From Pseudopedobacter saltans DSM 12145 (GTDB lineage: Bacteria; Bacteroidota; Bacteroidia; Sphingobacteriales; Sphingobacteriaceae): a stretch of 64,000 nucleotides of DNA. Shown here in pieces: positions 1 through 64,000 of the stretch (positions within the stretch are counted from its first letter, which is position 1; every line of letters starts with the position of its first letter). A program made the translations under genes and the position numbers. The stretch spans positions 558,001-622,000 of the forward strand of contig NC_015177.1 of NCBI RefSeq assembly GCF_000190735.1, in the 5' to 3' direction. Under the pieces are notes generated by a model that saw nothing but the letters and a program-made list of their open reading frames with translations, was not told the origin of the DNA and made no database searches.

Positions 1-3000
1 TTTCAATCAATGCTTTAGGAGCCGGGGTTACAAGCGTCAATCATTATTCCTCTGCAGACGGTTTATCGGATAACCGTGTTACTACAATTATTAAAGACAG
101 GGAAGGGTTTGTGTGGTTCGGGACTTGGGCCGGGATTAACCGCTTTGATGGAAGCCGATTTGTTGCGTTTAAATCGAATCCTGGTGATTTCTCCAGTCTT
201 AAAAGTAATCGTATAGATGAAATAGTTGAAGATAAAACATCCTCCTTTCTTTGGGTAAGAGCTTATGATAATAAAATTTATCGTTTTGATAAGCGTAAAC
301 ATGTTTTTACTTCGCTTCATGATTTAATAAAAAACGAGCCGTTTAAAAAGTATCAGTTTACAAGGATACTCTCCGTCTCGAGGGGGAAAGTCTGGCTGAA
401 ATCAACAAAAGGAAATGTTATTGTTATAGATGATGCCGCTGGAAATTTACCGGTTTTCAATGAATTGAATGCTCTAAATGATAGTTCTGAAAAGACATAC
501 TTTTTCTATCTGGATGATAATGGTCACGCTTGGATTTCAAATGAACGTGGGCTCTTTCTAATTAAGCAAAATCAGGAATGTAAATACACAATAAGTCAAT
601 ATGTAGTTAACTCCAATAACCCAATCCGGTTGATTACATCTGACTATAATGGTGGAGTATGGGCTTCTTATGAGAATAACCGGATAATTCGGTTGGATAC
701 CTTATTAAGAAAAAAGACAGATAGAATAATTACCAACGGAAAAATTTATGATATCAAGCTAAAAAAAGACAGAAGCCAACTTCTTTGTACTACATCCAGG
801 GGCGAATTGGTTTCTATAGACAATAATGGTGTCAGCAGACTTGTACAACGTACAAGTGGTGGCGAAGCGTTGTTTTGTATTTATGAAGATAAAAATAATG
901 GTATATGGCTGGAGTCTGACCGTTATGGGGTTATCCGTTTGGATCAGCCTACGAACAGGTTGGTCGGATTATATCCAGCAATGGCATATAATTTTAAACC
1001 CTGGGTAAGAAACTGTACCTTTTTTCAGGATATCAATAAGACATTATGGGCGAGTATAAGAGGCTATAAATTATCTGTTTATGACGAGGAGAAAGATCAA
1101 CTGGTAGAATTCGCGCTTAATATTGAAGGATTAAACAGAAACTTTTCCCGGATTATTTTAGGTACGTTCTACGATCCAAGCGGAGCACTTTGGATTACCA
1201 CAGATAATGGAGGCTTGGATAGAGTTACCATGCAAGGAAATCTATTCAACCAGAATTATATAAAAAGTGACCACATAAGTAAAGCAGAGAATGAGGTTAG
1301 AGGTTTATTGGCTGATCGTAAAGGAAGGCTGTGGATTGGTACAAAGTCTGGAAGGATTTTGCTGAATGATAAGGGGGGGACTTTAGAAGATCCATTGGGA
1401 AGAGACTTTAAACCCGGGGGCGGAGTTTATTCTGTCTATGAGGATAAAGATGGTTTGTTTTGGATAGGGACTCGGGGAGGCGGAGTTTATTTAGTGGAGG
1501 AACGAAACAGCGGAAACTTTTATATTTTACAACATTTTTTAAATACCGAACAGGATATAAATTTGCATAGAAGCGAGATTTACAGTATTCTGCAGGATAA
1601 GAAAGGACGAATTTGGGTAGCGACTTTTGGGGGAGGCCTGGTTTTAATAACACAGAAAGACGGAAAATATCAGGTTTCGGCTGATCGTGACAAATTAGCA
1701 AATTATCCGATTGATAGTTATGGGAAATTAAGGTATTTAAATACGGATATTAAGGGGAACATTTGGATTGCTACATCAGAAGGGCTGATTTTATTTGATC
1801 CTGAGGATAACACCAAAGGTGGAAAATTTAAAATATATAAGAAAGAACCCGGAAACATAAAAAGTCTGGGAGGGAATGATATTCAATTTGTTTATCGGGA
1901 TTCGGAAAATCAAATGTGGGTGCTTACTTCCTCCGGAGGTTTAAACTTGGCTGTAGGAGATAATCCGTTGGATACACTCTGGTTTAAAAATTATTCGAAA
2001 AAACAGGGATTTGCAAGCGACTTTTTATTGGCTTGTACCGAAGATGCAGCGCGAAATCTTTGGATATCTACCCGGAACGGTATTTCTAAGTTTTCTTTGT
2101 CTAATGGAAAAGTACAGAATTATAGCTACTATGATGGTTTGCATGAAACCATATTCTCTGAAGGTTCTGTGGCAAAGCTAAAGGATGGCAAAGTTGTTTT
2201 TGGTAATATTCTGGGATATTTATATTTCCATGCCAATGACCTGAATGAAAAACGTGAAAAAGGGAATCTGGTGTTTACCAATTTTCAGATTAATAGCGAA
2301 GACACAGATCCGGATGATGTACAATCTCCATTACAAACCGATATAAACTATGTTTCTAAAATAAAACTTAGGCATAACCAGAATATCGTAGCTGTTGAAT
2401 TTGCCATGCTGGAATCGGTTTCTGCAAGCAGACATAATTTTGTTTACCGTTTGGTTGGTTACGATGATGTATGGAGAAACACAGAAGGGCAAAGTAAGGT
2501 CACCTATACCAATCTGCCTCCAGGCAGCTATACTTTTCAGGTAAGAAGTCAGAACATAGATTTGTTTAGCGGGGTATCTTACCGTTCTTTACAAATAGAA
2601 GTTCTGCCGCCGTTTTGGAAAACATGGTGGGCCTATTTAATCTACGCTGTATTGTTATGCATCATTTTGGGGTTTGTTAAAAGAACCATTGCAACTATTC
2701 TTTCTTTAAAACAAGGGATAGCCGTAGAGAAAAGACTGGCCGAAATGAAATTAAATTTCTTTACGCAAATTTCTCACGAATTGCGGACACCTTTAACCTT
2801 GATAGTTAATCCTATAGAGGAAATTCTGGCAAGAGAAAAACTTTCGGCAAAAGGAAAGGGATACGCTAAAGTTATTTACGACAATTCGAAAAGAATGGTA
2901 CGTCTGGTTAATCAGGTATTGGACTTGCGGAAGGTGAGCAGTGGAAAGGCCAATTTAAAATTACAACGGACAGACCTGATTTTGTTCATTCGGAATATAT

Positions 3001-4316
3001 GTGGGTATTTTGATAATTATCTGTCTGGAAGGCAAATAAAGATAGTTTTACAATCGGAATTTAAAGAATTGTTTATAGATATTGACTCTGATAAGACTGA
3101 AACTATTATTTATAATATACTGGCCAACGCTATAAAGTTTTCCCCGCAGGGCGGCGAAATTGATCTTGTTGTAAGTGTAGATAAGGAATCAAAAGTACTG
3201 AAGGTCTCTGTTACCGATGAGGGGCCTGGCGTAAACGATAATGAATTAGATAAAATTTTTCAACTTTATTATGAAGGTTCCATTTCTGCCAATGTAAAAG
3301 GTACCGGAATTGGTTTAGCACTATCTAAGGAACTGGCAGAACTTCATAACGGAAAAATCTATGCCGAAAACAGTAACGGAAAAGGGCTGAAGGTAGTACT
3401 TGAGCTTCCTTATTTATTAAACGAAGATTCCGCGCAACCTTTTACTACAGAAATATCCTATGTTCAGGAAATTACCGATATCGGACTGATTTCTGATGAA
3501 TCTATTATAGAAGTGCAGGATCGAAAGAGGATACTTATTGTTGAAGATAATATTGATTTACGTAGTTTCCTGAATAATAAGTTTGAAGACTTTTACAACA
3601 TAGAAGTGGCAGAAAATGGAGAAGAAGGTTTACAGAAGGCGATTTCTTTATTACCAGATTTGATACTGTCTGATATTATGATGCCTAAAATGGACGGGAT
3701 ACAAATGCTGAATAAACTGAAAAATAATTCGTTAACCAGCCACATACCGGTTATATTGTTAACCGCCCGGCATACAGTAGATTACCACATCCAGAGTTTA
3801 AAATACGGGGCCGATTACTACTTACCTAAACCGCTGAATATACGGTTGCTCTTTAGCGCAGTGAATAATATTCTGATACAGCGACAAAAGTTCTTTCAGC
3901 ATGTAGTGGCAGAGGGAAAACAAAGTAGTGGAATAGAGGACCTCAAAGAAAATCCTATTATAACAGAGCTTGATAAAAAATTTTTAGAAGATACGGTAAG
4001 AATCGTTAATGAGCATATTAATGATGCCGATTTTAATATAGATGCTGTTGCCGATTTAGTAGGCATGAGCCGATCCGGTTTCTTTAAGAAATTTAAGGCT
4101 TTAACAAATACCGCACCTGTAGACTTTTTAAGAGACACCCGATTGGAAAAAGCGAAATCTATGTTCGATGAGGGACATAGTAATATATCTACTGTAGCTT
4201 ATGCTGTGGGCTTTAATAACCCAAAATATTTTAGTACCTGTTTTAAGGCAAAGTATGCTCTAACACCTAAAGAATATGTGAAAAAGTGTAGTGAGAAATT
4301 TGCAGGAAATCATTAA
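1..4316 (+). CDS. Hybrid two-component system sensor/AraC regulator (HTCS), 5' truncated
   Basis: Single-chain sensor and transcription regulator of the kind that controls polysaccharide loci in Bacteroidota. The frame is open from base 3, so the N-terminus lies outside the window; the first Met (base 111) is inside a propeller repeat and is not the start. In order: many Reg_prop beta-propeller blades ending in W-x-G-T-like motifs (to about 2250), a Y_Y_Y domain (about 2390-2600), one membrane segment (about 2620-2690), HisKA with the phospho-accepting His in SHELRTP (base 2775), HATPase_c boxes (NAIKFSP, DEGPG, GTGIGL), a receiver with the Asp of LSDIMMP (base 3672), and a C-terminal AraC-type helix-turn-helix (about 4000-4300). 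All expected key residues are present. It lies directly upstream of the SusC/SusD operon, so it is probably that locus's pectin-oligosaccharide sensor; the ligand is inferred. Confidence 0.95.
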   Translation, partial: SINALGAGVTSVNHYSSADGLSDNRVTTIIKDREGFVWFGTWAGINRFDGSRFVAFKSNPGDFSSLKSNRIDEIVEDKTSSFLWVRAYDNKIYRFDKRKHVFTSLHDLIKNEPFKKYQFTRILSVSRGKVWLKSTKGNVIVIDDAAGNLPVFNELNALNDSSEKTYFFYLDDNGHAWISNERGLFLIKQNQECKYTISQYVVNSNNPIRLITSDYNGGVWASYENNRIIRLDTLLRKKTDRIITNGKIYDIKLKKDRSQLLCTTSRGELVSIDNNGVSRLVQRTSGGEALFCIYEDKNNGIWLESDRYGVIRLDQPTNRLVGLYPAMAYNFKPWVRNCTFFQDINKTLWASIRGYKLSVYDEEKDQLVEFALNIEGLNRNFSRIILGTFYDPSGALWITTDNGGLDRVTMQGNLFNQNYIKSDHISKAENEVRGLLADRKGRLWIGTKSGRILLNDKGGTLEDPLGRDFKPGGGVYSVYEDKDGLFWIGTRGGGVYLVEERNSGNFYILQHFLNTEQDINLHRSEIYSILQDKKGRIWVATFGGGLVLITQKDGKYQVSADRDKLANYPIDSYGKLRYLNTDIKGNIWIATSEGLILFDPEDNTKGGKFKIYKKEPGNIKSLGGNDIQFVYRDSENQMWVLTSSGGLNLAVGDNPLDTLWFKNYSKKQGFASDFLLACTEDAARNLWISTRNGISKFSLSNGKVQNYSYYDGLHETIFSEGSVAKLKDGKVVFGNILGYLYFHANDLNEKREKGNLVFTNFQINSEDTDPDDVQSPLQTDINYVSKIKLRHNQNIVAVEFAMLESVSASRHNFVYRLVGYDDVWRNTEGQSKVTYTNLPPGSYTFQVRSQNIDLFSGVSYRSLQIEVLPPFWKTWWAYLIYAVLLCIILGFVKRTIATILSLKQGIAVEKRLAEMKLNFFTQISHELRTPLTLIVNPIEEILAREKLSAKGKGYAKVIYDNSKRMVRLVNQVLDLRKVSSGKANLKLQRTDLILFIRNICGYFDNYLSGRQIKIVLQSEFKELFIDIDSDKTETIIYNILANAIKFSPQGGEIDLVVSVDKESKVLKVSVTDEGPGVNDNELDKIFQLYYEGSISANVKGTGIGLALSKELAELHNGKIYAENSNGKGLKVVLELPYLLNEDSAQPFTTEISYVQEITDIGLISDESIIEVQDRKRILIVEDNIDLRSFLNNKFEDFYNIEVAENGEEGLQKAISLLPDLILSDIMMPKMDGIQMLNKLKNNSLTSHIPVILLTARHTVDYHIQSLKYGADYYLPKPLNIRLLFSAVNNILIQRQKFFQHVVAEGKQSSGIEDLKENPIITELDKKFLEDTVRIVNEHINDADFNIDAVADLVGMSRSGFFKKFKALTNTAPVDFLRDTRLEKAKSMFDEGHSNISTVAYAVGFNNPKYFSTCFKAKYALTPKEYVKKCSEKFAGNH

Positions 4317-4977
4317 TAGGTGTATATAGATATACCTTTGATACCCAACAGCCTTATTGCCTTCTAAAGTGTATTTTGGTACTGCCCAATACAACATCCC
4401 GGTGTTATAAAATCTCTGATACCGTTTCAGTTATCATTAAAATGTTTGGGTCTTTTCTTCGACCCTGCAGCGAAGCATCTGTATCGTTTAATCTTTAAAC
4501 TGTGATGAGGTTTATTCTCTTTGTTTTGATAAACTAAGGACTGGGGGCAGGGAATAAATTGAATACCTGATGATTACAGATAAAGTTAATAAACAGAGTT
4601 TGAATTAATCAGATCCCCTTTTTTTATCAGAAAACAAACCTTTAATATCAGTTATTGAACCTTGTTTAAGTCATTTATACAGTTCTTTGAAAGAACGATT
4701 TTTGCAAGTCAATCGATTGCATTGATAAACAATTATGGTTTATCATTAGGAATAAGTAAGAAGACTAACCAAACTATAATTCAATAAACCAATTTAAAAT
4801 GACGTAAAAAGTAACAATCCAATTTTAAACTATTACTACTCAATTCTATAAGATGTTTTGGGAGTAAGACAACTGTCAAATCCAGTGGGATTTTCAAGTT
4901 GGAATTAATTCGAAAGAGATAGCGAGAAATGTATTAATTGTGATTTTAATCGCAACAAACTAATTAAACTAACCAAT
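4317..4977. promoter_or_regulatory. 661-base intergenic region between HTCS and susC
   Basis: No plausible gene is seen here. This is the expected place for the HTCS-controlled promoter of the SusC/SusD operon. I see a small palindrome TTCTTTGAAAGAA at 4683-4695, followed by GATTTTTG at 4697-4704. The latter is one mismatch from the Bacteroidota -7 consensus TAnnTTTG and has a poor TTTA 19 bases upstream. A TACCTTTG at 4333-4340 fits the -7 consensus but has no correctly spaced TTTG. No start site can be fixed from sequence alone. The leader is long and AT-rich. Confidence 0.4.
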
Positions 4978-7900
4978 ATGATGAAAAAATCCTTATTTTT
5001 TTTATTGTTTATTCAATTATCCGTTATTCTAGGTTTTGCGCAATCTAAAATAATTTCAGGAAAAGTTGTAGATGAGCACACCGGAGAAATTTTAGCTGGT
5101 GTTTCTGTAAAAATTAAAGGAACTTCTTTAATTACCCAAACAAATGGAAATGGAGAATTTAAATTTAGTCCTTCTAACGAACCTTCTAATATTGTATTAG
5201 AGATTAGTTATTTAGGCTATGCAACTAAAAGTGTAAACTTCAAAGGCGACGGTCCGATAACTATTGCTTTGAGGGAAGACGTGTCCTCTCTTAATGAAGT
5301 TGTTGTTATAGGATATGGGACTGTACAAAGAAAAGATTTGGCTGGAGCGGTAGGTTCAGTTAAGGGAACTGAAATCGAAAAAACGCCAGTAACAAATATA
5401 GCCGAAGCTTTGACAGGGCGGATTGCTGGTGTTCAAGTGACCACTTTAGATGGTGCTCCGGGAGCAGATGTCGTTATTAGAGTCAGAGGGGGCGGTTCTA
5501 TAACGCAAGATAACTCTCCTTTATATATTGTTGATGGTTTTATTGTTGACAATATTAACAATATAGCCACTACAGATATAGAATCTATAGATGTGTTAAA
5601 AGACGCTTCATCTACTGCTATTTATGGCGCAAGAGGGGCAAATGGGGTTGTTATTGTAACAACTAAATCTCCAAAAGCAGGTAAAACAAGTATTTCTTAT
5701 AACGGCTATTCTCAAGCAAAACATTTTCCAAGAAAATTAGATGTGTTATCTCCTTATGAGTTCACCTTAGCCCAGTATGAATACGCATTACTAAGAGGAG
5801 CCACTTCTGATGATATGAAAAGATTTATCAAGTATTTTGGAGTTTACGAAGATTTAGAGCTTTATAAATATCAAAAAGGAACAGATTGGCAAGAAGAATT
5901 ATTTGGCAGGCCTGTAGTATCTCAACAACATAATTTAAGCTTAACGGGTGGTGCCGAAAAAACTAAATTTAGTTTCAATACCACATATAATAAAGACGAA
6001 GGGCTAATGCCTAGTTCAGGAGTAGAACGTTTTTATTTTAATTACAAAATGGATCATGAGATATCTAAGAAATTAAAGTTAAACTTAGCTGCAAGATATT
6101 CTAATAGTGTTATTGACGGAGCCGGTACTTCCGGAGGGTCGAGTGTTCGAGTTTCAGACGGAGTGCAAACAAGACCAATTAATGGAATTGCTGACAATAT
6201 TGTAATTGATCCCAATGCTATTTCCGTTGGAGATGATGACTATGAGGAATTTATTAGAGGTCTGGTAAAACCTACGGATTTAACAGCGCAAGATTACAGG
6301 CAAAGAGTAAATAGAGATTTTAGTTTAAATAGTGCATTAAACTATTCTCCGATAAAAAGGTTAGACTTAAGAACCGAATTAGCAGCCACGTTAAGAAATG
6401 CATCTAGCAAAAGATATTGGGGACCTCTAACCGGAGAATCTAAAAATGTAGGTAATAATTTACCATTAGGAGAATTAACATCCGGAACCAGTAATACTTA
6501 CAGGTGGGTAAATACTATTAACTATCGAATTTTAGATAACAAATTACACAAATTAGGAGTATTAGCCGGGCAGGAATTAAATACAACTTCTGGGTCTAGC
6601 ACATTTAACAGGGCAAAGTATTTTGATGAGACCTTAGGTCCTGAAAAACTCTTCGCAAATATGGCTCTGGGTACATCGGAAAGGTTAGAAACTTTGGAAA
6701 GTAGAGGGGAAGATTTATTGTCTTTCTTTGGAAGGATAAATTATACATTTAATAATAAATATATTTTCTATGGCACTTTAAGAGCAGATGGGACAAGTAA
6801 ATTCGCCCCGGAAAATAGATGGGGGTATTTTCCGGCAGCATCTTTTGCGTGGAGAGCTTCTGACGAAGATTTTCTTAAAGATTTGAACGTTTTCTCTGAT
6901 TTAAAATTACGGGTGAGTTATGGCGAAGCTGGAAATAATAGAATTCCTAATGATTCCTGGAGATTTCTGTTTAAGCCTACAGCAAACAGACCTTACGGGG
7001 CAGGAGGTAATAACCAGGTTTATTACAATATTGTAAACAGTTTCTTGCCAAATCCAAATTTAAAATGGGAAACTACGATTTCCAGAAATCTTGGTTTCGA
7101 TTTCGGATTCTTTAAAAATAGATTAACCGGTACTTTAGATATCTACAAAAATACAACTAAAGACTTAATTGTAGAAAATGAGATACCTCCACAAACAGGT
7201 TTTACATCTCAGCAAATTAATATTGGGCAAACATCTAATCGAGGTTTAGAACTAACCTTAAATGGGACTATTATCCATAAAAAAGACTTTACACTTTCCG
7301 GAACATTTAATATTGGTAGAAACATACCTAAAATAGATAAGTTAGACGGGAATGATATTAGGACAGTAAAATCGAACTGGGCCGGTACAGATTTGAAAAC
7401 TGATGATGACTATAGGTTAATTACAGGAAGAACGATAGGGCTGATGTATGGCTATGTTAGCGATGGCTATTATACTACAGATGATTTTGAGTCTTATAAC
7501 CCAACAACCAGAACATATGTGTTAAAACCTGGTGTAGCAAACTCTGGAAGCCTTTTAGGTGGAATCATCGGTATTAGACCGGGAACCATGAAATTGAAAG
7601 ATTTGGATGGCGATGGATCGGTAACCGCAGATAAAGACAGAAAAATAATAGGTAGCGCAATTCCAAAACATACAGGTGGTTTTGGTTTAAATGCAACATT
7701 TAAGTCATTCGACATTTCAACCTATTTCAATTGGGTTTATGGAAATCAGATTTACAACACAGGCCGTATTCAGTTTAATATGTATTACCGTTCGACATTT
7801 GGAAACATGTTAAATACAGTAAACTATGATAACAGATATAAATACATTAATCCCAATGGTGAACTGGTTACGTCTTTAGAAGATTTAGCGGCTTTAAATG

Positions 7901-8229
7901 AAAATGCTACTATATGGTCTCCATTTTCTATGGGCAGTGCATCTCCAGTTTTTTCAGATGATGCTGTAGAAGATGGTTCATTCCTAAGAATGACTTATGC
8001 TACATTGGGCTATACATTACCGAAAAATATCACCAAAAAAGTCGGAATATCATCTCTAAGAGTTTACGGGACAATTTATAATGCTTTTATAATTACAAAT
8101 TATAGAGGTTACGATCCGGAAGTAACAGCTACACGTAGTGGTAGTTATCAAGCCTTAACCCCGGGCGTTGATTATTCCGCATATCCTAAAAGCAGGACGT
8201 TCACATTCGGTTTAAATGTTAACTTTTAA
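4978..8229 (+). CDS. SusC/RagA-family TonB-linked outer membrane protein
   Basis: TonB-dependent outer-membrane importer for oligosaccharides, working with the SusD-like lipoprotein encoded 11 bases downstream. A Sec signal peptide (to about residue 21) precedes a carboxypeptidase-regulatory-like domain (about 24-95, ISGKVVDEHTG start). A TonB-dependent plug follows (about 110-225), carrying the family motif IDVLKDASSTAIYGARGANG, then a 22-strand-type barrel ending in an aromatic-rich C-terminus (FGLNVNF). At 1083 residues it is of normal length and has no N-terminal STN domain, so it is not of the anti-sigma-signalling type. Met codons lie at 4978 and 4981 and either could start the protein. 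The surrounding pectate lyases and pectinesterases suggest a homogalacturonan- or rhamnogalacturonan-derived substrate; this is inference. Confidence 0.96.
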   Translation: MMKKSLFFLLFIQLSVILGFAQSKIISGKVVDEHTGEILAGVSVKIKGTSLITQTNGNGEFKFSPSNEPSNIVLEISYLGYATKSVNFKGDGPITIALREDVSSLNEVVVIGYGTVQRKDLAGAVGSVKGTEIEKTPVTNIAEALTGRIAGVQVTTLDGAPGADVVIRVRGGGSITQDNSPLYIVDGFIVDNINNIATTDIESIDVLKDASSTAIYGARGANGVVIVTTKSPKAGKTSISYNGYSQAKHFPRKLDVLSPYEFTLAQYEYALLRGATSDDMKRFIKYFGVYEDLELYKYQKGTDWQEELFGRPVVSQQHNLSLTGGAEKTKFSFNTTYNKDEGLMPSSGVERFYFNYKMDHEISKKLKLNLAARYSNSVIDGAGTSGGSSVRVSDGVQTRPINGIADNIVIDPNAISVGDDDYEEFIRGLVKPTDLTAQDYRQRVNRDFSLNSALNYSPIKRLDLRTELAATLRNASSKRYWGPLTGESKNVGNNLPLGELTSGTSNTYRWVNTINYRILDNKLHKLGVLAGQELNTTSGSSTFNRAKYFDETLGPEKLFANMALGTSERLETLESRGEDLLSFFGRINYTFNNKYIFYGTLRADGTSKFAPENRWGYFPAASFAWRASDEDFLKDLNVFSDLKLRVSYGEAGNNRIPNDSWRFLFKPTANRPYGAGGNNQVYYNIVNSFLPNPNLKWETTISRNLGFDFGFFKNRLTGTLDIYKNTTKDLIVENEIPPQTGFTSQQINIGQTSNRGLELTLNGTIIHKKDFTLSGTFNIGRNIPKIDKLDGNDIRTVKSNWAGTDLKTDDDYRLITGRTIGLMYGYVSDGYYTTDDFESYNPTTRTYVLKPGVANSGSLLGGIIGIRPGTMKLKDLDGDGSVTADKDRKIIGSAIPKHTGGFGLNATFKSFDISTYFNWVYGNQIYNTGRIQFNMYYRSTFGNMLNTVNYDNRYKYINPNGELVTSLEDLAALNENATIWSPFSMGSASPVFSDDAVEDGSFLRMTYATLGYTLPKNITKKVGISSLRVYGTIYNAFIITNYRGYDPEVTATRSGSYQALTPGVDYSAYPKSRTFTFGLNVNF

Positions 8230-8240
8230 TTAGAAGATTC

Positions 8241-10073
8241 ATGAAAATAGCTAAAATATTAGGAATGGCGTCGCTAATGGTAGTAACGACGTCTTCATGT
8301 AAAGATTTTTTAGAGACAGACTCTCCTTCAACATTCAGTCAGGAATATATCTTTGGGACAGAGGCAGATGCAAGTAAGTCTGTTTACAGTATTTATGCCC
8401 TGTTTAATCAAGACGCTTTTACTTCACGTTTATCTAACAACTTTACAGGCAATTCTGATATAGAAGTTGGAGGAGTAAGTGCGGCACCAGATAATAGCAG
8501 ACGTGATATTTGGTCTTTTGAAACCACAGATGCCAATGGTGATTTAAGAACAGTATGGAATAATGCATATAGCGCCATTAACAGGGCTAATCTTTGCGTA
8601 GAAGGAATACAACAATCCGCAATAGCTTCTAATTCGGAAATGAAACAACTATTAGGAGAAGCGAAAGCATTAAGAGCTTTATGGTATTATTGGTTAATCA
8701 ATCATTGGGGAGATGTGCCTTTTAGTATGAAACCAACCAGAGGGGGAGATGACTTTTATCAGCCTAGAGTTGGTAGAGATACGATTCTTACAGAATTAAT
8801 TAATGACTTAATTTCTATTGAACCAGAAATGAAGCCTTCTACACAAATTACATATGGGATAGAAAGAGTCAATAGAGAGTTTGTTATGGGGCTTATAGCC
8901 AGATTAGCTTTAACGCGGGGTGGTTACTGGCTTTACCCGGATATGACTATGCGTAGAAAAGATGATTATTTGGATTATTATAAGATAGCCAGAGACTATT
9001 GTCAAAAATTAATATCAACTTATGATAGACCACTAAATCCGAATTTCCGACAGATTTTTGATAATGAGAGTAAATGGATTGTAGCTAATAATGATGATGT
9101 TTTATTTGAAGTGGCATTTCAGAAAGGTTTTGGTGATGTGGGGTGGTGTCATGGAATCAGGGTAGATGCAGGTTCTCATCCATATGGTTCCGGTTCTAAT
9201 TATCTTGGTATGACTCCAACTTACTATCACTCATTTGATACGTTAGATAAAAGATTAGATGTAACATGTTCTATCATTTATTATAATTCGGAATTACAAC
9301 AAACACCCACAGCCGTAACAGCTATAGCTCCTGGAAAATGGAATAGAATTTTAATGGGAGAGCCTGCCGGTTCTCAATCCGCAAAAGGCACAGGTATAAA
9401 CTGGCCAATTATGAGATATTCTGATGTGCTGTTGATGTTAGCGGAAAGTGCAAATGAATTGGGTGATGGACCTACAGAAGATGCTAAACAAGCTTTAAGG
9501 AGAGTTAGGCAAAGAGCTTTTGACAGCAGTTTATGGACAACTAAAGTAGAAAATTATATTAACAGTGTTTCGGGTAGTAAAGATGCTTTTTTTAAAGCTA
9601 TTGTTGATGAAAGAGCATGGGAGTTTGGGGGAGAATGTATTAGGAAATACGATTTAATCAGATGGAATTTATACGGTAAAAAAGTTGCTGAAACCCGCGC
9701 TAAACTAAATCAGATGGGGGCTGATGCAAATGGAGGTGTAGGACAATACGCTGATTTACCAGATGTGCTGTATTATAGACTAAATTCGGATAAATCAGTT
9801 ACTTTCTATAATAAATTTAAAAGAGCAAACAGTATTCCTCCATTAAAAGATTCACCTTCAAAAGGAGATAATCCTAATGGCTTTACCAGGATGAATTGGT
9901 TAAAAGGATTATACAATACAACTACATCAGGTCCTGCAGATTACAATCTTAGAACTTGGAGAGGTTACCAAGATGATTCGGGTGTTTTACCAGTGAGGTA
10001 TATTTTACCACTACATGCTTCTACAGTAAGTAGTAGTAGGGGTGTATTAAATAATAATGGTTATGGATACTAA
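8241..10073 (+). CDS. SusD/RagB-family surface glycan-binding lipoprotein
   Basis: Surface lipoprotein that caps the SusC barrel and captures oligosaccharide. The signal peptide ends in a lipobox with the acylated Cys at residue 20 (TTSSC). The N-terminal SusD-like TPR region (about 21-210, with the A-L-R-A-L-W-Y-Y signature of the family) and the C-terminal SusD/RagB domain (about 290-600, with ERAWEFGGE and IRKYDLIRWN) are both visible. At 610 residues the length is normal. It starts 11 bases after the susC stop and is certainly co-transcribed. The ligand cannot be read from the sequence. Confidence 0.96.
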   Translation: MKIAKILGMASLMVVTTSSCKDFLETDSPSTFSQEYIFGTEADASKSVYSIYALFNQDAFTSRLSNNFTGNSDIEVGGVSAAPDNSRRDIWSFETTDANGDLRTVWNNAYSAINRANLCVEGIQQSAIASNSEMKQLLGEAKALRALWYYWLINHWGDVPFSMKPTRGGDDFYQPRVGRDTILTELINDLISIEPEMKPSTQITYGIERVNREFVMGLIARLALTRGGYWLYPDMTMRRKDDYLDYYKIARDYCQKLISTYDRPLNPNFRQIFDNESKWIVANNDDVLFEVAFQKGFGDVGWCHGIRVDAGSHPYGSGSNYLGMTPTYYHSFDTLDKRLDVTCSIIYYNSELQQTPTAVTAIAPGKWNRILMGEPAGSQSAKGTGINWPIMRYSDVLLMLAESANELGDGPTEDAKQALRRVRQRAFDSSLWTTKVENYINSVSGSKDAFFKAIVDERAWEFGGECIRKYDLIRWNLYGKKVAETRAKLNQMGADANGGVGQYADLPDVLYYRLNSDKSVTFYNKFKRANSIPPLKDSPSKGDNPNGFTRMNWLKGLYNTTTSGPADYNLRTWRGYQDDSGVLPVRYILPLHASTVSSSRGVLNNNGYGY

Positions 10074-10086
10074 GATATTAAGTATT

Positions 10087-11676
10087 ATGAAAGCTAAAGT
10101 ATTTAAAAATTACATACATATTGTTTATGGTTTATTATTGTGTTTTTTTATAGTAAGTTGTAAAAAAAGTGACGAGCTCGGTACTGCGCCACGGATTTTT
10201 AGACCTGTAATAAAAGGCGACTTAACAGCTACTGCAAACTATATAGAAGTTGCCTGGCAGCCGATAAAAGAAGCTGTTTCTTATACTTTAGAAGTAAGTA
10301 GAGATACTTTTAAAACTATTGATGTTTCTATTAATATTGACTCGACACATGCTCTAGTAGAGGAATTGAAATGGGACCAACTATATCAATTACAAGTTAG
10401 AGCAAATACTGCAGATACTGCAAGAAATTCCAAATTCGGATTTTTAGGCTCTATAAAAACACCTAAGTTTCCTACAATTCTTAAGCCTTCGACAATTAAC
10501 GATGTTACTGAAACATCGGCCTTAATGAAATGGACTAATTCTGGAGCGGAGGTTACTGAAATAAAAGTATATATAGAGCCCGAACGAACTTTACTTAAAA
10601 CAATTGTGTTGAATGCGCAAGATAGAACCAATGAATATAAAATAGTGTCAGGATTGACACCAGGCACCACTTATTTTTTAGAACTATATAGCAACACGAC
10701 TTTAAGAGGTTATAACAATTATACAACGAAAGCTCCTTTCTCTGGAGAGGTGATTGATTTAAGAGACATTTTAGATAAACCATCTGTTTTACAAGATACC
10801 TTAACGAAAATCCCTTCAGGTAGTATGGTTATTCTTAAAAAAGGATTGACATATACCATAAATGCAGGGATTAATCTCGCAAAAACAGTAACCATTATTA
10901 GTGGTGATGATTTATTAGTTAATGAGCCAGCTACAATTTTATTAGCTAGTAATTTTAATTTTTCTGCCGGAAGTACGATAGATTCCATATCATTTGTTAA
11001 TGTTCATCTAAAAGGAACGGATCCGGCATCAAAATATGTGTTTAATACAACTAACGGAGCCATGATTGACAAAATCAAATTTGATAATTGTACAGCAGAG
11101 ATGTTTAGAGGATTTGTTCGTTTGCAGGGGGGAACAACAACTATTAACAATTTTTTAATCACTAATAGTATTATAGATAGCATAGGGGACTATGGGGTTT
11201 TAAATGTTGATAATGCTTCATGTAAAATAGAAAATATGATTATTAAAAATAGCACTATTGCCAGAAGTAATTTCTTAATAAAGAGCAGTAAAAATACAAA
11301 TGGCTCAAGTTCAATCTTAATCGATGCCTGTACTTTTTATAAAGCACCTTCAGGAAATACTATTTTAGTAGATTATAATACTATAAATGTTACCAATGGT
11401 GTAACAATAAGTAATTGCATTTTTAGTATTGGAAAAAATAACTCAGGTAACACTTCTCCTAAAGGTATAAGAGTTGGAACTTCTACAATAATCAATACTT
11501 CCGGTAATTATTCGACATCGGATTACGTAAACTCGGGGAATGCAATTCCAAGTATAACAGCGTATACAAGACCATCTACAGATTTATTTAGCAATCCTTT
11601 AGCAGGGGATTTTACGATTAAAGATATGGGGTTTCCAGGGAAGTCAACGGCTGGAGATCCGCGCTGGAGACCATAA
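10087..11676 (+). CDS. Surface lipoprotein with fibronectin III-like and DUF5123/DUF4957-like beta-helix domains
   Basis: Third gene of the SusC/SusD operon. I prefer the Met at 10087, which gives a compact lipoprotein signal with the Cys at about residue 25 (FFIVSC-KKS) and a 13-base gap after susD. An upstream in-frame Met at 10057 would overlap susD and put about ten polar residues before the signal. After the signal come one or two fibronectin III-like domains (about 35-215), each with the T-x-Y-x-L-x-V pattern. A repetitive Asn/Thr/Ile-rich region typical of DUF4957/DUF5123 right-handed beta-helices fills about 220-529. Such proteins occupy the SGBP position of pectin loci. A binding role is more likely than catalysis, but the fold resembles pectate lyases and inactive or weak lyase activity is possible. 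Confidence 0.85.
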   Translation: MKAKVFKNYIHIVYGLLLCFFIVSCKKSDELGTAPRIFRPVIKGDLTATANYIEVAWQPIKEAVSYTLEVSRDTFKTIDVSINIDSTHALVEELKWDQLYQLQVRANTADTARNSKFGFLGSIKTPKFPTILKPSTINDVTETSALMKWTNSGAEVTEIKVYIEPERTLLKTIVLNAQDRTNEYKIVSGLTPGTTYFLELYSNTTLRGYNNYTTKAPFSGEVIDLRDILDKPSVLQDTLTKIPSGSMVILKKGLTYTINAGINLAKTVTIISGDDLLVNEPATILLASNFNFSAGSTIDSISFVNVHLKGTDPASKYVFNTTNGAMIDKIKFDNCTAEMFRGFVRLQGGTTTINNFLITNSIIDSIGDYGVLNVDNASCKIENMIIKNSTIARSNFLIKSSKNTNGSSSILIDACTFYKAPSGNTILVDYNTINVTNGVTISNCIFSIGKNNSGNTSPKGIRVGTSTIINTSGNYSTSDYVNSGNAIPSITAYTRPSTDLFSNPLAGDFTIKDMGFPGKSTAGDPRWRP

Positions 11677-11691
11677 TACTTTTTTATATGA

Positions 11692-11796
11692 GGTGTCCAA
11701 AAAGTGATTGTCTTTCTAATGTTAAGAAAATTATCGAATAGCTTATTCTCCTTGATTTTTTCTTAGGTCAGATGACAAAATAATTTTTTGGATACC
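11692..11796. repeat. MITE-like imperfect inverted repeat (about 105 bases)
   Basis: The left end GGTGTCCAAAAA (11692-11703) is matched by TTTTTGGATACC (11785-11796) in inverted orientation, with one difference. The similarity continues inwards through GATTGTC/GACAA-like sequence for about 21 bases per arm. No coding sequence lies inside. The pattern fits a short non-autonomous element, or a large hairpin separating the SusC/SusD operon from the lyase operon. No target-site duplication is obvious, so an insertion origin is not proven. Confidence 0.45.
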
Positions 11797-11859
11797 CTGA
11801 TGATAATCAAAAAAGACACCTGCAACCTATCAAACAATCGTTTATAAATCTGAATAAAA

Positions 11860-13395
11860 ATGAAGAAAAACTATTTTGGTTTTTGGAACTCGAATAAAAA
11901 AATGAGTTTAAAAAAACATAGTATATCGGTATTAGCTATAATGATATTGGCATCTGTCGCCTGTAAAAAGGGGAATTCCGGGAGTAAACCGGGAGATAAG
12001 GATAATCCATCTTCACCTGTACCTGTAGAGGAAACAGCTTTGGCTTTCCCGGGAGCTGAAGGCTTTGGACAAAATGTTACCGGTGGCAGAGGAGGCAAAG
12101 TTATTAAGGTTACTAATCTGAATGACTCGGGGATGGGAAGCTTAAGGGCCGCAATAACAGCTTCCGGTAAGCGGATTATTGTTTTCGATATTTCCGGAAC
12201 AATTGATTTAAAATCGCAATTAACCATCAGGAACCCAGATATAACCATTGCCGGACAGACGGCTCCTGGTGACGGAATCACTATAAAGGGATATCCCGTT
12301 TCGGTTGCAACCAATAACGTTATATTGCGTTATTTACGTTTCAGGATGGGAGATGAAAACGGTGTGGAAGGAGATGCTGTGGGAGGTTTCGAAGTGAAGG
12401 ATATTATAGTAGACCATTGCTCTGTAAGTTGGTCTACAGATGAGTGCGCCTCTTTTTACAATAACGATAACTTCACGATGCAGTGGTGTATAGTGTCGGA
12501 AAGCTTAAGAATTTCTGCACATGCAAAAGGTGCGCATGGATATGGGGCTATATGGGGCGGTAAATATGCTTCCTTTCATCATAACCTGTTAGCACATCAT
12601 GATAGTCGTGTACCCAGATACGGAGAAAGAGCAGGTTCTATTTATGCACTTACCGATTTGGTGGATGTAAGAAATAATGTATTCTACAATTGGGGAGGTA
12701 ACAGTTCGTATGGTGGCGAAGGAATGAATATCAACATCATTAATAATTATTATAAGCCTGGACCAGCTACGCAAAATAAGGTTCTGGACAGAATTTTTTC
12801 CATTGATAAGAATAAGTATTCAGATCAGCCGGTATATGATAAATGGGGGAAATTCTATATAGCGGGAAATGTGATTGACGGTCGGGCAAATCCTACAAAT
12901 GATAATTGGACCTATGGTGTTTACAACCAATTTCATAGCAGTTACGGAACAGTTTCAGAAGCTGATAAAATTGCGATGAGAATGAAAGAACCTCATCCTA
13001 CAAGTAACAATGTAAAAACTCAAACAGCAGAATTAGCTTATCAAAAGGTACTGGATTTTGCAGGGGCCAGTTTAAAAAGAGATGCTGTGGATATCAGAAT
13101 CTTAGGCGATGTGAAAAATAAAACTTTTTATAAAAATGGTTCCAGTGGAGACCAATACAGTGTTAAAGGAATTATTGACAAAGCTTCTGATGTTGATGGT
13201 TGGCCTTTCTTATCTACACAACCTGCTCCGGTTGATTCTGATAACGATGGTATGCCTGATGATTGGGAAATTGCAAACAAATTGGACCCAAAAAAGGCGA
13301 ATGCCAACGGCAGAGATCTGAGTACAGGTTATGACAATATAGAAGTATACATGAATAGCCTGGTTAAGGATATTACCACTAGTCAGCTGAAATAA
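11860..13395 (+). CDS. Pectate lyase, polysaccharide lyase family 1, lipoprotein
   Basis: Calcium-dependent lyase predicted to cleave homogalacturonan at the cell surface or in the periplasm. After a lipoprotein signal (Cys in ASVAC-KKG) and a short Gly/Ser/Pro linker, the PL1 domain begins with the family opening FPGAEGFG (about residue 63). It carries the beta-helix motifs AGQTAPGDGI, VDHCSVSWSTDEC (calcium-site Asp/Glu) and the Arg-containing HHDSRVPRYG. A Ca-binding DSDNDGMPDDWE loop, thrombospondin-3 or dockerin-like, sits near the C-terminus. The start at 11860 gives an unusually long polar N-region; Met at 11902 (MSLKKHS) gives a neater lipoprotein signal and is a serious alternative. 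It heads the enzyme series and is followed 84 bases later by a paralogous lyase. Confidence 0.93.
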   Translation: MKKNYFGFWNSNKKMSLKKHSISVLAIMILASVACKKGNSGSKPGDKDNPSSPVPVEETALAFPGAEGFGQNVTGGRGGKVIKVTNLNDSGMGSLRAAITASGKRIIVFDISGTIDLKSQLTIRNPDITIAGQTAPGDGITIKGYPVSVATNNVILRYLRFRMGDENGVEGDAVGGFEVKDIIVDHCSVSWSTDECASFYNNDNFTMQWCIVSESLRISAHAKGAHGYGAIWGGKYASFHHNLLAHHDSRVPRYGERAGSIYALTDLVDVRNNVFYNWGGNSSYGGEGMNINIINNYYKPGPATQNKVLDRIFSIDKNKYSDQPVYDKWGKFYIAGNVIDGRANPTNDNWTYGVYNQFHSSYGTVSEADKIAMRMKEPHPTSNNVKTQTAELAYQKVLDFAGASLKRDAVDIRILGDVKNKTFYKNGSSGDQYSVKGIIDKASDVDGWPFLSTQPAPVDSDNDGMPDDWEIANKLDPKKANANGRDLSTGYDNIEVYMNSLVKDITTSQLK

Positions 13396-13416
13396 TTATA
13401 TAACCAAAAAAACTCG

Positions 13417-13456
13417 ATGAGGCTGTTAAAGAACGTTATTCTGGAAACGGCCTCAT
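13417..13456 (+). promoter_or_regulatory. Intergenic stem-loop between the two PL1 genes
   Basis: ATGAGGCTGTT (13417-13427) pairs with AACGGCCTCAT (13446-13456), including one G-U pair, around an 18-base loop. No T-run follows, so this is more likely an mRNA-stabilising or attenuating hairpin within the operon than an intrinsic terminator. Confidence 0.5.
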
Positions 13457-13479
13457 TATAACCACTATAAACTTATATT

Positions 13480-16242
13480 ATGAATAAATTTTTATCCATT
13501 ATTTCATTAATGCTTTTTGTGTCGTGTTTTGATACTCAGGCACAGCAACTAGCATTTCCCGGAGCAGAAGGCTTTGGCAAATATGCGACAGGAGGTAGAG
13601 GAGGAAAGGTTTATAAAGTAACAAATCTTAATGATTCCGGATCGGGGAGTTTCAGGGAAGCTTTTAATGCGTATCCCGGAGAACCTTTAACAGTTGTTTT
13701 TGAAGTAGGTGGGACCATTGAACTATTGTCGCAGATAAAAGTCAACCGTTCTAATATTACCATTGCGGGTCAAACAGCGCCTGGCGATGGTATATGTTTT
13801 AAAGGGCATTCTTTAATTTTTAATGGGGCCAAAATAGGAGGAAATCATAATAATATAATTGTTAGATATATAAGGTCGAGGCCGGGGAGTACATTATCCA
13901 GCGGAGTTTACGGTTTTGATCTTGAAAATGTAGACAACGTTATAGTAGACCATTGTTCTTTCTCCTGGGCAAATGAAGAATGTGCTGCCATGTATGATAT
14001 GAAAGATATTACTGTGCAGTATTGTGTTATCAGCGAAGGATTGTATAACGCAGGTCATCTTAAAGGTAACAGGGGCTACGGAGGAGTTTGGGGCGGTCAG
14101 TATGCTTCTTTTCATCACAACCTTTTTGCGCATTTAAATGCCAGATCTACCCGCTTTAATGGAGCTAGAGCTCATGATGTTGAAGCATTAATAGATTACA
14201 GAAATAATGTAATTTATAATGCCGGATCAAGAAATGCCGCGGCTGGTGGTGCAGTTAATATAGAAAACGCCTTTTCCAGAATAAATCTGGTAAATAATTA
14301 TTATAAGCCGGGACCGGCCACACCATCGGACTACCTTTTTATAGAGGCCGATTATGAACCTGAAGCTAAAGGGATAGGAGAGTTTCATGTAAGTGGAAAT
14401 ATTATGCATGGAAATGCTGCTAAAACCAATGACAATTGGTCTGCTGTAAGTTTTACCAAAATTCCTTCGGAATCTTTAAGTATAGCCAAGGTGTCAACCC
14501 CATTTGCTGTTACGGTGCCTATACCGGTACAAAGTGCAGCAGATGCCTATACAGATGTATTGAAGAATGCTGGGGCGATATTACCGGTTCGGGATGCTGT
14601 AGATAAGAGAATTGTAAGTGAAACGGTTACAGGAACGGCCAGTGTAATAGGTACAACATCAGGAAAATGGGGAATTATAGATTCTCCGAATGAAGTAGGA
14701 GGCTGGCCAGTTTATAACTCTGTAGCAGCTCCTTTAGATTCTGACGGAGACGGTATCCCTGATACATGGGAAGATATCAATGGATTAGATAAAAATAATG
14801 CAATAGACGGAAATCAGTTAAATGGAGAGGGGTATACTATGCTGGAAGTCTATCTGAATAGTATTACAGCATCTTCTTCAACCGCATTTGAACTGATGGG
14901 TTTTGCAGTTACATTAAAAGCTGCGGCAAGTACATCTGTAGATTTAAACTGGACAATCAGCAATGATCTGGCTGTACAAACTATAGAAGTAGAAAGGAGT
15001 GCAGATGGTATGGCTTTCACAAGTTTAACAAGTATATCCAGTAAGCAAAACAGTGCTTTAAGCGAATATATATATACCGATAACCATGTTTTAAATGACC
15101 TCTCTTATTATCGTTTGAAGATGATAGATGCTGGTAATCAGGTTACTTATAGTGAGGTTAAACAGATAAATAATCCTATAGCACATGCTTACTGGACAGA
15201 ACCTTTTTCAGAAGCGTTTCCGGGTTCTGTTGCTAATCCGGCTGTTGAATCTGCTTTTAGCAGTTCTACCGGTGGATGGGGGTTTTATGCAGCGCACAAA
15301 CAGACAAAAGACTATTCCGGAACGGGAACCCAGTGGACAGATGGGCAAAATCCGTCTGTAAAGATGTTGAATTATAGTTCGGGCAATATAACCAGCTATG
15401 GATTAACTACTCAGGCTTATCTGATATCTCCCGTTTTCAATCAGGGTATTTCTAAGGTAACATTTAATGAGATTAACAGGTCCACAATTCCGGCAGGGAA
15501 AATAAAAATTTATACATCAACAGATGGTGGACAAAGCTGGAGCTCTACACCGCTTACCAATCTGGCTAAGTTATCACAATTCGAACTGATGACTATTGAA
15601 ATTGCATCACCTAATGTAAACCGTCTGAAAATTGTAAATGATAACGGAACAGATCTTAATATAGACAATATAACTATTTATGCTCCTATAGGTGTAACCT
15701 TACCTTTAGAGCTGATTTCTTTTACAGCCAGTTTAGAAAGAAACTTATCTAATCGAACCGTATTAACCTGGAAAACAGCAAACGAGATTAACACGCAGCG
15801 GTTCGAAATAGAGAGAAGCCTTGATGGTAAGGTATTTAATGTTATCGGAAATGTGATCTCAAAAAATACAAATGGGGTACATTCCTATTCTTTCAAAGAC
15901 GAAACGCCTGCTGTAGGCGTCAACTATTACCGATTGAAACAGATAGATATTGATGGTAAATATACTTATAGTGAAGTCCAGTTTATAAATAATAATTCCT
16001 CAGCTATTGCTTTAAAAGTATATCCGAATCCGTCAGCTAAAGATATCACCATTATGCATCCGGTAGCTGAAAAAGCTTCTTTTATAATCTCGGACATATC
16101 CGGAAAAGAAAGAGCAGTAGTCAATGTACAGGAAGGTGCTATATCTACACCAGTGAATATAGAATGGCTCTCTTCTGGTATTTATTTACTTCATTTTAAA
16201 AACGGATCAGACGTATCAACTATAAAGATTGTAAAAGAATAA
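13480..16242 (+). CDS. Pectate lyase (PL1) with T9SS C-terminal sorting domain
   Basis: Secreted, probably surface-attached pectate lyase. The signal peptide is cleaved near residue 21 (TQAQQ). The PL1 domain (about 23-390) opens with FPGAEGFG and shows AGQTAPGDGICF, VDHCSFSWANEEC and the Arg-bearing HLNARSTRF, parallel to the preceding gene. A Ca-binding DSDGDGIPDTWE loop ends the catalytic part (about 425-465). The C-terminal half has an Ig/Fn-like region (about 475-565), a jelly-roll-like segment (about 570-745) and a second Ig-like region. It ends in a type A T9SS sorting domain starting VYPNPSAKD and ending with a basic tail. It is a paralogue of the upstream lyase but exported by a different route: type IX secretion rather than lipidation. 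Confidence 0.94.
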   Translation: MNKFLSIISLMLFVSCFDTQAQQLAFPGAEGFGKYATGGRGGKVYKVTNLNDSGSGSFREAFNAYPGEPLTVVFEVGGTIELLSQIKVNRSNITIAGQTAPGDGICFKGHSLIFNGAKIGGNHNNIIVRYIRSRPGSTLSSGVYGFDLENVDNVIVDHCSFSWANEECAAMYDMKDITVQYCVISEGLYNAGHLKGNRGYGGVWGGQYASFHHNLFAHLNARSTRFNGARAHDVEALIDYRNNVIYNAGSRNAAAGGAVNIENAFSRINLVNNYYKPGPATPSDYLFIEADYEPEAKGIGEFHVSGNIMHGNAAKTNDNWSAVSFTKIPSESLSIAKVSTPFAVTVPIPVQSAADAYTDVLKNAGAILPVRDAVDKRIVSETVTGTASVIGTTSGKWGIIDSPNEVGGWPVYNSVAAPLDSDGDGIPDTWEDINGLDKNNAIDGNQLNGEGYTMLEVYLNSITASSSTAFELMGFAVTLKAAASTSVDLNWTISNDLAVQTIEVERSADGMAFTSLTSISSKQNSALSEYIYTDNHVLNDLSYYRLKMIDAGNQVTYSEVKQINNPIAHAYWTEPFSEAFPGSVANPAVESAFSSSTGGWGFYAAHKQTKDYSGTGTQWTDGQNPSVKMLNYSSGNITSYGLTTQAYLISPVFNQGISKVTFNEINRSTIPAGKIKIYTSTDGGQSWSSTPLTNLAKLSQFELMTIEIASPNVNRLKIVNDNGTDLNIDNITIYAPIGVTLPLELISFTASLERNLSNRTVLTWKTANEINTQRFEIERSLDGKVFNVIGNVISKNTNGVHSYSFKDETPAVGVNYYRLKQIDIDGKYTYSEVQFINNNSSAIALKVYPNPSAKDITIMHPVAEKASFIISDISGKERAVVNVQEGAISTPVNIEWLSSGIYLLHFKNGSDVSTIKIVKE

Positions 16243-16272
16243 ACCTAATTACTAATTATAAAACCAAAATTC

Positions 16273-19200
16273 ATGAAAAAGTATTTTTACTTATTTGTTG
16301 TGTTTTTAAGCATTCTTCAGAGTGGTGGGAAGGCGCAAACACCACAGGAGAAACTGCTGTATTCTACAGATTTTCAGGAATGGACAAAATTTTCCAGTAA
16401 TTCTACTTTGCCAGGTACAGTGGTGTCAAAAACAACTGATTTTACTCAGGAAAGGTTTGATTTCAGCTATTTTAAAGTAGCTGTTGATCCAACCAAAACA
16501 GATGTCAAATTTATTGGCGTAACACCTGGAGCAGCAATTACAGACAAAGCAGGCGATTGTTATATCCAATTGTCTCCGCTAGCCTCCATAACAAAAGTGG
16601 TTTTTACGCATGGAGCAACTGGAGGAAACAGAGGTTATAGGTTAGAGAAAAAAAGTAGTACCGATGCAGATTGGGTAACTGTTTCTAATGCTTTTGCCGT
16701 TCCAGCGGGAGGACAAACTGTTACAGTAAGCATCAACGAAGAAAATGTTGCATTGAGATTTACTAATCTTACCACTGACCAAAATGCTTATCTGTTTGAT
16801 CTCAAAATTTATGGTAATTATACGCCTGTAGGGACACAACATACCCTAACCACATTGGTAAATATTGCCAATGCAGGTACAATAACAAAAACACCTAACA
16901 GCTATGAATATACAGAAGGAAGTACTGTTAGTCTGCAGGCAACCCCAAACTTTGGCTACAAGTTCGTTAAATGGGTAGACGCTGATAATGCTGATGCAGA
17001 ATTGTCTGTATCAAATCCATATGTGGTTACAATGGATGCTGCCAAAAATATTAAAGCAGTATTTGAAACCGTAGCAACTTATAATTTTACGGTAAATAAA
17101 ACAGGTTCAAACTGGGGCGATGTAAAACTATCCCCTGAGCCTGTAAGCGGAAAATACGAGGCTGGAACAGAGGTAACCATGACGGTAACTCCAAATGCTG
17201 TAAGCACTTTCAGCTATTGGGAAGATAATTCTACAGTATTACAAAGAACAGTTATTGTTAATGCAGACGCAACTTACACCGCCACGTTTGATGAAATTCC
17301 CTTTATAGTAGGATGGGATTTTATGGATCAAACTACCAAACAAGATAAAACTGCCGATTATTACGCAGAGAGCACCAATACAGGTATGATATCTGCATAT
17401 TCTGCTTCGAATGCCTCTGTAGCCTGGTTGTCCAGTGCCGCGAGTTATTCTCCGTCTTATCCGGCAGCAAGATTATGGACACCGGCTGCTGACTTTAATG
17501 CCGGAAACCTGAGATATTTGAAAGCACAATTCTCTACAGAAGGCTATAAGAATATCCAGGTAAAATCAATGGTAGCAGCTTCTTATCAGGCTTATTCCGT
17601 TTATAAACTACAATATTCTTTAGACGATATTTCTTATACGGATATAGCAACTGTAGATATATCTGGCAAATATAACAGCAGTTGGTCCGATCTGAATGCT
17701 ACCTTACCACAGGAAGCAGAAGGAAAGCCAAGAGTTTATTTGAAATGGGTGGCAGATAAAGGAAGCGCTAAACTTGACGGTAATGCAAGCAATCCTGGAT
17801 CTGACGTTGAAGGCATTGCCTATACCAATGTATTTGTGTATGCAGATAAAGAAATCGTAAATGATACAGATGCTCCGGAATTAATTTCTTCTGTACCGGC
17901 TGTAGGTTCGGCTACAGCAACCGTTAATGGTTCTGTTGTGTTAACATTTAATGAACGGGTAAAAGCAGGAACGGGTAATATCACGTTAGGAACAAAAGTG
18001 CTTTCCGGCGTTTACGGAACAAAGTCCGTTACATTCGCTTATGAAAAATTGAGCTATAATACATCATATACCGTAACTATACCGGCCGGAGCTTTAATTG
18101 ACATGTCTGGGAATGCTTATGCCGGAATTACTTTTACCTTTACTACAGCAAACAGAACACAGCCAACTAAAAAAATGTTTGATGCGGTTGTGGCAAAAGA
18201 TGGTTCGGGAGATTATCTGTCAGTAATAGATGCCATAGCAGCAGCGCCTGGTAACAGGGTAACTCCATGGTTAATTTATATCAAGAACGGAAAATATACC
18301 GGACATCATGATATACCTTCAAGCAAACCTTTTATACACTTAATTGGCCAAAGCCGCGATGGTGTAATTATCTCTGATAATCTACTTTCCGGTGGCGAAA
18401 ATGCTGTGCATGTTTCTGTAGGAGCAACCATGGTGGTAAATTCTACAGATTGCTATTTCGAAAATCTGACTTTAGAAAATAGTTGGGGTTACGAACAGCT
18501 GGCAGGGCCACAGGCATTGGCTTTGTTTTCGACGAAAGACAGATTTACCCTTAATAATGTTTATCTCAGAAGTTACCAGGATACTTATTTAACTTCATAT
18601 AATAATGTGTCAGACAGGCACTATATTAAAAATTCGAGAATAGAGGGAGCTGTTGATTTTATTTATGGGGCCGGAGATGTGTTCTTTGATCGGGATACCA
18701 TTTCTGTAAATAGAGATGCAGGTGGCTATATTGTTGCACCAAGCCACAAGCCGGAAACTGCTTACGGTTATGTATTTAGTGATTGCATATTAATGAAAGA
18801 TAGAGTATCCAGTGTAATTACTTATTTAGGAAGACCATGGCAGGGATCACCAAAAACTGTATTCCTGAATACAAGGTTATTGGACGGAATAAGTATCTAT
18901 CCTAAAGGATGGTATTATAAAATGGGAGCTATACCAGCGGTATTTGCAGATTACAATACCATGGATATAAATGGTAATGCGATAGATTTAAGCCAGCGTA
19001 TAGAAGATTATGAGTACGATGTTAAAGATGGAAGCGGAAATGTTACCGGAGTAGTAACAGGTAAAGCTAAAAAATCACTTACACCTTCAGAAGCAGCAGG
19101 CTATAGCTATGAAAATGTTATTCTCAGAAATGGAGATAGCTGGGATCCGCGTTTAATGACAGAAGCTCCCGACAAGCCAACAAATCTATCCCTTAATAAT

Positions 19201-19920
19201 AATGAGCTTACATGGAATGAAGTAGATTATGCAAGGTTGTATATTATATTCAGAAATAATCAAGTAATAGGTTTTTCGCTAAATGGCACATATACAGATG
19301 CAACGGCAGTACAAGAAACAAATTATGCCTATAAGGTTCAGGCAGTAGGAGAGTTTGGAGCTTTAAGTGCAGAATCAGAAGTAATACAAACTTTACCAAT
19401 TACCGGCTTACAGGTAAAAGCTGTTAAAGCAGGACAATCTGTGCAACTTAACTGGAGCACTTTAACAGAGAAAGGAACTTCTCATTTTACTATAGAAAGA
19501 ACAATTGACGGAAAGAATTTTGAGGAATTAGGAAATATAAAAGCCACAGGAAACAGCAATATAAAACAAACGTATTATTTTACAGACCATGCACCGCTGG
19601 CCGAAACCAATATTTATAGAATAAAGGCCATAGATTTTGATGGACATACCGAATACAGCGATTTAGTTTCCGTAAGATTTACAAATAATGTAAACATAGC
19701 TGTATATCCTAACCCGGCAACCGAATATATCAAACTATCTTCTACGGTATCAAAAAATAACATTAGTATATACGATATGACAGGTAAAAAAGTATTTACT
19801 GCTCAACAAGTAGAAAATAATCAGAATTTTAACATCTCGGGTTTACCAATAGGAATATATATAGTAGAAATAAATGATGCTAATGGTAATAATCATGTAA
19901 CCAGATTGGTAAAAAAATAA
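16273..19920 (+). CDS. Modular pectinesterase (CE8) with InlB-like repeats, Big_5 and T9SS domain
   Basis: Removes methyl esters from homogalacturonan, preparing it for the neighbouring pectate lyases. In order: signal peptide (to about 21); an N-terminal carbohydrate-binding-like region; two InlB/Listeria-Bacteroides-type repeats (about 195-265 and 268-340, with F-x-x-W and I-K-A-V-F endings); a jelly-roll-like segment; a Big_5 Ig-like domain (about 533-632, VVLTFNERV); the CE8 domain (about 636-960); a fibronectin-like module; and a T9SS sorting domain (VYPNPATEY to the terminal KK). CE8 active-site motifs are present: QDTYL, VDFIYG and LGRPWQG, supplying two Asp, Gln and Arg. At 1215 residues it is far longer than a bare CE8 enzyme because of the accessory domains. 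It starts 30 bases after the lyase. Confidence 0.94.
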   Translation: MKKYFYLFVVFLSILQSGGKAQTPQEKLLYSTDFQEWTKFSSNSTLPGTVVSKTTDFTQERFDFSYFKVAVDPTKTDVKFIGVTPGAAITDKAGDCYIQLSPLASITKVVFTHGATGGNRGYRLEKKSSTDADWVTVSNAFAVPAGGQTVTVSINEENVALRFTNLTTDQNAYLFDLKIYGNYTPVGTQHTLTTLVNIANAGTITKTPNSYEYTEGSTVSLQATPNFGYKFVKWVDADNADAELSVSNPYVVTMDAAKNIKAVFETVATYNFTVNKTGSNWGDVKLSPEPVSGKYEAGTEVTMTVTPNAVSTFSYWEDNSTVLQRTVIVNADATYTATFDEIPFIVGWDFMDQTTKQDKTADYYAESTNTGMISAYSASNASVAWLSSAASYSPSYPAARLWTPAADFNAGNLRYLKAQFSTEGYKNIQVKSMVAASYQAYSVYKLQYSLDDISYTDIATVDISGKYNSSWSDLNATLPQEAEGKPRVYLKWVADKGSAKLDGNASNPGSDVEGIAYTNVFVYADKEIVNDTDAPELISSVPAVGSATATVNGSVVLTFNERVKAGTGNITLGTKVLSGVYGTKSVTFAYEKLSYNTSYTVTIPAGALIDMSGNAYAGITFTFTTANRTQPTKKMFDAVVAKDGSGDYLSVIDAIAAAPGNRVTPWLIYIKNGKYTGHHDIPSSKPFIHLIGQSRDGVIISDNLLSGGENAVHVSVGATMVVNSTDCYFENLTLENSWGYEQLAGPQALALFSTKDRFTLNNVYLRSYQDTYLTSYNNVSDRHYIKNSRIEGAVDFIYGAGDVFFDRDTISVNRDAGGYIVAPSHKPETAYGYVFSDCILMKDRVSSVITYLGRPWQGSPKTVFLNTRLLDGISIYPKGWYYKMGAIPAVFADYNTMDINGNAIDLSQRIEDYEYDVKDGSGNVTGVVTGKAKKSLTPSEAAGYSYENVILRNGDSWDPRLMTEAPDKPTNLSLNNNELTWNEVDYARLYIIFRNNQVIGFSLNGTYTDATAVQETNYAYKVQAVGEFGALSAESEVIQTLPITGLQVKAVKAGQSVQLNWSTLTEKGTSHFTIERTIDGKNFEELGNIKATGNSNIKQTYYFTDHAPLAETNIYRIKAIDFDGHTEYSDLVSVRFTNNVNIAVYPNPATEYIKLSSTVSKNNISIYDMTGKKVFTAQQVENNQNFNISGLPIGIYIVEINDANGNNHVTRLVKK

Positions 19921-19996
19921 AATGAACGGTCGGTTTAGATGGTGTTGATAGTTAGCCTCGGTAGAATTGTTAGATATCTTCAATTAGTATAAGTTT

Positions 19997-22597
19997 ATGA
20001 GAATTTTTGTTTTTTCAGTTTTTTTAATTTTTCTAGGCTCACAAATATCAGCACAGAATAAACTATATCCATTTCAGGATAATCGTCTGCCCTTTGACAA
20101 GAGGGTAGACGATCTGTTACAACGTCTCACTGTAGAAGAAAAAGTCTTACTGATGCAGGACGTGTCCAGACCAATAGAACGTTTGGGAATTAAACAATAC
20201 AACTGGTGGAACGAAGCATTGCATGGTGTAGCCAGGGCCGGCTTAGCAACGGTATTTCCACAGCCTATCGGTATGGCGGCGTCTTTTGACAGAGATGCAC
20301 TGTTTAATGTGTTCAATGCAGTTTCAGATGAAGCAAGGGCAAAGCACAATTATCATTTGTCGCAGGGGAGCTATGGCCGATATGAAGGTTTAACCATGTG
20401 GACTCCAACAATCAACATTTTTAGAGATCCGCGTTGGGGCAGAGGTATAGAAACCTATGGCGAAGACCCATACCTTACTGCGGTAATGGGCGTTCAGGCG
20501 GTAAAAGGATTACAGGGCCCTTCCAATGGGAAATACGATAAATTACATGCCTGTGCTAAGCATTTTGCCGTTCACTCCGGTCCGGAATGGAACAGACATT
20601 CCTTTGATGCTGCGAATATTAAACAAAGAGATTTATACGAAACTTATTTACCGGCCTTTGAGGCTTTGGTAAAAGAAGCCAAAGTGCAGGAAGTTATGTG
20701 TGCCTATAACCGGTTTGAAGGAGATCCGTGTTGTGGAAGCGATAGGTTATTACAACAAATATTAAGAAAGAAATGGGGTTTTGAAGGTATAGTAGTAGCC
20801 GATTGCGGGGCTATTGCAGATTTTTTTAAAGAAAATGCACATAAGACACATCCCGATGCTGCTTCAGCATCTGCAGCTGCGGTATATAGCGGAACAGATC
20901 TGGACTGTGGATCCAGCTACAAAGCACTTACAGAAGCAGTAAAGAAAGGATTGATAGAGGAAAAAGATATTGATGTATCGGTAAGACGTTTATTGATGGC
21001 CAGGTTCAGACTGGGAGAAATGGACGATCAATCTTTGGTACCCTGGTCCAAAATTAGTTATAATGTGGTAGCCTCTAAAGCGCATAATCAAATAGCCCTG
21101 GACATGGCAAGAAAGTCCATAACCTTGCTGCAGAACAAGAACAATATACTACCATTAAAAAGCGGTGGGCTTAAGATTGCCGTTATGGGACCAAATGCAC
21201 AGGATTCTGTTATGCAGTGGGGAAACTATAACGGTACCCCGGCTAACACCATTACCATTCTGGAAGGTATAAAAGCTGCTTTAGGACCAAAGGATAAATT
21301 GATTTATGAGCAGGCCTGTGGTTTGGTAGAACAGACTTTAATGCGGAGCGCTTTTAACGAATGTTCATTTACCGGAAAGCAGGGTTTCCGGGCTACCTAT
21401 TGGAACAATAAGGATAGAAACGGAGCTCCGGCAACCAATATGCAGATGTCCAATCCTTTTGCCCTTTGTACATCCGGAGCAACGGTATTTGCACCTAAGG
21501 TAGAACTGACAGATTTTTCTGCAAGTTATGAGGGTGTGTTTAAGCCTTCAAAATCGGGAGAAGTGGTAATGGAGTTTTATATGAATGGTCTTTTAAGTTT
21601 ATGGGTAGATGGTACAGAAGTAAAAAGTGCTAAAACAAACCACGGTAGCCGTAAGCAGACTTACAATATGAAAGTCCAGCAAGGTAAGAACTATGATATT
21701 AAGTTCTACTTTGCTCATAATAATGGAGACGCACAATTGAATTTTGATATTGGCTATAAAGAAGAGGCAAATATCAATAAATCGATTAAAAATATTGCCG
21801 GAGCAGATTTAGTTGTTTTCGTAGGAGGAATTTCCCCGTCTTTAGAAGGGGAGGAAATGGGAGTGAAGCTACCTGGATTTAGAGGTGGCGACCGTACAGA
21901 TATCCAGCTTCCGACAATACAAAGGCAGTTTGTAAAGGCTTTAAAAGAAGCAGGTAAGAGAGTTATTTTTATCAACTGTTCTGGTTCGCCTATAGGGCTG
22001 GCAGATGAGATGGCCAATAGCGAAGCTATTGTACAGGCATGGTACCCGGGGCAGGCAGGCGGACAAGCTGTTGCCGATGTTCTATTTGGGAAATATAATC
22101 CTTCTGGACGTTTACCAATAACCTTCTATCGGGATACGACACAATTGCCTGATTTCGAAAATTACGATATGGCCGGTCGCACCTATCGTTATATGCAGGA
22201 TAAACCATTGTTCCCATTTGGATATGGTTTAAGCTATACCCAATTCCAGTACGGAAATCCGATTTTAAATCAGCAGGTTATTACTAATGGACAGACAATA
22301 CAGCTAACTGTGCCGGTAACCAATACTGGTAAGCGGAGTGGCGACGAGGTTGTCCAGGTTTACTTAAGGAAAAAAGGAGATGCTACCGGGCCTGTAAAAA
22401 CATTGAGAGATTTCAGAAGGCTAAGTTTTAACGCCGGGCAAACCCAACAAGTGGTATTTAAAATTACACCTAAACAGCTGGAATGGTGGAACGAACAATC
22501 TAAAGCAATGCAGGTACAATCGGGAGATTATGAATTGCTGGTAGGTAAAAGTTCTGCAGATGAAGATTTAAAAATGGTGACATTTACTATCAGATGA
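19997..22597 (+). CDS. Glycoside hydrolase family 3 with inserted PA14 domain
   Basis: Exo-acting beta-glycosidase (beta-glucosidase or beta-xylosidase type) exported by a Sec signal (cleavage near residue 20, SAQNK). The GH3 N-terminal barrel spans about 25-345; the nucleophile is predicted to be Asp269 in GFEGIVVADCGAI. The second domain begins near 370 and is split by a PA14 domain (about 462-595, starting FRATYWNN), a known arrangement that shapes the substrate pocket. The acid/base Glu lies in SPSLEGEEM (617-620), right after the insertion. A C-terminal fibronectin III-like domain follows (about 765-860). At 866 residues the length fits PA14-containing GH3. The substrate is not determined by sequence; xyloside or glucoside branches on pectin are plausible. 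Confidence 0.93.
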   Translation: MRIFVFSVFLIFLGSQISAQNKLYPFQDNRLPFDKRVDDLLQRLTVEEKVLLMQDVSRPIERLGIKQYNWWNEALHGVARAGLATVFPQPIGMAASFDRDALFNVFNAVSDEARAKHNYHLSQGSYGRYEGLTMWTPTINIFRDPRWGRGIETYGEDPYLTAVMGVQAVKGLQGPSNGKYDKLHACAKHFAVHSGPEWNRHSFDAANIKQRDLYETYLPAFEALVKEAKVQEVMCAYNRFEGDPCCGSDRLLQQILRKKWGFEGIVVADCGAIADFFKENAHKTHPDAASASAAAVYSGTDLDCGSSYKALTEAVKKGLIEEKDIDVSVRRLLMARFRLGEMDDQSLVPWSKISYNVVASKAHNQIALDMARKSITLLQNKNNILPLKSGGLKIAVMGPNAQDSVMQWGNYNGTPANTITILEGIKAALGPKDKLIYEQACGLVEQTLMRSAFNECSFTGKQGFRATYWNNKDRNGAPATNMQMSNPFALCTSGATVFAPKVELTDFSASYEGVFKPSKSGEVVMEFYMNGLLSLWVDGTEVKSAKTNHGSRKQTYNMKVQQGKNYDIKFYFAHNNGDAQLNFDIGYKEEANINKSIKNIAGADLVVFVGGISPSLEGEEMGVKLPGFRGGDRTDIQLPTIQRQFVKALKEAGKRVIFINCSGSPIGLADEMANSEAIVQAWYPGQAGGQAVADVLFGKYNPSGRLPITFYRDTTQLPDFENYDMAGRTYRYMQDKPLFPFGYGLSYTQFQYGNPILNQQVITNGQTIQLTVPVTNTGKRSGDEVVQVYLRKKGDATGPVKTLRDFRRLSFNAGQTQQVVFKITPKQLEWWNEQSKAMQVQSGDYELLVGKSSADEDLKMVTFTIR

Positions 22598-22598
22598 T

Positions 22599-22661
<63 letters not shown>

Positions 22662-22694
22662 TGAGATAGTTATTAAAAATAAATAAGAAATATA

Positions 22695-23696
22695 ATGGAT
22701 TTGAAATACGCAGCTTTAATAAGTGTTTTATCGTTAAGCTTGTCTTGCAGCAGCAAAGCAGACGATACACCTAAAAAAGAGGAACAACAAATAGAAACTG
22801 TCAAATACGACCTGATCGTGGCGCAAGATGGATCGGGTAATTTTAAGACGATACAGGAAGCCGTAAATGCAGTACCAAGTGGGAAGACTAAACCGTTTAC
22901 TATTTATATAAAAAATGGTATATATAAGGAAATAGTAACTGTACCATCTTCCAAAACATTTGTCTCTTTTAAGGGAGAAAATGTCGAAAAAACCATTATT
23001 ACCTATGATAATTATGCAAAGAGACTCAATAGCGAAGGAAAAGAATATGGTACTTCCGGTTCTGCATCGGTATTTATTAACGGAAACAATTTTACTGCAG
23101 AACAGATTACTTTCGAAAATACCTCTGGTATAGATGCCGGGCAGGCATTGGCCATTAATATTGGTGCACCTAAATCAGCTTTTAAAAACTGTAAATTTCT
23201 TGGCTTTCAGGATACATTTTATGCAGGAAACGGTACGCTGCAATATGTAACAGATTCCTATATTGGCGGAACGGTAGATTTTATTTTTGGTGGTTCTACA
23301 GCTTTCTTTGAAAATTGCATCTTGCATAGTTTCAGAGATGGATATTTAACGGCCGCTTCTACACCGCAGGAACAAAAATATGGCTATATATTCCAGAAAT
23401 GTAAGATAACAGCAGCATCAGACCTTAAAAAAGCGTCTGTTTACCTGGGCCGCCCGTGGAGGCCTTATGCCAATGTGGTTTTTGTGGAATGTGAAATGGG
23501 CGGACACATCAGGCCGGAAGGATGGCATAATTGGGGAAATACTGATAATGAAAAAACAGCAAGATATGCAGAATATGAGAGTAAAGGGGAAGGGTATCAG
23601 GCCGGTAAAAGAGTAAGCTGGTCTAAGCAATTAACAGCAGAAGAGGCTAAGTTATATTCTAAACAAAATGTTTTAGGAAGCTGGAATCCGTTTTAG
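22695..23696 (+). CDS. Pectinesterase, carbohydrate esterase family 8, lipoprotein
   Basis: Single-domain pectin methylesterase, predicted to be membrane-anchored by lipidation at the Cys of LSLSC (about residue 18). The CE8 beta-helix runs from VAQDGSGNF (about 43) to the C-terminus. Catalytic motifs are all there: Gln149-Ala of the AGQALA stretch, QDT (172-174), Asp195 in VDFIFGG and Arg253 in YLGRPWR. At 333 residues it has the family's normal length. It is a second, minimal CE8 beside the modular one at 16273, which suggests division of labour between the medium or cell surface and the periplasm or membrane. Expression may be affected by the TTAG array just upstream. Confidence 0.95.
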   Translation: MDLKYAALISVLSLSLSCSSKADDTPKKEEQQIETVKYDLIVAQDGSGNFKTIQEAVNAVPSGKTKPFTIYIKNGIYKEIVTVPSSKTFVSFKGENVEKTIITYDNYAKRLNSEGKEYGTSGSASVFINGNNFTAEQITFENTSGIDAGQALAINIGAPKSAFKNCKFLGFQDTFYAGNGTLQYVTDSYIGGTVDFIFGGSTAFFENCILHSFRDGYLTAASTPQEQKYGYIFQKCKITAASDLKKASVYLGRPWRPYANVVFVECEMGGHIRPEGWHNWGNTDNEKTARYAEYESKGEGYQAGKRVSWSKQLTAEEAKLYSKQNVLGSWNPF

Positions 23697-24200
23697 TTAG
23701 TGAATAAAGATAGAGTAGTAAGTTATCCTGAGGGTAAATGTAATTTATACAAATCAATATAGGTTGAGGTTTTCACTCCCCATTATCTTGATCCCGCCCA
23801 AAGTCTATCGTGTGGACATAAGTTAAGTCGTCCCGAACTCCTGACTGTCGTTAGGCAAATTGTTTCGCATACGCGTCAAGTTAAGAGTTCCCTTATCCGC
23901 CCTTTGGGCACCTTCTCCTCCCAAAGGGACTCCTTCGGAGCAGGGAGAAGGAGAAAAGTACAATGTTTCTGCTATGAAACACCGTTCTTGAATTTTGCAC
24001 TTCCGTCTTCCGACTTGTCGGAAGTGATTAAGGGAGAGGGGATTATGATATGATTAGATTGCTAAAAGTTCTTAACTTGTCGCTAATGCGAACTTGTTTC
24101 TGGATTTCATAATAAAGGTGTTAGTGAACCTGCATAAACGTATTGGAATACATAATATGAGAATATTAAAAGTTTATAATCAAACAAATTAATTTTTAGA
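23697..24200. repeat. 504-base non-coding region rich in inverted repeats
   Basis: No gene seen. It is locally much more GC-rich than its surroundings and contains nested hairpins. CCCTTTGGG (23900-23908) pairs with CCCAAAGGG (23920-23928), CCTTCTCC (23911-23918) with GGAGAAGG (23944-23951), CTCC-ttc-GGAG lies at 23930-23940, and CACTTCCG (23998-24005) pairs with CGGAAGTG (24019-24026). The composition and structure look like a dispersed intergenic repeat of the kind scattered through Pedobacter-like genomes, not like a coding or tRNA sequence. The last 150 bases are the AT-rich leader of the GH95 gene; I found no consensus promoter there. Confidence 0.55.
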
Positions 24201-26669
24201 ATGAGATACTTTATTAAAAAAGCACTTTTCCTGTTACTGTTCTCACTGTGCGGAAGTCTGGTTTTTGCGCAACAGCAAAATCCAATGGAGTTATGGTATA
24301 ACCAGCCGGCAGCAAACTGGAACGAGGCCCTGCCCATAGGCAATGGCTTTCTGGCAGGTATGGTTTTCGGGGGAGTGCAGAAAGACAGAATTCAGCTTAA
24401 TGAAGAAACTATTTGGGCTGGTGAACCGGGAAACAATATCATTCCAAACGTTTATCCTGCAATTGCAGAGATCAGGAAACTGCTGGTCGAAGGCAAATAT
24501 AAAGAAGCGCAGGATCTGTCTAATAAAGCGTTTCCCAGACAGGCGCCTAAGGGAGGGAATTATGGTATGCAGTACCAGACTGCAGGTAATTTATTTTTAG
24601 ACTTTGGCCATGGTGGTTTTATAAATTACAGACGGAATCTTGATATAGAAAAAGCGACCGCATCAATTTCTTATCAGGCAAACGGAATAGATTATAAGCG
24701 TGAATATATTGCGCTTATACCTAAAAAAGTTATTGCCATAAGACTAACGGCAAGTAAGACCAAAAGCATTTCCTTCACTATAGATATGGATGCGCCATTT
24801 AAAGAATTCCAGAAAATTGCTTTAACAGATAGGTTATTGTTAAAAGCTGTTTCGTCTTCTGTAGATGGTAAAAAAGGACGAGTTAAGTTTGAAACACAGG
24901 TTGTGCCTAAACTGGAAGGCGGTACTTTAGAAATAAAAGACAATAAACTTGTAGTGAAAGAAGCCAATGCCGTTACCTTGTTTATTTCTATAGGAACCAA
25001 TTTTAATAACTATCAGGACATCAGTGCAAATGAGAATATCAGGGTAAAGCAAAGATTGGCGGAGGTAACAGGACAGTCTTATAAAAAGCTTAAGGCAAAT
25101 CATATCAAAAGCTATCAGCAATACTTCAATAGAGTTAAACTGGATTTGGGCGTAACTTCTGTAATGGATAAACCAACCAATCAAAGGGTAATAGACTTTA
25201 AGGAAGGTAATGACCCTGCTCTGGTATCTTTATACTTCCAGTTTGGGCGTTATCTGTTAATATGCAGTTCTTTTCCCGGAAGTCAGCCCGCAAACCTTCA
25301 GGGCAAGTGGAACGAAAAATTGAGTCCGCCATGGGATAGTAAGTATACTGTAAACATCAATACCGAAATGAATTATTGGCCTGCAGAGGTTACTAATCTT
25401 CCTGAGATGCATCAGCCTCTATTCAAGATGCTTAAAGAGCTGTCGGAAACCGGAAAAGAAAGTGCCGGCCAGATGTATAAAGCCAGAGGGTGGAATCTGC
25501 ACCATAACACGGATCTATGGCGTATAACCGGCCCCGTAGATGGTGGCTTTTATGGTATGTGGCCAATGGGTGGAGCGTGGTTAAGTCAGCATATCTGGCA
25601 ACATTACCTTTATAATGGAGACAATGATTTCCTGAGGGAGTATTATGATGTATTAAAAGGAGCAGCTATGTTTTATGTTGATGTTTTGCAGGAAGAACCT
25701 AAGCATAAATGGTTAGTGGTAGCGCCGTCTATGTCACCCGAAAACACTTATTTACCAAGCGTAGGAGTAGGTGCTGGTACTACTATGGACAATCAGCTTG
25801 TTTTTGATGTATTTGCAAACTTTATCCGGACATCCGAGATTTTAAAACAGGATCAATCTTTTGCTGATACGGTACGTAACATGATAAATCGTTTACCACC
25901 AATGCAGGTAGGCCAGCATGCACAATTACAGGAATGGCTTCAGGATTGGGACAAAGTGAACGATAAACACCGACATGTATCTCATTTATATGGTTTATTT
26001 CCGGGCAATCAGATTTCGCCTTACCGTCATCCGGAACTGTTCGAAGCAGCCCGCAATTCATTAATTTACAGAGGCGATAAATCTACCGGATGGTCTATGG
26101 GCTGGAAGGTGAACCTATGGGCCAGGTTGCTGGACGGAAACAGAGCTTATAAATTAATAGAAGATCAGTTGAGTCCTGCGCCACAGGAAGAAAAAGGCCA
26201 GAATGGAGGAACCTATCCGAATCTTTTCGATGCGCACCCACCATTCCAGATTGATGGTAACTTTGGATGTACATCTGGTATCGCCGAGATGTTAATGCAA
26301 TCCCATGATGGAGATATTCATTTGCTACCAGCATTGCCGGATAAATGGAGAAGCGGAAGTATATCAGGTTTAATAGCCAGGGGTGGTTTTGTAATTGATA
26401 TGGCCTGGCAAGACGGAGAAATCACTAATCTTAAAATTCATTCTAAACTTGGCGGGAATTGTCGTATACGTGTTCATAATGCAATTAAATCCAATAGGAT
26501 AACAATAATTACAGCTAGTGGATCTAACTCAAATCCTTTTTATGAGCTGCCTACCGTAAAGAAACCTTTGGTTTCTGTAAAGGCGTCTTTAGCGGGAACA
26601 GGCGTTTCTTCTGGTCAACTTTATGATTTCCAGACAAAAAAGGGAGGTACATATGAATTTTATAAATAG
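24201..26669 (+). CDS. Glycoside hydrolase family 95, alpha-L-fucosidase-type
   Basis: Inverting exo-glycosidase releasing terminal alpha-1,2-L-fucose (some members prefer L-galactose). Signal peptide to about residue 24 (VFAQQ). The N-terminal super-beta-sandwich opens with W-N-E-A-L-P-I-G-N-G and carries LNEETIWAGEP. The (alpha/alpha)6 catalytic domain has the paired Asn residues of NINTEMNYWPAE (N385, N387), the acid Glu514 in SMSPEN and Asp685 in HPPFQIDGNFG. These match the N421/N423, E566 and D766 set of the characterised bifidobacterial AfcA. At 822 residues the length is usual. Fucose on rhamnogalacturonan or xyloglucan side chains is the probable target, and the predicted fucose catabolic genes lie further along (45982-52434). 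Confidence 0.93.
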   Translation: MRYFIKKALFLLLFSLCGSLVFAQQQNPMELWYNQPAANWNEALPIGNGFLAGMVFGGVQKDRIQLNEETIWAGEPGNNIIPNVYPAIAEIRKLLVEGKYKEAQDLSNKAFPRQAPKGGNYGMQYQTAGNLFLDFGHGGFINYRRNLDIEKATASISYQANGIDYKREYIALIPKKVIAIRLTASKTKSISFTIDMDAPFKEFQKIALTDRLLLKAVSSSVDGKKGRVKFETQVVPKLEGGTLEIKDNKLVVKEANAVTLFISIGTNFNNYQDISANENIRVKQRLAEVTGQSYKKLKANHIKSYQQYFNRVKLDLGVTSVMDKPTNQRVIDFKEGNDPALVSLYFQFGRYLLICSSFPGSQPANLQGKWNEKLSPPWDSKYTVNINTEMNYWPAEVTNLPEMHQPLFKMLKELSETGKESAGQMYKARGWNLHHNTDLWRITGPVDGGFYGMWPMGGAWLSQHIWQHYLYNGDNDFLREYYDVLKGAAMFYVDVLQEEPKHKWLVVAPSMSPENTYLPSVGVGAGTTMDNQLVFDVFANFIRTSEILKQDQSFADTVRNMINRLPPMQVGQHAQLQEWLQDWDKVNDKHRHVSHLYGLFPGNQISPYRHPELFEAARNSLIYRGDKSTGWSMGWKVNLWARLLDGNRAYKLIEDQLSPAPQEEKGQNGGTYPNLFDAHPPFQIDGNFGCTSGIAEMLMQSHDGDIHLLPALPDKWRSGSISGLIARGGFVIDMAWQDGEITNLKIHSKLGGNCRIRVHNAIKSNRITIITASGSNSNPFYELPTVKKPLVSVKASLAGTGVSSGQLYDFQTKKGGTYEFYK

Positions 26670-26779
26670 CCTGATATACAATGCTAAAATAAAGGAAAGC
26701 GAGTCGGCAAGCTTTTAAAATAAAAACGACAATTGGTTAAAAATCTATCCTATGAAAAGCATTAGCTTTAATTGGTTTT

Positions 26780-26818
26780 ATAGCGCTACAGTTCCCAGCT
26801 GTAGCGCTATTTGTGTTT
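26780..26818. terminator. Intrinsic terminator between GH95 and Sir2 genes
   Basis: Perfect 12-base stem ATAGCGCTACAG / CTGTAGCGCTAT (26780-26791 and 26799-26810) with a 7-base loop, followed on the plus strand by TTGTGTTT. It sits between two convergent genes and most likely ends GH95 transcription. Confidence 0.8.
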
Positions 26819-26844
26819 AAAAGAAAGGACTTAGGGATTTTTTT

Positions 26845-27534
26845 CTAACAATTTGACTTTAAGCATCCCAATAACCTCATCAATACCTCCGTAGCTTTCT
26901 TGGTAACATAATGAATTTTAGCTCTAGAGTTATTAGCTGGCGGTGTATTAACATCTAAAATTATAATCTCTGAATCATGCGGCAGATACTGAGTAAGTCC
27001 CGCTGCTGGATAAACTTGCATAGAAGTACCTATGATAATACAAGCATCAGCTTTTCTGAAAATAGGAATAGCATTTTCAATTTCGGGAACAGCTTCGCCA
27101 AACCAAACAATATCCGGTCGCCAGAAACCACCATCCGGAGCCAAATCTCCAAATATCATGTCATCAAATACCTTAGCTTTAATTGTTTTGTTTCTATCAC
27201 TACATCTTGAAAATAAGCTACCATGTAATTTTATAATATTTGAACTTCCGGCTTCTTCATGTAAATAATCTACATTCTGCGTGACAATATGTACATTAAA
27301 ATCTTTTTCAAGTTCTTTTAATTTGATATGCGCATAGTTAGGTTTAACCGTTTTGGCTTGTTGTCTTCTTAAATTGTAAAAGTTTAAAACTAATTCTGGA
27401 TTTTTTAACCAGCCTTCTGGTGTGGCTACATCCTCAATGCGATGCTTTTCCCATAAACCATTTTGATCCCTGAAGGTTGCAATTCCACTTTCTGCACTAA
27501 TACCAGCACCTGTTAATACCACTATGTTTTTCAT
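26845..27534 (-). CDS. Sir2-family NAD-dependent protein deacylase
   Basis: Cytoplasmic NAD-dependent lysine deacylase. The Rossmann and NAD motifs are clear: TGAGISAESGIATFRD near the N-terminus, TQNVDYLHEEAG with the partner LHGSLF whose His is catalytic, and WRPDIVWFGEAVP. A Y-x-x-R (YNLR, about 53-56) matches the class III (SIRT5/CobB) signature tied to succinyl or malonyl substrates. The two C-x-x-C zinc ligand pairs usual between the catalytic His and RPDIVWFGE are not there: only one Cys (SRCSDR) remains. The protein is 229 residues, normal for compact bacterial members. It is unrelated to the pectin genes on either side and reads against them. Confidence 0.92.
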   Translation of the reverse strand: MKNIVVLTGAGISAESGIATFRDQNGLWEKHRIEDVATPEGWLKNPELVLNFYNLRRQQAKTVKPNYAHIKLKELEKDFNVHIVTQNVDYLHEEAGSSNIIKLHGSLFSRCSDRNKTIKAKVFDDMIFGDLAPDGGFWRPDIVWFGEAVPEIENAIPIFRKADACIIIGTSMQVYPAAGLTQYLPHDSEIIILDVNTPPANNSRAKIHYVTKKATEVLMRLLGCLKSNC

Positions 27535-27684
27535 GCTGTAAATATATTTATATAATTATATCGAATATTCAAGACTCAATGGCAAACACTCAAGATTAAA
27601 AATTAAAAACTCGTCACTCACCGCTACGCTAATATCATATAAAACAAGGGAAACATATTATATAAAATGCAGACCTATAGCTAA

Positions 27685-27692
27685 TAGATTTG
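27685..27692 (+). promoter_or_regulatory. Candidate -7 box upstream of GH78
   Basis: TAGATTTG matches the Bacteroidota -7 consensus TAnnTTTG exactly and lies 46 bases before the GH78 start. There is no TTTG at the expected 19-21 base distance upstream, so an activator may be needed. Confidence 0.35.
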
Positions 27693-27738
27693 GTATAGCT
27701 GTAAGTGGCTCTTTTTTAGTTGAAATCCATTATAAGAT

Positions 27739-29919
27739 ATGAACATTCTATACCCTAAGAATCTGTGTGTTGCGCTTGTAATAGCAATAACAAGTTTATG
27801 CAGTTTAACAACCAAAGCACAAGAGCAAAAATCAACCTGGATTTGGTATCCCGGAGATTTTGAAATTTGGTTAAGTAACGATATGCAAAACCGACGTACC
27901 GAAAGAGGAACATTCTTTCCGCCATTCTGGCGAATGGATAGCCATTATGTTCTGGTAGAATTCCACAAAGTTTTCAACTTAACAGAACCAGAGGATATTG
28001 AAATTTTTGCAGAAGGAAGATACAATGTTAAAATCAACGGCAAGATGGTATCGGGATATCCAAAAAAGCTGACTATTCCTGCGGGACAACAAAAAATCAA
28101 TATAAAAATTCATAACCAGGGACATGTGCCTGCATTATACATCAAAGGTAAAACCATTAAAACAGATAATACCTGGTTGGTAACTTTTGAAGATAAGGAG
28201 TGGATCGACGAAACCGGAAAGGCTTCAGACCAATCCGGAACTACTTATGTAAAAGCCGGAACCTGGAATTTCAATACTCCGGATAATAAGCCTTCTGCGT
28301 TTAAATTAGCAACCAGACCTCAAGAGGCTATAAATACCGAGAAAAAGGGAAATCAACAAGTTATAGACTTTGGAAAAAATACTTTCGGCTTTGTAAAATT
28401 GCACCAGTTAAAAGGTAAGGGTAAAATACAAATCTACTATGGAGAGTCAAAAGAAGAGGCTTTGGGAACGAAGACATGTGAGACCTTCGATATTTTTGAT
28501 ATTAACAATGTCAGTGCAAAGGATTCAGTTTTAGAGCTGTCAAAAGCTTTCAGATATGTGAATATCGTTACCGATCCTGAAGTTTCTATAGCTAAGGTTT
28601 CTATGCTATATGAATATTTGCCAATGAAAGATCGTGGCCGTTTCACTTCTTCAGATGCAGAATTGAACAAGATTTGGGATGTTTCCAAATATACCATGGA
28701 ATTGACTACTCGTGAATTCTTTATTGATGGTATTAAACGTGACCGTTGGATTTGGAGTGGTGATGCGTATCAGAGCTATCTAATGAATTATTACTTGGGT
28801 TTTGATTCTGAGTCGGTAAAACGTACCACTTTGGCCCTAAGAGGTAAGGAACCTACCATGAGCCATATCAATACCATTATGGACTATACGTTCTATTGGT
28901 TTCTGGGAATCTACGACTACTATTTATATACAGGAGATAAGGAGTTTATTGAACTGGCTTATCCTAAAATGCAGTCTTTAATGGAATTCTGTCTTCAACG
29001 CAGAAATAAAGACGGTTTAATGCAGGGACTTTCCGGCGATTGGATCTTTATTGATTGGGCAGATGGATTGAGCAAAAAAGGCGAAGTGAGTTTTGAGCAG
29101 CTATTGCTGTGCAGAAGTTTGGAGACGATGGCTTTGTGTGCCGATATTTTAAAAGATCAAAAAGCGAAGGATTTCTATAGTGCAGAAGCGAAAAGTCTGA
29201 AGTCTAAAATATTTAACTATTACTGGAACGAAAGCAAACAGGCTTTTGCCCATAGCAGAATCGATGGTAAGCAAACGGATAATGTGACGCGTTATACCAA
29301 TATGTTCGCTATTTTCTTTGATTATCTGAATGCTCAACAGAAGCAAGGCGTGAAACAAAATGTATTGTTGAATGACAATATCCAAAAGATTATGACGCCT
29401 TATATGCGTTTCTACGAGTTGGAAGCTTTGTGTGCTATGGGCGAGCAGAATTATGTCATGAAAGAGATGAAGGATTATTGGGGAGGTATGTTGAAGTTAG
29501 GGGCAACTACTTTCTGGGAAGAATATAATCCTGCAAAATCTGGCGCAGAACATTATACCATGTATGGCCGTGAATTTGGAAAAAGCCTTTGTCATTCCTG
29601 GGGAGCCAGCCCGATTTATCTATTGGGTAAATATTATTTAGGTGTACGCCCAACTGCTCCGGGTTATGAAAACTATACTATTGAACCTCATTTAGGTGGC
29701 TTGAAATGGATGCAAGGTAGTATCCCCACACCAAAAGGAGAAATTGAATTGTATGTAAGCACTTCTGAAATTAAAGTGAAGTCTCCGGTAGGAACTGGTA
29801 CATTGAAAATAAACAATAAGAAAAAACCGGTTTGTAAAGATGCAACAATTAAGACAGTAGGAAAGAACCAGTATGAGTTGCAAGTGGAGAAGGGAAGAGA
29901 ATATTTGGTTAAGTTATAG
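27739..29919 (+). CDS. Alpha-L-rhamnosidase-like protein, GH78
   Basis: Predicted to remove terminal alpha-L-rhamnose from rhamnogalacturonan fragments. Sec signal to about residue 28 (TKAQE). N-terminal beta-sandwich domains (about 30-290) precede an (alpha/alpha)6 barrel (about 300-620) and a C-terminal beta domain (about 635-726). The GH78 motif FIDGIKRDRWIWSGD lies at 328-342: Asp330 and Asp342 match Asp567 and Asp579 of the Bacillus enzyme RhaB, while the position equal to its general acid Glu572 is Asp335. A second acidic pair, E594/E595 in TFWEEYN, fits the general base. At 726 residues it is shorter than multidomain GH78. Alone in its transcript or leading the run to GH2 (185-base gap). 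Confidence 0.87.
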   Translation: MNILYPKNLCVALVIAITSLCSLTTKAQEQKSTWIWYPGDFEIWLSNDMQNRRTERGTFFPPFWRMDSHYVLVEFHKVFNLTEPEDIEIFAEGRYNVKINGKMVSGYPKKLTIPAGQQKINIKIHNQGHVPALYIKGKTIKTDNTWLVTFEDKEWIDETGKASDQSGTTYVKAGTWNFNTPDNKPSAFKLATRPQEAINTEKKGNQQVIDFGKNTFGFVKLHQLKGKGKIQIYYGESKEEALGTKTCETFDIFDINNVSAKDSVLELSKAFRYVNIVTDPEVSIAKVSMLYEYLPMKDRGRFTSSDAELNKIWDVSKYTMELTTREFFIDGIKRDRWIWSGDAYQSYLMNYYLGFDSESVKRTTLALRGKEPTMSHINTIMDYTFYWFLGIYDYYLYTGDKEFIELAYPKMQSLMEFCLQRRNKDGLMQGLSGDWIFIDWADGLSKKGEVSFEQLLLCRSLETMALCADILKDQKAKDFYSAEAKSLKSKIFNYYWNESKQAFAHSRIDGKQTDNVTRYTNMFAIFFDYLNAQQKQGVKQNVLLNDNIQKIMTPYMRFYELEALCAMGEQNYVMKEMKDYWGGMLKLGATTFWEEYNPAKSGAEHYTMYGREFGKSLCHSWGASPIYLLGKYYLGVRPTAPGYENYTIEPHLGGLKWMQGSIPTPKGEIELYVSTSEIKVKSPVGTGTLKINNKKKPVCKDATIKTVGKNQYELQVEKGREYLVKL

Positions 29920-30081
29920 TACAGTTGCAGGTAGTAAGTTTTAGGTTATAAGTGTGTTATTCCAAAGACTTAATAAATAAGAACAGATCTGAGGAGTAAT
30001 GGAAAATAAACACAAAAACATGCTGATGCTTGATGCTAGCATCCGATCATCATGCTAGGCTACTTATTACTTAAAACTAAG

Positions 30082-30100
30082 AACTTATTACTTTAAAAAA
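30082..30100 (+). repeat. Leader repeat copy 1 (ACTTrwTACTTTAAAAAA type)
   Basis: AACTTATTACTTTAAAAAA ends five bases before the GH2 ATG. Close relatives sit just before the CoA-transferase start (34768-34785) and, in reverse, before the SDR start (50701-50718). Preceding sequence (30061-30081) is a degenerate direct repeat of the same TACTTA-type unit. Confidence 0.6.
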
Positions 30101-30104
30101 TAAA

Positions 30105-33100
30105 ATGAAAAAATATATATATCTAGCCGTATCCGGATTGATGGCAATCCCAACATTTAGTAAGGCGCAGACGGTTGATGGTCTACCAGCTACTATTCCG
30201 CCGGTGCCTGGAATTTATAATTTAGAACCCTGGGAAGACCCCAAGATTACTTCGATCAATCGGGAACATGCCAGGGCAACAGCTTATTCCTATTCATCTA
30301 TAGACGCTGCTCTTGAAGGCAAAAGAGAAAAGAGTGATCGTTTGATGATGCTGAATGGAGATTGGGCTTTTAAATTCGCTTTCAAGCCTGCTGATGCTCC
30401 TGTAGATTTCTATACACAAGTCCAACAGGGATGGAAAACGATTCCAGTACCTTCCAGCTGGGAGATGCAAGGCTATGATATTCCTATTTATAAATCGGCT
30501 GTATATCCGTTCAGACCGGTAGATCCGCCTCGTGTACCAAGAGATTATAATGCTGTAGGATCTTATCAAAAGACATTTGCCTTACCTGCAAACTGGAAGG
30601 ATATGAACATCACCTTACATTTTGGCGGTGTGACATCTGCTTATAAAGTTTGGCTAAATGGTAAGTTTTTAGGTTATGGCGAAGACTCTTGTTTGCCGTC
30701 GGAATTTAATATAACACCTTACCTGAAATCGGGAGAAAATGTGATTTCTGTACAGGTAATCCGTTGGAGTGATGCTTCCTATCTGGAAGATCAGGATCAA
30801 TGGAGAATGAGCGGTATTCACCGTGACGTGATGTTATTAGCAGAACCAAAAGTACGCATTGCAGATTTTCATTGGCAAGCAAAACTGGATAAAGAATATA
30901 AGGATGCTATTTTCAGTCTTCGTCCACGCATAGATAATTATTCTGGTGTAACTACAGAAGGTTATATGGTGAAGGCACAATTATATGATGCCAATAAGAA
31001 GCCAGTTTTTGCTAACGAATTGGAGAAATCCGGACATGATATTTTCAATGAAGCTTATCCGCGTTTAGATAACGTGAAATTCGGTTTGTTGGAATCTGAA
31101 GTGAAGAACCCGAAAAAATGGTCGGCAGAAGAGCCTAATCTTTATACACTGGTGATTTCGCTTTACGATAAAGAAAATAAGCTGTTGGAGGCAAAAAGCT
31201 GTAAAGTGGGATTCCGTAAAATTGAGTTCTCTAAAGAGAACGGAAAGCTATTGATCAATGGCAAGGTAACTTATCTGTATGGGGTAAATCGTCACGATCA
31301 CGATCCGGTAAAAGGTAAAGCTTTAAGCAGAGAAGATATGCGTAAAGATATTGCGCAAATTAAGAAATTCAATTTCAATGCCATTCGTACCAGCCATTAT
31401 CCAAATGATCCATATATCTATGAGCTTTGTGACGAATACGGTATCATGGTAATGGATGAAGCAAATTACGAAACGCATGGCTTAGGCGGTAAGTTAGCTA
31501 ATGATCCGGATTGGGTTGCTGCGCACATGGAGCGTATTACCAGAATGGCTTATCGTGATAAAAATCATCCAAGTATTATTATTTGGAGTTTAGGTAACGA
31601 AGCAGGACGTGGTCCAACAACAGCTTCTATGGCGGCTTGGCTGCATGATTTTGATATTACCAGACCGGTGCATTATGAGCCGGGAATGGGAAGCCATCAG
31701 TTGGAAGGGTATATAGATCCTAAAGATCCGAAATATCCAAAAACGAACGATCACTCGCACCGTTTACAAAATCCTTTGGATCAGTATTATGTGGATATGG
31801 TTTCCAGATTTTATCCGGGCGTCTATACTCCAGATTTATTACTGAATCAGAAAAATGGAGATAAAAGGCCAATCCTGTTTGTAGAATATTCGCATTCTAT
31901 GGGGAATTCTACAGGAAACATCAAGGAGTTTTGGGATATTTTCCGAAGCAGACCGAGAATGATTGGTGGTTTTATTTGGGATTATAAAGATCAGGCATTA
32001 ATTAAGAAAGATAGCACTACCGGAAATTCATTTTTGGCTTACGGTGGCGATTTTGGCGAAAAATATCATAATGGAGCGTTTAGTTTAAACGGTATTGTTG
32101 ATGCATGGGGCAGACCAAAAGCGGCAATGTTCGAGAATAAGCGTATCTATCAAGGAGCAGAAGCAACTTTAAAAGATGCCGCAAATGCAATTATCCATTT
32201 AGAAAATAGAAATGCAGTAAAGAATTTAAAAGAATTTACACCTGAAATTATTTTGTTAGAAGACGGTGTACAGGTATTGAAAAAAGAGATACCGGCTATA
32301 GATTTGAGTGCGGGAGCAAAGAAAGATATCAGCTTAAAAGCATATTTTCCAAAGCTAAAAGCGGGTAAAGAATATTTATTAAGTATCCACTTTAAGTTGT
32401 CTAAAGACGAGGTTTGGGAAAAGAAAGGTTTTGAAGTGGCATCTAATCAGTTTGCATTAACTGGTTTGTCTACTCAAAAAATCAGTAATCAAAAGTTTGC
32501 AGCAATCGCTTTAAACCAAGCAGGAGATAAAATCGATCTGAAAGGAAAGCACTTCCACATTTCTTTTGATAAGCAAAATGGAGCATTGACTTCTTATGTC
32601 CTTAATGGGAAAGAACAAATCCAGCAACCACTGTTGCCAAACTTCCTACGTCCTGAAACAGAAAATGACAGAAGAGGTTGGAAACCTAACAAAATTTTAA
32701 AAGAGTGGTACGAAAATAAGGCAACCTTAAAAACGGTAGAAGCAAAGCAGATAGCAGAAGGGTTAACTCAAATTACAGCTAATTATGATGTTGTTGCCGG
32801 AAAAGCTACGGTTCAGGTTATTTATACGGTTAATGGGAATGGAGTGGTTAAAGTTGACTATAGCTTAAAAGCGGATAATTCTCTTCCAAATATCCCAAAA
32901 GTAGGAATGCAAATGGCTATCAACCGTCCGTATGACCAAATTACTTTTTACGGAAAAGGACCAATGGAAAATTATGTAGACAGAAGATACGGTTTTGATG
33001 CAGGTATTTACAACATGTCTATCAATGATTTTATGGAACCATATATCTATCCTCAGGAAAACGGAAATCGTACCGATGTACGCTGGATGGCTTTTGGAAA

Positions 33101-33401
33101 TAAGGATAGAGAAGGTATTATGGTCGTAGCAGATAGCTTACTGAGTATGGGCGCCTGGCCTTTCACACAGGAAGAAATTTTATCAAAAAAACATTGGCAT
33201 GAATTGGTAGATGCTAATAAAATTACGGTAAATATCGATTTAATTCAGATGGGTGTAGGTGGAAATGATTCCTGGTCAGAAGTTTCACAGCCTTTGGAAC
33301 AATATCAGGTTCCGGCTAAAAACTATCAGTATACATTTTATATCAACCCGACAAAAGCAAAAACTAATTACGTACAAGAAGCAGCAAAAACGAAGTTTTA
33401 A
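30105..33401 (+). CDS. Glycoside hydrolase family 2 beta-galactosidase
   Basis: Retaining beta-galactosidase expected to trim galactan side chains. Signal peptide to about residue 21 (SKAQT), so it is periplasmic or outer-membrane-facing, unlike cytoplasmic LacZ. Domain order is that of LacZ: sugar-binding jelly-roll (about 55-245), Ig-like domain, TIM barrel (about 375-690), further Ig-like domain and the C-terminal beta-galactosidase small-chain domain (about 820-1095). The acid/base is Glu499 in IWSLGNEAG, the nucleophile Glu594 in FVEYSHSMGNS, and the galactose-contacting HDHDP and TSHYP loops are present. At 1098 residues it has the full family length. The next gene, a solute-binding-protein homologue, starts 6 bases after the stop and is therefore almost certainly in the same transcript. 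Confidence 0.95.
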   Translation: MKKYIYLAVSGLMAIPTFSKAQTVDGLPATIPPVPGIYNLEPWEDPKITSINREHARATAYSYSSIDAALEGKREKSDRLMMLNGDWAFKFAFKPADAPVDFYTQVQQGWKTIPVPSSWEMQGYDIPIYKSAVYPFRPVDPPRVPRDYNAVGSYQKTFALPANWKDMNITLHFGGVTSAYKVWLNGKFLGYGEDSCLPSEFNITPYLKSGENVISVQVIRWSDASYLEDQDQWRMSGIHRDVMLLAEPKVRIADFHWQAKLDKEYKDAIFSLRPRIDNYSGVTTEGYMVKAQLYDANKKPVFANELEKSGHDIFNEAYPRLDNVKFGLLESEVKNPKKWSAEEPNLYTLVISLYDKENKLLEAKSCKVGFRKIEFSKENGKLLINGKVTYLYGVNRHDHDPVKGKALSREDMRKDIAQIKKFNFNAIRTSHYPNDPYIYELCDEYGIMVMDEANYETHGLGGKLANDPDWVAAHMERITRMAYRDKNHPSIIIWSLGNEAGRGPTTASMAAWLHDFDITRPVHYEPGMGSHQLEGYIDPKDPKYPKTNDHSHRLQNPLDQYYVDMVSRFYPGVYTPDLLLNQKNGDKRPILFVEYSHSMGNSTGNIKEFWDIFRSRPRMIGGFIWDYKDQALIKKDSTTGNSFLAYGGDFGEKYHNGAFSLNGIVDAWGRPKAAMFENKRIYQGAEATLKDAANAIIHLENRNAVKNLKEFTPEIILLEDGVQVLKKEIPAIDLSAGAKKDISLKAYFPKLKAGKEYLLSIHFKLSKDEVWEKKGFEVASNQFALTGLSTQKISNQKFAAIALNQAGDKIDLKGKHFHISFDKQNGALTSYVLNGKEQIQQPLLPNFLRPETENDRRGWKPNKILKEWYENKATLKTVEAKQIAEGLTQITANYDVVAGKATVQVIYTVNGNGVVKVDYSLKADNSLPNIPKVGMQMAINRPYDQITFYGKGPMENYVDRRYGFDAGIYNMSINDFMEPYIYPQENGNRTDVRWMAFGNKDREGIMVVADSLLSMGAWPFTQEEILSKKHWHELVDANKITVNIDLIQMGVGGNDSWSEVSQPLEQYQVPAKNYQYTFYINPTKAKTNYVQEAAKTKF

Positions 33402-33407
33402 ATTAAA

Positions 33408-34559
33408 ATGAGCAAACCAAAAATATTAAAGGGGATAACCTGGAACCACAGCCGCGGATTTACCTCTATGGTAGCAACGGCACAAAGATTTACAGAATTA
33501 AATCCGGATGTAGAGATTGTTTGGGAGAAACGTTCATTACAACAGTTTGCCGATATGTCTATCCAGCAATTGGCAGAACGTTATGACCTGTTGGTGATAG
33601 ATCACCCTTGGGCGGGTTTTGCCGCAGGAACAAAATCTATCTTGCCATTAGATGAATATTTATCGAAAGAATATATGGCCGACCAGGCGGCGAATACCGT
33701 TGGCAGATCGCATGAAAGTTATAATTTCAATGGTAATCAATGGGCTCTGGCAATAGATGCGGCAACTCCGGTAGCTTCCAGCAGGCCAGATTTATTGGCT
33801 AAGCTTCAAGTGAATCTGCCAAAAAATTTCAAGGATGTGCTGGCTTTAGCCGATAGAGGTTTGGTAGGTGCTGCTCTGATTCCTATTGATACCATCATGA
33901 GCTATTACATGTTCTGTTGTGCCGTGGGAGAAGAACCTTTTGCTTCAGAAACAGAGGTAATCAGTAAAGAAAACGGGATTAAAGCTTTGCAATTATTCAA
34001 AACACTTGCAGACAAGATAGATCGTTCTTTCTTTGATAAAAATCCAATTCAGGTTTACGAAACCATGGTAAATACAGATACCACTGCCTACTGCCCTTTT
34101 GCTTATGGTTATTCCAATTATTCCAGAGATGGTTACGCGAAAAATCTGTTGCATTTCCATGATTTAGTAGCATTGGAAGAAGGGCAGGAAAATATGAAAA
34201 CGTCTTTGGGAGGAACAGGATTGGCAATATCATCATCATCAAAATATATTGCTGAAGCGGTTGCTTACACTGATTTTGTGGGCAACCCTCATACACAGGA
34301 ATACTTGTTTTTTGATAATGGCGGGCAACCGGGACACTTGAAAGCCTGGGAAAGCGAACATAGCAATGGTGCATCTCATAACTATTTTAAAAACACCTTG
34401 CCAGCACTGCAAAGAGCTTATTTAAGACCAAGATATCATGGACACATGCATTTTCAGGATCATGCTGGGGATGTAGTGAGAGATTACTTATTGAAAGGCG
34501 GAGATGAGCAACAGGTATTAGATAAACTGAATCAGTTGTATATAGAGTCCAGGAAGTAA
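33408..34559 (+). CDS. Solute-binding-protein-like (SBP family 1) protein without signal peptide
   Basis: Resembles family 1 ABC-type sugar-binding proteins: an N-terminal lobe with a T-W-x-H-x-R-G start, the ERYDLLVIDHPWAG segment, the SASRPD-like hinge region and a C-terminal lobe with a G-G-T-G-L-A-I motif. The N-terminus (MSKPKILKG) has no signal sequence, and the GH2 stop lies 6 bases upstream, leaving no room for one. No ABC permease or ATPase occurs in the window. It therefore looks like a cytoplasmic binding protein with a non-transport role, perhaps ligand sensing or substrate delivery to the enzymes encoded next. The family call is good; the function is unknown. Confidence 0.75.
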   Translation: MSKPKILKGITWNHSRGFTSMVATAQRFTELNPDVEIVWEKRSLQQFADMSIQQLAERYDLLVIDHPWAGFAAGTKSILPLDEYLSKEYMADQAANTVGRSHESYNFNGNQWALAIDAATPVASSRPDLLAKLQVNLPKNFKDVLALADRGLVGAALIPIDTIMSYYMFCCAVGEEPFASETEVISKENGIKALQLFKTLADKIDRSFFDKNPIQVYETMVNTDTTAYCPFAYGYSNYSRDGYAKNLLHFHDLVALEEGQENMKTSLGGTGLAISSSSKYIAEAVAYTDFVGNPHTQEYLFFDNGGQPGHLKAWESEHSNGASHNYFKNTLPALQRAYLRPRYHGHMHFQDHAGDVVRDYLLKGGDEQQVLDKLNQLYIESRK

Positions 34560-34617
34560 AAAATAGAGATCCGCTGTCATTTTACGGATGTTTTGAGGGA
34601 CAAATAAAAAGATATAG

Positions 34618-34684
34618 GTCATTTCGAATCCCATATGAAGCATATTACTTGTATGATGAGATGCTGAAACGAGTTCAGCATGAC
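34618..34684. repeat. Dispersed palindromic element with perfect 7-base stem
   Basis: The element begins GTCATTTCGA and ends TTCAGCATGAC, so the outer GTCAT/ATGAC bases pair. Inside, TGCTGAA (34662-34668) and TTCAGCA (34674-34680) form a perfect stem with a 5-base loop. It resembles GTCATTTCGA...ATGAC elements that I recall as common between genes in Pedobacter-like genomes; only this copy is visible here. It lies in the 238-base gap between the first solute-binding-like gene and the CoA-transferases. Confidence 0.5.
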
Positions 34685-34753
34685 TTTGCTAATTATTGTG
34701 CATACGCGAAGACACTAAAGTCAACATAATATATTCAAGCGGGGCATCTAGTG

Positions 34754-34785
34754 ACTTGATACTAGGTACTTGATACTTTAAAAAA
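34754..34785 (+). repeat. Leader repeat copy 2 with tandem ACTTGATAC
   Basis: Two ACTTGATAC units (34754-34762, 34768-34776) are followed by TTTAAAAAA and then an AACAAAAGA-type stretch up to the CoA-transferase ATG at 34798. The leader of the SDR gene (minus strand, 50693-50735) has nearly the same sequence and the same distance to the ATG. Confidence 0.6.
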
Positions 34786-34797
34786 CTAACAAAAGAA

Positions 34798-35943
34798 ATG
34801 AAACCATTAGAAGGTTTACTGGTTTTAGAATTTGCCCAATTTATGGCAGCCCCAACAGCTGGTTTGAAATTGGCGGATTTGGGAGCCAGAGTAATTAAAA
34901 TAGAAAGGCCGGTAAAAGGTGAAGGGGGCAGACAAATAGCTATTAAAAATCTATTTGTTGATGGAGATAGTTTGGTTTTCCATACCATCAATAGAAATAA
35001 GGAATCCTACGCGGCAGACTTGAAGAATCCTGAGGATTTGGAGAGAGTGAAGAAGCTAATCGCTCAGGCAGATGTGATGACGCATAATTTCCGTCCGGGT
35101 GTGATGGAAAAGATAGGTTTGGATTACGAACAAGCCATCAAAATCAATCCTAAGTTGGTTTATGGCATTGTAACCGGATATGGTAATAAAGGGCCTTGGG
35201 CAAATAAACCTGGGCAAGATTTATTGATCCAGTCTTTATCAGGCTTGACGTGGTTATCAGGAACTAGCAATCATGGACCAACACCTTTTGGTCTGGCTAC
35301 AGCCGATATGATTTGCGGCCATCACTTAACACAAGGTATTTTGGCGGCATTAATCAAGCGAGCGAAGACGCAGAAAAGTGTTTTAGTAGAAGTCAGCTTG
35401 TTAGAATCTATTTTGGATCTACAATTTGAAGTAATCACCAGTTTCTTAAATGACGGGAATAAGCTGCCTCAACGAGGAAGTGAAAACGGAACGGCACATG
35501 CTTATCTAAGTGCTCCCTATGGAATTTATCAAACGAAAGATGCCTATTTAGCTCTGGCAATGGGTAATTTGCTGTTTATTGGCGAGACTTTAGGAATTGA
35601 TTTATCTGCATACAAGCATAAAGAATCCTGGTTCACAGAGAAAGATCAAATCACGCAATTGTTAGCAAATCGTATTCAAGAAGAAAGCACAAGCTATTGG
35701 ACTGATTTACTAAATAGTAAAGGAATTTGGTGTTCGCCGATATTCAATTATCAAGAGCTTTTAAGTCACGAAGCTTATCAGGTTTTAGGATTTGATCAGG
35801 AATTGGATTTACCTAACGGAGAAATTCTGAAAGGAACCAGAAGTCCAATCCAAATCAATGGAGAGAAGCTTTATTCCAGAAAAGCGGCTCCGAAAGCGGG
35901 AGCAGAAACCGAATTAATCAATCAACAATTTAATCTGATATAA
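34798..35943 (+). CDS. CaiB/BaiF (class III) CoA-transferase, first of a tandem pair
   Basis: Transfers CoA between carboxylic acids through enzyme-bound anhydride intermediates, in the cytoplasm. The family opening [29 protein letters not shown] is present in modified form, together with [15 protein letters not shown], the [10 protein letters not shown] loop and the [11 protein letters not shown] segment. Its Asp170 corresponds to the catalytic Asp169 of formyl-CoA transferase. At 381 residues it has standard length. The next gene is a clear paralogue starting 1 base after its stop, so the two probably act together, as a heteromer or on successive acids. Neighbours (MaoC hydratase, Gfo/Idh/MocA oxidoreductase, two solute-binding-like proteins) suggest a CoA-ester pathway for an organic or sugar acid; the substrate is unknown. 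Confidence 0.92.
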
Positions 35944-35944
35944 A

Positions 35945-37093
35945 ATGAAACCATTAGAAGATTATTTAGTTGTCGACTTTAGTCAATTCCTTTCGGCACC
36001 TTCGGCAAGCTTGAAATTGGCCGATTTAGGGGCGAGAGTAATCAAAATAGAACGTCCCGAAACTGGTGATATTTGTCGTCATTTATATACCTCAAATGTA
36101 GTTCTTAACGGAGAATCCACGGTTTTTCATGCTATCAATAGAAATAAAGAAAGCTTGGCTTTGGATATTAAGAGCGAAGAAGACCGGGAGAAAATCTGGA
36201 AATTAATAGAAGAAGCCGATGTGGTGATGCATAATTTCCGTCCGGGAGTAATGGAACGCTTGGGTTTCGATTACGAATCTGTAAAAGCAAAAAATCCATC
36301 AGTTGTTTACGGAGAAATTTCTGGTTATGGTACAGAGGGGCCATGGAAAGATTTGCCCGGTCAGGATCTCTTATTACAATCTTTAACTGGGATTACCTGG
36401 TTAAATGGCAATAAAAACGATGGTCCTGTACCCATGGGTTTATCTATTGTAGATATGTTGGCGGGAGCCAATTTAGCCAATGGTATTTTAGCTTGTCTGT
36501 TACGTAAAGCCTTAAAAAATGAAGGTGCTTTGGTGCAGGTCAGTATGATCGAGTCTGCCTTGGACTTCCAATTTGAAGCCATTACCACTTTTTACAGAGA
36601 TGGTTGTCAGTTGCAGGAACGTACAGCAAGCAACAGCGCTCATGCTTATTTAGGTGCTCCTTATGGAATTTATCAGACTCAAAATGGCTATTTGGCCTTG
36701 GCAATGGGATCTATTCCTGTTCTAGGTAAATTGCTTTCTTGCGATGCTTTATTGGCCTATGAGCAAGTGGCAGAAGCTTATGATAAGCGAGATGAGATTA
36801 AAAATATTTTAGCCAATCATTTAAGAACTCAAGAAACTTCTTACTGGTTGAATATTTTAGAACCAGCAGATATCTGGTGTGCAGATGTGATGGATTGGGA
36901 GCGTTTATTCCAACACGAAGCTTTTAAAGTTCTGGATATGGTACAAACGGTAAAAATGTCTGATGGTTTTGAATATGAAACAACCAGAAGTCCAATCCGA
37001 CTGGACGGAGAGGTCATTAAATCAGCGAAAGGATCGCCTATTTTAGGGGAAGACAATGCCAAAATCATAAAGGAGCTGTATGGAAAAATCTAA
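35945..37093 (+). CDS. CaiB/BaiF (class III) CoA-transferase, second of a tandem pair
   Basis: Paralogue of the preceding gene: both begin MKPLE and share [24 protein letters not shown] and the GPW loop at matching positions. The catalytic Asp170 sits in PMGLSIVDM. Length 382 residues. The two copies differ enough in the substrate-facing loops (for example VKGEGGRQ versus ETGDICRH after IERP) to suggest different roles rather than a recent duplication. The last 14 bases overlap the start of the following gene, so translation is coupled. Cytoplasmic; substrate unknown. Confidence 0.92.
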
Positions 37094-38306
37094 ATTCAGA
37101 TTTGCAGTACGCAAATTTCAACCTTTCGAGAATGCTATGCAGAAGATATGGGAGTCTTTCTGTAAAGAACGTGGTTTAGATATAGAAGCTGAGTTTGTAG
37201 CCATGGATTTACCGGAACTTCATGATGCCATTATCGGTCGTGGAGGTTTGAAAAATGGCGACTGGGATGCAGCACATATCGTAACGGATTGGTTAGACGA
37301 AGCCTATTCTTCCGAAAGTTTGGAAGCACTGAATCCTTATCTGGAAGCGCAAAATCTGAATTTAGAAGTCTGGAGTAATTCTTTGCTGGAAGCACAAGTT
37401 TTTGAACAAAAAGAGATTGTAGGACTGCCTTTTCATGATGGACCGGAATGTTTAATTATTCGTAAAGATTTATTTGAATCAGAAAAGGAGCAGCTTGATT
37501 TTCATAAACAATACGGAAGAACTTTAGAAGTTCCTAAAACCTGGAATGAGTTTATAGAAGTTGCTCAGTTTTTCCAAAGGCCAGCACAAAATTTATACGG
37601 AACGGTGTTAGCCGGTTTCCCGGATGGACACAATACCGTTTATGATTTCTGTTTGCAGTTATGGACTCGTGGTGGAAATTTAACCAACGAAAAAGGCGAG
37701 ATCAATATCAATCAATCTGAAGCTCAAGCAGCCTTGGATTTTTATAAATCATGGGTGAATAATCAGAATATTGTACATCCTCAATCTAAAGAATACGAAT
37801 CTGTTCAATGCGGATTGGCCTTTGCAAGAGGGGAAGCGGCTATGATGATTAATTGGTTTGGCTTTGCAGCCATGTGCGAAGTTATTGATGAATCGAAAGT
37901 GAAAGGGAAGGTAGATGTTGCACAGATTCCGTCTTTGAAGAATACCAAACCGGCTTCATTAAATATCTATTGGCTTTATGCTATAGGAAAAGGAAGCGAT
38001 AATAAGCAAATGGCTTTTGATTTTATTCAGTACGCTACTTCTGCCCAGAACGATAAGCTGTTGACTTTAGAAGGCGGAATTGGTTGTAGAAAATCTACCT
38101 GGCATGACCCAGAAATCAACAAGACCATTCCGTATTATCATAAACTGGAACAACTTCACGATTATGCCAGAACTTTACCACGTACAGCTACATGGGCGAA
38201 AATAGCTGAACATATAGATGAAATGATGGTAAGGGCAATTCATACAAATGAAGTTTTAGAAAATATTTTAGTCGAAACTCAACAGAAAATAGATCAATGC
38301 AAATAA
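37080..38306 (+). CDS. Second solute-binding-protein-like (SBP family 1) protein without signal peptide
   Basis: 408 residues with the two-lobe family 1 binding-protein pattern: [16 protein letters not shown] in the first lobe, [14 protein letters not shown], the [13 protein letters not shown] hinge region and the [14 protein letters not shown] motif typical of sugar-binding members. The protein starts [13 protein letters not shown] directly at the domain, with no signal peptide or lipobox, and its start codon lies inside the preceding CoA-transferase gene. It is distinct from the 33408 protein, so the cluster carries two different cytoplasmic binding proteins. No transporter partners are nearby. 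A role in holding or presenting a CoA-ester precursor, or in sensing it, is speculation. Confidence 0.78.
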
Positions 38307-39352
38307 ACTATAAACCCATATTACCAGAGCAAAAGCTTCCAATAGTAATTATTGGAGCAGGTGGAATAGTGAAAGATGCTCATCTTCCTGCCTATAAAAA
38401 AGCAGGTTTTGAAGTTTGGGGAATAACCAATAGAACAAGAGAGCGAGCAGAGAAATTAGCTATAGCGTTTAATATTCCGCATGTTTTTGACAACGTAGCA
38501 GATGCTGTTGCTGCTGCTCCCAAAAATGCAGTTTACGATATTACCATTATGCCCGAAAAGTTTGTCGAAACTTTAGAGCAGTTGCCGGACGGGGCAGGGG
38601 TATTGATTCAGAAGCCAATGGGCGATTTTATCGCACAAAGCTATGAGATTTTAGAGGTTTGCAGAAGAAAGAATTTGGTAGCTGCTATCAATTGTCAATT
38701 ACGCTTTGCACCTTATACCATGGCGGCTAAAGCGATGATTGAGCAAGGTTTAATTGGAGAGGTTTACGATATGGACGTACGTGTAACCGTACAAACACCG
38801 TGGGAACTATTTCCTCATGTAATGGTTCATCCTCGTCTCGAGTTCCAATATCATAGTATCCATTATTTCGATTTGATTCGTTCTTTCTTAGGAAATCCAC
38901 AATCTATTTTAGCAAAAACATTAAAGCATCCTGCCAAAGCTTTATCTTCTTCCAGATCTACAGTGATTTTTGATTATGGCGATACTTTACACGCAGTGAT
39001 CAATACGAATCATGATCACGATTTTGGTGCGCAACATCAGGAAAGTTTTATAAAGTGGGAAGGGACAAAAGGTGCCATTAAAGCAAAAATGGGCTTGTTG
39101 ATGAATTATCCGGACGGTGTGCCAGATGCTTTTGAATATTGTATCTTGGAAGAAGGACAAGCGCCAGAGTGGAACTCTATAGCATTAGAAGGATCCTGGT
39201 TTCCTGATGCATTTGTTGGTACAATGGCCAGCGTAATGCGCTACAAAAATGGAGAAACAGACGTTTTACCCACTTCGGTAGAAGATGTGATCCATACCAT
39301 GGAATGGGTAGAGAAGGCTTATGAATCCAGTGCGAATGGAGGAGTTTATTAA
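38297..39352 (+). CDS. Gfo/Idh/MocA-family NAD(P)-dependent oxidoreductase
   Basis: Cytoplasmic dehydrogenase of sugar or cyclitol substrates. The N-terminal Rossmann fold shows IVIIGAGGIVKDAHLPAY. The strand leading to the active-site Lys reads IQKPMGD, where the family usually has E-K-P. The C-terminal alpha/beta domain carries the active-site-like HSIHYFDLIRSFLG. Length 351 residues is typical. It overlaps the upstream gene by 10 bases. In this cluster it probably oxidises or reduces the sugar-derived substrate before or after CoA activation; substrate and cofactor cannot be read from sequence. Confidence 0.9.
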   Translation: MQINYKPILPEQKLPIVIIGAGGIVKDAHLPAYKKAGFEVWGITNRTRERAEKLAIAFNIPHVFDNVADAVAAAPKNAVYDITIMPEKFVETLEQLPDGAGVLIQKPMGDFIAQSYEILEVCRRKNLVAAINCQLRFAPYTMAAKAMIEQGLIGEVYDMDVRVTVQTPWELFPHVMVHPRLEFQYHSIHYFDLIRSFLGNPQSILAKTLKHPAKALSSSRSTVIFDYGDTLHAVINTNHDHDFGAQHQESFIKWEGTKGAIKAKMGLLMNYPDGVPDAFEYCILEEGQAPEWNSIALEGSWFPDAFVGTMASVMRYKNGETDVLPTSVEDVIHTMEWVEKAYESSANGGVY

Positions 39353-39386
39353 ACATTAAAAATCAAACATTAACAATTGAAAGATT

Positions 39387-39833
39387 ATGTATTTCAAATC
39401 CACATTTTTTGAAGACTATCAATTAAACGATAAAAGGACAACATTGGGAAGAACCATTACCGAAACGGATTTTGTAGTTCATGCCGGTCATACGGGAGAT
39501 TTTTTTCCGCACCACATGGACGCAGAATGGTGCAAAACTCAACCCTTCGGCGGACGTATAGCTCATGGAACCATGATATTTGCCATTGGGATTGGTTTAA
39601 CCGCTTCTGAGATTAATCCAGAAGCATTTTCTAAGGGGTATGATCGTCTGCGTTTTGTGAAGCCGGTTTTTATTGGTGATACCATTCATTCAGAAGTAAC
39701 TATTTCGGAAAAGTCAGATGCCAAAAAGCCAGAATATGGAACGGTAACAGAACATGTAGAAATTATCAACCAAAAAGGGGAGGTAGTTTTGGTTGCAGAT
39801 CATATTTTATTGGTAAAGCGTAAAGACGTTTAA
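39387..39833 (+). CDS. MaoC-like (hot-dog fold) dehydratase/hydratase
   Basis: Single hot-dog domain, 148 residues, expected to add or remove water from a CoA thioester. The hydratase 2-type motif appears as [12 protein letters not shown], keeping the Asp and the His five positions later, but with Phe where many members have Asn. It is followed by [15 protein letters not shown], the family's second signature. It is the last gene of the CoA-transferase cluster and is followed by a strong terminator. Relatives include mesaconyl-CoA and beta-methylmalyl-CoA dehydratases, which also work with CaiB-type transferases; that link is suggestive only. Confidence 0.9.
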
Positions 39834-39849
39834 GCAAAAAGTATATATC

Positions 39850-39892
39850 AACAAAAAGAGCGCAAAATTTAAAACTTTACGCTCTTTTTGTT
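39850..39892. terminator. Bidirectional terminator between MaoC and protease genes
   Basis: AACAAAAAGAGCG (39850-39862) and CGCTCTTTTTGTT (39880-39892) form a perfect 13-base stem with T-rich flanks on both strands, between convergent genes. Confidence 0.88.
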
Positions 39893-39907
39893 TTGAAGTT
39901 AAGATGC

Positions 39908-41008
39908 CTAGTTATTATAAACCTTAACCATGAATATGTAATCCTGCATTTTCTTAATCTGTTGCGTTTTACTCAAAGAAGAAAGTGCATTTTTCTTATT
40001 GATAACAATCTTGTTTTTAATAGAATCCTGATCTATACTTTCTACAGCTTTCAAAATGTAATCGGATTTGATTGCAAATGCTGCTCCATCCGTTTGGTTC
40101 TGTTTACCGCTAATCACCCCAATGACATTTCCTTTTGCATCGAATAACGGGCCACCAGAGTTTCCTGGATTAACAGGAATAGAAACCTGATATTGAATGG
40201 AGTCGCCACCAAAACCGGTACGGGCACTTAAATATCCTTTTCCTAAAACAACTTCGTCCCTGGGATAACCTATGGTATAAACATCTTCACCCAAATCAGC
40301 CAAAGATTTTTTAAACGTATACGGTAAATTACCAAGATGTTCAAACGAAGGATCGTTGATATAAAGAACAGCTATGTCATAAGAAGGATCTACATAAACC
40401 GTTTGCGTTTTAAAAGATTCACCTTTATTGTTTTGAATATAAACTGAATCTGCCCCCTGAACTACGTGGTAATTTGTTACGATATAACCATTAGAAGTTA
40501 AGGCAAAGCCTGTGCCTCCAAACTGGCTTGGAGCTATACTTTTACTGGCTGATTTCGAGTTAATATTTCTTACTAATGCATTATGGGATTTACGGATAGT
40601 TTCCATATCTCTTTTTAAAGCGCTGTAAGACGGATTGTTATCGTTTCTGGTTAACTGACCAGTAGAGTATAATGTACCTAAAGTGGTTACTACAGCAACG
40701 GTAGCAGCGATAGTCAAATTGCGTTTGTATTTATTCCAAAGCTCAACAATCTTAGTCTTACGTTCGATTACATCTTCTTTCAAAGAAATTACATCGATTT
40801 CTTCATGAATAGCATTCATGGCAGATTTTAATGACTTTGTATCACCGTAGCTTTTGATAGACTTTAAAAACTCGATATGTTCTACAACCTTTTGATCTAA
40901 AGCTGCATTATTCTTCCTTTCCTCTTCAAATTGAAGCATTTCCTGTGTGCACATCTCTTTTAGGAGGTAAGATTCGATTCTCTTAATTAAATCAAGCTCG
41001 CTAACCAT
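39908..41008 (-). CDS. Membrane-anchored trypsin-like serine protease with anti-sigma-like N-terminus
   Basis: 366 residues. A Glu/Lys-rich cytoplasmic region (1-96; KEMCTQEMLQFEEE resembles the start of anti-sigma domains) leads to one membrane segment (about 97-117). A periplasmic linker and an S1C/HtrA-like protease domain (about 160-320) follow, with the triad His181 (TNYHVVQGAD), Asp211 (SYDIAVL) and Ser284 (NPGNSGGP). No PDZ domain follows, unlike DegP; the tail (330-366) is short and basic. Its start is 5 bases downstream of the ECF sigma gene, the position normally held by an anti-sigma factor. I infer that it senses envelope stress and either holds or releases the sigma factor; the anti-sigma function is not proven. 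Confidence 0.85.
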   Translation of the reverse strand: MVSELDLIKRIESYLLKEMCTQEMLQFEEERKNNAALDQKVVEHIEFLKSIKSYGDTKSLKSAMNAIHEEIDVISLKEDVIERKTKIVELWNKYKRNLTIAATVAVVTTLGTLYSTGQLTRNDNNPSYSALKRDMETIRKSHNALVRNINSKSASKSIAPSQFGGTGFALTSNGYIVTNYHVVQGADSVYIQNNKGESFKTQTVYVDPSYDIAVLYINDPSFEHLGNLPYTFKKSLADLGEDVYTIGYPRDEVVLGKGYLSARTGFGGDSIQYQVSIPVNPGNSGGPLFDAKGNVIGVISGKQNQTDGAAFAIKSDYILKAVESIDQDSIKNKIVINKKNALSSLSKTQQIKKMQDYIFMVKVYNN

Positions 41009-41013
41009 ATCTT

Positions 41014-41583
41014 TTACTTTTGATTGAAAAATATCTTTTTAAGCCTTTGTAAGCATTTATACTTTTGAGTTTTTGCATTGTCAGCATTTGTATATCCAAA
41101 CTTCTCGCAGATTTCCTGCATCGATCGGTTTTTGATATAAAAATCCTCCAAAATAGTTTTACAAGGTTCACCTAAACTTTCGAGAGAAATATGCATTAAA
41201 TTAAATTGCTTATCTCTTTCTTCCTGTTGTTCCAAATCTTGCTCCACCGGAATATGATCTTCATATTCATTTATATCTTCTGTATAGCGACCTTTTTGAT
41301 TGAGCTTTTTCAACCAAAGTCGCCGGCATACCGAGTATATAAATGTTTTGAGTTTACTGCTTAGCTCAAAATCTCCATTCTTAATTTTGTTATGCAGAAT
41401 AATGATGGATTCCTGATAAACATCTTTAGCTTCTTCTTCGCTTCCATTATTATTAATAACAAGTTTTAAAGCCATTGGATAATACTCTTTATAGAGATAA
41501 TTAAGTACAGATGATGAATTATTTAAAATCCCTACAATAACTTCGTTATCTGTCGGCTTAGAATGCATTAACTTACGACTCAC
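41014..41583 (-). CDS. ECF-type RNA polymerase sigma factor
   Basis: Sigma-70 family group 4 factor, 189 residues. Region 2 is visible around SVLNYLYKEYYPMALKLV and EEAKDVYQESIIILHNKI. Region 4 follows with LGEPCKTILEDFYIKNRSM and the recognition-helix-like EICEKFGYTNADNAKTQKYKCLQRL. The next gene encodes a membrane protease with a cytoplasmic anti-sigma-like arm, so the pair probably forms a signalling unit. Met at 41583 is used; a Met five codons later (41568) is equally possible. Confidence 0.93.
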   Translation of the reverse strand: MSRKLMHSKPTDNEVIVGILNNSSSVLNYLYKEYYPMALKLVINNNGSEEEAKDVYQESIIILHNKIKNGDFELSSKLKTFIYSVCRRLWLKKLNQKGRYTEDINEYEDHIPVEQDLEQQEERDKQFNLMHISLESLGEPCKTILEDFYIKNRSMQEICEKFGYTNADNAKTQKYKCLQRLKKIFFNQK

Positions 41584-42015
41584 TACTTAATACGCTTATT
41601 ATTAAAATGTAACCCACACAAATAGAAAAATATTTCTCTTATACCTTGGTCGTCTTTCTTTTCGAATCCTGATTTTCAAAGTTGAAGATTTCTTGCCAAA
41701 GATAATTCACCTGTCATAATATATGAAAAAAAATGATGAATGATGTTTGTTTATGTCAGAACGTTAAACAGCGCACTACAGATAAAAATAATATTTAAAT
41801 TTTAGATTGTTATAATAACAAAATATTATCTTCGCGAACCTTTTTAAAAGAGGAAACCAAGTTTTTTGAAATATTTTTAAAATTTATTTTACTGATAATC
41901 AGTATATTGATTTATTTGTGTGAAATAAATTGAAAAAAGATAATAGAACAGGGTTACCTTTTTATATTTAGGGTATTAATGTTTAAAATCATAAAAATTA
42001 AAATAGAAAATTAAC
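41584..42015. promoter_or_regulatory. 432-base divergent intergenic region (ECF sigma / small lipoprotein)
   Basis: Strongly AT-rich, no gene seen. It must hold promoters for both divergent transcripts. The best minus-strand candidate is listed separately (41698-41729). On the plus strand TTTATTTG (around 41912) with TTTA 19 bases upstream is a weak promoter candidate for the small lipoprotein. Confidence 0.4.
41698..41729 (-). promoter_or_regulatory. Candidate promoter of the ECF sigma/protease pair
   Basis: Read on the minus strand this is TTTC, 20 bases, then TATCTTTG. It matches the Bacteroidota -33/-7 pattern TTTG-N19-21-TAnnTTTG at all but one defined base. It would give a leader of about 100 bases before 41583. 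Confidence 0.45.
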
Positions 42016-42201
42016 ATGAAAAATTTATTCAAATTCGGATTCTTCGCTTTAGCTATCTCTTTATCAGCAGTTGCTTGTAACTCTAACAAACCAGCTGAAG
42101 AAAACACTGATACAGTTGCAGTTGAAGCAGTTGATACTACTATCGTTGTTGACACTACAGGTGCTGACACTACAGTTGTTGATACAGTTGTTTCTCACTA
42201 A
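42016..42201 (+). CDS. Small Thr/Val/Asp-rich lipoprotein
   Basis: 61 residues. A lipoprotein signal peptide ends at AVAC (Cys about residue 21), and the mature 40 residues are almost only Thr, Val, Asp, Ala and Glu in a degenerate V-D-T-T-x-V-V-D-T-T pattern. No known domain. A clear signal, a strong terminator right after the gene and a biased mature sequence argue that it is a real expressed gene. Acidic, disordered surface or periplasmic lipoproteins of this kind are common but uncharacterised in Sphingobacteriaceae-like genomes. Function unknown. Confidence 0.8.
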   Translation: MKNLFKFGFFALAISLSAVACNSNKPAEENTDTVAVEAVDTTIVVDTTGADTTVVDTVVSH

Positions 42202-42220
42202 TTGTTGAAGACATCCATAT

Positions 42221-42253
42221 AAAAAGGGAGCAGAAATTTCTGCTCCCTTTTTT
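42221..42253. terminator. Strong palindromic terminator
   Basis: AAAAAGGGAGCAGAAA and its exact complement TTTCTGCTCCCTTTTT form an unbroken 32-base palindrome with T-tracts usable on both strands. It serves the small lipoprotein (plus) and probably the convergent DUF5703 gene (minus). Confidence 0.92.
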
Positions 42254-42299
42254 ATTTATTACATTTTTAGATGTCTTTCTTGATCTCTGCACAATAGCC

Positions 42300-44606
42300 T
42301 TATTCCAATAAAACAATTACATCTTTTTTCCTCGACTCTGGAATTATATTCAGTTTTTCTAGTTTGCCATTTTTCCAGCTAGCTTCTACAATGGTTTGTT
42401 TTGGAGCATGTAGCTTAAAACTAACATCTTTATCTTTTGGCCAGGCAGGAAATAATAAAAGCTGATCACCATTTTCCTGCAAAAGCATTTCCTGTAAGCC
42501 AATCATCCCAGATCCACCCCAGTTATGGTCTGGAACCCAATCAAAACCGGGACCCCAAAATGCAGGGAATCTTCTGCCAGAATCATTTAACTTTGCATAA
42601 GTCAATCTCCAGGCCTCTTCTGTTAAGCCTAATCTTGCAGCAAAAATGTTATCCTGTTTCCAGCCTATATGACTTCTGAATTTCAATGCATCTTTGTCAA
42701 ATTTATAGGTATTGATCGCGGTGTCTAATCCTGGTCTGTTGATACCAAATATTCCCCAGGGATAAACTGGATACAATTGGGGTGTTTCTGTATTGTTAAT
42801 TCTTTCCCAAAGTTTAGCTGGTGAAATCATCGTTTTTCCATCAACTTCTCTATAGCTAAGTGCTGGAATACGCTCCAGCATAGCACTCCAACGGGACTTT
42901 TGTTCAGAGCTGACATATTGTTCAGGTAAACGTATTAGTCGTTTTAAAATGCTGTGCAATGCGGCTACAGTTGAAGATGCATTATATGCCATTTTATAGG
43001 TCTCCGCAGATGATCCTGGATACAAAACTAAGTGGTTGTTTTCATCCAAAGCTTTTCTACCTCGCTGTTTCGCAAGATATTGGTAATGCTCATCAAAGAA
43101 TGTCAGACAGCTTTCTATCAAAGGAATATATGCTGTGATATCTTTTCCTGCATATCTTTCCTGTTCCAACATCATCATACAAAATTCAAAAGCTGTATCC
43201 CACTGATATTCTAACCAGGCATTATATTCCATTCCTTTATCGTAGTTTTCTGGTCTTTTCCAACCGTATTCCGCGGGATTAGGGAGGCCGAAATTTTCAA
43301 TTTGTTCGGTAAAGGAAGCACCTTTATGCTTCCAGTAATGTTGAGTTCTTAGTTCCGCGTTTTTCTGCGCCTTCAAATAAAAATTAAATTGGGCTGGCAT
43401 CATGTCAAAATCGCCGGATTTTAACATCGGCCAGTATACTAACCGTTGATTTTGCGCCGTATGTGTTCCACCGCCCCAGTTTCTGAAATCAGGAGTGAAA
43501 CTGAGCGTAGTGTCTACATGATAAGGATCGTATGTGAATAAACCACCATTGAATTTTGTAGGGAGTTGTCCGTAAGCATTGCATCCCAGCATATATCTGA
43601 AGAGCTGATAATTTTTACTAATTTTCCAATCTTCATCTTTCGGTTTTCCAATGTGGATATAACTCCTTTTCCAATAATTCGCCCACCAGTTTTCTGTTTT
43701 TTGGAATGTCAATTTATCTTTCTTCGCATTTGAAAGATTATTAAACAGAGATTGTTTCCAGGTTGAGATGCTGGATGTTTGTTGTGTATGCAGTTGGATG
43801 TTAATCTGAAATTCTTTGGTCGCTTTTATACTTTTAAGTTCCCAGGATCTGAATGTTGTATTCTGATATTTTCCCGTAGAAATATTTCCAGACTGCATAT
43901 TGTCCGCTTCCATAATTCCTCCAAAAGTCAAATTTTTAATAGGGTTATCAAGTTGAGATTTGATATCCTCCAATCCCTGTTGCTTTACAACGGCGTCAAA
44001 TACGGTAAAATCTTTGTTTCTATGAAAGAAAACGATAGCACTTTTATCAAAAGTAATACTGTCCTTATGTGTTCTTACATCGCCTTGCGGAGCCCATTTC
44101 CATGAATTTGCATTGTTCTCTTTTCCTTTAGGAATTAAATCCCGGTACCGCCAATTTTCATAAAAAGCCTGCGCATGAATATTCTGATTGCTCTTCACCT
44201 TAACATTGATTAAGGGGTGAAAAACAGAGGTTCTGATAATCACATCTGCATTTAAACTTTTTGTACCTCCATTAATCTTGATATATCCTTTATCCAGATG
44301 AAGTTCCTGTTTAAAATCTCCATTAACAAAAGGATTAGGATTTAATCGGATTCTTACGCGTCCCAGCTTCAATAAAGTATTATTCTCATCAAAGGTGCCG
44401 GTTTTTGATATATAAAATAAAATATCCCCATTTTCTACCCAAACGTTTAATCCAATATCTCCTCCACCTGTGGGCATAGATTCTCCTGAGTTTTTACTTT
44501 GAGTAATCCATACCGGGTTATACTGTTGCACATTTTGAGAAAGAGACATTTGAGGCAATAGGGCCACCGAAACGAATAGTAAAAAAGAATAAAGCAGTTT
44601 GAACAT
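42300..44606 (-). CDS. DUF5703-type six-hairpin glycoside hydrolase-like protein
   Basis: 768 residues with a Sec signal (to about 24, SLSQN). The N-terminal beta-sandwich has the DUF5703 opening SMPTGGGDIGLNVWVENGD. The C-terminal part is an (alpha/alpha)6-type domain with GH95-like features: FNGGLFTYDPY, WGGGTHTAQNQR, the late FWGPGFDWVPDHNWGG segment, and a C-terminal beta domain with QLLLFPAWPKDKDV. It is an exported putative exo-glycosidase whose substrate I cannot name. It faces the fucose catabolic genes and shares the overall architecture of the GH95 enzyme at 24201, but key GH95 motifs (N-x-N and HPPFQIDGN) are not conserved. The GH95-relative reading is from architecture, not from a match. 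Confidence 0.75.
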   Translation of the reverse strand: MFKLLYSFLLFVSVALLPQMSLSQNVQQYNPVWITQSKNSGESMPTGGGDIGLNVWVENGDILFYISKTGTFDENNTLLKLGRVRIRLNPNPFVNGDFKQELHLDKGYIKINGGTKSLNADVIIRTSVFHPLINVKVKSNQNIHAQAFYENWRYRDLIPKGKENNANSWKWAPQGDVRTHKDSITFDKSAIVFFHRNKDFTVFDAVVKQQGLEDIKSQLDNPIKNLTFGGIMEADNMQSGNISTGKYQNTTFRSWELKSIKATKEFQINIQLHTQQTSSISTWKQSLFNNLSNAKKDKLTFQKTENWWANYWKRSYIHIGKPKDEDWKISKNYQLFRYMLGCNAYGQLPTKFNGGLFTYDPYHVDTTLSFTPDFRNWGGGTHTAQNQRLVYWPMLKSGDFDMMPAQFNFYLKAQKNAELRTQHYWKHKGASFTEQIENFGLPNPAEYGWKRPENYDKGMEYNAWLEYQWDTAFEFCMMMLEQERYAGKDITAYIPLIESCLTFFDEHYQYLAKQRGRKALDENNHLVLYPGSSAETYKMAYNASSTVAALHSILKRLIRLPEQYVSSEQKSRWSAMLERIPALSYREVDGKTMISPAKLWERINNTETPQLYPVYPWGIFGINRPGLDTAINTYKFDKDALKFRSHIGWKQDNIFAARLGLTEEAWRLTYAKLNDSGRRFPAFWGPGFDWVPDHNWGGSGMIGLQEMLLQENGDQLLLFPAWPKDKDVSFKLHAPKQTIVEASWKNGKLEKLNIIPESRKKDVIVLLE

Positions 44607-44826
44607 GTTTAAAAAAATGATTTTAAAGGAAAAATACGGAAGAAAATGCGATGATAGAAAGTTTTGCGAATATCCTATATGATATGGGAAATATGATATA
44701 AACCAATTCTACAGTATTTTAAGAGAAAATCATGTTTACGGATGTTTTGAATGGCAAAAGAGAAGTAAAAACATTATATAATTGATATATTGTTCTGCTA
44801 TTAATTAAGTCTTTCAATAAGCAAAT

Positions 44827-45405
44827 ATGGAAGAAGATATCTTTAAAAAACATATTCAAAAATTTGTTCAGATAAGTGAGGAAGAGTTTTCTGAAATCAA
44901 AACCTATTTCAGGAGTCTGGAATTACGTAAAAAGGAGTATCTTTTGAAACATGGAGATATATGTAAAATGAATTTTTTTGTACTGAAAGGTTGTTTAAGA
45001 AAGTTTTTTATCAGTGAGAAAGGAGTGGAGCACACTACAGAGTTCGCGATAGAAAATTGGTGGATGACGGATAACTTTGCTTATGAAAAAGAAATGCGGT
45101 CTGATTTTAATATTCAAACAGTAGAAAAATCCATTGTTTTAGTTATAGATAAGGTAAATCATGATAAATTATTGCAAAAACATCCACTAATGGAAAGGTA
45201 TTTTCGAATGATTTATCAACGAGCTTATGCTGCAGCGGAACGGAGAATCAGGTTTCTATATGAATTTTCAAGAGAGGAGCTTTATTTACACTTTCGCAGT
45301 CAGTATCCAGAATTCCTGCAAAGAATACCACAATATCTTATTGCTTCTTATTTAGGTTTCACTCCCGAATATTTGAGCGAAATAAGAGGGAAATTGCGAT
45401 CTTAA
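44827..45405 (+). CDS. Crp/Fnr-family transcription regulator
   Basis: 192 residues: a cyclic-nucleotide-binding-like beta-roll (about 25-120, with K-K-E-Y-L-L-K-H-G-D and FVLKGCLRKFF) and a C-terminal helix-turn-helix (about 145-190, IASYLGFTPEYLSEIRGKL). It lacks Fnr-type N-terminal cysteines. Proteins of this size and type in Bacteroidota often control an adjacent small enzyme gene, and the next gene is an AhpD-like one. A palindrome overlaps this gene's stop codon. The ligand is unknown. Confidence 0.92.
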   Translation: MEEDIFKKHIQKFVQISEEEFSEIKTYFRSLELRKKEYLLKHGDICKMNFFVLKGCLRKFFISEKGVEHTTEFAIENWWMTDNFAYEKEMRSDFNIQTVEKSIVLVIDKVNHDKLLQKHPLMERYFRMIYQRAYAAAERRIRFLYEFSREELYLHFRSQYPEFLQRIPQYLIASYLGFTPEYLSEIRGKLRS

Positions 45406-45416
45406 ACCAGTTTAAG
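45401..45416. promoter_or_regulatory. Palindromic operator candidate before the AhpD-like gene
   Basis: CTTAAAC-CA-GTTTAAG is a perfect 7-base inverted repeat that overlaps the Crp/Fnr stop codon. It is followed by TAGCTTTG (45438-45445), an exact -7 consensus, 27 bases before the start at 45472. No well-spaced -33 element is present (TTTG at 45419 gives 15 bases), consistent with an activator-dependent promoter. Confidence 0.45.
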
Positions 45417-45471
45417 ATTTTGCCCCCATTAAATGGTTAGCTTTGTTTTGTTATCAAAAAATAAAATTATT

Positions 45472-45915
45472 ATGAAGCAAAGATTCGATCTATCAAAAAC
45501 GGAACCAAGGGCTTATAAAGCTATGGCTGGTCTGGAGGAGTATTTGAAAACCACGGCCTTAACCAATATACAGAAAGAGCTGATAAAAATTAGAGCCTCT
45601 CAGATAAACGGTTGTGCTTTTTGTTTGGATATGCATACTAAAGACGCCCTGAAATACGGTGAAACTCAACAAAGGATATTCTTATTAAATGCATGGAGGG
45701 AAACAGATTTGTATTCAGATGAAGAAAAAGCAATTTTGGCACTAACTGAAGAGATTACATTAATTAGCCAAAAAGGTTTAAGCGAAGAAACTTATCAGTG
45801 GATATCAAAATACTTTAATGAAAATGAAATCGCGCAAATTATTATGGCGGTTATCACTATAAATGCGTGGAATAGAATAGCTATTAGTACACATACGCCA
45901 GTTCCAAAGGGATAA
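45472..45915 (+). CDS. Carboxymuconolactone decarboxylase/AhpD-like protein
   Basis: All-helical CMD-family protein with an AhpD-like redox motif CAFCLDMHTKDA (Cys-x-x-Cys and a His four residues later). Such proteins act in alkylhydroperoxide or thiol redox chemistry. I choose Met at 45472, where the conserved domain begins (MKQRFDL); an in-frame Met at 45433 would lie upstream of the -7 box and add a poorly conserved leader. 147 residues from the chosen start, normal for the family. Probably regulated by the Crp/Fnr protein encoded just upstream. Confidence 0.9.
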   Translation: MKQRFDLSKTEPRAYKAMAGLEEYLKTTALTNIQKELIKIRASQINGCAFCLDMHTKDALKYGETQQRIFLLNAWRETDLYSDEEKAILALTEEITLISQKGLSEETYQWISKYFNENEIAQIIMAVITINAWNRIAISTHTPVPKG

Positions 45916-45944
45916 ATTTTTATATCGGACAACGAACGTGAAAG

Positions 45945-45980
45945 ATAAAGCCGATTGGAAAATAACCGGCTTTATTTTCT
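45945..45980. terminator. Bidirectional terminator
   Basis: ATAAAGCCG (45945-45953) pairs with CGGCTTTAT (45967-45975), followed by a T-rich stretch on the plus strand. It lies between the convergent AhpD-like and alcohol dehydrogenase genes. Confidence 0.75.
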
Positions 45981-45981
45981 T

Positions 45982-46995
45982 TTAGTCGAAATCAATCATT
46001 GCCTTGATTACTCCATTTTTTGGATCTAACCATTTTTCGAATTCATTTTTAACTTCATCGAAATCGACAGTGTGTGTAATATAGGTCGTTGGTTTTACAA
46101 GGCCTTTTTTCATGGAATCAATCACATGTTCGAAATCCACGCGATTTGCATTTCTACTACTCATTAATGTCGCTTCTCTTTTATGAAACTCCGGATGAAG
46201 GAAAGATATTTCGCCCTTTTGTAACCCAACTAATACGTAGCGTCCACCATGGGCCAGATATTGGAAAGCCCCGTTTATAGCTTTTTGGTTTCCGGTAGCA
46301 TCGATAATAACGGTTGGCATATCGCTATTAGTGATTTTTTGTAAGGCTTCCGTAACGTCTTCTTGAGTTGGATTAATCGTATAATCGATACCTAATTTCT
46401 CTTTGCAGAAGTTCAGCCTGTCATCATTAATATCCAATGCAATAACTTTTCCTCCCGCTATTCTGGCGAACTCCATAATACCTAAACCAATAGGACCGGC
46501 ACCCAGAACAAGAACAAATTCGTCTTTACTCACTCCAGCTCTTCTTACGCCATGTGCACCAATTGCTAAGGGTTCTACCAATGCAAGTTCGTCAAAGCTA
46601 AGGCCTTCTCCGTGTACCAAAGAGTATGTAGGTACAGAAATATATTCGGCCATAGCGCCATCTATATGAACGCCGCAAACATTTATAGAAGTACAGCAAT
46701 TTTCTTTTCCACTTCTGCAGGCAATGCATTTGCCACAGTAGAAATAGGGGATGATGGTTATCGCTTCGCCTTGTTTAAAGTTGGTATCATCAGTTTCAAC
46801 TATTTCAGCAGCCAGTTCGTGCCCTAGTCTTCTTGGGTAACTGAAAAAAGGTTGTGTGCCTGTAAATGCATGTAAATCTGTACCACAGATACCCACTCTC
46901 CTTATCTTCAAAATGCTCTGTCCGGGGGTAGCCGCCGGCTTTTCTATATCTATATACTCAAAATTTCCAGGTGTTGTGCACACAAGTGTTTTCAT
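45982..46995 (-). CDS. Zinc-dependent medium-chain alcohol dehydrogenase
   Basis: 337-residue MDR-family dehydrogenase related to sorbitol, galactitol and L-threonine dehydrogenases. Catalytic zinc ligands are Cys37 (GICGTD) and His59-Glu60 (LGHELA). The structural zinc loop CGKCIACRSGKENCC is intact, and a Rossmann GAGPIGLGIMEFA motif binds NAD(P). It is the last gene of the fucose-type operon and starts 10 bases after the aldo/keto reductase. Possible jobs are oxidation of L-fucose or a related sugar, or handling a C3 product. The substrate cannot be decided here. Confidence 0.9.
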   Translation of the reverse strand: MKTLVCTTPGNFEYIDIEKPAATPGQSILKIRRVGICGTDLHAFTGTQPFFSYPRRLGHELAAEIVETDDTNFKQGEAITIIPYFYCGKCIACRSGKENCCTSINVCGVHIDGAMAEYISVPTYSLVHGEGLSFDELALVEPLAIGAHGVRRAGVSKDEFVLVLGAGPIGLGIMEFARIAGGKVIALDINDDRLNFCKEKLGIDYTINPTQEDVTEALQKITNSDMPTVIIDATGNQKAINGAFQYLAHGGRYVLVGLQKGEISFLHPEFHKREATLMSSRNANRVDFEHVIDSMKKGLVKPTTYITHTVDFDEVKNEFEKWLDPKNGVIKAMIDFD

Positions 46996-47005
46996 GTAAA
47001 TCTTT

Positions 47006-48016
47006 TTAAATTTGAATGAGACCTTTTTCCCTCATAGCATCCCAAAAAGTTTGCGGAATTTGTTTAGTAGCCATTTCAATATTACCTTTTACCTTCTCCG
47101 GTTTGGTAGTGCTTAAAGCTACGGAAGAAACTCCTTTGATATTAAATCCAAAATTGAAGCAGGCTTCGGCAGGAGTAATCGCAAATTCTTCGCACAATGC
47201 GTAAAATTGTTCTCTCCAGGCCAATAATTCTCTTCCTCTTTCCGTTTCAGCGTTAACCTCTACATAATTATAGAAATTACTGCCTATAAGAAATCCTCCA
47301 TTGAAAACCGCGGAATTGATTACTGTAACGCCTTTATCTTTTAATTTTCCAATAAAATCAATCAAATCTTTAGGATGGGAGTGTGCAGTCAAGCTATTAG
47401 CAATCATTACCCAGTCGAGTTGGATATCCTGAGCAATACGCTTAATAACAGTCCAGTCTTTCGAGCCAATTCCGATAGATTTTGCTCTTCCCTGACGTTT
47501 AAGATCTCCTAAAGCTCTATATGCATCCATAATATCCTGGTAACGTTTCTTGGCGTCCATTTCGTCTTTGGCAGCAGCAAGATATTCATCAGGATCGTGA
47601 ACAGACACCATATCAGAATTGTATTTTCCTAACAATTCATTACCCTGTTCGAAACAATCGATGATGCCCTGATAGCTAATTTTTTGTACCGCATCATTTT
47701 TCATGTCAATCCAGATACCTTTTTCAAAAGTAGGTTCTGGTGTTGTTAGTTCCGTTTGGTACCAACCCAGTTTATTATTAATAATTACTTGGCATGGATC
47801 AACATTTAGTTCTTCTAAACATTGTCCCAGTACTTCCAGAGATAAACCTGCGCCATATTTTCCGGCACTGTCAAATACAGGAATTCCAGGGCTATGCTTA
47901 ATACATTGTTCTACTATAGCGAGCTTTCTTTCAAAAGGAAGCGCCTCATATATATTCCCCAGCCCGCTTGTTCCAAATATTACCGGAGGAATTGTTTCTA
48001 TATCTTGAGATAACAT
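47006..48016 (-). CDS. Aldo/keto reductase, probable L-fucose (aldose) 1-dehydrogenase
   Basis: 336-residue AKR with the tetrad Asp49, Tyr54, Lys82 and His140 (FDSAGKYG, NNKLGWY, SVHDPD). Its closest known theme is D-threo-aldose/L-fucose 1-dehydrogenases, which oxidise L-fucose to L-fucono-lactone. The neighbouring lactonase, dehydratase, SDR and FAH-family hydrolase complete that pathway. It lies 11 bases after the lactonase gene on the same strand. Cytoplasmic. Confidence 0.85.
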   Translation of the reverse strand: MLSQDIETIPPVIFGTSGLGNIYEALPFERKLAIVEQCIKHSPGIPVFDSAGKYGAGLSLEVLGQCLEELNVDPCQVIINNKLGWYQTELTTPEPTFEKGIWIDMKNDAVQKISYQGIIDCFEQGNELLGKYNSDMVSVHDPDEYLAAAKDEMDAKKRYQDIMDAYRALGDLKRQGRAKSIGIGSKDWTVIKRIAQDIQLDWVMIANSLTAHSHPKDLIDFIGKLKDKGVTVINSAVFNGGFLIGSNFYNYVEVNAETERGRELLAWREQFYALCEEFAITPAEACFNFGFNIKGVSSVALSTTKPEKVKGNIEMATKQIPQTFWDAMREKGLIQI

Positions 48017-48027
48017 AAGTCTATGGT

Positions 48028-48852
48028 TTATAAGTTATAAAATCGTTCCGCATTTAAACCAAGTATTTTCTCTTGCTCTAAATTACTAAACGTAGCATAA
48101 TATTCTTTTGGTATCGATTGCATTTCAGTATATGAAGCAGCGACAAGGCAAACAGGCCAATCACTACCGAACATAATTCTGTCTGTGCCAAACGCTTCGG
48201 TAACGATATCTAAGTAAGGAGTGAAGTCTTCCTTCTTCCAGTTCTTATAATCAGCTTCTGTCACCATTCCGCTCACTTTTATCATCACATTTGGAAACTC
48301 TGAAATAGCTTTAATATCTTCAGACCACCCGGCTACGATACCTTTTTTTATATACGGTTTTGAGATATGGTCGATAACAAAAGGTTGATTAGGATTTTCT
48401 TTTACCAATTCTATTGCAGCTTTTATATGCTGAGGAAAAAGCAATAAATCATAGGTGAAACCAAAATCTTTAAGTTTTGAAATGCCATTTTTAAAGTCAG
48501 CTTGTAACATAAAAGAAGGTTCTTCGCCCTGCAAAACATGTCTGAAACCTTTTATCAGAGGTTCTTGCTTGAAATGAGCTAGGCGATCTTCTATATTTTC
48601 CGCTTTTAAATCTACCCAGCCAACAATTCCTTTAATGAAGCTATTTTCTTTAGCTAAGGAAACGAGGAAATTTGTCTCTTCTTCGGTTTGATCGGCCTGT
48701 ACTGCTACACAGCCATCAATTTCGTTTACTTTAAGAATAGGAGCAAGGTCTTCAGGGAGGAAATCTTTGCGGATATTGGACATTTCATCGTCTATCCATT
48801 CGTGTTTAATGGGGTCGTAATGCCAAAAGTGTTGATGCGAATCTATTCTCAT
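48028..48852 (-). CDS. Amidohydrolase-family lactonase, probable L-fucono-1,5-lactonase
   Basis: 274-residue metal-dependent hydrolase with the N-terminal HxH (RIDSHQHFWHYD), a later VIDHISKP His and the FGSDWPVC Asp. This is the pattern of the L-rhamnono/L-fucono-lactonase branch of cog3618 amidohydrolases. In the pathway it opens the lactone made by the aldo/keto reductase. Operon position supports this; sequence alone does not separate fuconolactone from rhamnonolactone. Confidence 0.85.
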   Translation of the reverse strand: MRIDSHQHFWHYDPIKHEWIDDEMSNIRKDFLPEDLAPILKVNEIDGCVAVQADQTEEETNFLVSLAKENSFIKGIVGWVDLKAENIEDRLAHFKQEPLIKGFRHVLQGEEPSFMLQADFKNGISKLKDFGFTYDLLLFPQHIKAAIELVKENPNQPFVIDHISKPYIKKGIVAGWSEDIKAISEFPNVMIKVSGMVTEADYKNWKKEDFTPYLDIVTEAFGTDRIMFGSDWPVCLVAASYTEMQSIPKEYYATFSNLEQEKILGLNAERFYNL

Positions 48853-48941
48853 AATCTGTTTTTTCGCAAGAAAAAGTATAAGTCTTTGTGTTAAATTTCC
48901 AGAGACATTTATGTCTTATTTTGATGATTGTATCAGATATG

Positions 48942-48998
48942 CAACCACAAAGTAATTTTAACTAAAATAGAAATTTAATGTCAGCCCCTTTGTGGTTG
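48942..48998 (-). promoter_or_regulatory. Large stem-loop between FAH-family and lactonase genes
   Basis: CAACCACAAAG (48942-48952) and CTTTGTGGTTG (48988-48998) are exact complements around a 35-base loop. No T-run follows on the minus strand, so it may slow or process the mRNA within the operon, or mark a partial operon break, rather than fully terminate. Confidence 0.5.
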
Positions 48999-49010
48999 AA
49001 TATATTTGTT

Positions 49011-49868
49011 TTATTTTCCTGAATATGCTTTTACTTCCTGTCTTGAGGTCCCCAGTCCATCGATACCTAATTCCATTATGTCACCAGGTTTTAAATATAC
49101 TGGCGGAATAAAGCCTAAACCTACTCCATGAGGTGTACCTGTAGAAATAACATCACCAGGTAAAAGAGTCATAAACTGGCTTACATAAGACACTACTGTT
49201 GGGATATCAAAAATAAAGTCGTCAGTATTTCCGTCTTGTAAAGTTTTTCCGTTTAATTTTAACCAAAGGCGTAGGTTGTGCGGGTTTTCAATCTCATCAG
49301 CAGTTGCCAACCATGGGCCAATAGGAGCGAAGGTATCACAACCTTTACCTTTATCCCATGTGCCACCACGTTCTAACTGGAATTCTCTTTCGCTAATGTC
49401 ATTATGTAAACAATAACCCGCAACATAATCCATAGCCTCTTCTTTGCTTACATAGCTTGCTTTTTTACCAATAACAAATGCCAACTCAACTTCCCAGTCC
49501 GTTTTTACCGAATTTTTTGGAATAACAACGTCATCGTTAGGCCCTATTAACGCGGTTGTAGATTTAAAGAAAATAATAGGTTCTGCCGGAATTGGAGCAT
49601 TAGTTTCTTTCGCATGCTTTGCATAGTTTAAACCAATACAAACAATTTTAGATGGTCTGGCAAAAGGAGCACCTAGTCTTACGTCGTCTGCAACAATTGG
49701 TAATTTACCTGTATTTTCTTCAACAAATTTTGCCAGTCTGTTCAACCCATCATTTTCGAAGAAAGATTCGTTATAATCTTCGCCAAAAGCAGATGTATTG
49801 TATTTAATGTCGTTAATGATTACTCCTGTTTGCTCTTTGCCTGGTTCCCCGAATCTAATTAATTTCAT
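49011..49868 (-). CDS. Fumarylacetoacetate hydrolase-family protein, probable 2,4-diketo-3-deoxy-L-fuconate hydrolase
   Basis: 285 residues with the FAH core: VCIGLNYAKHAKET, EPIIFFKSTTALIGP, the metal-binding E-x-E near DWEVELAFVIGK, and DISEREFQLERGGTWDKGKGCDTF. This length and motif set match the sugar-acid branch that cleaves 2,4-diketo-3-deoxy-L-fuconate to pyruvate and L-lactate, the final step of the non-phosphorylating fucose route. Context supports the assignment. Confidence 0.87.
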   Translation of the reverse strand: MKLIRFGEPGKEQTGVIINDIKYNTSAFGEDYNESFFENDGLNRLAKFVEENTGKLPIVADDVRLGAPFARPSKIVCIGLNYAKHAKETNAPIPAEPIIFFKSTTALIGPNDDVVIPKNSVKTDWEVELAFVIGKKASYVSKEEAMDYVAGYCLHNDISEREFQLERGGTWDKGKGCDTFAPIGPWLATADEIENPHNLRLWLKLNGKTLQDGNTDDFIFDIPTVVSYVSQFMTLLPGDVISTGTPHGVGLGFIPPVYLKPGDIMELGIDGLGTSRQEVKAYSGK

Positions 49869-49928
49869 TTCTATCCTTTATTAAAGTTTTAAAATATATT
49901 ATTGTCTTCTTTGTTTTCTCTTTGAAAA

Positions 49929-50693
49929 TTAGCTGTTTAATTTGATAAATCCACCATCAATAGGATAATCATTGCCAGTAATAAAACTTGCTTCGTCAGA
50001 ACATAGGTATAAAGCCAGATTTGCAATTTCTTCGGTGGTCCCCATTCTGCCAATAGGTTGTGTTTTAGAAAGTTTATCAAACATTTCCTTCTCCTGTCCG
50101 GGATAATTTTTTGCAATAAATCCATCAACGAAAGGTGTATGTACCCTCGCCGGAGAAATAGAGTTGCATCTGATATTGTTTTGTAAATAATCTTTTGCAA
50201 CACTTAAAGTCATTGCGAATACAGCACCTTTACTCATAGAATATGCAAACCTGTCGCTTAAGCCAACCCAGGCGGCTATAGAAGCGATATTCAAAATTAC
50301 TCCAGAATTTTGTTTAACAAATTTAGGTAGTACCTCATGTAAGCAATTGTATGTACCCTTCACATTAACGCGGTATACACGGTCGAAATCTTCTTCAGAT
50401 GTACTGGTTGCGCTGCCTACATGAGCGATACCAGCACAGTTAACTAAAATGTCTACTTTTTCGATTTTGTTGATGATCTCGCTTACTTCTTGCTGATTGC
50501 TGACGTCTGCAGCATATATTAAAGAAGAACCTCCCAGGCTATCAATTACATTTTTGGTGCTTTGAGCCTGTTCAAGATTTAAATCGATAATATGTACAGT
50601 AGCCCCGTTTTTGGCAAAATTCTCGGCAATAGCTTTTCCGATACCACTACCGCCTCCGGTTACAACCGCTGATTTATTTTTTAATGAAAACAT
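49929..50693 (-). CDS. SDR oxidoreductase, probable 2-keto-3-deoxy-L-fuconate 4-dehydrogenase
   Basis: 254-residue short-chain dehydrogenase: TGGGSGIG cofactor loop, NCAGIAHVG and the catalytic YSMSK (Tyr-x3-Lys). The Met at 50693 starts exactly at the Rossmann domain (MFSLKNKSAVVTGGG); an in-frame Met at 50729 lies inside the repeated leader and is unlikely. In the pathway it oxidises the C4 hydroxyl of 2-keto-3-deoxy-L-fuconate, between the dehydratase and the FAH-family hydrolase. Confidence 0.87.
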   Translation of the reverse strand: MFSLKNKSAVVTGGGSGIGKAIAENFAKNGATVHIIDLNLEQAQSTKNVIDSLGGSSLIYAADVSNQQEVSEIINKIEKVDILVNCAGIAHVGSATSTSEEDFDRVYRVNVKGTYNCLHEVLPKFVKQNSGVILNIASIAAWVGLSDRFAYSMSKGAVFAMTLSVAKDYLQNNIRCNSISPARVHTPFVDGFIAKNYPGQEKEMFDKLSKTQPIGRMGTTEEIANLALYLCSDEASFITGNDYPIDGGFIKLNS

Positions 50694-50700
50694 ATCTTTT

Positions 50701-50730
50701 GTTTTTAAAGTATCACGTATTAGTATCAAG
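50701..50730 (-). repeat. Leader repeat copy 3 (inverted copy of the CoA-transferase leader)
   Basis: On the minus strand CTTGATAC, a short spacer, then GATACTTTAAAAAC and ACAAAAGA lead to the SDR ATG at 50693. The CoA-transferase leader (34754-34800) has the same order and nearly the same spacing. The two genes are in unrelated operons. Confidence 0.6.
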
Positions 50731-50784
50731 AACTCTTCTTTCGATTCTGTTCCTGATACTTATATCTTGTGTCTCGCTCCTTAA

Positions 50785-52434
50785 TTAAAGGCTTACACCT
50801 CTTTTCCATGGAATAAAGTCGTCCTGATTTAATTGAACAGCTTTAGGAACAATTTCTCCACTAGCTACCTTGATACAAAATTCAAGAATTTCGGCGCCAA
50901 CTTCCTGTATCGTTTTTTCTCCTCTGATGATAGATCCGGTGTCAATATCTATAATATCGCCCATTCTGGTTGCCAGTTCGGTATTGGTTGATACTTTAAT
51001 AACCGGACAAATCGGATTTCCGGTAGGAGTACCTAAGCCCGTGGTAAATAAAATCAAAGTCGCACCACTAGCGGCTTTTCCTGTTGTCGCTTCAACATCA
51101 TTTCCCGGAGTACAAACCAAATTTAAACCAGGTTTTGTTGCGGGTTCTGTGTAATCCAGTACATCTACAACCGGAGAAGTTCCTCCTTTTTTTGCAGCAC
51201 CAGTACTTTTAATAGCATCGGTGATTAAACCATCTTTGATATTGCCCGGCGAAGGGTTCATGAAGAACCCTGATCCGACAGCATGAGCCTGTGCGTCGTA
51301 TGATTGCATTAAATGCATGAACTTTTTTGCAATTGTTTCGTTTTCACAACGATCAATCATATTTTGTTCAGCTCCGCAAAGTTCAGGGAATTCGGCTAAA
51401 AGGACTTTAGCTCCCAGGCCAACTAATAAATCTGCAGTTACACCTACAGCAGGATTTGCAGAAATACCACTGAAACCATCACTTCCTCCACATTTTACAC
51501 CTACAGCCAATTTAGATAACGGAGCAGGTTTCCGCTCGATTTTATTAAGTTCTATTAAATGCTGGAAGGTCTGTTTAATTGCTTCTGCAATAAGGTATTC
51601 TTCACTTTGTGCCTTTTGTTGTTCGAAAACTAAAATAGGTTTATCGAAGTTGGCTGACTTGCTTTTTATAGTTTCTACCAAATCATTAGCCTGAAGATGC
51701 TGACATCCTAAACTTAGGATAGTAATACCACCAACATTTGGATGATTGGCATAAGCGGCCAGCAGATTTGCTAAAACTTCTGAATCTTGTCTGGTTCCAC
51801 CACAACCGCCCTGATGGTTTAAGAATTTAATACCATCAATGTTTTTGAATACTCTTTTGCTTCTGTGATATTCTGGCGTAGCTAAAGAAAAATCCAGATT
51901 CGAGATATCTTCACCTTTCTGATAAGCCTCTAAAATTTCTGCAGTATAGTCTTTGTATTTATCTGTAACGGAATATCCTAGATTATTATAAAGTGCTTCT
52001 TTAATAATGTCCATATTTCTATTTTCGCAGAAAACAGTAGGGATAAATAACCAATAGTTTGCAGTGCCAACGTCTCCGTTATTTCTATGATATCCGTTGA
52101 ATGTCCTTCCTGTGAATTGGGATACATCTGGAGCAGTCCATTTATAATTCACATCTCTATAATAATAAGGTTCCGCTGCATGATGCAGATTTTCGGTAGT
52201 CATTCTATTTCCGATTGAAACAGGGTGAAGTGTTTTTCCAACAAGTACACCATACATGGTGACTTCATTTTCCGTACCCAAGTTTTCGATATAAAATTTA
52301 TGTTTAGCAGGTACATCGTCAAGAAGTTCAAAAGATAAGTCTTTCCACTGAATTTGAGTTCCCTTAGCTAAATCTTGTAGGGCGACTAAAACATTATCGC
52401 GTTCGTCAATCTGTATATATTGTTTTTGAGCCAT
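50785..52434 (-). CDS. UxaA-family (altronate-type) dehydratase, probable L-fuconate dehydratase
   Basis: 549 residues: an N-terminal SAF-like domain (about 1-90, DERDNVLVALQDLAKG) and the D-galactarate/altronate dehydratase C-terminal domain with HQGGCGGTRQD, LGCQHLQ and GVKCGGSDGFSGISANPAVG motifs, whose cysteines fit the family's metal site. Length is that of full UxaA-type enzymes. Usually these dehydrate altronate or galactarate. Here the flanking genes make L-fuconate dehydration to 2-keto-3-deoxy-L-fuconate the best fit, replacing the enolase-superfamily FucD of Xanthomonas. Altronate remains possible, since galacturonate from pectin could also feed it. First gene of the operon, under the promoter at 52505-52535. 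Confidence 0.82.
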   Translation of the reverse strand: MAQKQYIQIDERDNVLVALQDLAKGTQIQWKDLSFELLDDVPAKHKFYIENLGTENEVTMYGVLVGKTLHPVSIGNRMTTENLHHAAEPYYYRDVNYKWTAPDVSQFTGRTFNGYHRNNGDVGTANYWLFIPTVFCENRNMDIIKEALYNNLGYSVTDKYKDYTAEILEAYQKGEDISNLDFSLATPEYHRSKRVFKNIDGIKFLNHQGGCGGTRQDSEVLANLLAAYANHPNVGGITILSLGCQHLQANDLVETIKSKSANFDKPILVFEQQKAQSEEYLIAEAIKQTFQHLIELNKIERKPAPLSKLAVGVKCGGSDGFSGISANPAVGVTADLLVGLGAKVLLAEFPELCGAEQNMIDRCENETIAKKFMHLMQSYDAQAHAVGSGFFMNPSPGNIKDGLITDAIKSTGAAKKGGTSPVVDVLDYTEPATKPGLNLVCTPGNDVEATTGKAASGATLILFTTGLGTPTGNPICPVIKVSTNTELATRMGDIIDIDTGSIIRGEKTIQEVGAEILEFCIKVASGEIVPKAVQLNQDDFIPWKRGVSL

Positions 52435-52467
52435 ATAGAGTTGGTCCTTATGTTTGGTTTGTGTTAT

Positions 52468-52506
52468 TGTTCAATAATATTGAATTTTGTTTTTCTATAT
52501 TGAACA
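52468..52506. promoter_or_regulatory. Inverted TTGAAC half-sites, likely IclR operator
   Basis: TTCAAT-AAT-ATTGAA (52470-52484) is a perfect inverted repeat, and TGTTCAAT (52468-52475) is mirrored by ATTGAACA at 52499-52506. A further TTGAAC occurs at 52538-52543. The 52499-52506 site overlaps the -7 box of the minus-strand promoter and the others flank the predicted start, the layout expected for repression of the fucose operon by the divergent IclR protein. Confidence 0.65.
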
Positions 52507-52535
52507 AATTTATTCATTTTTACATCACATACAAA
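52505..52535 (-). promoter_or_regulatory. Consensus Bacteroidota promoter for the fucose-type operon
   Basis: Read on the minus strand: TTTG (52535-52532), 19 bases, TAAATTTG (52512-52505). This is an exact match to TTTG-N19-21-TAnnTTTG. The start of transcription would fall near 52500, giving a leader of about 65 bases before the dehydratase ATG at 52434. Confidence 0.75.
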
Positions 52536-52549
52536 TTTTGAACTGTTAA

Positions 52550-53287
52550 ATGATTCAAGTAATTCAAAGAGCTTTGGATATATTCGAGTTTCTGGCTGAA
52601 GAACCTCATAAATCAAGATCGTTAAGTGAGATTTCTAATGCAATAGGCATACAACCGAGCACATGTGCTAATATTGTTAAAACGCTTGTTCAGAGAGGCT
52701 ACTTGGTAAAATCTCAAAATCAGAAAGCTTATTTTTTAGGTGGACAGTGGCATCAAGTTATATCAAGAGAACTGTATTATGATAAATTGATAAATGTTTC
52801 AAGGCAGGAACTGGAGAGCTTGGGGCAACGCATAAACGAGAATGCTTTTGTGGCAGTTTTGGAAAAGAACCAAAGGAAAATATTGGTAAAAAAAGATTCC
52901 ACCCAACAGGTACAGGCTTATACGCCCGATCTTAAAAACGCATATGATACATCAACCGGACGCCTACTGGTAGCGTTAAAGACGGATGAAGAGCTGAAAC
53001 AATTTATAGATATGTATGGATTACCAGAAGAACAGGTATGGTCGGGGATGTCTGACCAAAACGTTTTTATCAAAGAAATAGAAAAAATTAGAAAATCGGG
53101 CTATGCCATTATCGAAGACAGTGGGCAGATCATTGGTTTTGCAGCACCAATAATTTTAAATGAAAAAGTGATAGCAGCGTTGAGTGTTTATATGCCTGCG
53201 TTTAGATATTCTGAAGATATCCATAATCTTTTTGTTGATCTGGGTTTACAGACTGCAAGAAGAATTAGTGAAATGCTGAAATTGTAA
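52550..53287 (+). CDS. IclR-family transcription regulator
   Basis: 245 residues: an N-terminal winged helix-turn-helix (about 1-65, RALDIFEFLAE, SLSEISNAIGIQPSTC) and the C-terminal effector-binding domain (about 80-240, with AYTPDLKNAYDTSTGRLLVAL and EDSGQIIGFAAPI). Divergent from the fucose-type operon, 115 bases apart, and therefore its probable regulator; the ligand could be L-fuconate or 2-keto-3-deoxy-L-fuconate, by analogy with other sugar-acid IclR proteins. A mechanosensitive channel gene follows closely. Confidence 0.92.
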   Translation: MIQVIQRALDIFEFLAEEPHKSRSLSEISNAIGIQPSTCANIVKTLVQRGYLVKSQNQKAYFLGGQWHQVISRELYYDKLINVSRQELESLGQRINENAFVAVLEKNQRKILVKKDSTQQVQAYTPDLKNAYDTSTGRLLVALKTDEELKQFIDMYGLPEEQVWSGMSDQNVFIKEIEKIRKSGYAIIEDSGQIIGFAAPIILNEKVIAALSVYMPAFRYSEDIHNLFVDLGLQTARRISEMLKL

Positions 53288-53336
53288 ACTCAATTTGAGA
53301 AATTCGTGTTATAATATAAAACGTAACAGAAAGCTT

Positions 53337-54209
53337 ATGCCTAAATTAAAAGAAAGTGAAAGAAGTACTTTTAGAGAAATATCGAGTATCATATTAAAAT
53401 TGATTTTATGTGTGGTGCTAATTTATTTTTCTAATCAACCACCTCTCTGGTACAAAACTGTACCAATTTTGGCAAAACTGGTTTATTCCGTAATGATCTT
53501 CTTTAGCGTAAGTTTATCGGTTTCTATTCTGCGCTATTTTGTCGTTAATATATATATTAGAAAGAATAAGCTAAAGAGCAGTGTAAAGGATAATTTTATA
53601 CTAGGGATTAATCAGATTGTTTCTGTATTAAATACGGTGTTCTTTATTGTAGCCCTTATGTACTTTTTGGGAATAAATCCTATAAAATTTATCACTAGTA
53701 TAACTATCGTTGCGGCAGCTATAGCTTTATTAAGTAAAGAATATATCTCAAATATGATTAATGGGTTAATCATCATGTTTGCAGACAAACTTTCTTTGGG
53801 AGATCATATAAAAGTAGGAAATGAAGAAGGGAAAATTGTTGATATCACTTTGCTGAATGTAATACTGCAGAATGAAGATAACGATATGGTTGTAATTCCT
53901 AACTCTGTTATTTTTAACTCGGTGATAATCAATCAGTCTAAGCAAAATGTTAAGAAGTTGACCGTTGAATTTGAAGTAGATGTATCAAAGAAATTTACTG
54001 CAGAATTCTTAGAAGAACAGTTAGCGGTTGTATTGAAGGATTATAAGGGTTTTGTGGTAGAGGATGGGTTTTCCGTGAAAACTATTTTTGTGAAAAAGGA
54101 TTTGGTACATTTTAAAGTTCAGGTGATTTTGAATCATTACGATAAACTTCGCGAAAGGAAATTAAGAAAAGAGTTGTATCACATTATTTTACAGATAATA
54201 GCTAAATAA
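53337..54209 (+). CDS. MscS-family mechanosensitive channel
   Basis: About 290 residues. Three or four membrane segments (about 18-35, 45-70, 90-115, 118-140) lead to a pore-lining helix with Ala/Gly residues (ITIVAAAIALLSKEYISNMINGLIIMF). The soluble beta domain has LGDHIKVGNEEGKIVDITLLN and VVIPNSVIFNSVIINQS, the MscS signature. I choose the ATG at 53337 (MPKLKESE); an upstream TTG at 53295 would add a poor leader that overlaps no signal. It is 49 bases from the IclR gene. Osmotic protection role expected. Confidence 0.9.
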   Translation: MPKLKESERSTFREISSIILKLILCVVLIYFSNQPPLWYKTVPILAKLVYSVMIFFSVSLSVSILRYFVVNIYIRKNKLKSSVKDNFILGINQIVSVLNTVFFIVALMYFLGINPIKFITSITIVAAAIALLSKEYISNMINGLIIMFADKLSLGDHIKVGNEEGKIVDITLLNVILQNEDNDMVVIPNSVIFNSVIINQSKQNVKKLTVEFEVDVSKKFTAEFLEEQLAVVLKDYKGFVVEDGFSVKTIFVKKDLVHFKVQVILNHYDKLRERKLRKELYHIILQIIAK

Positions 54210-54229
54210 TAGAGAAATAGCAAGAAACT

Positions 54230-54691
54230 ATGTTTACAAAAGAAGAAGCGTCGGCTATTAAAAAGGAATTTTGGACAGGATTAGCTCAACGTTTAGAAAC
54301 ACGAAGATCGGCCTCCGGTAAGCGAATCAATTGGGTGAATTATAAAACAGGTAGCAGAGATATATACTTTCGCATGTATGCTGATAAAAAGAAAGCTTTC
54401 ATTAGTATTGATCTTGGACATGAAGATATAGGAATTCAGGAACTGTTTTATGAGCAATTTTTGGAATTTAAATCTTATCTGCACAATATTTTAGGCGAAG
54501 AGTGGGACTGGGAATTACATACATCGGATGAAATAGGTAGAACAGTATCCAAAATATCCAAAACCTTAACGGATGTAAACGTTTTTAATAAAAAGGATTG
54601 GAACAAACTTTACGATTTTTTTAAACCTCGAATTATTGCTTTGGATGAATTTTGGTTTGATGCCAAAGACAATTTCGATGCCTTAAAATGA
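54230..54691 (+). CDS. DUF4268 domain protein
   Basis: 153 residues, one DUF4268 domain over most of the length (KKEFWTGLAQRLETRR, INWVNYKTGSRDIYFRMYAD, the LYDFFKPRI tail). No signal peptide or membrane segment. The domain is also found attached to restriction or nuclease-like proteins; the free form's role is unknown. It starts 20 bases after the MscS stop and is probably in that transcript. Confidence 0.88.
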   Translation: MFTKEEASAIKKEFWTGLAQRLETRRSASGKRINWVNYKTGSRDIYFRMYADKKKAFISIDLGHEDIGIQELFYEQFLEFKSYLHNILGEEWDWELHTSDEIGRTVSKISKTLTDVNVFNKKDWNKLYDFFKPRIIALDEFWFDAKDNFDALK

Positions 54692-54738
54692 TTACAATAC
54701 GGTTTAATATTGAGTGGTTCGATAATATAAATTAGTAT

Positions 54739-54776
54739 GATATCTTCTTTATTAATTTATTAATAAAGAAGATATC
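54739..54776. repeat. 38-base near-perfect palindrome (18-base arms)
   Basis: GATATCTTCTTTATTAAT and its exact reverse complement are separated by only TT. It lies between the DUF4268 and PAP2 genes, 42 bases before the latter. There is no following T-run, so an operator or cruciform site is as likely as a terminator. Confidence 0.8.
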
Positions 54777-54818
54777 TGTCCTAACACAAAAAACTTTTTT
54801 TATTTAGTTTTACCGTGG

Positions 54819-55805
54819 ATGAAAACAACAATATTCTTAGCCATATTCTTATTAATAAGTCAGGTTAATTTCTCTGAGGAAATAGAAAAAAACGATAAGC
54901 AGTTTGTTGCAACTATTACAGGAGATACCTCTCTGCTAAATGCCAGACAGGCTTATAAAATAAATACGGATTTAAGATTTTTGTATGATCGCCCGCGCTT
55001 GCAAGATGCGGTAAATAATGTTCCCAACAATCTTGTTAATTCACTAAAAGACATAGTGTCAACGCCCTATTATCCTTATTCGATAGCGGCTTTAGGAAGT
55101 AGTTTAGCATTAATGCCGACGGATCCATGGACTATAAAGCAAAGTCGAACTATTGCAGAAAACCTGAATATGTCGGAAAACCACGACTATAAAAATTTGG
55201 GGTTTTTGAAGATAGTTCCCGGAAATGTAAATTCCGCTTTTTATTTTTTGGGGAACGGGACTACGGTAATCTTAATAGGGGGTGGGTTAGCTACTTACGG
55301 ACTTATTAACGACGATTACAGATCACTGAGCACTTCTTTGCAGCTGATGGAAAGCCTGGTGGTAACCGGCCTGTTTGTTCAGCCTTTAAAACGGATTACC
55401 GGAAGAGAAAGCCCCTTTGTAACAGAAGCAGAAGGAAGAGAATATAGCCACTGGACTTTTGCACCAAGTTTTAAACAATATGGACGGAATACGTCAAGAT
55501 ATGACGCAATGCCATCGGGTCATTTAACGACTGCAATGTCTGCTTTAGTGGTTATCGCAGAAAATTATCCGGAAAAGAATTGGATAAAGCCAGTAGGATA
55601 TGGCCTTTTAGGTTTGCTTAGTTTCGAGATGATGCAGAGCAAGGTGCATTGGGCATCAGATTATCCAATTGCATTATTATTGGGCTATATTACAGGTAAG
55701 AATATTGCCAACCAACGGATTATAAGAGAAGAAAACAGGATAACAAAAAAGAAGAGTATTCAAAAGAAGATACAATTAACCACTTCATCTATTTATGATA
55801 TATAG
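54819..55805 (+). CDS. PAP2-superfamily phosphatase-like membrane protein
   Basis: 328 residues with a signal peptide (to about 18) and several membrane segments in the C-terminal half. PAP2 motifs: C1 appears as KRITGRESP, C2 as PSGHLT, and C3 ends HWASD with the expected His and Asp. The C1 Arg (usual R-P) is Ser, and the C3 Arg before the His (usual S-R-x5-H) is not there (EMMQSKVH). Acid phosphatase, phospholipid or undecaprenyl-diphosphate phosphatase activity is the family norm; with both Arg positions changed the activity is uncertain. It may belong to a distinct Bacteroidota clade. Confidence 0.85.
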   Translation: MKTTIFLAIFLLISQVNFSEEIEKNDKQFVATITGDTSLLNARQAYKINTDLRFLYDRPRLQDAVNNVPNNLVNSLKDIVSTPYYPYSIAALGSSLALMPTDPWTIKQSRTIAENLNMSENHDYKNLGFLKIVPGNVNSAFYFLGNGTTVILIGGGLATYGLINDDYRSLSTSLQLMESLVVTGLFVQPLKRITGRESPFVTEAEGREYSHWTFAPSFKQYGRNTSRYDAMPSGHLTTAMSALVVIAENYPEKNWIKPVGYGLLGLLSFEMMQSKVHWASDYPIALLLGYITGKNIANQRIIREENRITKKKSIQKKIQLTTSSIYDI

Positions 55806-55939
55806 ACGGTAGGAATGAGACTGAAATTGTGAAGATATTTAATGAATAAATAACGTAACTCTGATTTCTTAATTTTTGTTGCCGTTATTTCTCACGGGCA
55901 TGCTTTTAGTTTATTTATCGTTAAGCTATAAACTAAACG

Positions 55940-56674
55940 ATGTCTATTTGGGGAACTTTTTTTTACTTTATTTATGTGTTTATAATTATAAACCAAGTTT
56001 TTGCCTATAAACCGAGGATGATTTATGTTGAGGGGGGAGATTTTACCTTGGGAATTATCGGGAAAGAAATTTCTCAAACTGTGAAGATAAATAACTATCA
56101 AATTTCCGCTTTTGAGATCACGGTAGGAGAATATCAACTATTTACAAGAGAAACTGGTTGTTCAATGCCACCAGAGCCAAAATGGGGTTGGAAGAAAGAC
56201 CACCCGATTGTCAATGTTACTTATGACGAAGCTTTGGCTTATTGCCAATGGCTAAGCGAAAAAAACACTTCATTTTTTAGATTACCAACCGAAGCAGAAT
56301 GGGAATATGCTGCCAGAGGAGGGAAGAAAAGTAAGAACTATAAATTTAGTGGGGCTAATAATCCTAGCAGGGTGGCGTGGTTTAGAGTCAATAGTGGAAA
56401 TAGAACTCATGCCGTTGGTAAGAAAAAGGCCAATGAATTGGGATTGTATGACATGAGTGGTAATGCTTGGGAATGGTGTTTGGATTGGTATAAAGAATAC
56501 CATGCAGATAGACGCGATGAAATGATAAACTTAGACAAAGTTGCCGGGAAAATTGTTAGAGGAGGCGCGGCAGACAGACTATCTTCTTATAGTAAGGTAA
56601 CCAAACGTTTAGCCTGTTATAGAAATTGTCGAAGCGCATTTAACGGATTCAGAGTAGTAGAAGTTACGGAATAA
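55940..56674 (+). CDS. SUMF1/formylglycine-generating-enzyme-like exported protein
   Basis: 244 residues. A hydrophobic N-terminus (about 1-22) suggests export. The SUMF1 domain follows: PRMIYVEGGDFTLG, ITVGEYQLFTRETG, HPIVNVTYDEALAYCQWLS, RLPTEAEWEYAARGG, ELGLYDMSGNAWEWC and the closing FNGFRVVE. The active-site Cys pair of true formylglycine-generating enzymes is absent: the region reads RGGAADRLSSYSKV where they have SYCYRYRC-like sequence. A structural or binding role, as in several Bacteroidota SUMF1-like proteins, is more likely than sulfatase activation. No sulfatase gene is nearby. Confidence 0.87.
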   Translation: MSIWGTFFYFIYVFIIINQVFAYKPRMIYVEGGDFTLGIIGKEISQTVKINNYQISAFEITVGEYQLFTRETGCSMPPEPKWGWKKDHPIVNVTYDEALAYCQWLSEKNTSFFRLPTEAEWEYAARGGKKSKNYKFSGANNPSRVAWFRVNSGNRTHAVGKKKANELGLYDMSGNAWEWCLDWYKEYHADRRDEMINLDKVAGKIVRGGAADRLSSYSKVTKRLACYRNCRSAFNGFRVVEVTE

Positions 56675-56686
56675 TTCTTTTAATGA

Positions 56687-56716
56687 ATTGTAAACCCATA
56701 CAAATTTATATTTTTG
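56687..56716 (+). promoter_or_regulatory. Candidate promoter of the RidA-like gene
   Basis: ATTG (56687-56690), 18 bases, then TATTTTTG (56709-56716). The -7 box is an exact consensus and the -33 differs at one base. The start would fall near 56722, 25 bases before the ATG at 56747. Confidence 0.45.
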
Positions 56717-56746
56717 ACTTTCCCTTTTAAAAGGTTAAGCAATTAT

Positions 56747-57139
56747 ATGAAAACAAGAAAAAATTTCACTACCGGTTCTCCTTGGGAGGATATCATTGGG
56801 TACTGCAGAGCTGTAAAGATTGGAGATACAATAGAAATTGCAGGCACTACCGCTGCCAAAGATGAGAAAGGCAATGCAATAGAAGGTTTGTACAATCAAA
56901 CAAAGGCTATTTTAGATAAGCTATCCGCAGTATTAAACGATGCAGGAGCTTCTGTACAGGATGTTGTAAGAACAAGAATGTTTCTAACAGATATTTCACA
57001 ATGGGAAGAAGCAGCAAAAGCACACGGAGAAGTTTTTAAAGATGTTAAACCAGTTACCACGATTGTGGAAGTATCTAAGTTGATTGATCCGGAAATACTT
57101 ATAGAAATAGAGGTAACAGCTATTTTAAGCGATAAATAA
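56747..57139 (+). CDS. RidA/YjgF-family protein
   Basis: 130 residues from ATG 56747 (MKTRKNFTTGSPWE). RidA-type trimer-forming fold: TIEIAGTTAAKDEKGNA, ILDKLSAVLNDAGASVQDVVRTRMFLTDI and ILIEIEVTAIL, with the conserved Arg of VRTRMFL and the terminal Glu. Enamine/imine deaminase activity is the family standard. An upstream TTG start at 56714 would overlap the promoter and is rejected. It ends in a strong terminator. Confidence 0.93.
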   Translation: MKTRKNFTTGSPWEDIIGYCRAVKIGDTIEIAGTTAAKDEKGNAIEGLYNQTKAILDKLSAVLNDAGASVQDVVRTRMFLTDISQWEEAAKAHGEVFKDVKPVTTIVEVSKLIDPEILIEIEVTAILSDK

Positions 57140-57147
57140 AAACTGCG

Positions 57148-57187
57148 TCTTCTATAAATATCAAAGGTATTTATAGAAGATATAACC
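57148..57187 (+). terminator. Intrinsic terminator after the RidA-like gene
   Basis: TCTTCTATAAATA (57148-57160) and TATTTATAGAAGA (57168-57180) pair perfectly around a 7-base loop, followed by TATAACCTTTTT. Confidence 0.75.
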
Positions 57188-57367
57188 TTTTTAAATCTTA
57201 TTCATTCCAAAACTTCCGGATCTTTCCGCACAGTACTCGTGATTTTTATTTTGGGCAATCGTAGTACGATGTCAATTCCATTTAGTTAGATGCCAATTTA
57301 GTTAAATAAGTTTAGCCGATATTTTCCGTTCTTGCGGTAACAAATTATTAGCTAACCAATTGGTAAA

Positions 57368-58489
57368 ATGAAAAGGTATACATCTTTAATATTGGGTTTT
57401 TTATTTGCAGGAACTCATGTTTATTCTCAATCTTCAGATTTAAAAAATTGGCCTAAAGGTACTTCGCCAAAAGAAGTTGGGCTAAAAATTGCCGAGAAAT
57501 TTGTAGTCACTCCACATACAAATTTCAACAGGCCTACTCCGCCAAGAGTAATTACATATCCTGAAACATGTACCTGGTACGGTGCTTTAACTTTTGCCCG
57601 TGTAACAGGAAATAAAGATTTAACAAAAAAACTGGCAAATAGATTTGAACCACTTTTTCACGAAGAGGCAAAGATGATCCCAGTTCCAGATCACGTGGAT
57701 TATAGTGTTTTCGGCTCTGTACCTTTAGAATTATATAAGCAAACCAAAGAGAAGAAATATTACGATTTAGGTATGCGAATAGCTGATAAGCAATGGGGAC
57801 CACCAGAAGGGCCTCGTGTTGTACCAGCATCTCATGTATATTATGCCCAAGGTCTGACCTGGCAAACCCGTATGTGGATTGATGATATGTATATGATTAA
57901 CGCACTGCAAACTCAGGCTTATAGAGTAACAAAAGATCTTAAATATATCGACAGAGCAGCAAAGGAAATGGTGGTTTATCTGGATTCTTTACAAAAAAGC
58001 AATGGTTTATTCTATCATGCGCCAGATGTTCCTTATTTCTGGGGTAGAGGTAACGGTTGGATGGCTGCTGGAATGACAGAAATTTTAAGTTCTCTACCTA
58101 AAGATAATCCTAATAGAGCTAGAATCATGGATGGTTATCATAAAATGATGGCTTCTCTTTTAAAATATCAGGCACCATCCGGAGCATGGAGACAATTAAT
58201 AGATGAGCCAACATCATGGGAAGAGAGCTCCTGTACTGGAATGTTTGCTTATGCCATGGTAACCGGAGTAAAAAAAGGATGGTTAGATAAATCTAAGTAC
58301 GCGCCTGCTGCTAGAAAAGCCTGGTTGGCAGTAGTTAATTTTATTGATGAAAATAACGACGTTCGGGATGTGTGCGAAGGCACCAATAAAAAGAATGATA
58401 AACAATATTATTTCGACAGAAAGAGGATGACGGGAGATTTGCATGGACAGGCTCCGGTACTTTGGACTGCAGCGGCACTCTTAGAGTAA
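57368..58489 (+). CDS. Glycoside hydrolase family 105, unsaturated rhamnogalacturonyl hydrolase
   Basis: Removes the 4,5-unsaturated galacturonic acid left at the non-reducing end by pectate or rhamnogalacturonan lyases. Signal peptide to about residue 21 (YSQSS), so it acts outside the cytoplasm. (alpha/alpha)6 barrel with D111 in HVDYSVFG and the catalytic-region Asp pair D172/D173 in WIDDMYM, equivalent to Asp88 and Asp143 of YteR. Later GRGNGWMAAGM is the family's second signature. At 373 residues the length is normal. It complements the PL1 lyases at the other end of the window and has its own terminator. Confidence 0.92.
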   Translation: MKRYTSLILGFLFAGTHVYSQSSDLKNWPKGTSPKEVGLKIAEKFVVTPHTNFNRPTPPRVITYPETCTWYGALTFARVTGNKDLTKKLANRFEPLFHEEAKMIPVPDHVDYSVFGSVPLELYKQTKEKKYYDLGMRIADKQWGPPEGPRVVPASHVYYAQGLTWQTRMWIDDMYMINALQTQAYRVTKDLKYIDRAAKEMVVYLDSLQKSNGLFYHAPDVPYFWGRGNGWMAAGMTEILSSLPKDNPNRARIMDGYHKMMASLLKYQAPSGAWRQLIDEPTSWEESSCTGMFAYAMVTGVKKGWLDKSKYAPAARKAWLAVVNFIDENNDVRDVCEGTNKKNDKQYYFDRKRMTGDLHGQAPVLWTAAALLE

Positions 58490-58511
58490 TTTTTATAGCA
58501 ATTTTCGTAGG

Positions 58512-58538
58512 AAAGTGGATCTAGGTCCACTTTTTTTT
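58512..58538 (+). terminator. Intrinsic terminator after GH105
   Basis: AAAGTGGA (58512-58519) and TCCACTTT (58526-58533) form a perfect stem with a 6-base loop, and the T-run continues to 58538. Confidence 0.85.
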
Positions 58539-58571
58539 AGTTAAAACGATACTGGTAAACAAACTAAATCA

Positions 58572-60602
58572 ATGATAAAAAAGTACCTTTTAATAGGCTT
58601 GTTTGCTTTAATAGTAGACAGAACAACTACATTCGGTCAGAATCGATGGAATATTCAAAAGGATGGTAGTATAGTGTGGAAAGCTGATGGACAGTTGCCT
58701 CATAAAGACCATATAGAAATGAGTGGTGAAAAAATTTCGTTATGGGTGGAATATGGATTAGATGAAAACCACAGAGCAAAGTTTACGCGTACAATGGTTT
58801 TTCCAACGTTTAGAGTATTGCCGGATAATACCAGAAGTCATATTTCTCATACTTTTCAGGATACAGATTTACCGCGCATCTATATTAATAATAGAATGAT
58901 CGATTATAATACTATAAAAGCAGGTCGATCAGGTAGCATCAATTACGATGTAAATGAAATCACCCACAAAGGAATTATGCGGGTAAACGCAACGGTATCT
59001 TCGCCGGCACTGGTTAACATGAAAAGAACATTTTTTCCTTCAGTAGATAAACCTTTGGCTATTGAAAAGTTCGACATCACCAATACCAGCAATCAGGACG
59101 TGACTGTTGCCTGTGAATATGTGAAAAAAGAAATAAGAACCAATGCAGAGCGCAGTAAAGTTGCGCCACATTCTATTTTGATGGGAACTGTTGGAGATGG
59201 CTTTAAAACATTGAAACCGGGAGAAACAACATCTTTTTCTGTTTATTACTTAGCTACAGATACTCCTCAGAATGTATTTACCATCAATCCTGAGCAGGAA
59301 GAAAGAAACAGAGAGAATCGGGTGAAAGAAATTACCTCGAAATTAGTTTTGGAAACGCCAGATAAAACTTTGAATACCGCTTTTGATTTTGCAAAAATAA
59401 GAGGTACCGAAAGCATTTATTTAACTAAAGGAGGTTATATGCATGGCCCCGGTGGTTTGTCTTATTATGCTGCGCTTTGGGCTAATGATCAGGCAGAATA
59501 CATCAATCCATTCTTTGCTTTTCTTGGAGATAAAATAGGGAACAAATCTGCGATGAATTCTTACAGATGGTTTGCTAAGTTTATGAATCCGGAATATAAA
59601 CCTATTCCAAGTTCTATAGTTGCTGAAGGAGATGGTATTTGGAAGGGGGCAGGCGATAGAGGAGATGCTGCCATGATCGCTTATGGTGCATCAAGGTACG
59701 CATTAGCTAATGGTAATATAGATTCTGCAAGGGTGCTATGGCCATTAATAGAATGGACATTAGAATATTGCAATAGAAAAATGAACGCAGAAGGCGTTGT
59801 AACATCAGATAGTGATGAACTTGAAAATAGATTTTCTGCGGGTAAAGCTAACTTGTCAACTAACAGTTTGTATTATGATGCTCTAAGATCTTCTGTTTAT
59901 CTCGCTAAATTATTAGGGAAGCCGAAAGCTCAGGTAGATAAATATCAAAAGCAAGCTGATATATTAAAAAATAATATAGAAAAGTATTTTGGCGGTAAAG
60001 TCGAGGGCTTTGAAACTTACCGATATCACGAAGGGAACGAGGTGTTAAGAGCATGGATATGTTTACCACTAACCGTTGGTATTCTTGACAGAAAAGAAGG
60101 GACTATCAATGCCTTGTTTTCTCCACGTTTATGGACTCCTGACGGATTAGCTACCCAGGCAGGAAAAGAAACTTTTTGGGATAGATCTACTTTGTATGCC
60201 TTACGGGGTGTTTTTGAAGCAGGGGAAACAGAAAAAGCCATGAATTATCTTAAATACTATTCTAACCGGAGATTATTAGGAGAACACGTACCATACCCCG
60301 TAGAAGCTTATCCAGAAGGTAACCAAAGGCATCTTTCTGCGGAAAGTGGTTTGTATTGCAGGATTTATACCGAAGGTGTTTTTGGAATGAGGCCTGTTGG
60401 ATTTGGAAGTTTCAATTGTACTCCTAGAATGCCTAAAGAATGGAATAAAATGGCATTGAAGAATATCCACTCTTTCGGGAAAGTATTTGATCTGACTATT
60501 GAGAGAGTTGGAGGAAATAAATTGAATATCAGTGTAAAAGAAGGAGCGAATACTAAAAAGTATACCATTAAAGACGGGGCTACACAATTAATTAATTTAT
60601 AA
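58572..60602 (+). CDS. Six-hairpin glycosidase-like exported protein, family not recognised
   Basis: 676 residues. Signal peptide to about residue 22 (TFGQN). An N-terminal beta-rich domain (about 25-255) precedes an (alpha/alpha)6-like domain (about 270-600, with LTKGGYMHGPGG, YYAALWANDQAEY, EGDGIWKGAGDRGDAAMIAY and TSDSDELENRFS) and a short beta tail. The acidic clusters in LWANDQAEY and DSDELENR are candidate catalytic sites. I cannot place it in a named GH family. It lies between GH105 and GH36, starts 33 bases after the GH105 terminator, and the next gene starts 24 bases after its stop. Expected substrate: a glycosidic bond in a rhamnogalacturonan side chain (inference). Confidence 0.75.
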   Translation: MIKKYLLIGLFALIVDRTTTFGQNRWNIQKDGSIVWKADGQLPHKDHIEMSGEKISLWVEYGLDENHRAKFTRTMVFPTFRVLPDNTRSHISHTFQDTDLPRIYINNRMIDYNTIKAGRSGSINYDVNEITHKGIMRVNATVSSPALVNMKRTFFPSVDKPLAIEKFDITNTSNQDVTVACEYVKKEIRTNAERSKVAPHSILMGTVGDGFKTLKPGETTSFSVYYLATDTPQNVFTINPEQEERNRENRVKEITSKLVLETPDKTLNTAFDFAKIRGTESIYLTKGGYMHGPGGLSYYAALWANDQAEYINPFFAFLGDKIGNKSAMNSYRWFAKFMNPEYKPIPSSIVAEGDGIWKGAGDRGDAAMIAYGASRYALANGNIDSARVLWPLIEWTLEYCNRKMNAEGVVTSDSDELENRFSAGKANLSTNSLYYDALRSSVYLAKLLGKPKAQVDKYQKQADILKNNIEKYFGGKVEGFETYRYHEGNEVLRAWICLPLTVGILDRKEGTINALFSPRLWTPDGLATQAGKETFWDRSTLYALRGVFEAGETEKAMNYLKYYSNRRLLGEHVPYPVEAYPEGNQRHLSAESGLYCRIYTEGVFGMRPVGFGSFNCTPRMPKEWNKMALKNIHSFGKVFDLTIERVGGNKLNISVKEGANTKKYTIKDGATQLINL

Positions 60603-60626
60603 AATCAGCGAAAGCGAATCAATAAA

Positions 60627-62780
60627 ATGAAGAAAATATTTATTGCGTTTCTAACTTTTACTGCAACTCTGGCGGTTCATGCACAAAACAAAGAGATTGT
60701 TTTAGAAACCAAGAATTCGGCATTAGTTTATGTCATAAGAGATAATCAAAAAGTATATCAGGCTTATTTAGGACAAAAGCTTAATCAAAGCGCGGACTAT
60801 GCTAAGGTAGGAGGTCCACAGAAAGAGGCCTATATTGGTGCAGGAATGGAAGATTTCTTCGAGCCTGCAATCAGAGTGGTTCATGCAGACGGAAACCCAT
60901 CTTTGGATCTTAGAGTATCAGAACAGAGAATTAATAAAGAAGGTAATATAACAACGGCAAGTATTACGCTGAAAGATCCTAAATATCCTACACAGGTTGT
61001 ATTACATTTTCAAAGTTTCTTTAATGAAGATATAATTAAAACCTGGACAGAGATCAGAAACGGAGAAAAGGGAACAATCACCTTATATAATTATGCTTCT
61101 TCTATGTTGCATTTCAATGCGCCAAATTATTGGTTAAGCCAATTTGATGGTGATTATATGACTGAGATGCGAATGAAAGAATCTAAACTAACTACAGGAA
61201 TTAAAACACTGGATAGTAAGTTGGGGTCCAGAGCACATATGTATCGCACACCAGTTTTCTATCTGTCTTTAGGAAATTTATCTACAGAAAAAACAGGAGA
61301 GCTTATTGCAGGTACTTTAGGGTGGTCGGGCAATTTTCAATCTTCTTTTGAGATTGACCAAGCTAATAATCTTAGGGTAATTAACGGCATTAACCCCTAT
61401 GCTTCTGACTATAAACTGGCTGCGGGACAAACTTTTGTTACACCTGAATTCATTTTTACACATACGTTGAATGGCAAGGGGCAGGCTACCAGAAATTTGC
61501 ATGACTGGGCAAGAAATTACGGTGTATTGGATGGGACAAAACCACGAATGACCTTATTAAACAACTGGGAAGCTACTCATATGGATTTTAATCAGGATAT
61601 TCTGGTAGAACTGTTTGATGGAGCCAAGAAATTGGGTGTAGATTTATTTTTGTTGGATGACGGTTGGTTTGGAAACAAATATCCAAGAGATGCAGACAAA
61701 ACCGCTTTAGGCGATTGGCAAACTGATAAGAAGAAGTTACCAAGCGGAATTGGTTATCTGGTAAAACAAGCTGAAACTAAAGAACTAAAGTTTGGGATCT
61801 GGTTAGAACCGGAAATGATTAGCCCTAAAAGCGAGCTTTATGAAAGGCATCCGGATTGGATATTAAAATTACCTAATAGGGAAGAAAGTTTGTCCCGACA
61901 TCAATTGGTGTTGGATTTGGTGAATCCTAAAGTGCAGGATTTTGTGTTTAAAGTTGTAGATGATTTGATGAAAGAAAATCCGAACATTGCTTTTATAAAG
62001 TGGGATTGCAACAGGCCAATGACCAGTACTTACTCTCCTTATCTAAAAACTAATCAATCTAATACTTATGTAGATTATACCAAAAGTTTGTATAAAGTAT
62101 TGGAAAGATTGAGAGCAAAATACCCGCATTTGCCAATTATGCTTTGTGCTGGCGGAGGCGGAAGAACGGATTATGGAGCGTTAAAATATTTTACTGAATT
62201 TTGGCCAAGTGATAATACAGACGGTTTCGAACGTATTTTTATCCAATGGGGATATTTGAATTTCTTTCCGGCTTTAACTGTGTCCAGTCATATCACATCT
62301 ATGGGGAAACAACCTATAAAGTTTAGAACAGATGTTGCCATGATGGGTAAAATGGGCTATGATATCCGCGTAAATAAAATGACCAATGAGGAGATAGAAT
62401 TTAGCAATCAGGCGGTTAAAACCTATAAAAAGTTGAGTGATGTGATTTGGTTTGGAGATTTATACCGTTTGATTTCGCCATATGAAGAACCAAGAGCAGT
62501 ATTAATGTATGCCGATAAAAATAAAAACAGAGCTGTCGTCTTTAATTATATTCTGAATTACCGAAGAAAAGAATACTTGGGTAAGGTGAAGTTAGAGGGG
62601 TTAGATGCAAATAAAAAATATAAAATTGAAGAAGTAAACCTTATGCCTGGAACAAAATCTGCATTAGCAGAAAATGGAAAAGTTTACAGCGGAGATTTCC
62701 TGATGAAAGTTGGTTTAAATCTGGCTCCGGGAAAAGTACAGGCAGTGTCAAGCTCTGTAATCGAATTAACAGCACAATAA
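60627..62780 (+). CDS. Glycoside hydrolase family 36 alpha-galactosidase
   Basis: Retaining alpha-galactosidase, exported (signal to about 20, VHAQN). The N-terminal super-sandwich (about 25-300) is followed by the TIM barrel (about 310-640) and a C-terminal beta domain. The nucleophile is Asp460 in FIKWDCNR and the acid/base Asp529 in WPSDNTDG; FLLDDGWFG and GIWLEPEM are further GH36 motifs. At 717 residues the length is typical. It is probably co-transcribed with the preceding six-hairpin gene and ends in an intrinsic terminator. It may remove alpha-galactose from side chains or other plant galactosides. Confidence 0.94.
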   Translation: MKKIFIAFLTFTATLAVHAQNKEIVLETKNSALVYVIRDNQKVYQAYLGQKLNQSADYAKVGGPQKEAYIGAGMEDFFEPAIRVVHADGNPSLDLRVSEQRINKEGNITTASITLKDPKYPTQVVLHFQSFFNEDIIKTWTEIRNGEKGTITLYNYASSMLHFNAPNYWLSQFDGDYMTEMRMKESKLTTGIKTLDSKLGSRAHMYRTPVFYLSLGNLSTEKTGELIAGTLGWSGNFQSSFEIDQANNLRVINGINPYASDYKLAAGQTFVTPEFIFTHTLNGKGQATRNLHDWARNYGVLDGTKPRMTLLNNWEATHMDFNQDILVELFDGAKKLGVDLFLLDDGWFGNKYPRDADKTALGDWQTDKKKLPSGIGYLVKQAETKELKFGIWLEPEMISPKSELYERHPDWILKLPNREESLSRHQLVLDLVNPKVQDFVFKVVDDLMKENPNIAFIKWDCNRPMTSTYSPYLKTNQSNTYVDYTKSLYKVLERLRAKYPHLPIMLCAGGGGRTDYGALKYFTEFWPSDNTDGFERIFIQWGYLNFFPALTVSSHITSMGKQPIKFRTDVAMMGKMGYDIRVNKMTNEEIEFSNQAVKTYKKLSDVIWFGDLYRLISPYEEPRAVLMYADKNKNRAVVFNYILNYRRKEYLGKVKLEGLDANKKYKIEEVNLMPGTKSALAENGKVYSGDFLMKVGLNLAPGKVQAVSSSVIELTAQ

Positions 62781-62813
62781 ATAGCAAGAAACTATATATC
62801 AACAAGCAAAATT

Positions 62814-62860
62814 CGGTGTAGCATAATTGACACAGTCATAGTATGCGCACCGTTTTTTTT
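62814..62860 (+). terminator. Intrinsic terminator after GH36
   Basis: CGGTG-ta-GCATA (62814-62825) pairs with TATGC-g-CACCG (62842-62852) with a small bulge, followed by eight T residues (62853-62860). Confidence 0.8.
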
Positions 62861-63029
62861 ATTATAAAATAGATAATAGAAACTTATTGATACCGGATCT
62901 GGAGTTTCACACTCTCTATTTGTTACTTCCATTCTCAATTTCTGCTTCCCACTTTTTACTTTTTATTTTCAACTTTTACTTTATTTGTAACAATAATGTG
63001 TTTGCATAGGCATGGCATAAGTCAAACAT

Positions 63030-63037
63030 TAAATTTG
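63030..63037 (+). promoter_or_regulatory. Candidate -7 box of the S46 peptidase gene
   Basis: TAAATTTG matches the -7 consensus exactly. TTTG upstream (63001-63004) is 25 bases away, too far for a normal -33. A start near 63042 favours translation from ATG 63058 rather than 63043. Confidence 0.3.
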
Positions 63038-63057
63038 CAGGTATGTTAAATATAAGT

Positions 63058-64000
63058 ATGAATAAATTGAAATTACTTCCGGTGATGCTTTTAGGATTGT
63101 CTTTATTAATAGGCATACCTTCTAAAGCAGATGAGGGGATGTGGATTCCAATGCTTATTGGTAAGAATTATAACCAAATGAAAAAGCAGGGATTCAAATT
63201 AACTCCAAAAGATTTATATGATGTTAATAAAGCAAGTTTAAAAGATGCGATAGTGTCTTTTGGCGGTTTTTGTACAGGAGAATTGGTTTCGGCGAACGGA
63301 TTGTTGTTTACCAACCATCATTGTGGATACGATGCCATCGCTTCTAAATCTACACCTGCAGACAATATACTGGATAACGGTTTCTATGCTAAAAACAACA
63401 ACGAAGAAAAGCCGATTCCTGGTTTATTTGTTAATTTTTTGGTCAAGATAGAAGATGTTACAGATCGGATTTTAAAAGAAACTGCCAATCTATCGGGCGA
63501 GGCTAAAGAAACTAAAATAACAGAATTAAGTAATAACATTAGCGAAGAAGCGACAAAGGGAACACATTATAACGCTTTTGTAAGAGATTTCTATAAAGGA
63601 AATCAGTACTTTTTATTCATAATGGAGAAATTTACTGATATCCGTTTGGTTGGAACACCTCCGCAATCCATCGGTAAATTTGGTGGTGATACAGATAACT
63701 GGGTTTGGCCAAGACAAACCGGAGATTTCTCTATTTTTAGAGTTTATGCAGGAAAAGATAATAAGCCGGCAGATTATTCTACAGAAAACAGACCCTACAA
63801 GCCTAAGAAATTTTTACCTGTATCAATTAAAGGAGTAGAAAATAATGATTTTGCTATGGTTTATGGTTTTCCAGGAAGAACCGATAGATTCTTGACTTCG
63901 TATGGAGTTGAGTTGGCATTAGATTCTGTTTCTCCGGAGATAGTGAAATTAAGAGATATTCGTTTAAAAGCCTGGAAAAAGGAAATGGATAAAGACGTAG
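63058..64000 (+). CDS. S46-family dipeptidyl-peptidase (DPP7/DPP11 type), 3' truncated by the window
   Basis: Exported serine exopeptidase removing dipeptides from peptide N-termini. The frame is open to the window edge, about 314 codons, so roughly the N-terminal 45% of a usual 700-residue S46 protein is visible. Signal peptide to about 24 (IPSKADEG). The chymotrypsin-like fold opens with DEGMWIPMLI; the catalytic His lies in LLFTNHHCGYDA. GGDTDNWVWPRQTGDFSIFRVYAG contains the conserved Asp region, and YGFPGRTDRFLTSYG is another S46 signature. The serine and the Gly/Arg specificity residue lie outside. An in-frame ATG at 63043 is possible. Confidence 0.92.
   Translation, partial: MNKLKLLPVMLLGLSLLIGIPSKADEGMWIPMLIGKNYNQMKKQGFKLTPKDLYDVNKASLKDAIVSFGGFCTGELVSANGLLFTNHHCGYDAIASKSTPADNILDNGFYAKNNNEEKPIPGLFVNFLVKIEDVTDRILKETANLSGEAKETKITELSNNISEEATKGTHYNAFVRDFYKGNQYFLFIMEKFTDIRLVGTPPQSIGKFGGDTDNWVWPRQTGDFSIFRVYAGKDNKPADYSTENRPYKPKKFLPVSIKGVENNDFAMVYGFPGRTDRFLTSYGVELALDSVSPEIVKLRDIRLKAWKKEMDKDV

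Follow-up and report, generated by a model that had tools for sequence, protein, structure and literature searches.

A cluster of six genes in Pseudopedobacter saltans DSM 12145 unites two leaderless solute-binding proteins (SBPs) with two predicted class III CoA-transferases, a dehydrogenase, and a predicted acyl-CoA hydratase. The cluster lies in a 64,000-nt stretch of DNA (NC_015177.1, positions 558,001 to 622,000 of the forward strand), hereafter termed the window. Our preferred reading, to which we assign a probability of about 0.4, is that these genes encode a dehydratase that recycles CoA and acts on a hydroxy acid derived from a sugar, with SBPs in the cytosol that present the substrate. 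A 6-deoxy-aldonate would be the most likely substrate, for example L-fuconate or one of its near relatives. A dehydrogenase (Gfo/Idh/MocA-type or Zn-ADH) and a lactonase of the amidohydrolase family would yield the aldonate, and the two SBPs would hold this polyhydroxy acid in the cytosol and offer it to the CoA-transferase. CaiB1 and CaiB2 would then transfer CoA to the aldonate, the MaoC protein (or a crotonase in relatives) would remove water from the thioester or add it, and the CaiB pair would pass CoA from the product on to a new substrate molecule. Within this scheme we infer the substrate, the CoA transfer, the direction of the hydratase step, and the contact between SBP and CaiB.

In the parts of the literature that our search reached, we found no description of an SBP-CaiB-hydratase gene set. 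The conserved set itself points to an undescribed breakdown route for fucose-like sugars. The annotated SBP1 relatives that we saw are all named ABC or extracellular binding proteins, and such proteins may instead be cytosolic metabolic partners rather than transport components. If the module makes a sugar-acyl-CoA, it would constitute a deoxysugar route distinct from those that use the known metal-dependent aldonate dehydratases, with a bearing on plant symbionts, pectin degraders, and degraders of algal glycans.

The gene cluster and its distribution

A sequence-only reading of the window had proposed the gene order SBP-like, CaiB, CaiB, SBP-like, Gfo/Idh/MocA, and MaoC-like, and all six open reading frames were found at the proposed positions and strand, with matching Pfam families (SBP_bac_1 twice, CoA_transf_3 twice, Gfo/Idh/MocA, and MaoC). 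On the plus strand these are SBP1 (33408..34559, 383 aa), CaiB1 (34798..35943, 381 aa), its paralogue CaiB2 (35945..37093, 382 aa), SBP2 (37080..38306, 408 aa), a Gfo/Idh/MocA-type protein that is possibly a sugar 1-dehydrogenase (38297..39352), and the MaoC-type hydratase/dehydratase (39387..39833). The spacing described earlier is also correct: 6 bases separate the stop of a GH2 beta-galactosidase gene identified by Pfam (30105..33401, plus strand) from the SBP1 start at 33408, and the SBP2 start at 37080 creates a 14-base overlap with the CaiB2 end at 37093. SBP1 and CaiB1 are 238 bases apart, and the six genes may form one transcript or two.

A strong SBP1 match is present in 19 of the 395 Bacteroidota genomes searched (P. 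saltans included), and every one of these 19 carries the tandem CaiB1-CaiB2 pair. Of the 18 fetched loci, 17 have the pair adjoining SBP1, as does the window, and 11 repeat the whole six-gene order. The eighteenth (G286) has SBP1 in an operon resembling one for rhamnose isomerase and kinase, and its CaiB pair lies on the same contig at a distance of 60 kb. SBP2 was found in 13 of the 395 genomes, all of them SBP1-positive. The remaining six SBP1 genomes retain both CaiB genes, and CaiB2 is therefore independent of SBP2.

In Streptomyces and in Alpha- and Betaproteobacteria, SBP1 homologues of 30–39% identity likewise have a CaiB gene as their neighbor. A genome scan confirmed at least 584 SBP1 relatives, of which the best 80, all in alphaproteobacterial loci, were kept; CaiB lies directly 5' of SBP1 in 78 of these best 80. 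None of the 80 contains an open reading frame that fuses SBP with CaiB, which weighs against our preferred reading, and none contains a MaoC fusion. CaiB likewise adjoins SBP1 in all 17 named stretches that were opened (145 plasmid records matched). An AMP-binding protein adjoins the SBP in Halostagnicola (by Pfam) and Methylobacterium (by annotation). The sequence-only reading had called for a search for co-occurrence, reasoning that a neighborhood confined to this strain would signify a chance assembly. The SBP1-CaiB linkage proved to be conserved well outside it, and we reject chance assembly because this conservation spans 19 Bacteroidota genomes and extends across phyla. The SBP1-CaiB gene set is carried by bacteria that feed on plant and algal sugars.

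This distribution also bears on an alternative that we regard as unlikely, wherein the SBPs serve as cytosolic sensors, buffers, or chaperones of the sugar or its acid outside the CoA step, and the CaiB and MaoC proteins use a later acid, such as a C3 or C4 compound. Such a role would suit both the G286 arrangement, in which no CaiB gene is near SBP1, and the IclR regulator genes that recur close to the CaiB-SBP module in relatives and often adjoin it. However, SBP1 is tied more tightly to CaiB than to the regulator, given that its conserved TW motif lies 17–35 nt past the CaiB stop in 77 of the 79 alphaproteobacterial loci measured.

Solute-binding proteins without export signals

SBP1 and SBP2 match the Pfam family SBP_bac_1 with 40.8 and 100.4 bits, respectively. 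An AlphaFold model of SBP1 based on a 45-row alignment reached a pLDDT of 94.5, and Foldseek aligned this model to sugar-binding proteins with TM values of 0.78–0.84. SBP1 is accordingly modelled as having the two-lobe SBP fold that binds carbohydrates. The same fold is assigned to SBP2 from its sequence, whose kin in the PDB include 1eu8 and 6dtq; its single-sequence model was poor (pLDDT 41.5). The two proteins thus resemble MalE-type ABC solute-binding proteins (5ysd, 6dtq, 1eu8, and 7ofy), SBP1 in predicted fold and SBP2 in sequence. They differ from them in being leaderless, in being linked to CoA-transferases, and in having no sugar permease in their own genome.

The absence of a signal peptide and lipobox, which had been noted for both proteins at the outset, was borne out, as neither has a hydrophobic N-terminus. 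The same holds more broadly: no homologue examined has a plausible leader at the conserved start, unlike true ABC binding proteins from the same loci, which do carry signal peptides. The other ground for refutation named by the sequence-only reading, homologues with signal peptides, was thus not encountered among those examined. The SBPs of this gene set apparently stay inside the cell.

An SBP fold can be turned into an enzyme, as exemplified by MqnA and THI5, and SBP1 might likewise catalyze a pathway step before or after the CoA step. Across 18 SBP1 sequences from three phyla, 45 alignment columns are invariant, which we count in favor of our preferred reading. Polar residues (Trp, His, Arg, and Asp) are strongly conserved across three phyla, which together with the lack of leaders in all homologues examined would fit an enzyme. 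However, these residues could equally serve the binding of one ligand, no known catalytic motif was recognized in SBP1, and the 50 best fold neighbors among the matches listed by Foldseek are transport-type binding proteins. We therefore consider a catalytic role improbable.

CoA-transferases and their hydratase partners

CaiB1 and CaiB2, characterized by profile, alignment, and tree, match CoA_transf_3 over its full length (positions 1–366 of 366) with 298 and 314 bits. Both carry Asp170, as the sequence-only reading had claimed, and this residue is invariant among nine aligned sequences, two of which are those of the window. We take Asp170 to be the catalytic residue of class III CoA-transferases, and it agrees with the aligned Asp of a solved relative. 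Domain and residue together predict class III CoA-transferase activity. Both proteins fall below every cut-off of the seven NCBIfam equivalogs listed, which include those for carnitine, oxalate/formyl, glutarate, and mesaconate. The best score was 200 bits against a cut-off of 750 (glutarate); with the L-carnitine CoA-transferase family, for which the cut-off is 413, the two proteins reached 72 and 82 bits. In subunit make-up, as distinct from its catalytic Asp, benzylsuccinate CoA-transferase (PDB 9fn0) offers a comparison, having two different subunits of the same family where the cluster has two tandem paralogues that both retain the Asp. We know of no heteromeric class III CoA-transferase with an SBP partner.

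The MaoC protein of the window scores 78 bits with MaoC_dehydratas, matches PDB 4ffu with an E value of 3.6e-63, and contains the sequence GDFFPHH, presumably the Asp-His motif of MaoC/(R)-hydratases. Of the 19 SBP1-bearing Bacteroidota genomes, 17 have a MaoC gene close to the CaiB genes; the two that lack it have a crotonase in the cluster instead, and one genome (G154) has both. Crotonase is also found in a branch from Proteobacteria and Streptomyces, and CaiB-SBP-crotonase triplets occur in S. medicae, Variovorax, Pseudosulfitobacter, Streptomyces, and Azospirillum. The type of hydratase switches at least three times on the SBP tree. MaoC and crotonase folds are unrelated, and each serves acyl-CoA hydratases. 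Their exchange therefore favors hydration or dehydration of a CoA thioester. Among the best 80 alphaproteobacterial loci from the at least 584 relatives, MaoC is present anywhere in the stretch in 62, lying directly before CaiB in 52 and directly after SBP1 in two; the other 18 stretches, some of which end at contig ends, have neither MaoC nor crotonase, which weighs against our preferred reading.

CoA-transferase and acyl-CoA hydratase thus share one genetic unit, as is characteristic of a CoA-recycling dehydratase. In E. coli, CaiB and CaiD are a class III CoA-transferase and an acyl-CoA hydratase that cycle CoA between product and substrate, much as proposed for the cluster, but their substrate is carnitine and they are not known to have a binding-protein partner. 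The FldA/FldBC and HadA/HadBC systems similarly employ a class III CoA-transferase to recycle CoA for the dehydration of 2-hydroxy acids; these use a radical iron-sulfur dehydratase rather than MaoC or crotonase, and have no known SBP. A more general proposal, which we offer tentatively, is that the module is a three-part machine for dehydrating sugar acids in the form of CoA thioesters, in which a former transport protein has become an obligate, substrate-selecting subunit of the class III CoA-transferase and MaoC and crotonase are interchangeable. Besides Bacteroidota, such a machine would occur in Proteobacteria and Actinomycetota, and in haloarchaea it would operate with SBP2.

Sugar context and transport

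The minus strand of the window carries a fuconate-type oxidative gene set at 45982..52434, comprising by Pfam a Zn-ADH, an aldo/keto reductase, an amidohydrolase, an FAA hydrolase, an SDR, and a UxaA-like dehydratase. The set is operon-like, and an IclR-type regulator gene diverges from it (52550..53287, plus strand, Pfam). In seven relatives the same kinds of genes, minus the aldo/keto reductase and UxaA, stand divergently beside SBP1. Fuconate dehydratase and alpha-L-fucosidase are among the relatives' neighbors, the Gfo/Idh/MocA gene is a conserved one, and mutarotase, amidohydrolase, deoxysugar dehydrogenases, and sugar transporters recur across phyla. In the oxidative L-fucose/L-rhamnose pathway, an aldonate is converted to a 2-keto-3-deoxy acid and an FAA hydrolase participates. 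The likeness resides in the mutarotase, amidohydrolase, SDR, FAA hydrolase, and fuconate dehydratase beside the module; to our knowledge, the pathway involves neither CoA thioesters nor a cytosolic SBP.

The cluster had originally been attached to a pectin locus, and the window indeed encodes pectinesterase-domain proteins and further glycan genes (Pfam). The conserved neighbors nonetheless indicate oxidation of a 6-deoxyhexose of the L-fucose type. The stretches from S. meliloti, Roseibium, and Thalassospira have no annotated pectin genes; that from Nitratireductor is annotated with kduI and uxaC. The earlier idea of a CoA-ester route for a sugar- or plant-derived acid thus survives in part, through conserved co-occurrence and hydratase exchange, with its sugar shifted from pectin to 6-deoxyhexose. 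It is improbable that the CoA enzymes handle an acyl, methyl, or aromatic acid released from decorated pectin or glycosides instead of the sugar skeleton. The pectinesterase-domain proteins and glycan genes would suit this explanation, as would the top-scoring solved relative of CaiB1, a succinate-hydroxymethylglutarate CoA-transferase, but the partner SBP is sugar-type and the neighbors that recur across phyla belong to sugar oxidation and transport. Esterase genes occur in some relatives' loci.

A CoA-dependent dehydratase is not clearly required, because classical enolase-type enzymes, often present in alphaproteobacterial loci, or the UxaA-like dehydratase of the window, 11 kb from the cluster, are at hand. 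A survey of 67 of 75 FAA matches (all but the P. saltans locus and seven from the group of the eight most divergent matches, namely G359:C9, G313, G352, G007, G376, G301, and G103), in which several stretches end at contig ends, gave weak support for CaiB-SBP standing in for an aldonate dehydratase. The eight loci with CaiB-SBP had no UxaA and one weak enolase-type match (24% identity), whereas the 59 loci without it had 22 UxaA matches, eight enolase-type matches, four that appear IlvD-like by eye, and 25 with no recognized dehydratase. Such a replacement was suggested by loci L023 and L025–L030, which have FAA, SDR, Zn-ADH, and amidohydrolase genes and no UxaA or enolase-type gene. Such dehydratase-less SBP1 loci say little because 25 of the 67 FAA loci lack both a dehydratase and CaiB-SBP. 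The window itself combines CaiB-SBP with a UxaA-like enzyme, and we rejected simple substitution. Also against our preferred reading, one further genome (G206) has Gfo and MFS genes beside an FAA operon, no SBP1 match genome-wide, and no CaiB in the stretch. Absence of fucose isomerase was dropped as an uninformative marker, since six of the 19 SBP1 genomes have a PF02952 match, that of P. saltans at 31 bits being barely above the cut-off. L-rhamnose is an unlikely substrate of the module in P. saltans because RhaT and an operon resembling one for rhamnose isomerase, kinase, and aldolase (three enzymes by eye) stand elsewhere in its genome.

The claim that the window has no ABC permease holds for 32 of its 33 open reading frames of at least 200 aa, all but 39908–41008, by Pfam scan. 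The P. saltans genome has no PF02653 permease and a single PF00528 permease. This one is encoded about 4.6 kb before the window begins and reads by eye as MetI of a MetNIQ set, leaving the SBPs with no cognate permease. PF00528 permeases are present in 17 of the 19 SBP1 genomes, one to seven in each (context examined for MetI only), and two genomes (G107 and G150) have neither family. That the SBPs still feed an ABC importer, as the annotation pipelines that name them extracellular or ABC transporter substrate-binding proteins and the permeases of those 17 genomes might suggest, or that the conserved set arose by chance, has a negligible probability, and the importer role is ruled out, as far as sequence allows, by the leaderless SBPs and the missing sugar permease. 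The broader claim of no transporter needs amending for relatives, in which a FucP-type MFS protein or RhaT is encoded near the cluster. P. saltans carries a 68% identical MFS protein about 234 kb from the cluster.

A conserved gene order around a tandem CoA-transferase pair

All six open reading frames that the sequence-only reading had placed at window positions 33408..39833 on the forward strand, with their strand, gaps, and families, were recovered from ORF coordinates and Pfam matches. They encode, in order, the solute-binding-type protein SBP1, the class III CoA-transferases CaiB1 and CaiB2, a second solute-binding-type protein (SBP2), a Gfo/Idh/MocA protein, and a MaoC hydratase. Asp170 is indeed kept in both CoA-transferases, and is invariant across nine aligned sequences, two of them from the window.

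Co-occurrence of the SBP families with the CaiB pair, which that reading had proposed to check in other genomes, proved to be conserved. Strong SBP1 matches occur in 19 of 395 Bacteroidota genomes (two weaker matches, E 3.6e-5 and 6.4e-4, were left out), and the full order SBP1-CaiB1-CaiB2-SBP2-Gfo-MaoC is present in 11 of 18 fetched loci. SBP2 is found in 13 of the 395 genomes, each also SBP1-positive; four loci (L037-L040) lack it while retaining SBP1-CaiB1-CaiB2 with Gfo and MaoC, and two others (L034, L035) carry SBP1-CaiB1-CaiB2 without SBP2, Gfo, or MaoC. In genome G286, SBP1 stands on its own, 60 kb from CaiB1-CaiB2-SBP2-Gfo-MaoC; read by eye, it is the first gene (L036, 9384-10544) of a rhamnose isomerase/kinase/aldolase-like operon. 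On a CaiB tree from which G286 was left out, CaiB1 (starred support) and CaiB2 (87/74) are sister groups, each with 20 rows drawn from one common set of 20 loci: an old duplication maintained in tandem. Genome G206 (L227, 14786-18446) has MFS and Gfo genes still adjoining an FAA hydrolase operon with CaiB, SBP, and MaoC absent between them, possibly through loss.

The association extends to other phyla. At least 584 SBP1 relatives were confirmed in a genome-collection scan, the best 80 of which, alphaproteobacterial as far as titles tell, were examined. SBP1 is adjoined by CaiB in all 17 named plasmid stretches opened from 145 matching records (Rufibacter, Persicobacter, three from Sinorhizobium, Roseibium, Thalassospira, Croceibacterium, Nitratireductor, Variovorax, Methylobacterium, Pseudosulfitobacter, Streptomyces, Azospirillum, Shinella, Qingshengfaniella, and Martelella). 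On S. meliloti pSymB, the MaoC and Gfo homologs share a run with genes for L-fuconate dehydratase, FAA hydrolase, SDR, a mutarotase of the rhamnose type, and a sugar ABC transporter whose own SBP bears a leader; SBP1 and CaiB overlap each other at a separate site about 21 kb away, with insertion-sequence genes in between. In the haloarchaeon Halostagnicola, a relative of SBP2 (37% identity) is accompanied by CaiB, MaoC, Gfo, mutarotase, amidohydrolase, alpha-L-fucosidase, and an AMP-binding protein.

Tests for leaders and permeases of the binding proteins

Leaders were assessed by hydropathy (the peak over 11 residues within the first 35) and by position, rather than with a trained signal-peptide predictor. 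The peak ranges from -0.07 to 1.44 in 18 leaderless SBPs (both window proteins and 16 from named relatives), compared with 1.59 to 3.22 in 11 of 12 ABC binding proteins from named loci in the same set; the twelfth, from Nitratireductor, scores 0.87 and its annotated start seems to lie inside the mature part. Among 29 SBP1 and SBP2 ORFs from 18 Bacteroidota loci the peak is at most 1.21, except for 1.68 in an L038 ORF that carries an upstream extension. The L023 SBP1 ORF likewise has a 51-residue extension ahead of the Met common to its relatives. In 77 of 79 alphaproteobacterial loci measured, the TW-x-HPRG motif begins 17-35 nt past the CaiB stop, which leaves no room for a leader; it lies at 199 nt in one other locus, another has no CaiB match, and the eightieth lacks the motif. 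By these two measures, no SBP homolog examined has a convincing signal peptide at its conserved start.

A single PF00528 match occurs in the complete P. saltans genome, apparently the MetI component of a methionine importer, and PF02653 is unmatched there. Neither family was matched in two of the 19 SBP1 genomes (G107, G150), so that in these three genomes the two families supply no sugar ABC permease with which the SBPs could work. In the remaining 17, PF00528 matches number one to seven per genome, and PF02653 is matched in six of the 19.

The SBP1 model (pLDDT 94.5, pTM 0.91) resembles the carbohydrate-binding proteins 5ysd, 6dtq, 1eu8, and 7ofy (TM 0.78-0.84, identity 13-18%). Eighteen SBP1 sequences from three phyla share 45 invariant columns, Trp, His, Arg, and Asp among them, a pattern that fits a single type of ligand or an unchanging partner.

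Exchange of hydratases and a candidate pathway

A MaoC ortholog is present in 17 of the 19 SBP1 genomes, and both genomes without it have a crotonase-family enoyl-CoA hydratase within the cluster. The two hydratases occur together in one of the 17, G154 (crotonase in 2/2 versus 1/17; exact probability 0.018, kinship ignored). CaiB-SBP-crotonase triplets also occur in all five loci inspected of a separate Proteobacteria/Streptomyces branch, and the SBP tree, whose labels carry some caveats, shows at least three switches of hydratase type. MaoC and crotonase are unrelated folds having only acyl-CoA (de)hydration in common, and their alternation in one gene set is the best evidence here for that chemistry. 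Against it, 18 of the 80 alphaproteobacterial stretches show neither enzyme. An aldehyde dehydrogenase gene adjoins the crotonase in L033, L034, and L035, which suggests that the pathway ends differently in these genomes.

In CaiB/CaiD and FldA-type systems, hydroxy acids are dehydrated while a class III CoA-transferase passes CoA from product to substrate. The cluster has the same two enzyme types as CaiB/CaiD in a deoxyhexose setting, which suggests a similar CoA-recycling dehydration acting on a sugar acid. A polyhydroxy acid would be an unusual substrate for a CoA-transferase; a sugar-binding protein might present it, and such a presenting role would account for retention of the SBP. We infer these steps from the gene set. 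The component families are already known; their combination was not found in the literature searched. We regard as tentative the proposal that the SBP forms a genuine subunit of a new CoA-dependent pathway for sugar acids, and assign it a probability of roughly 0.3.

Surroundings of the cluster

Upstream lie genes for a hybrid two-component regulator, SusC/SusD, two pectinesterase-domain proteins, GH3, GH95, a rhamnosidase-like protein, and GH2, with a Sir2-family gene running the other way (26845-27534) between the GH95 and rhamnosidase-like genes. Large ORFs at 11860-13395 and 58572-60602 gave zero Pfam matches at the thresholds used. Downstream, a sigma-factor-like gene and then a trypsin-like protein with a transmembrane segment were read by eye (39908-41583), followed by a DUF5703 protein (42300-44606); DUF5703 is also annotated close to the SBP1 cluster of Rufibacter (L043). 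Genes for a fuconate-type oxidation, including one for a UxaA-like dehydratase, occupy 45982-52434, with a divergent IclR gene next to them at 52550-53287. Several relatives (L187, L190-L192, L197) have UxaA-SDR-FAA sets (64-70% identity) that stand apart from the SBP1 cluster.
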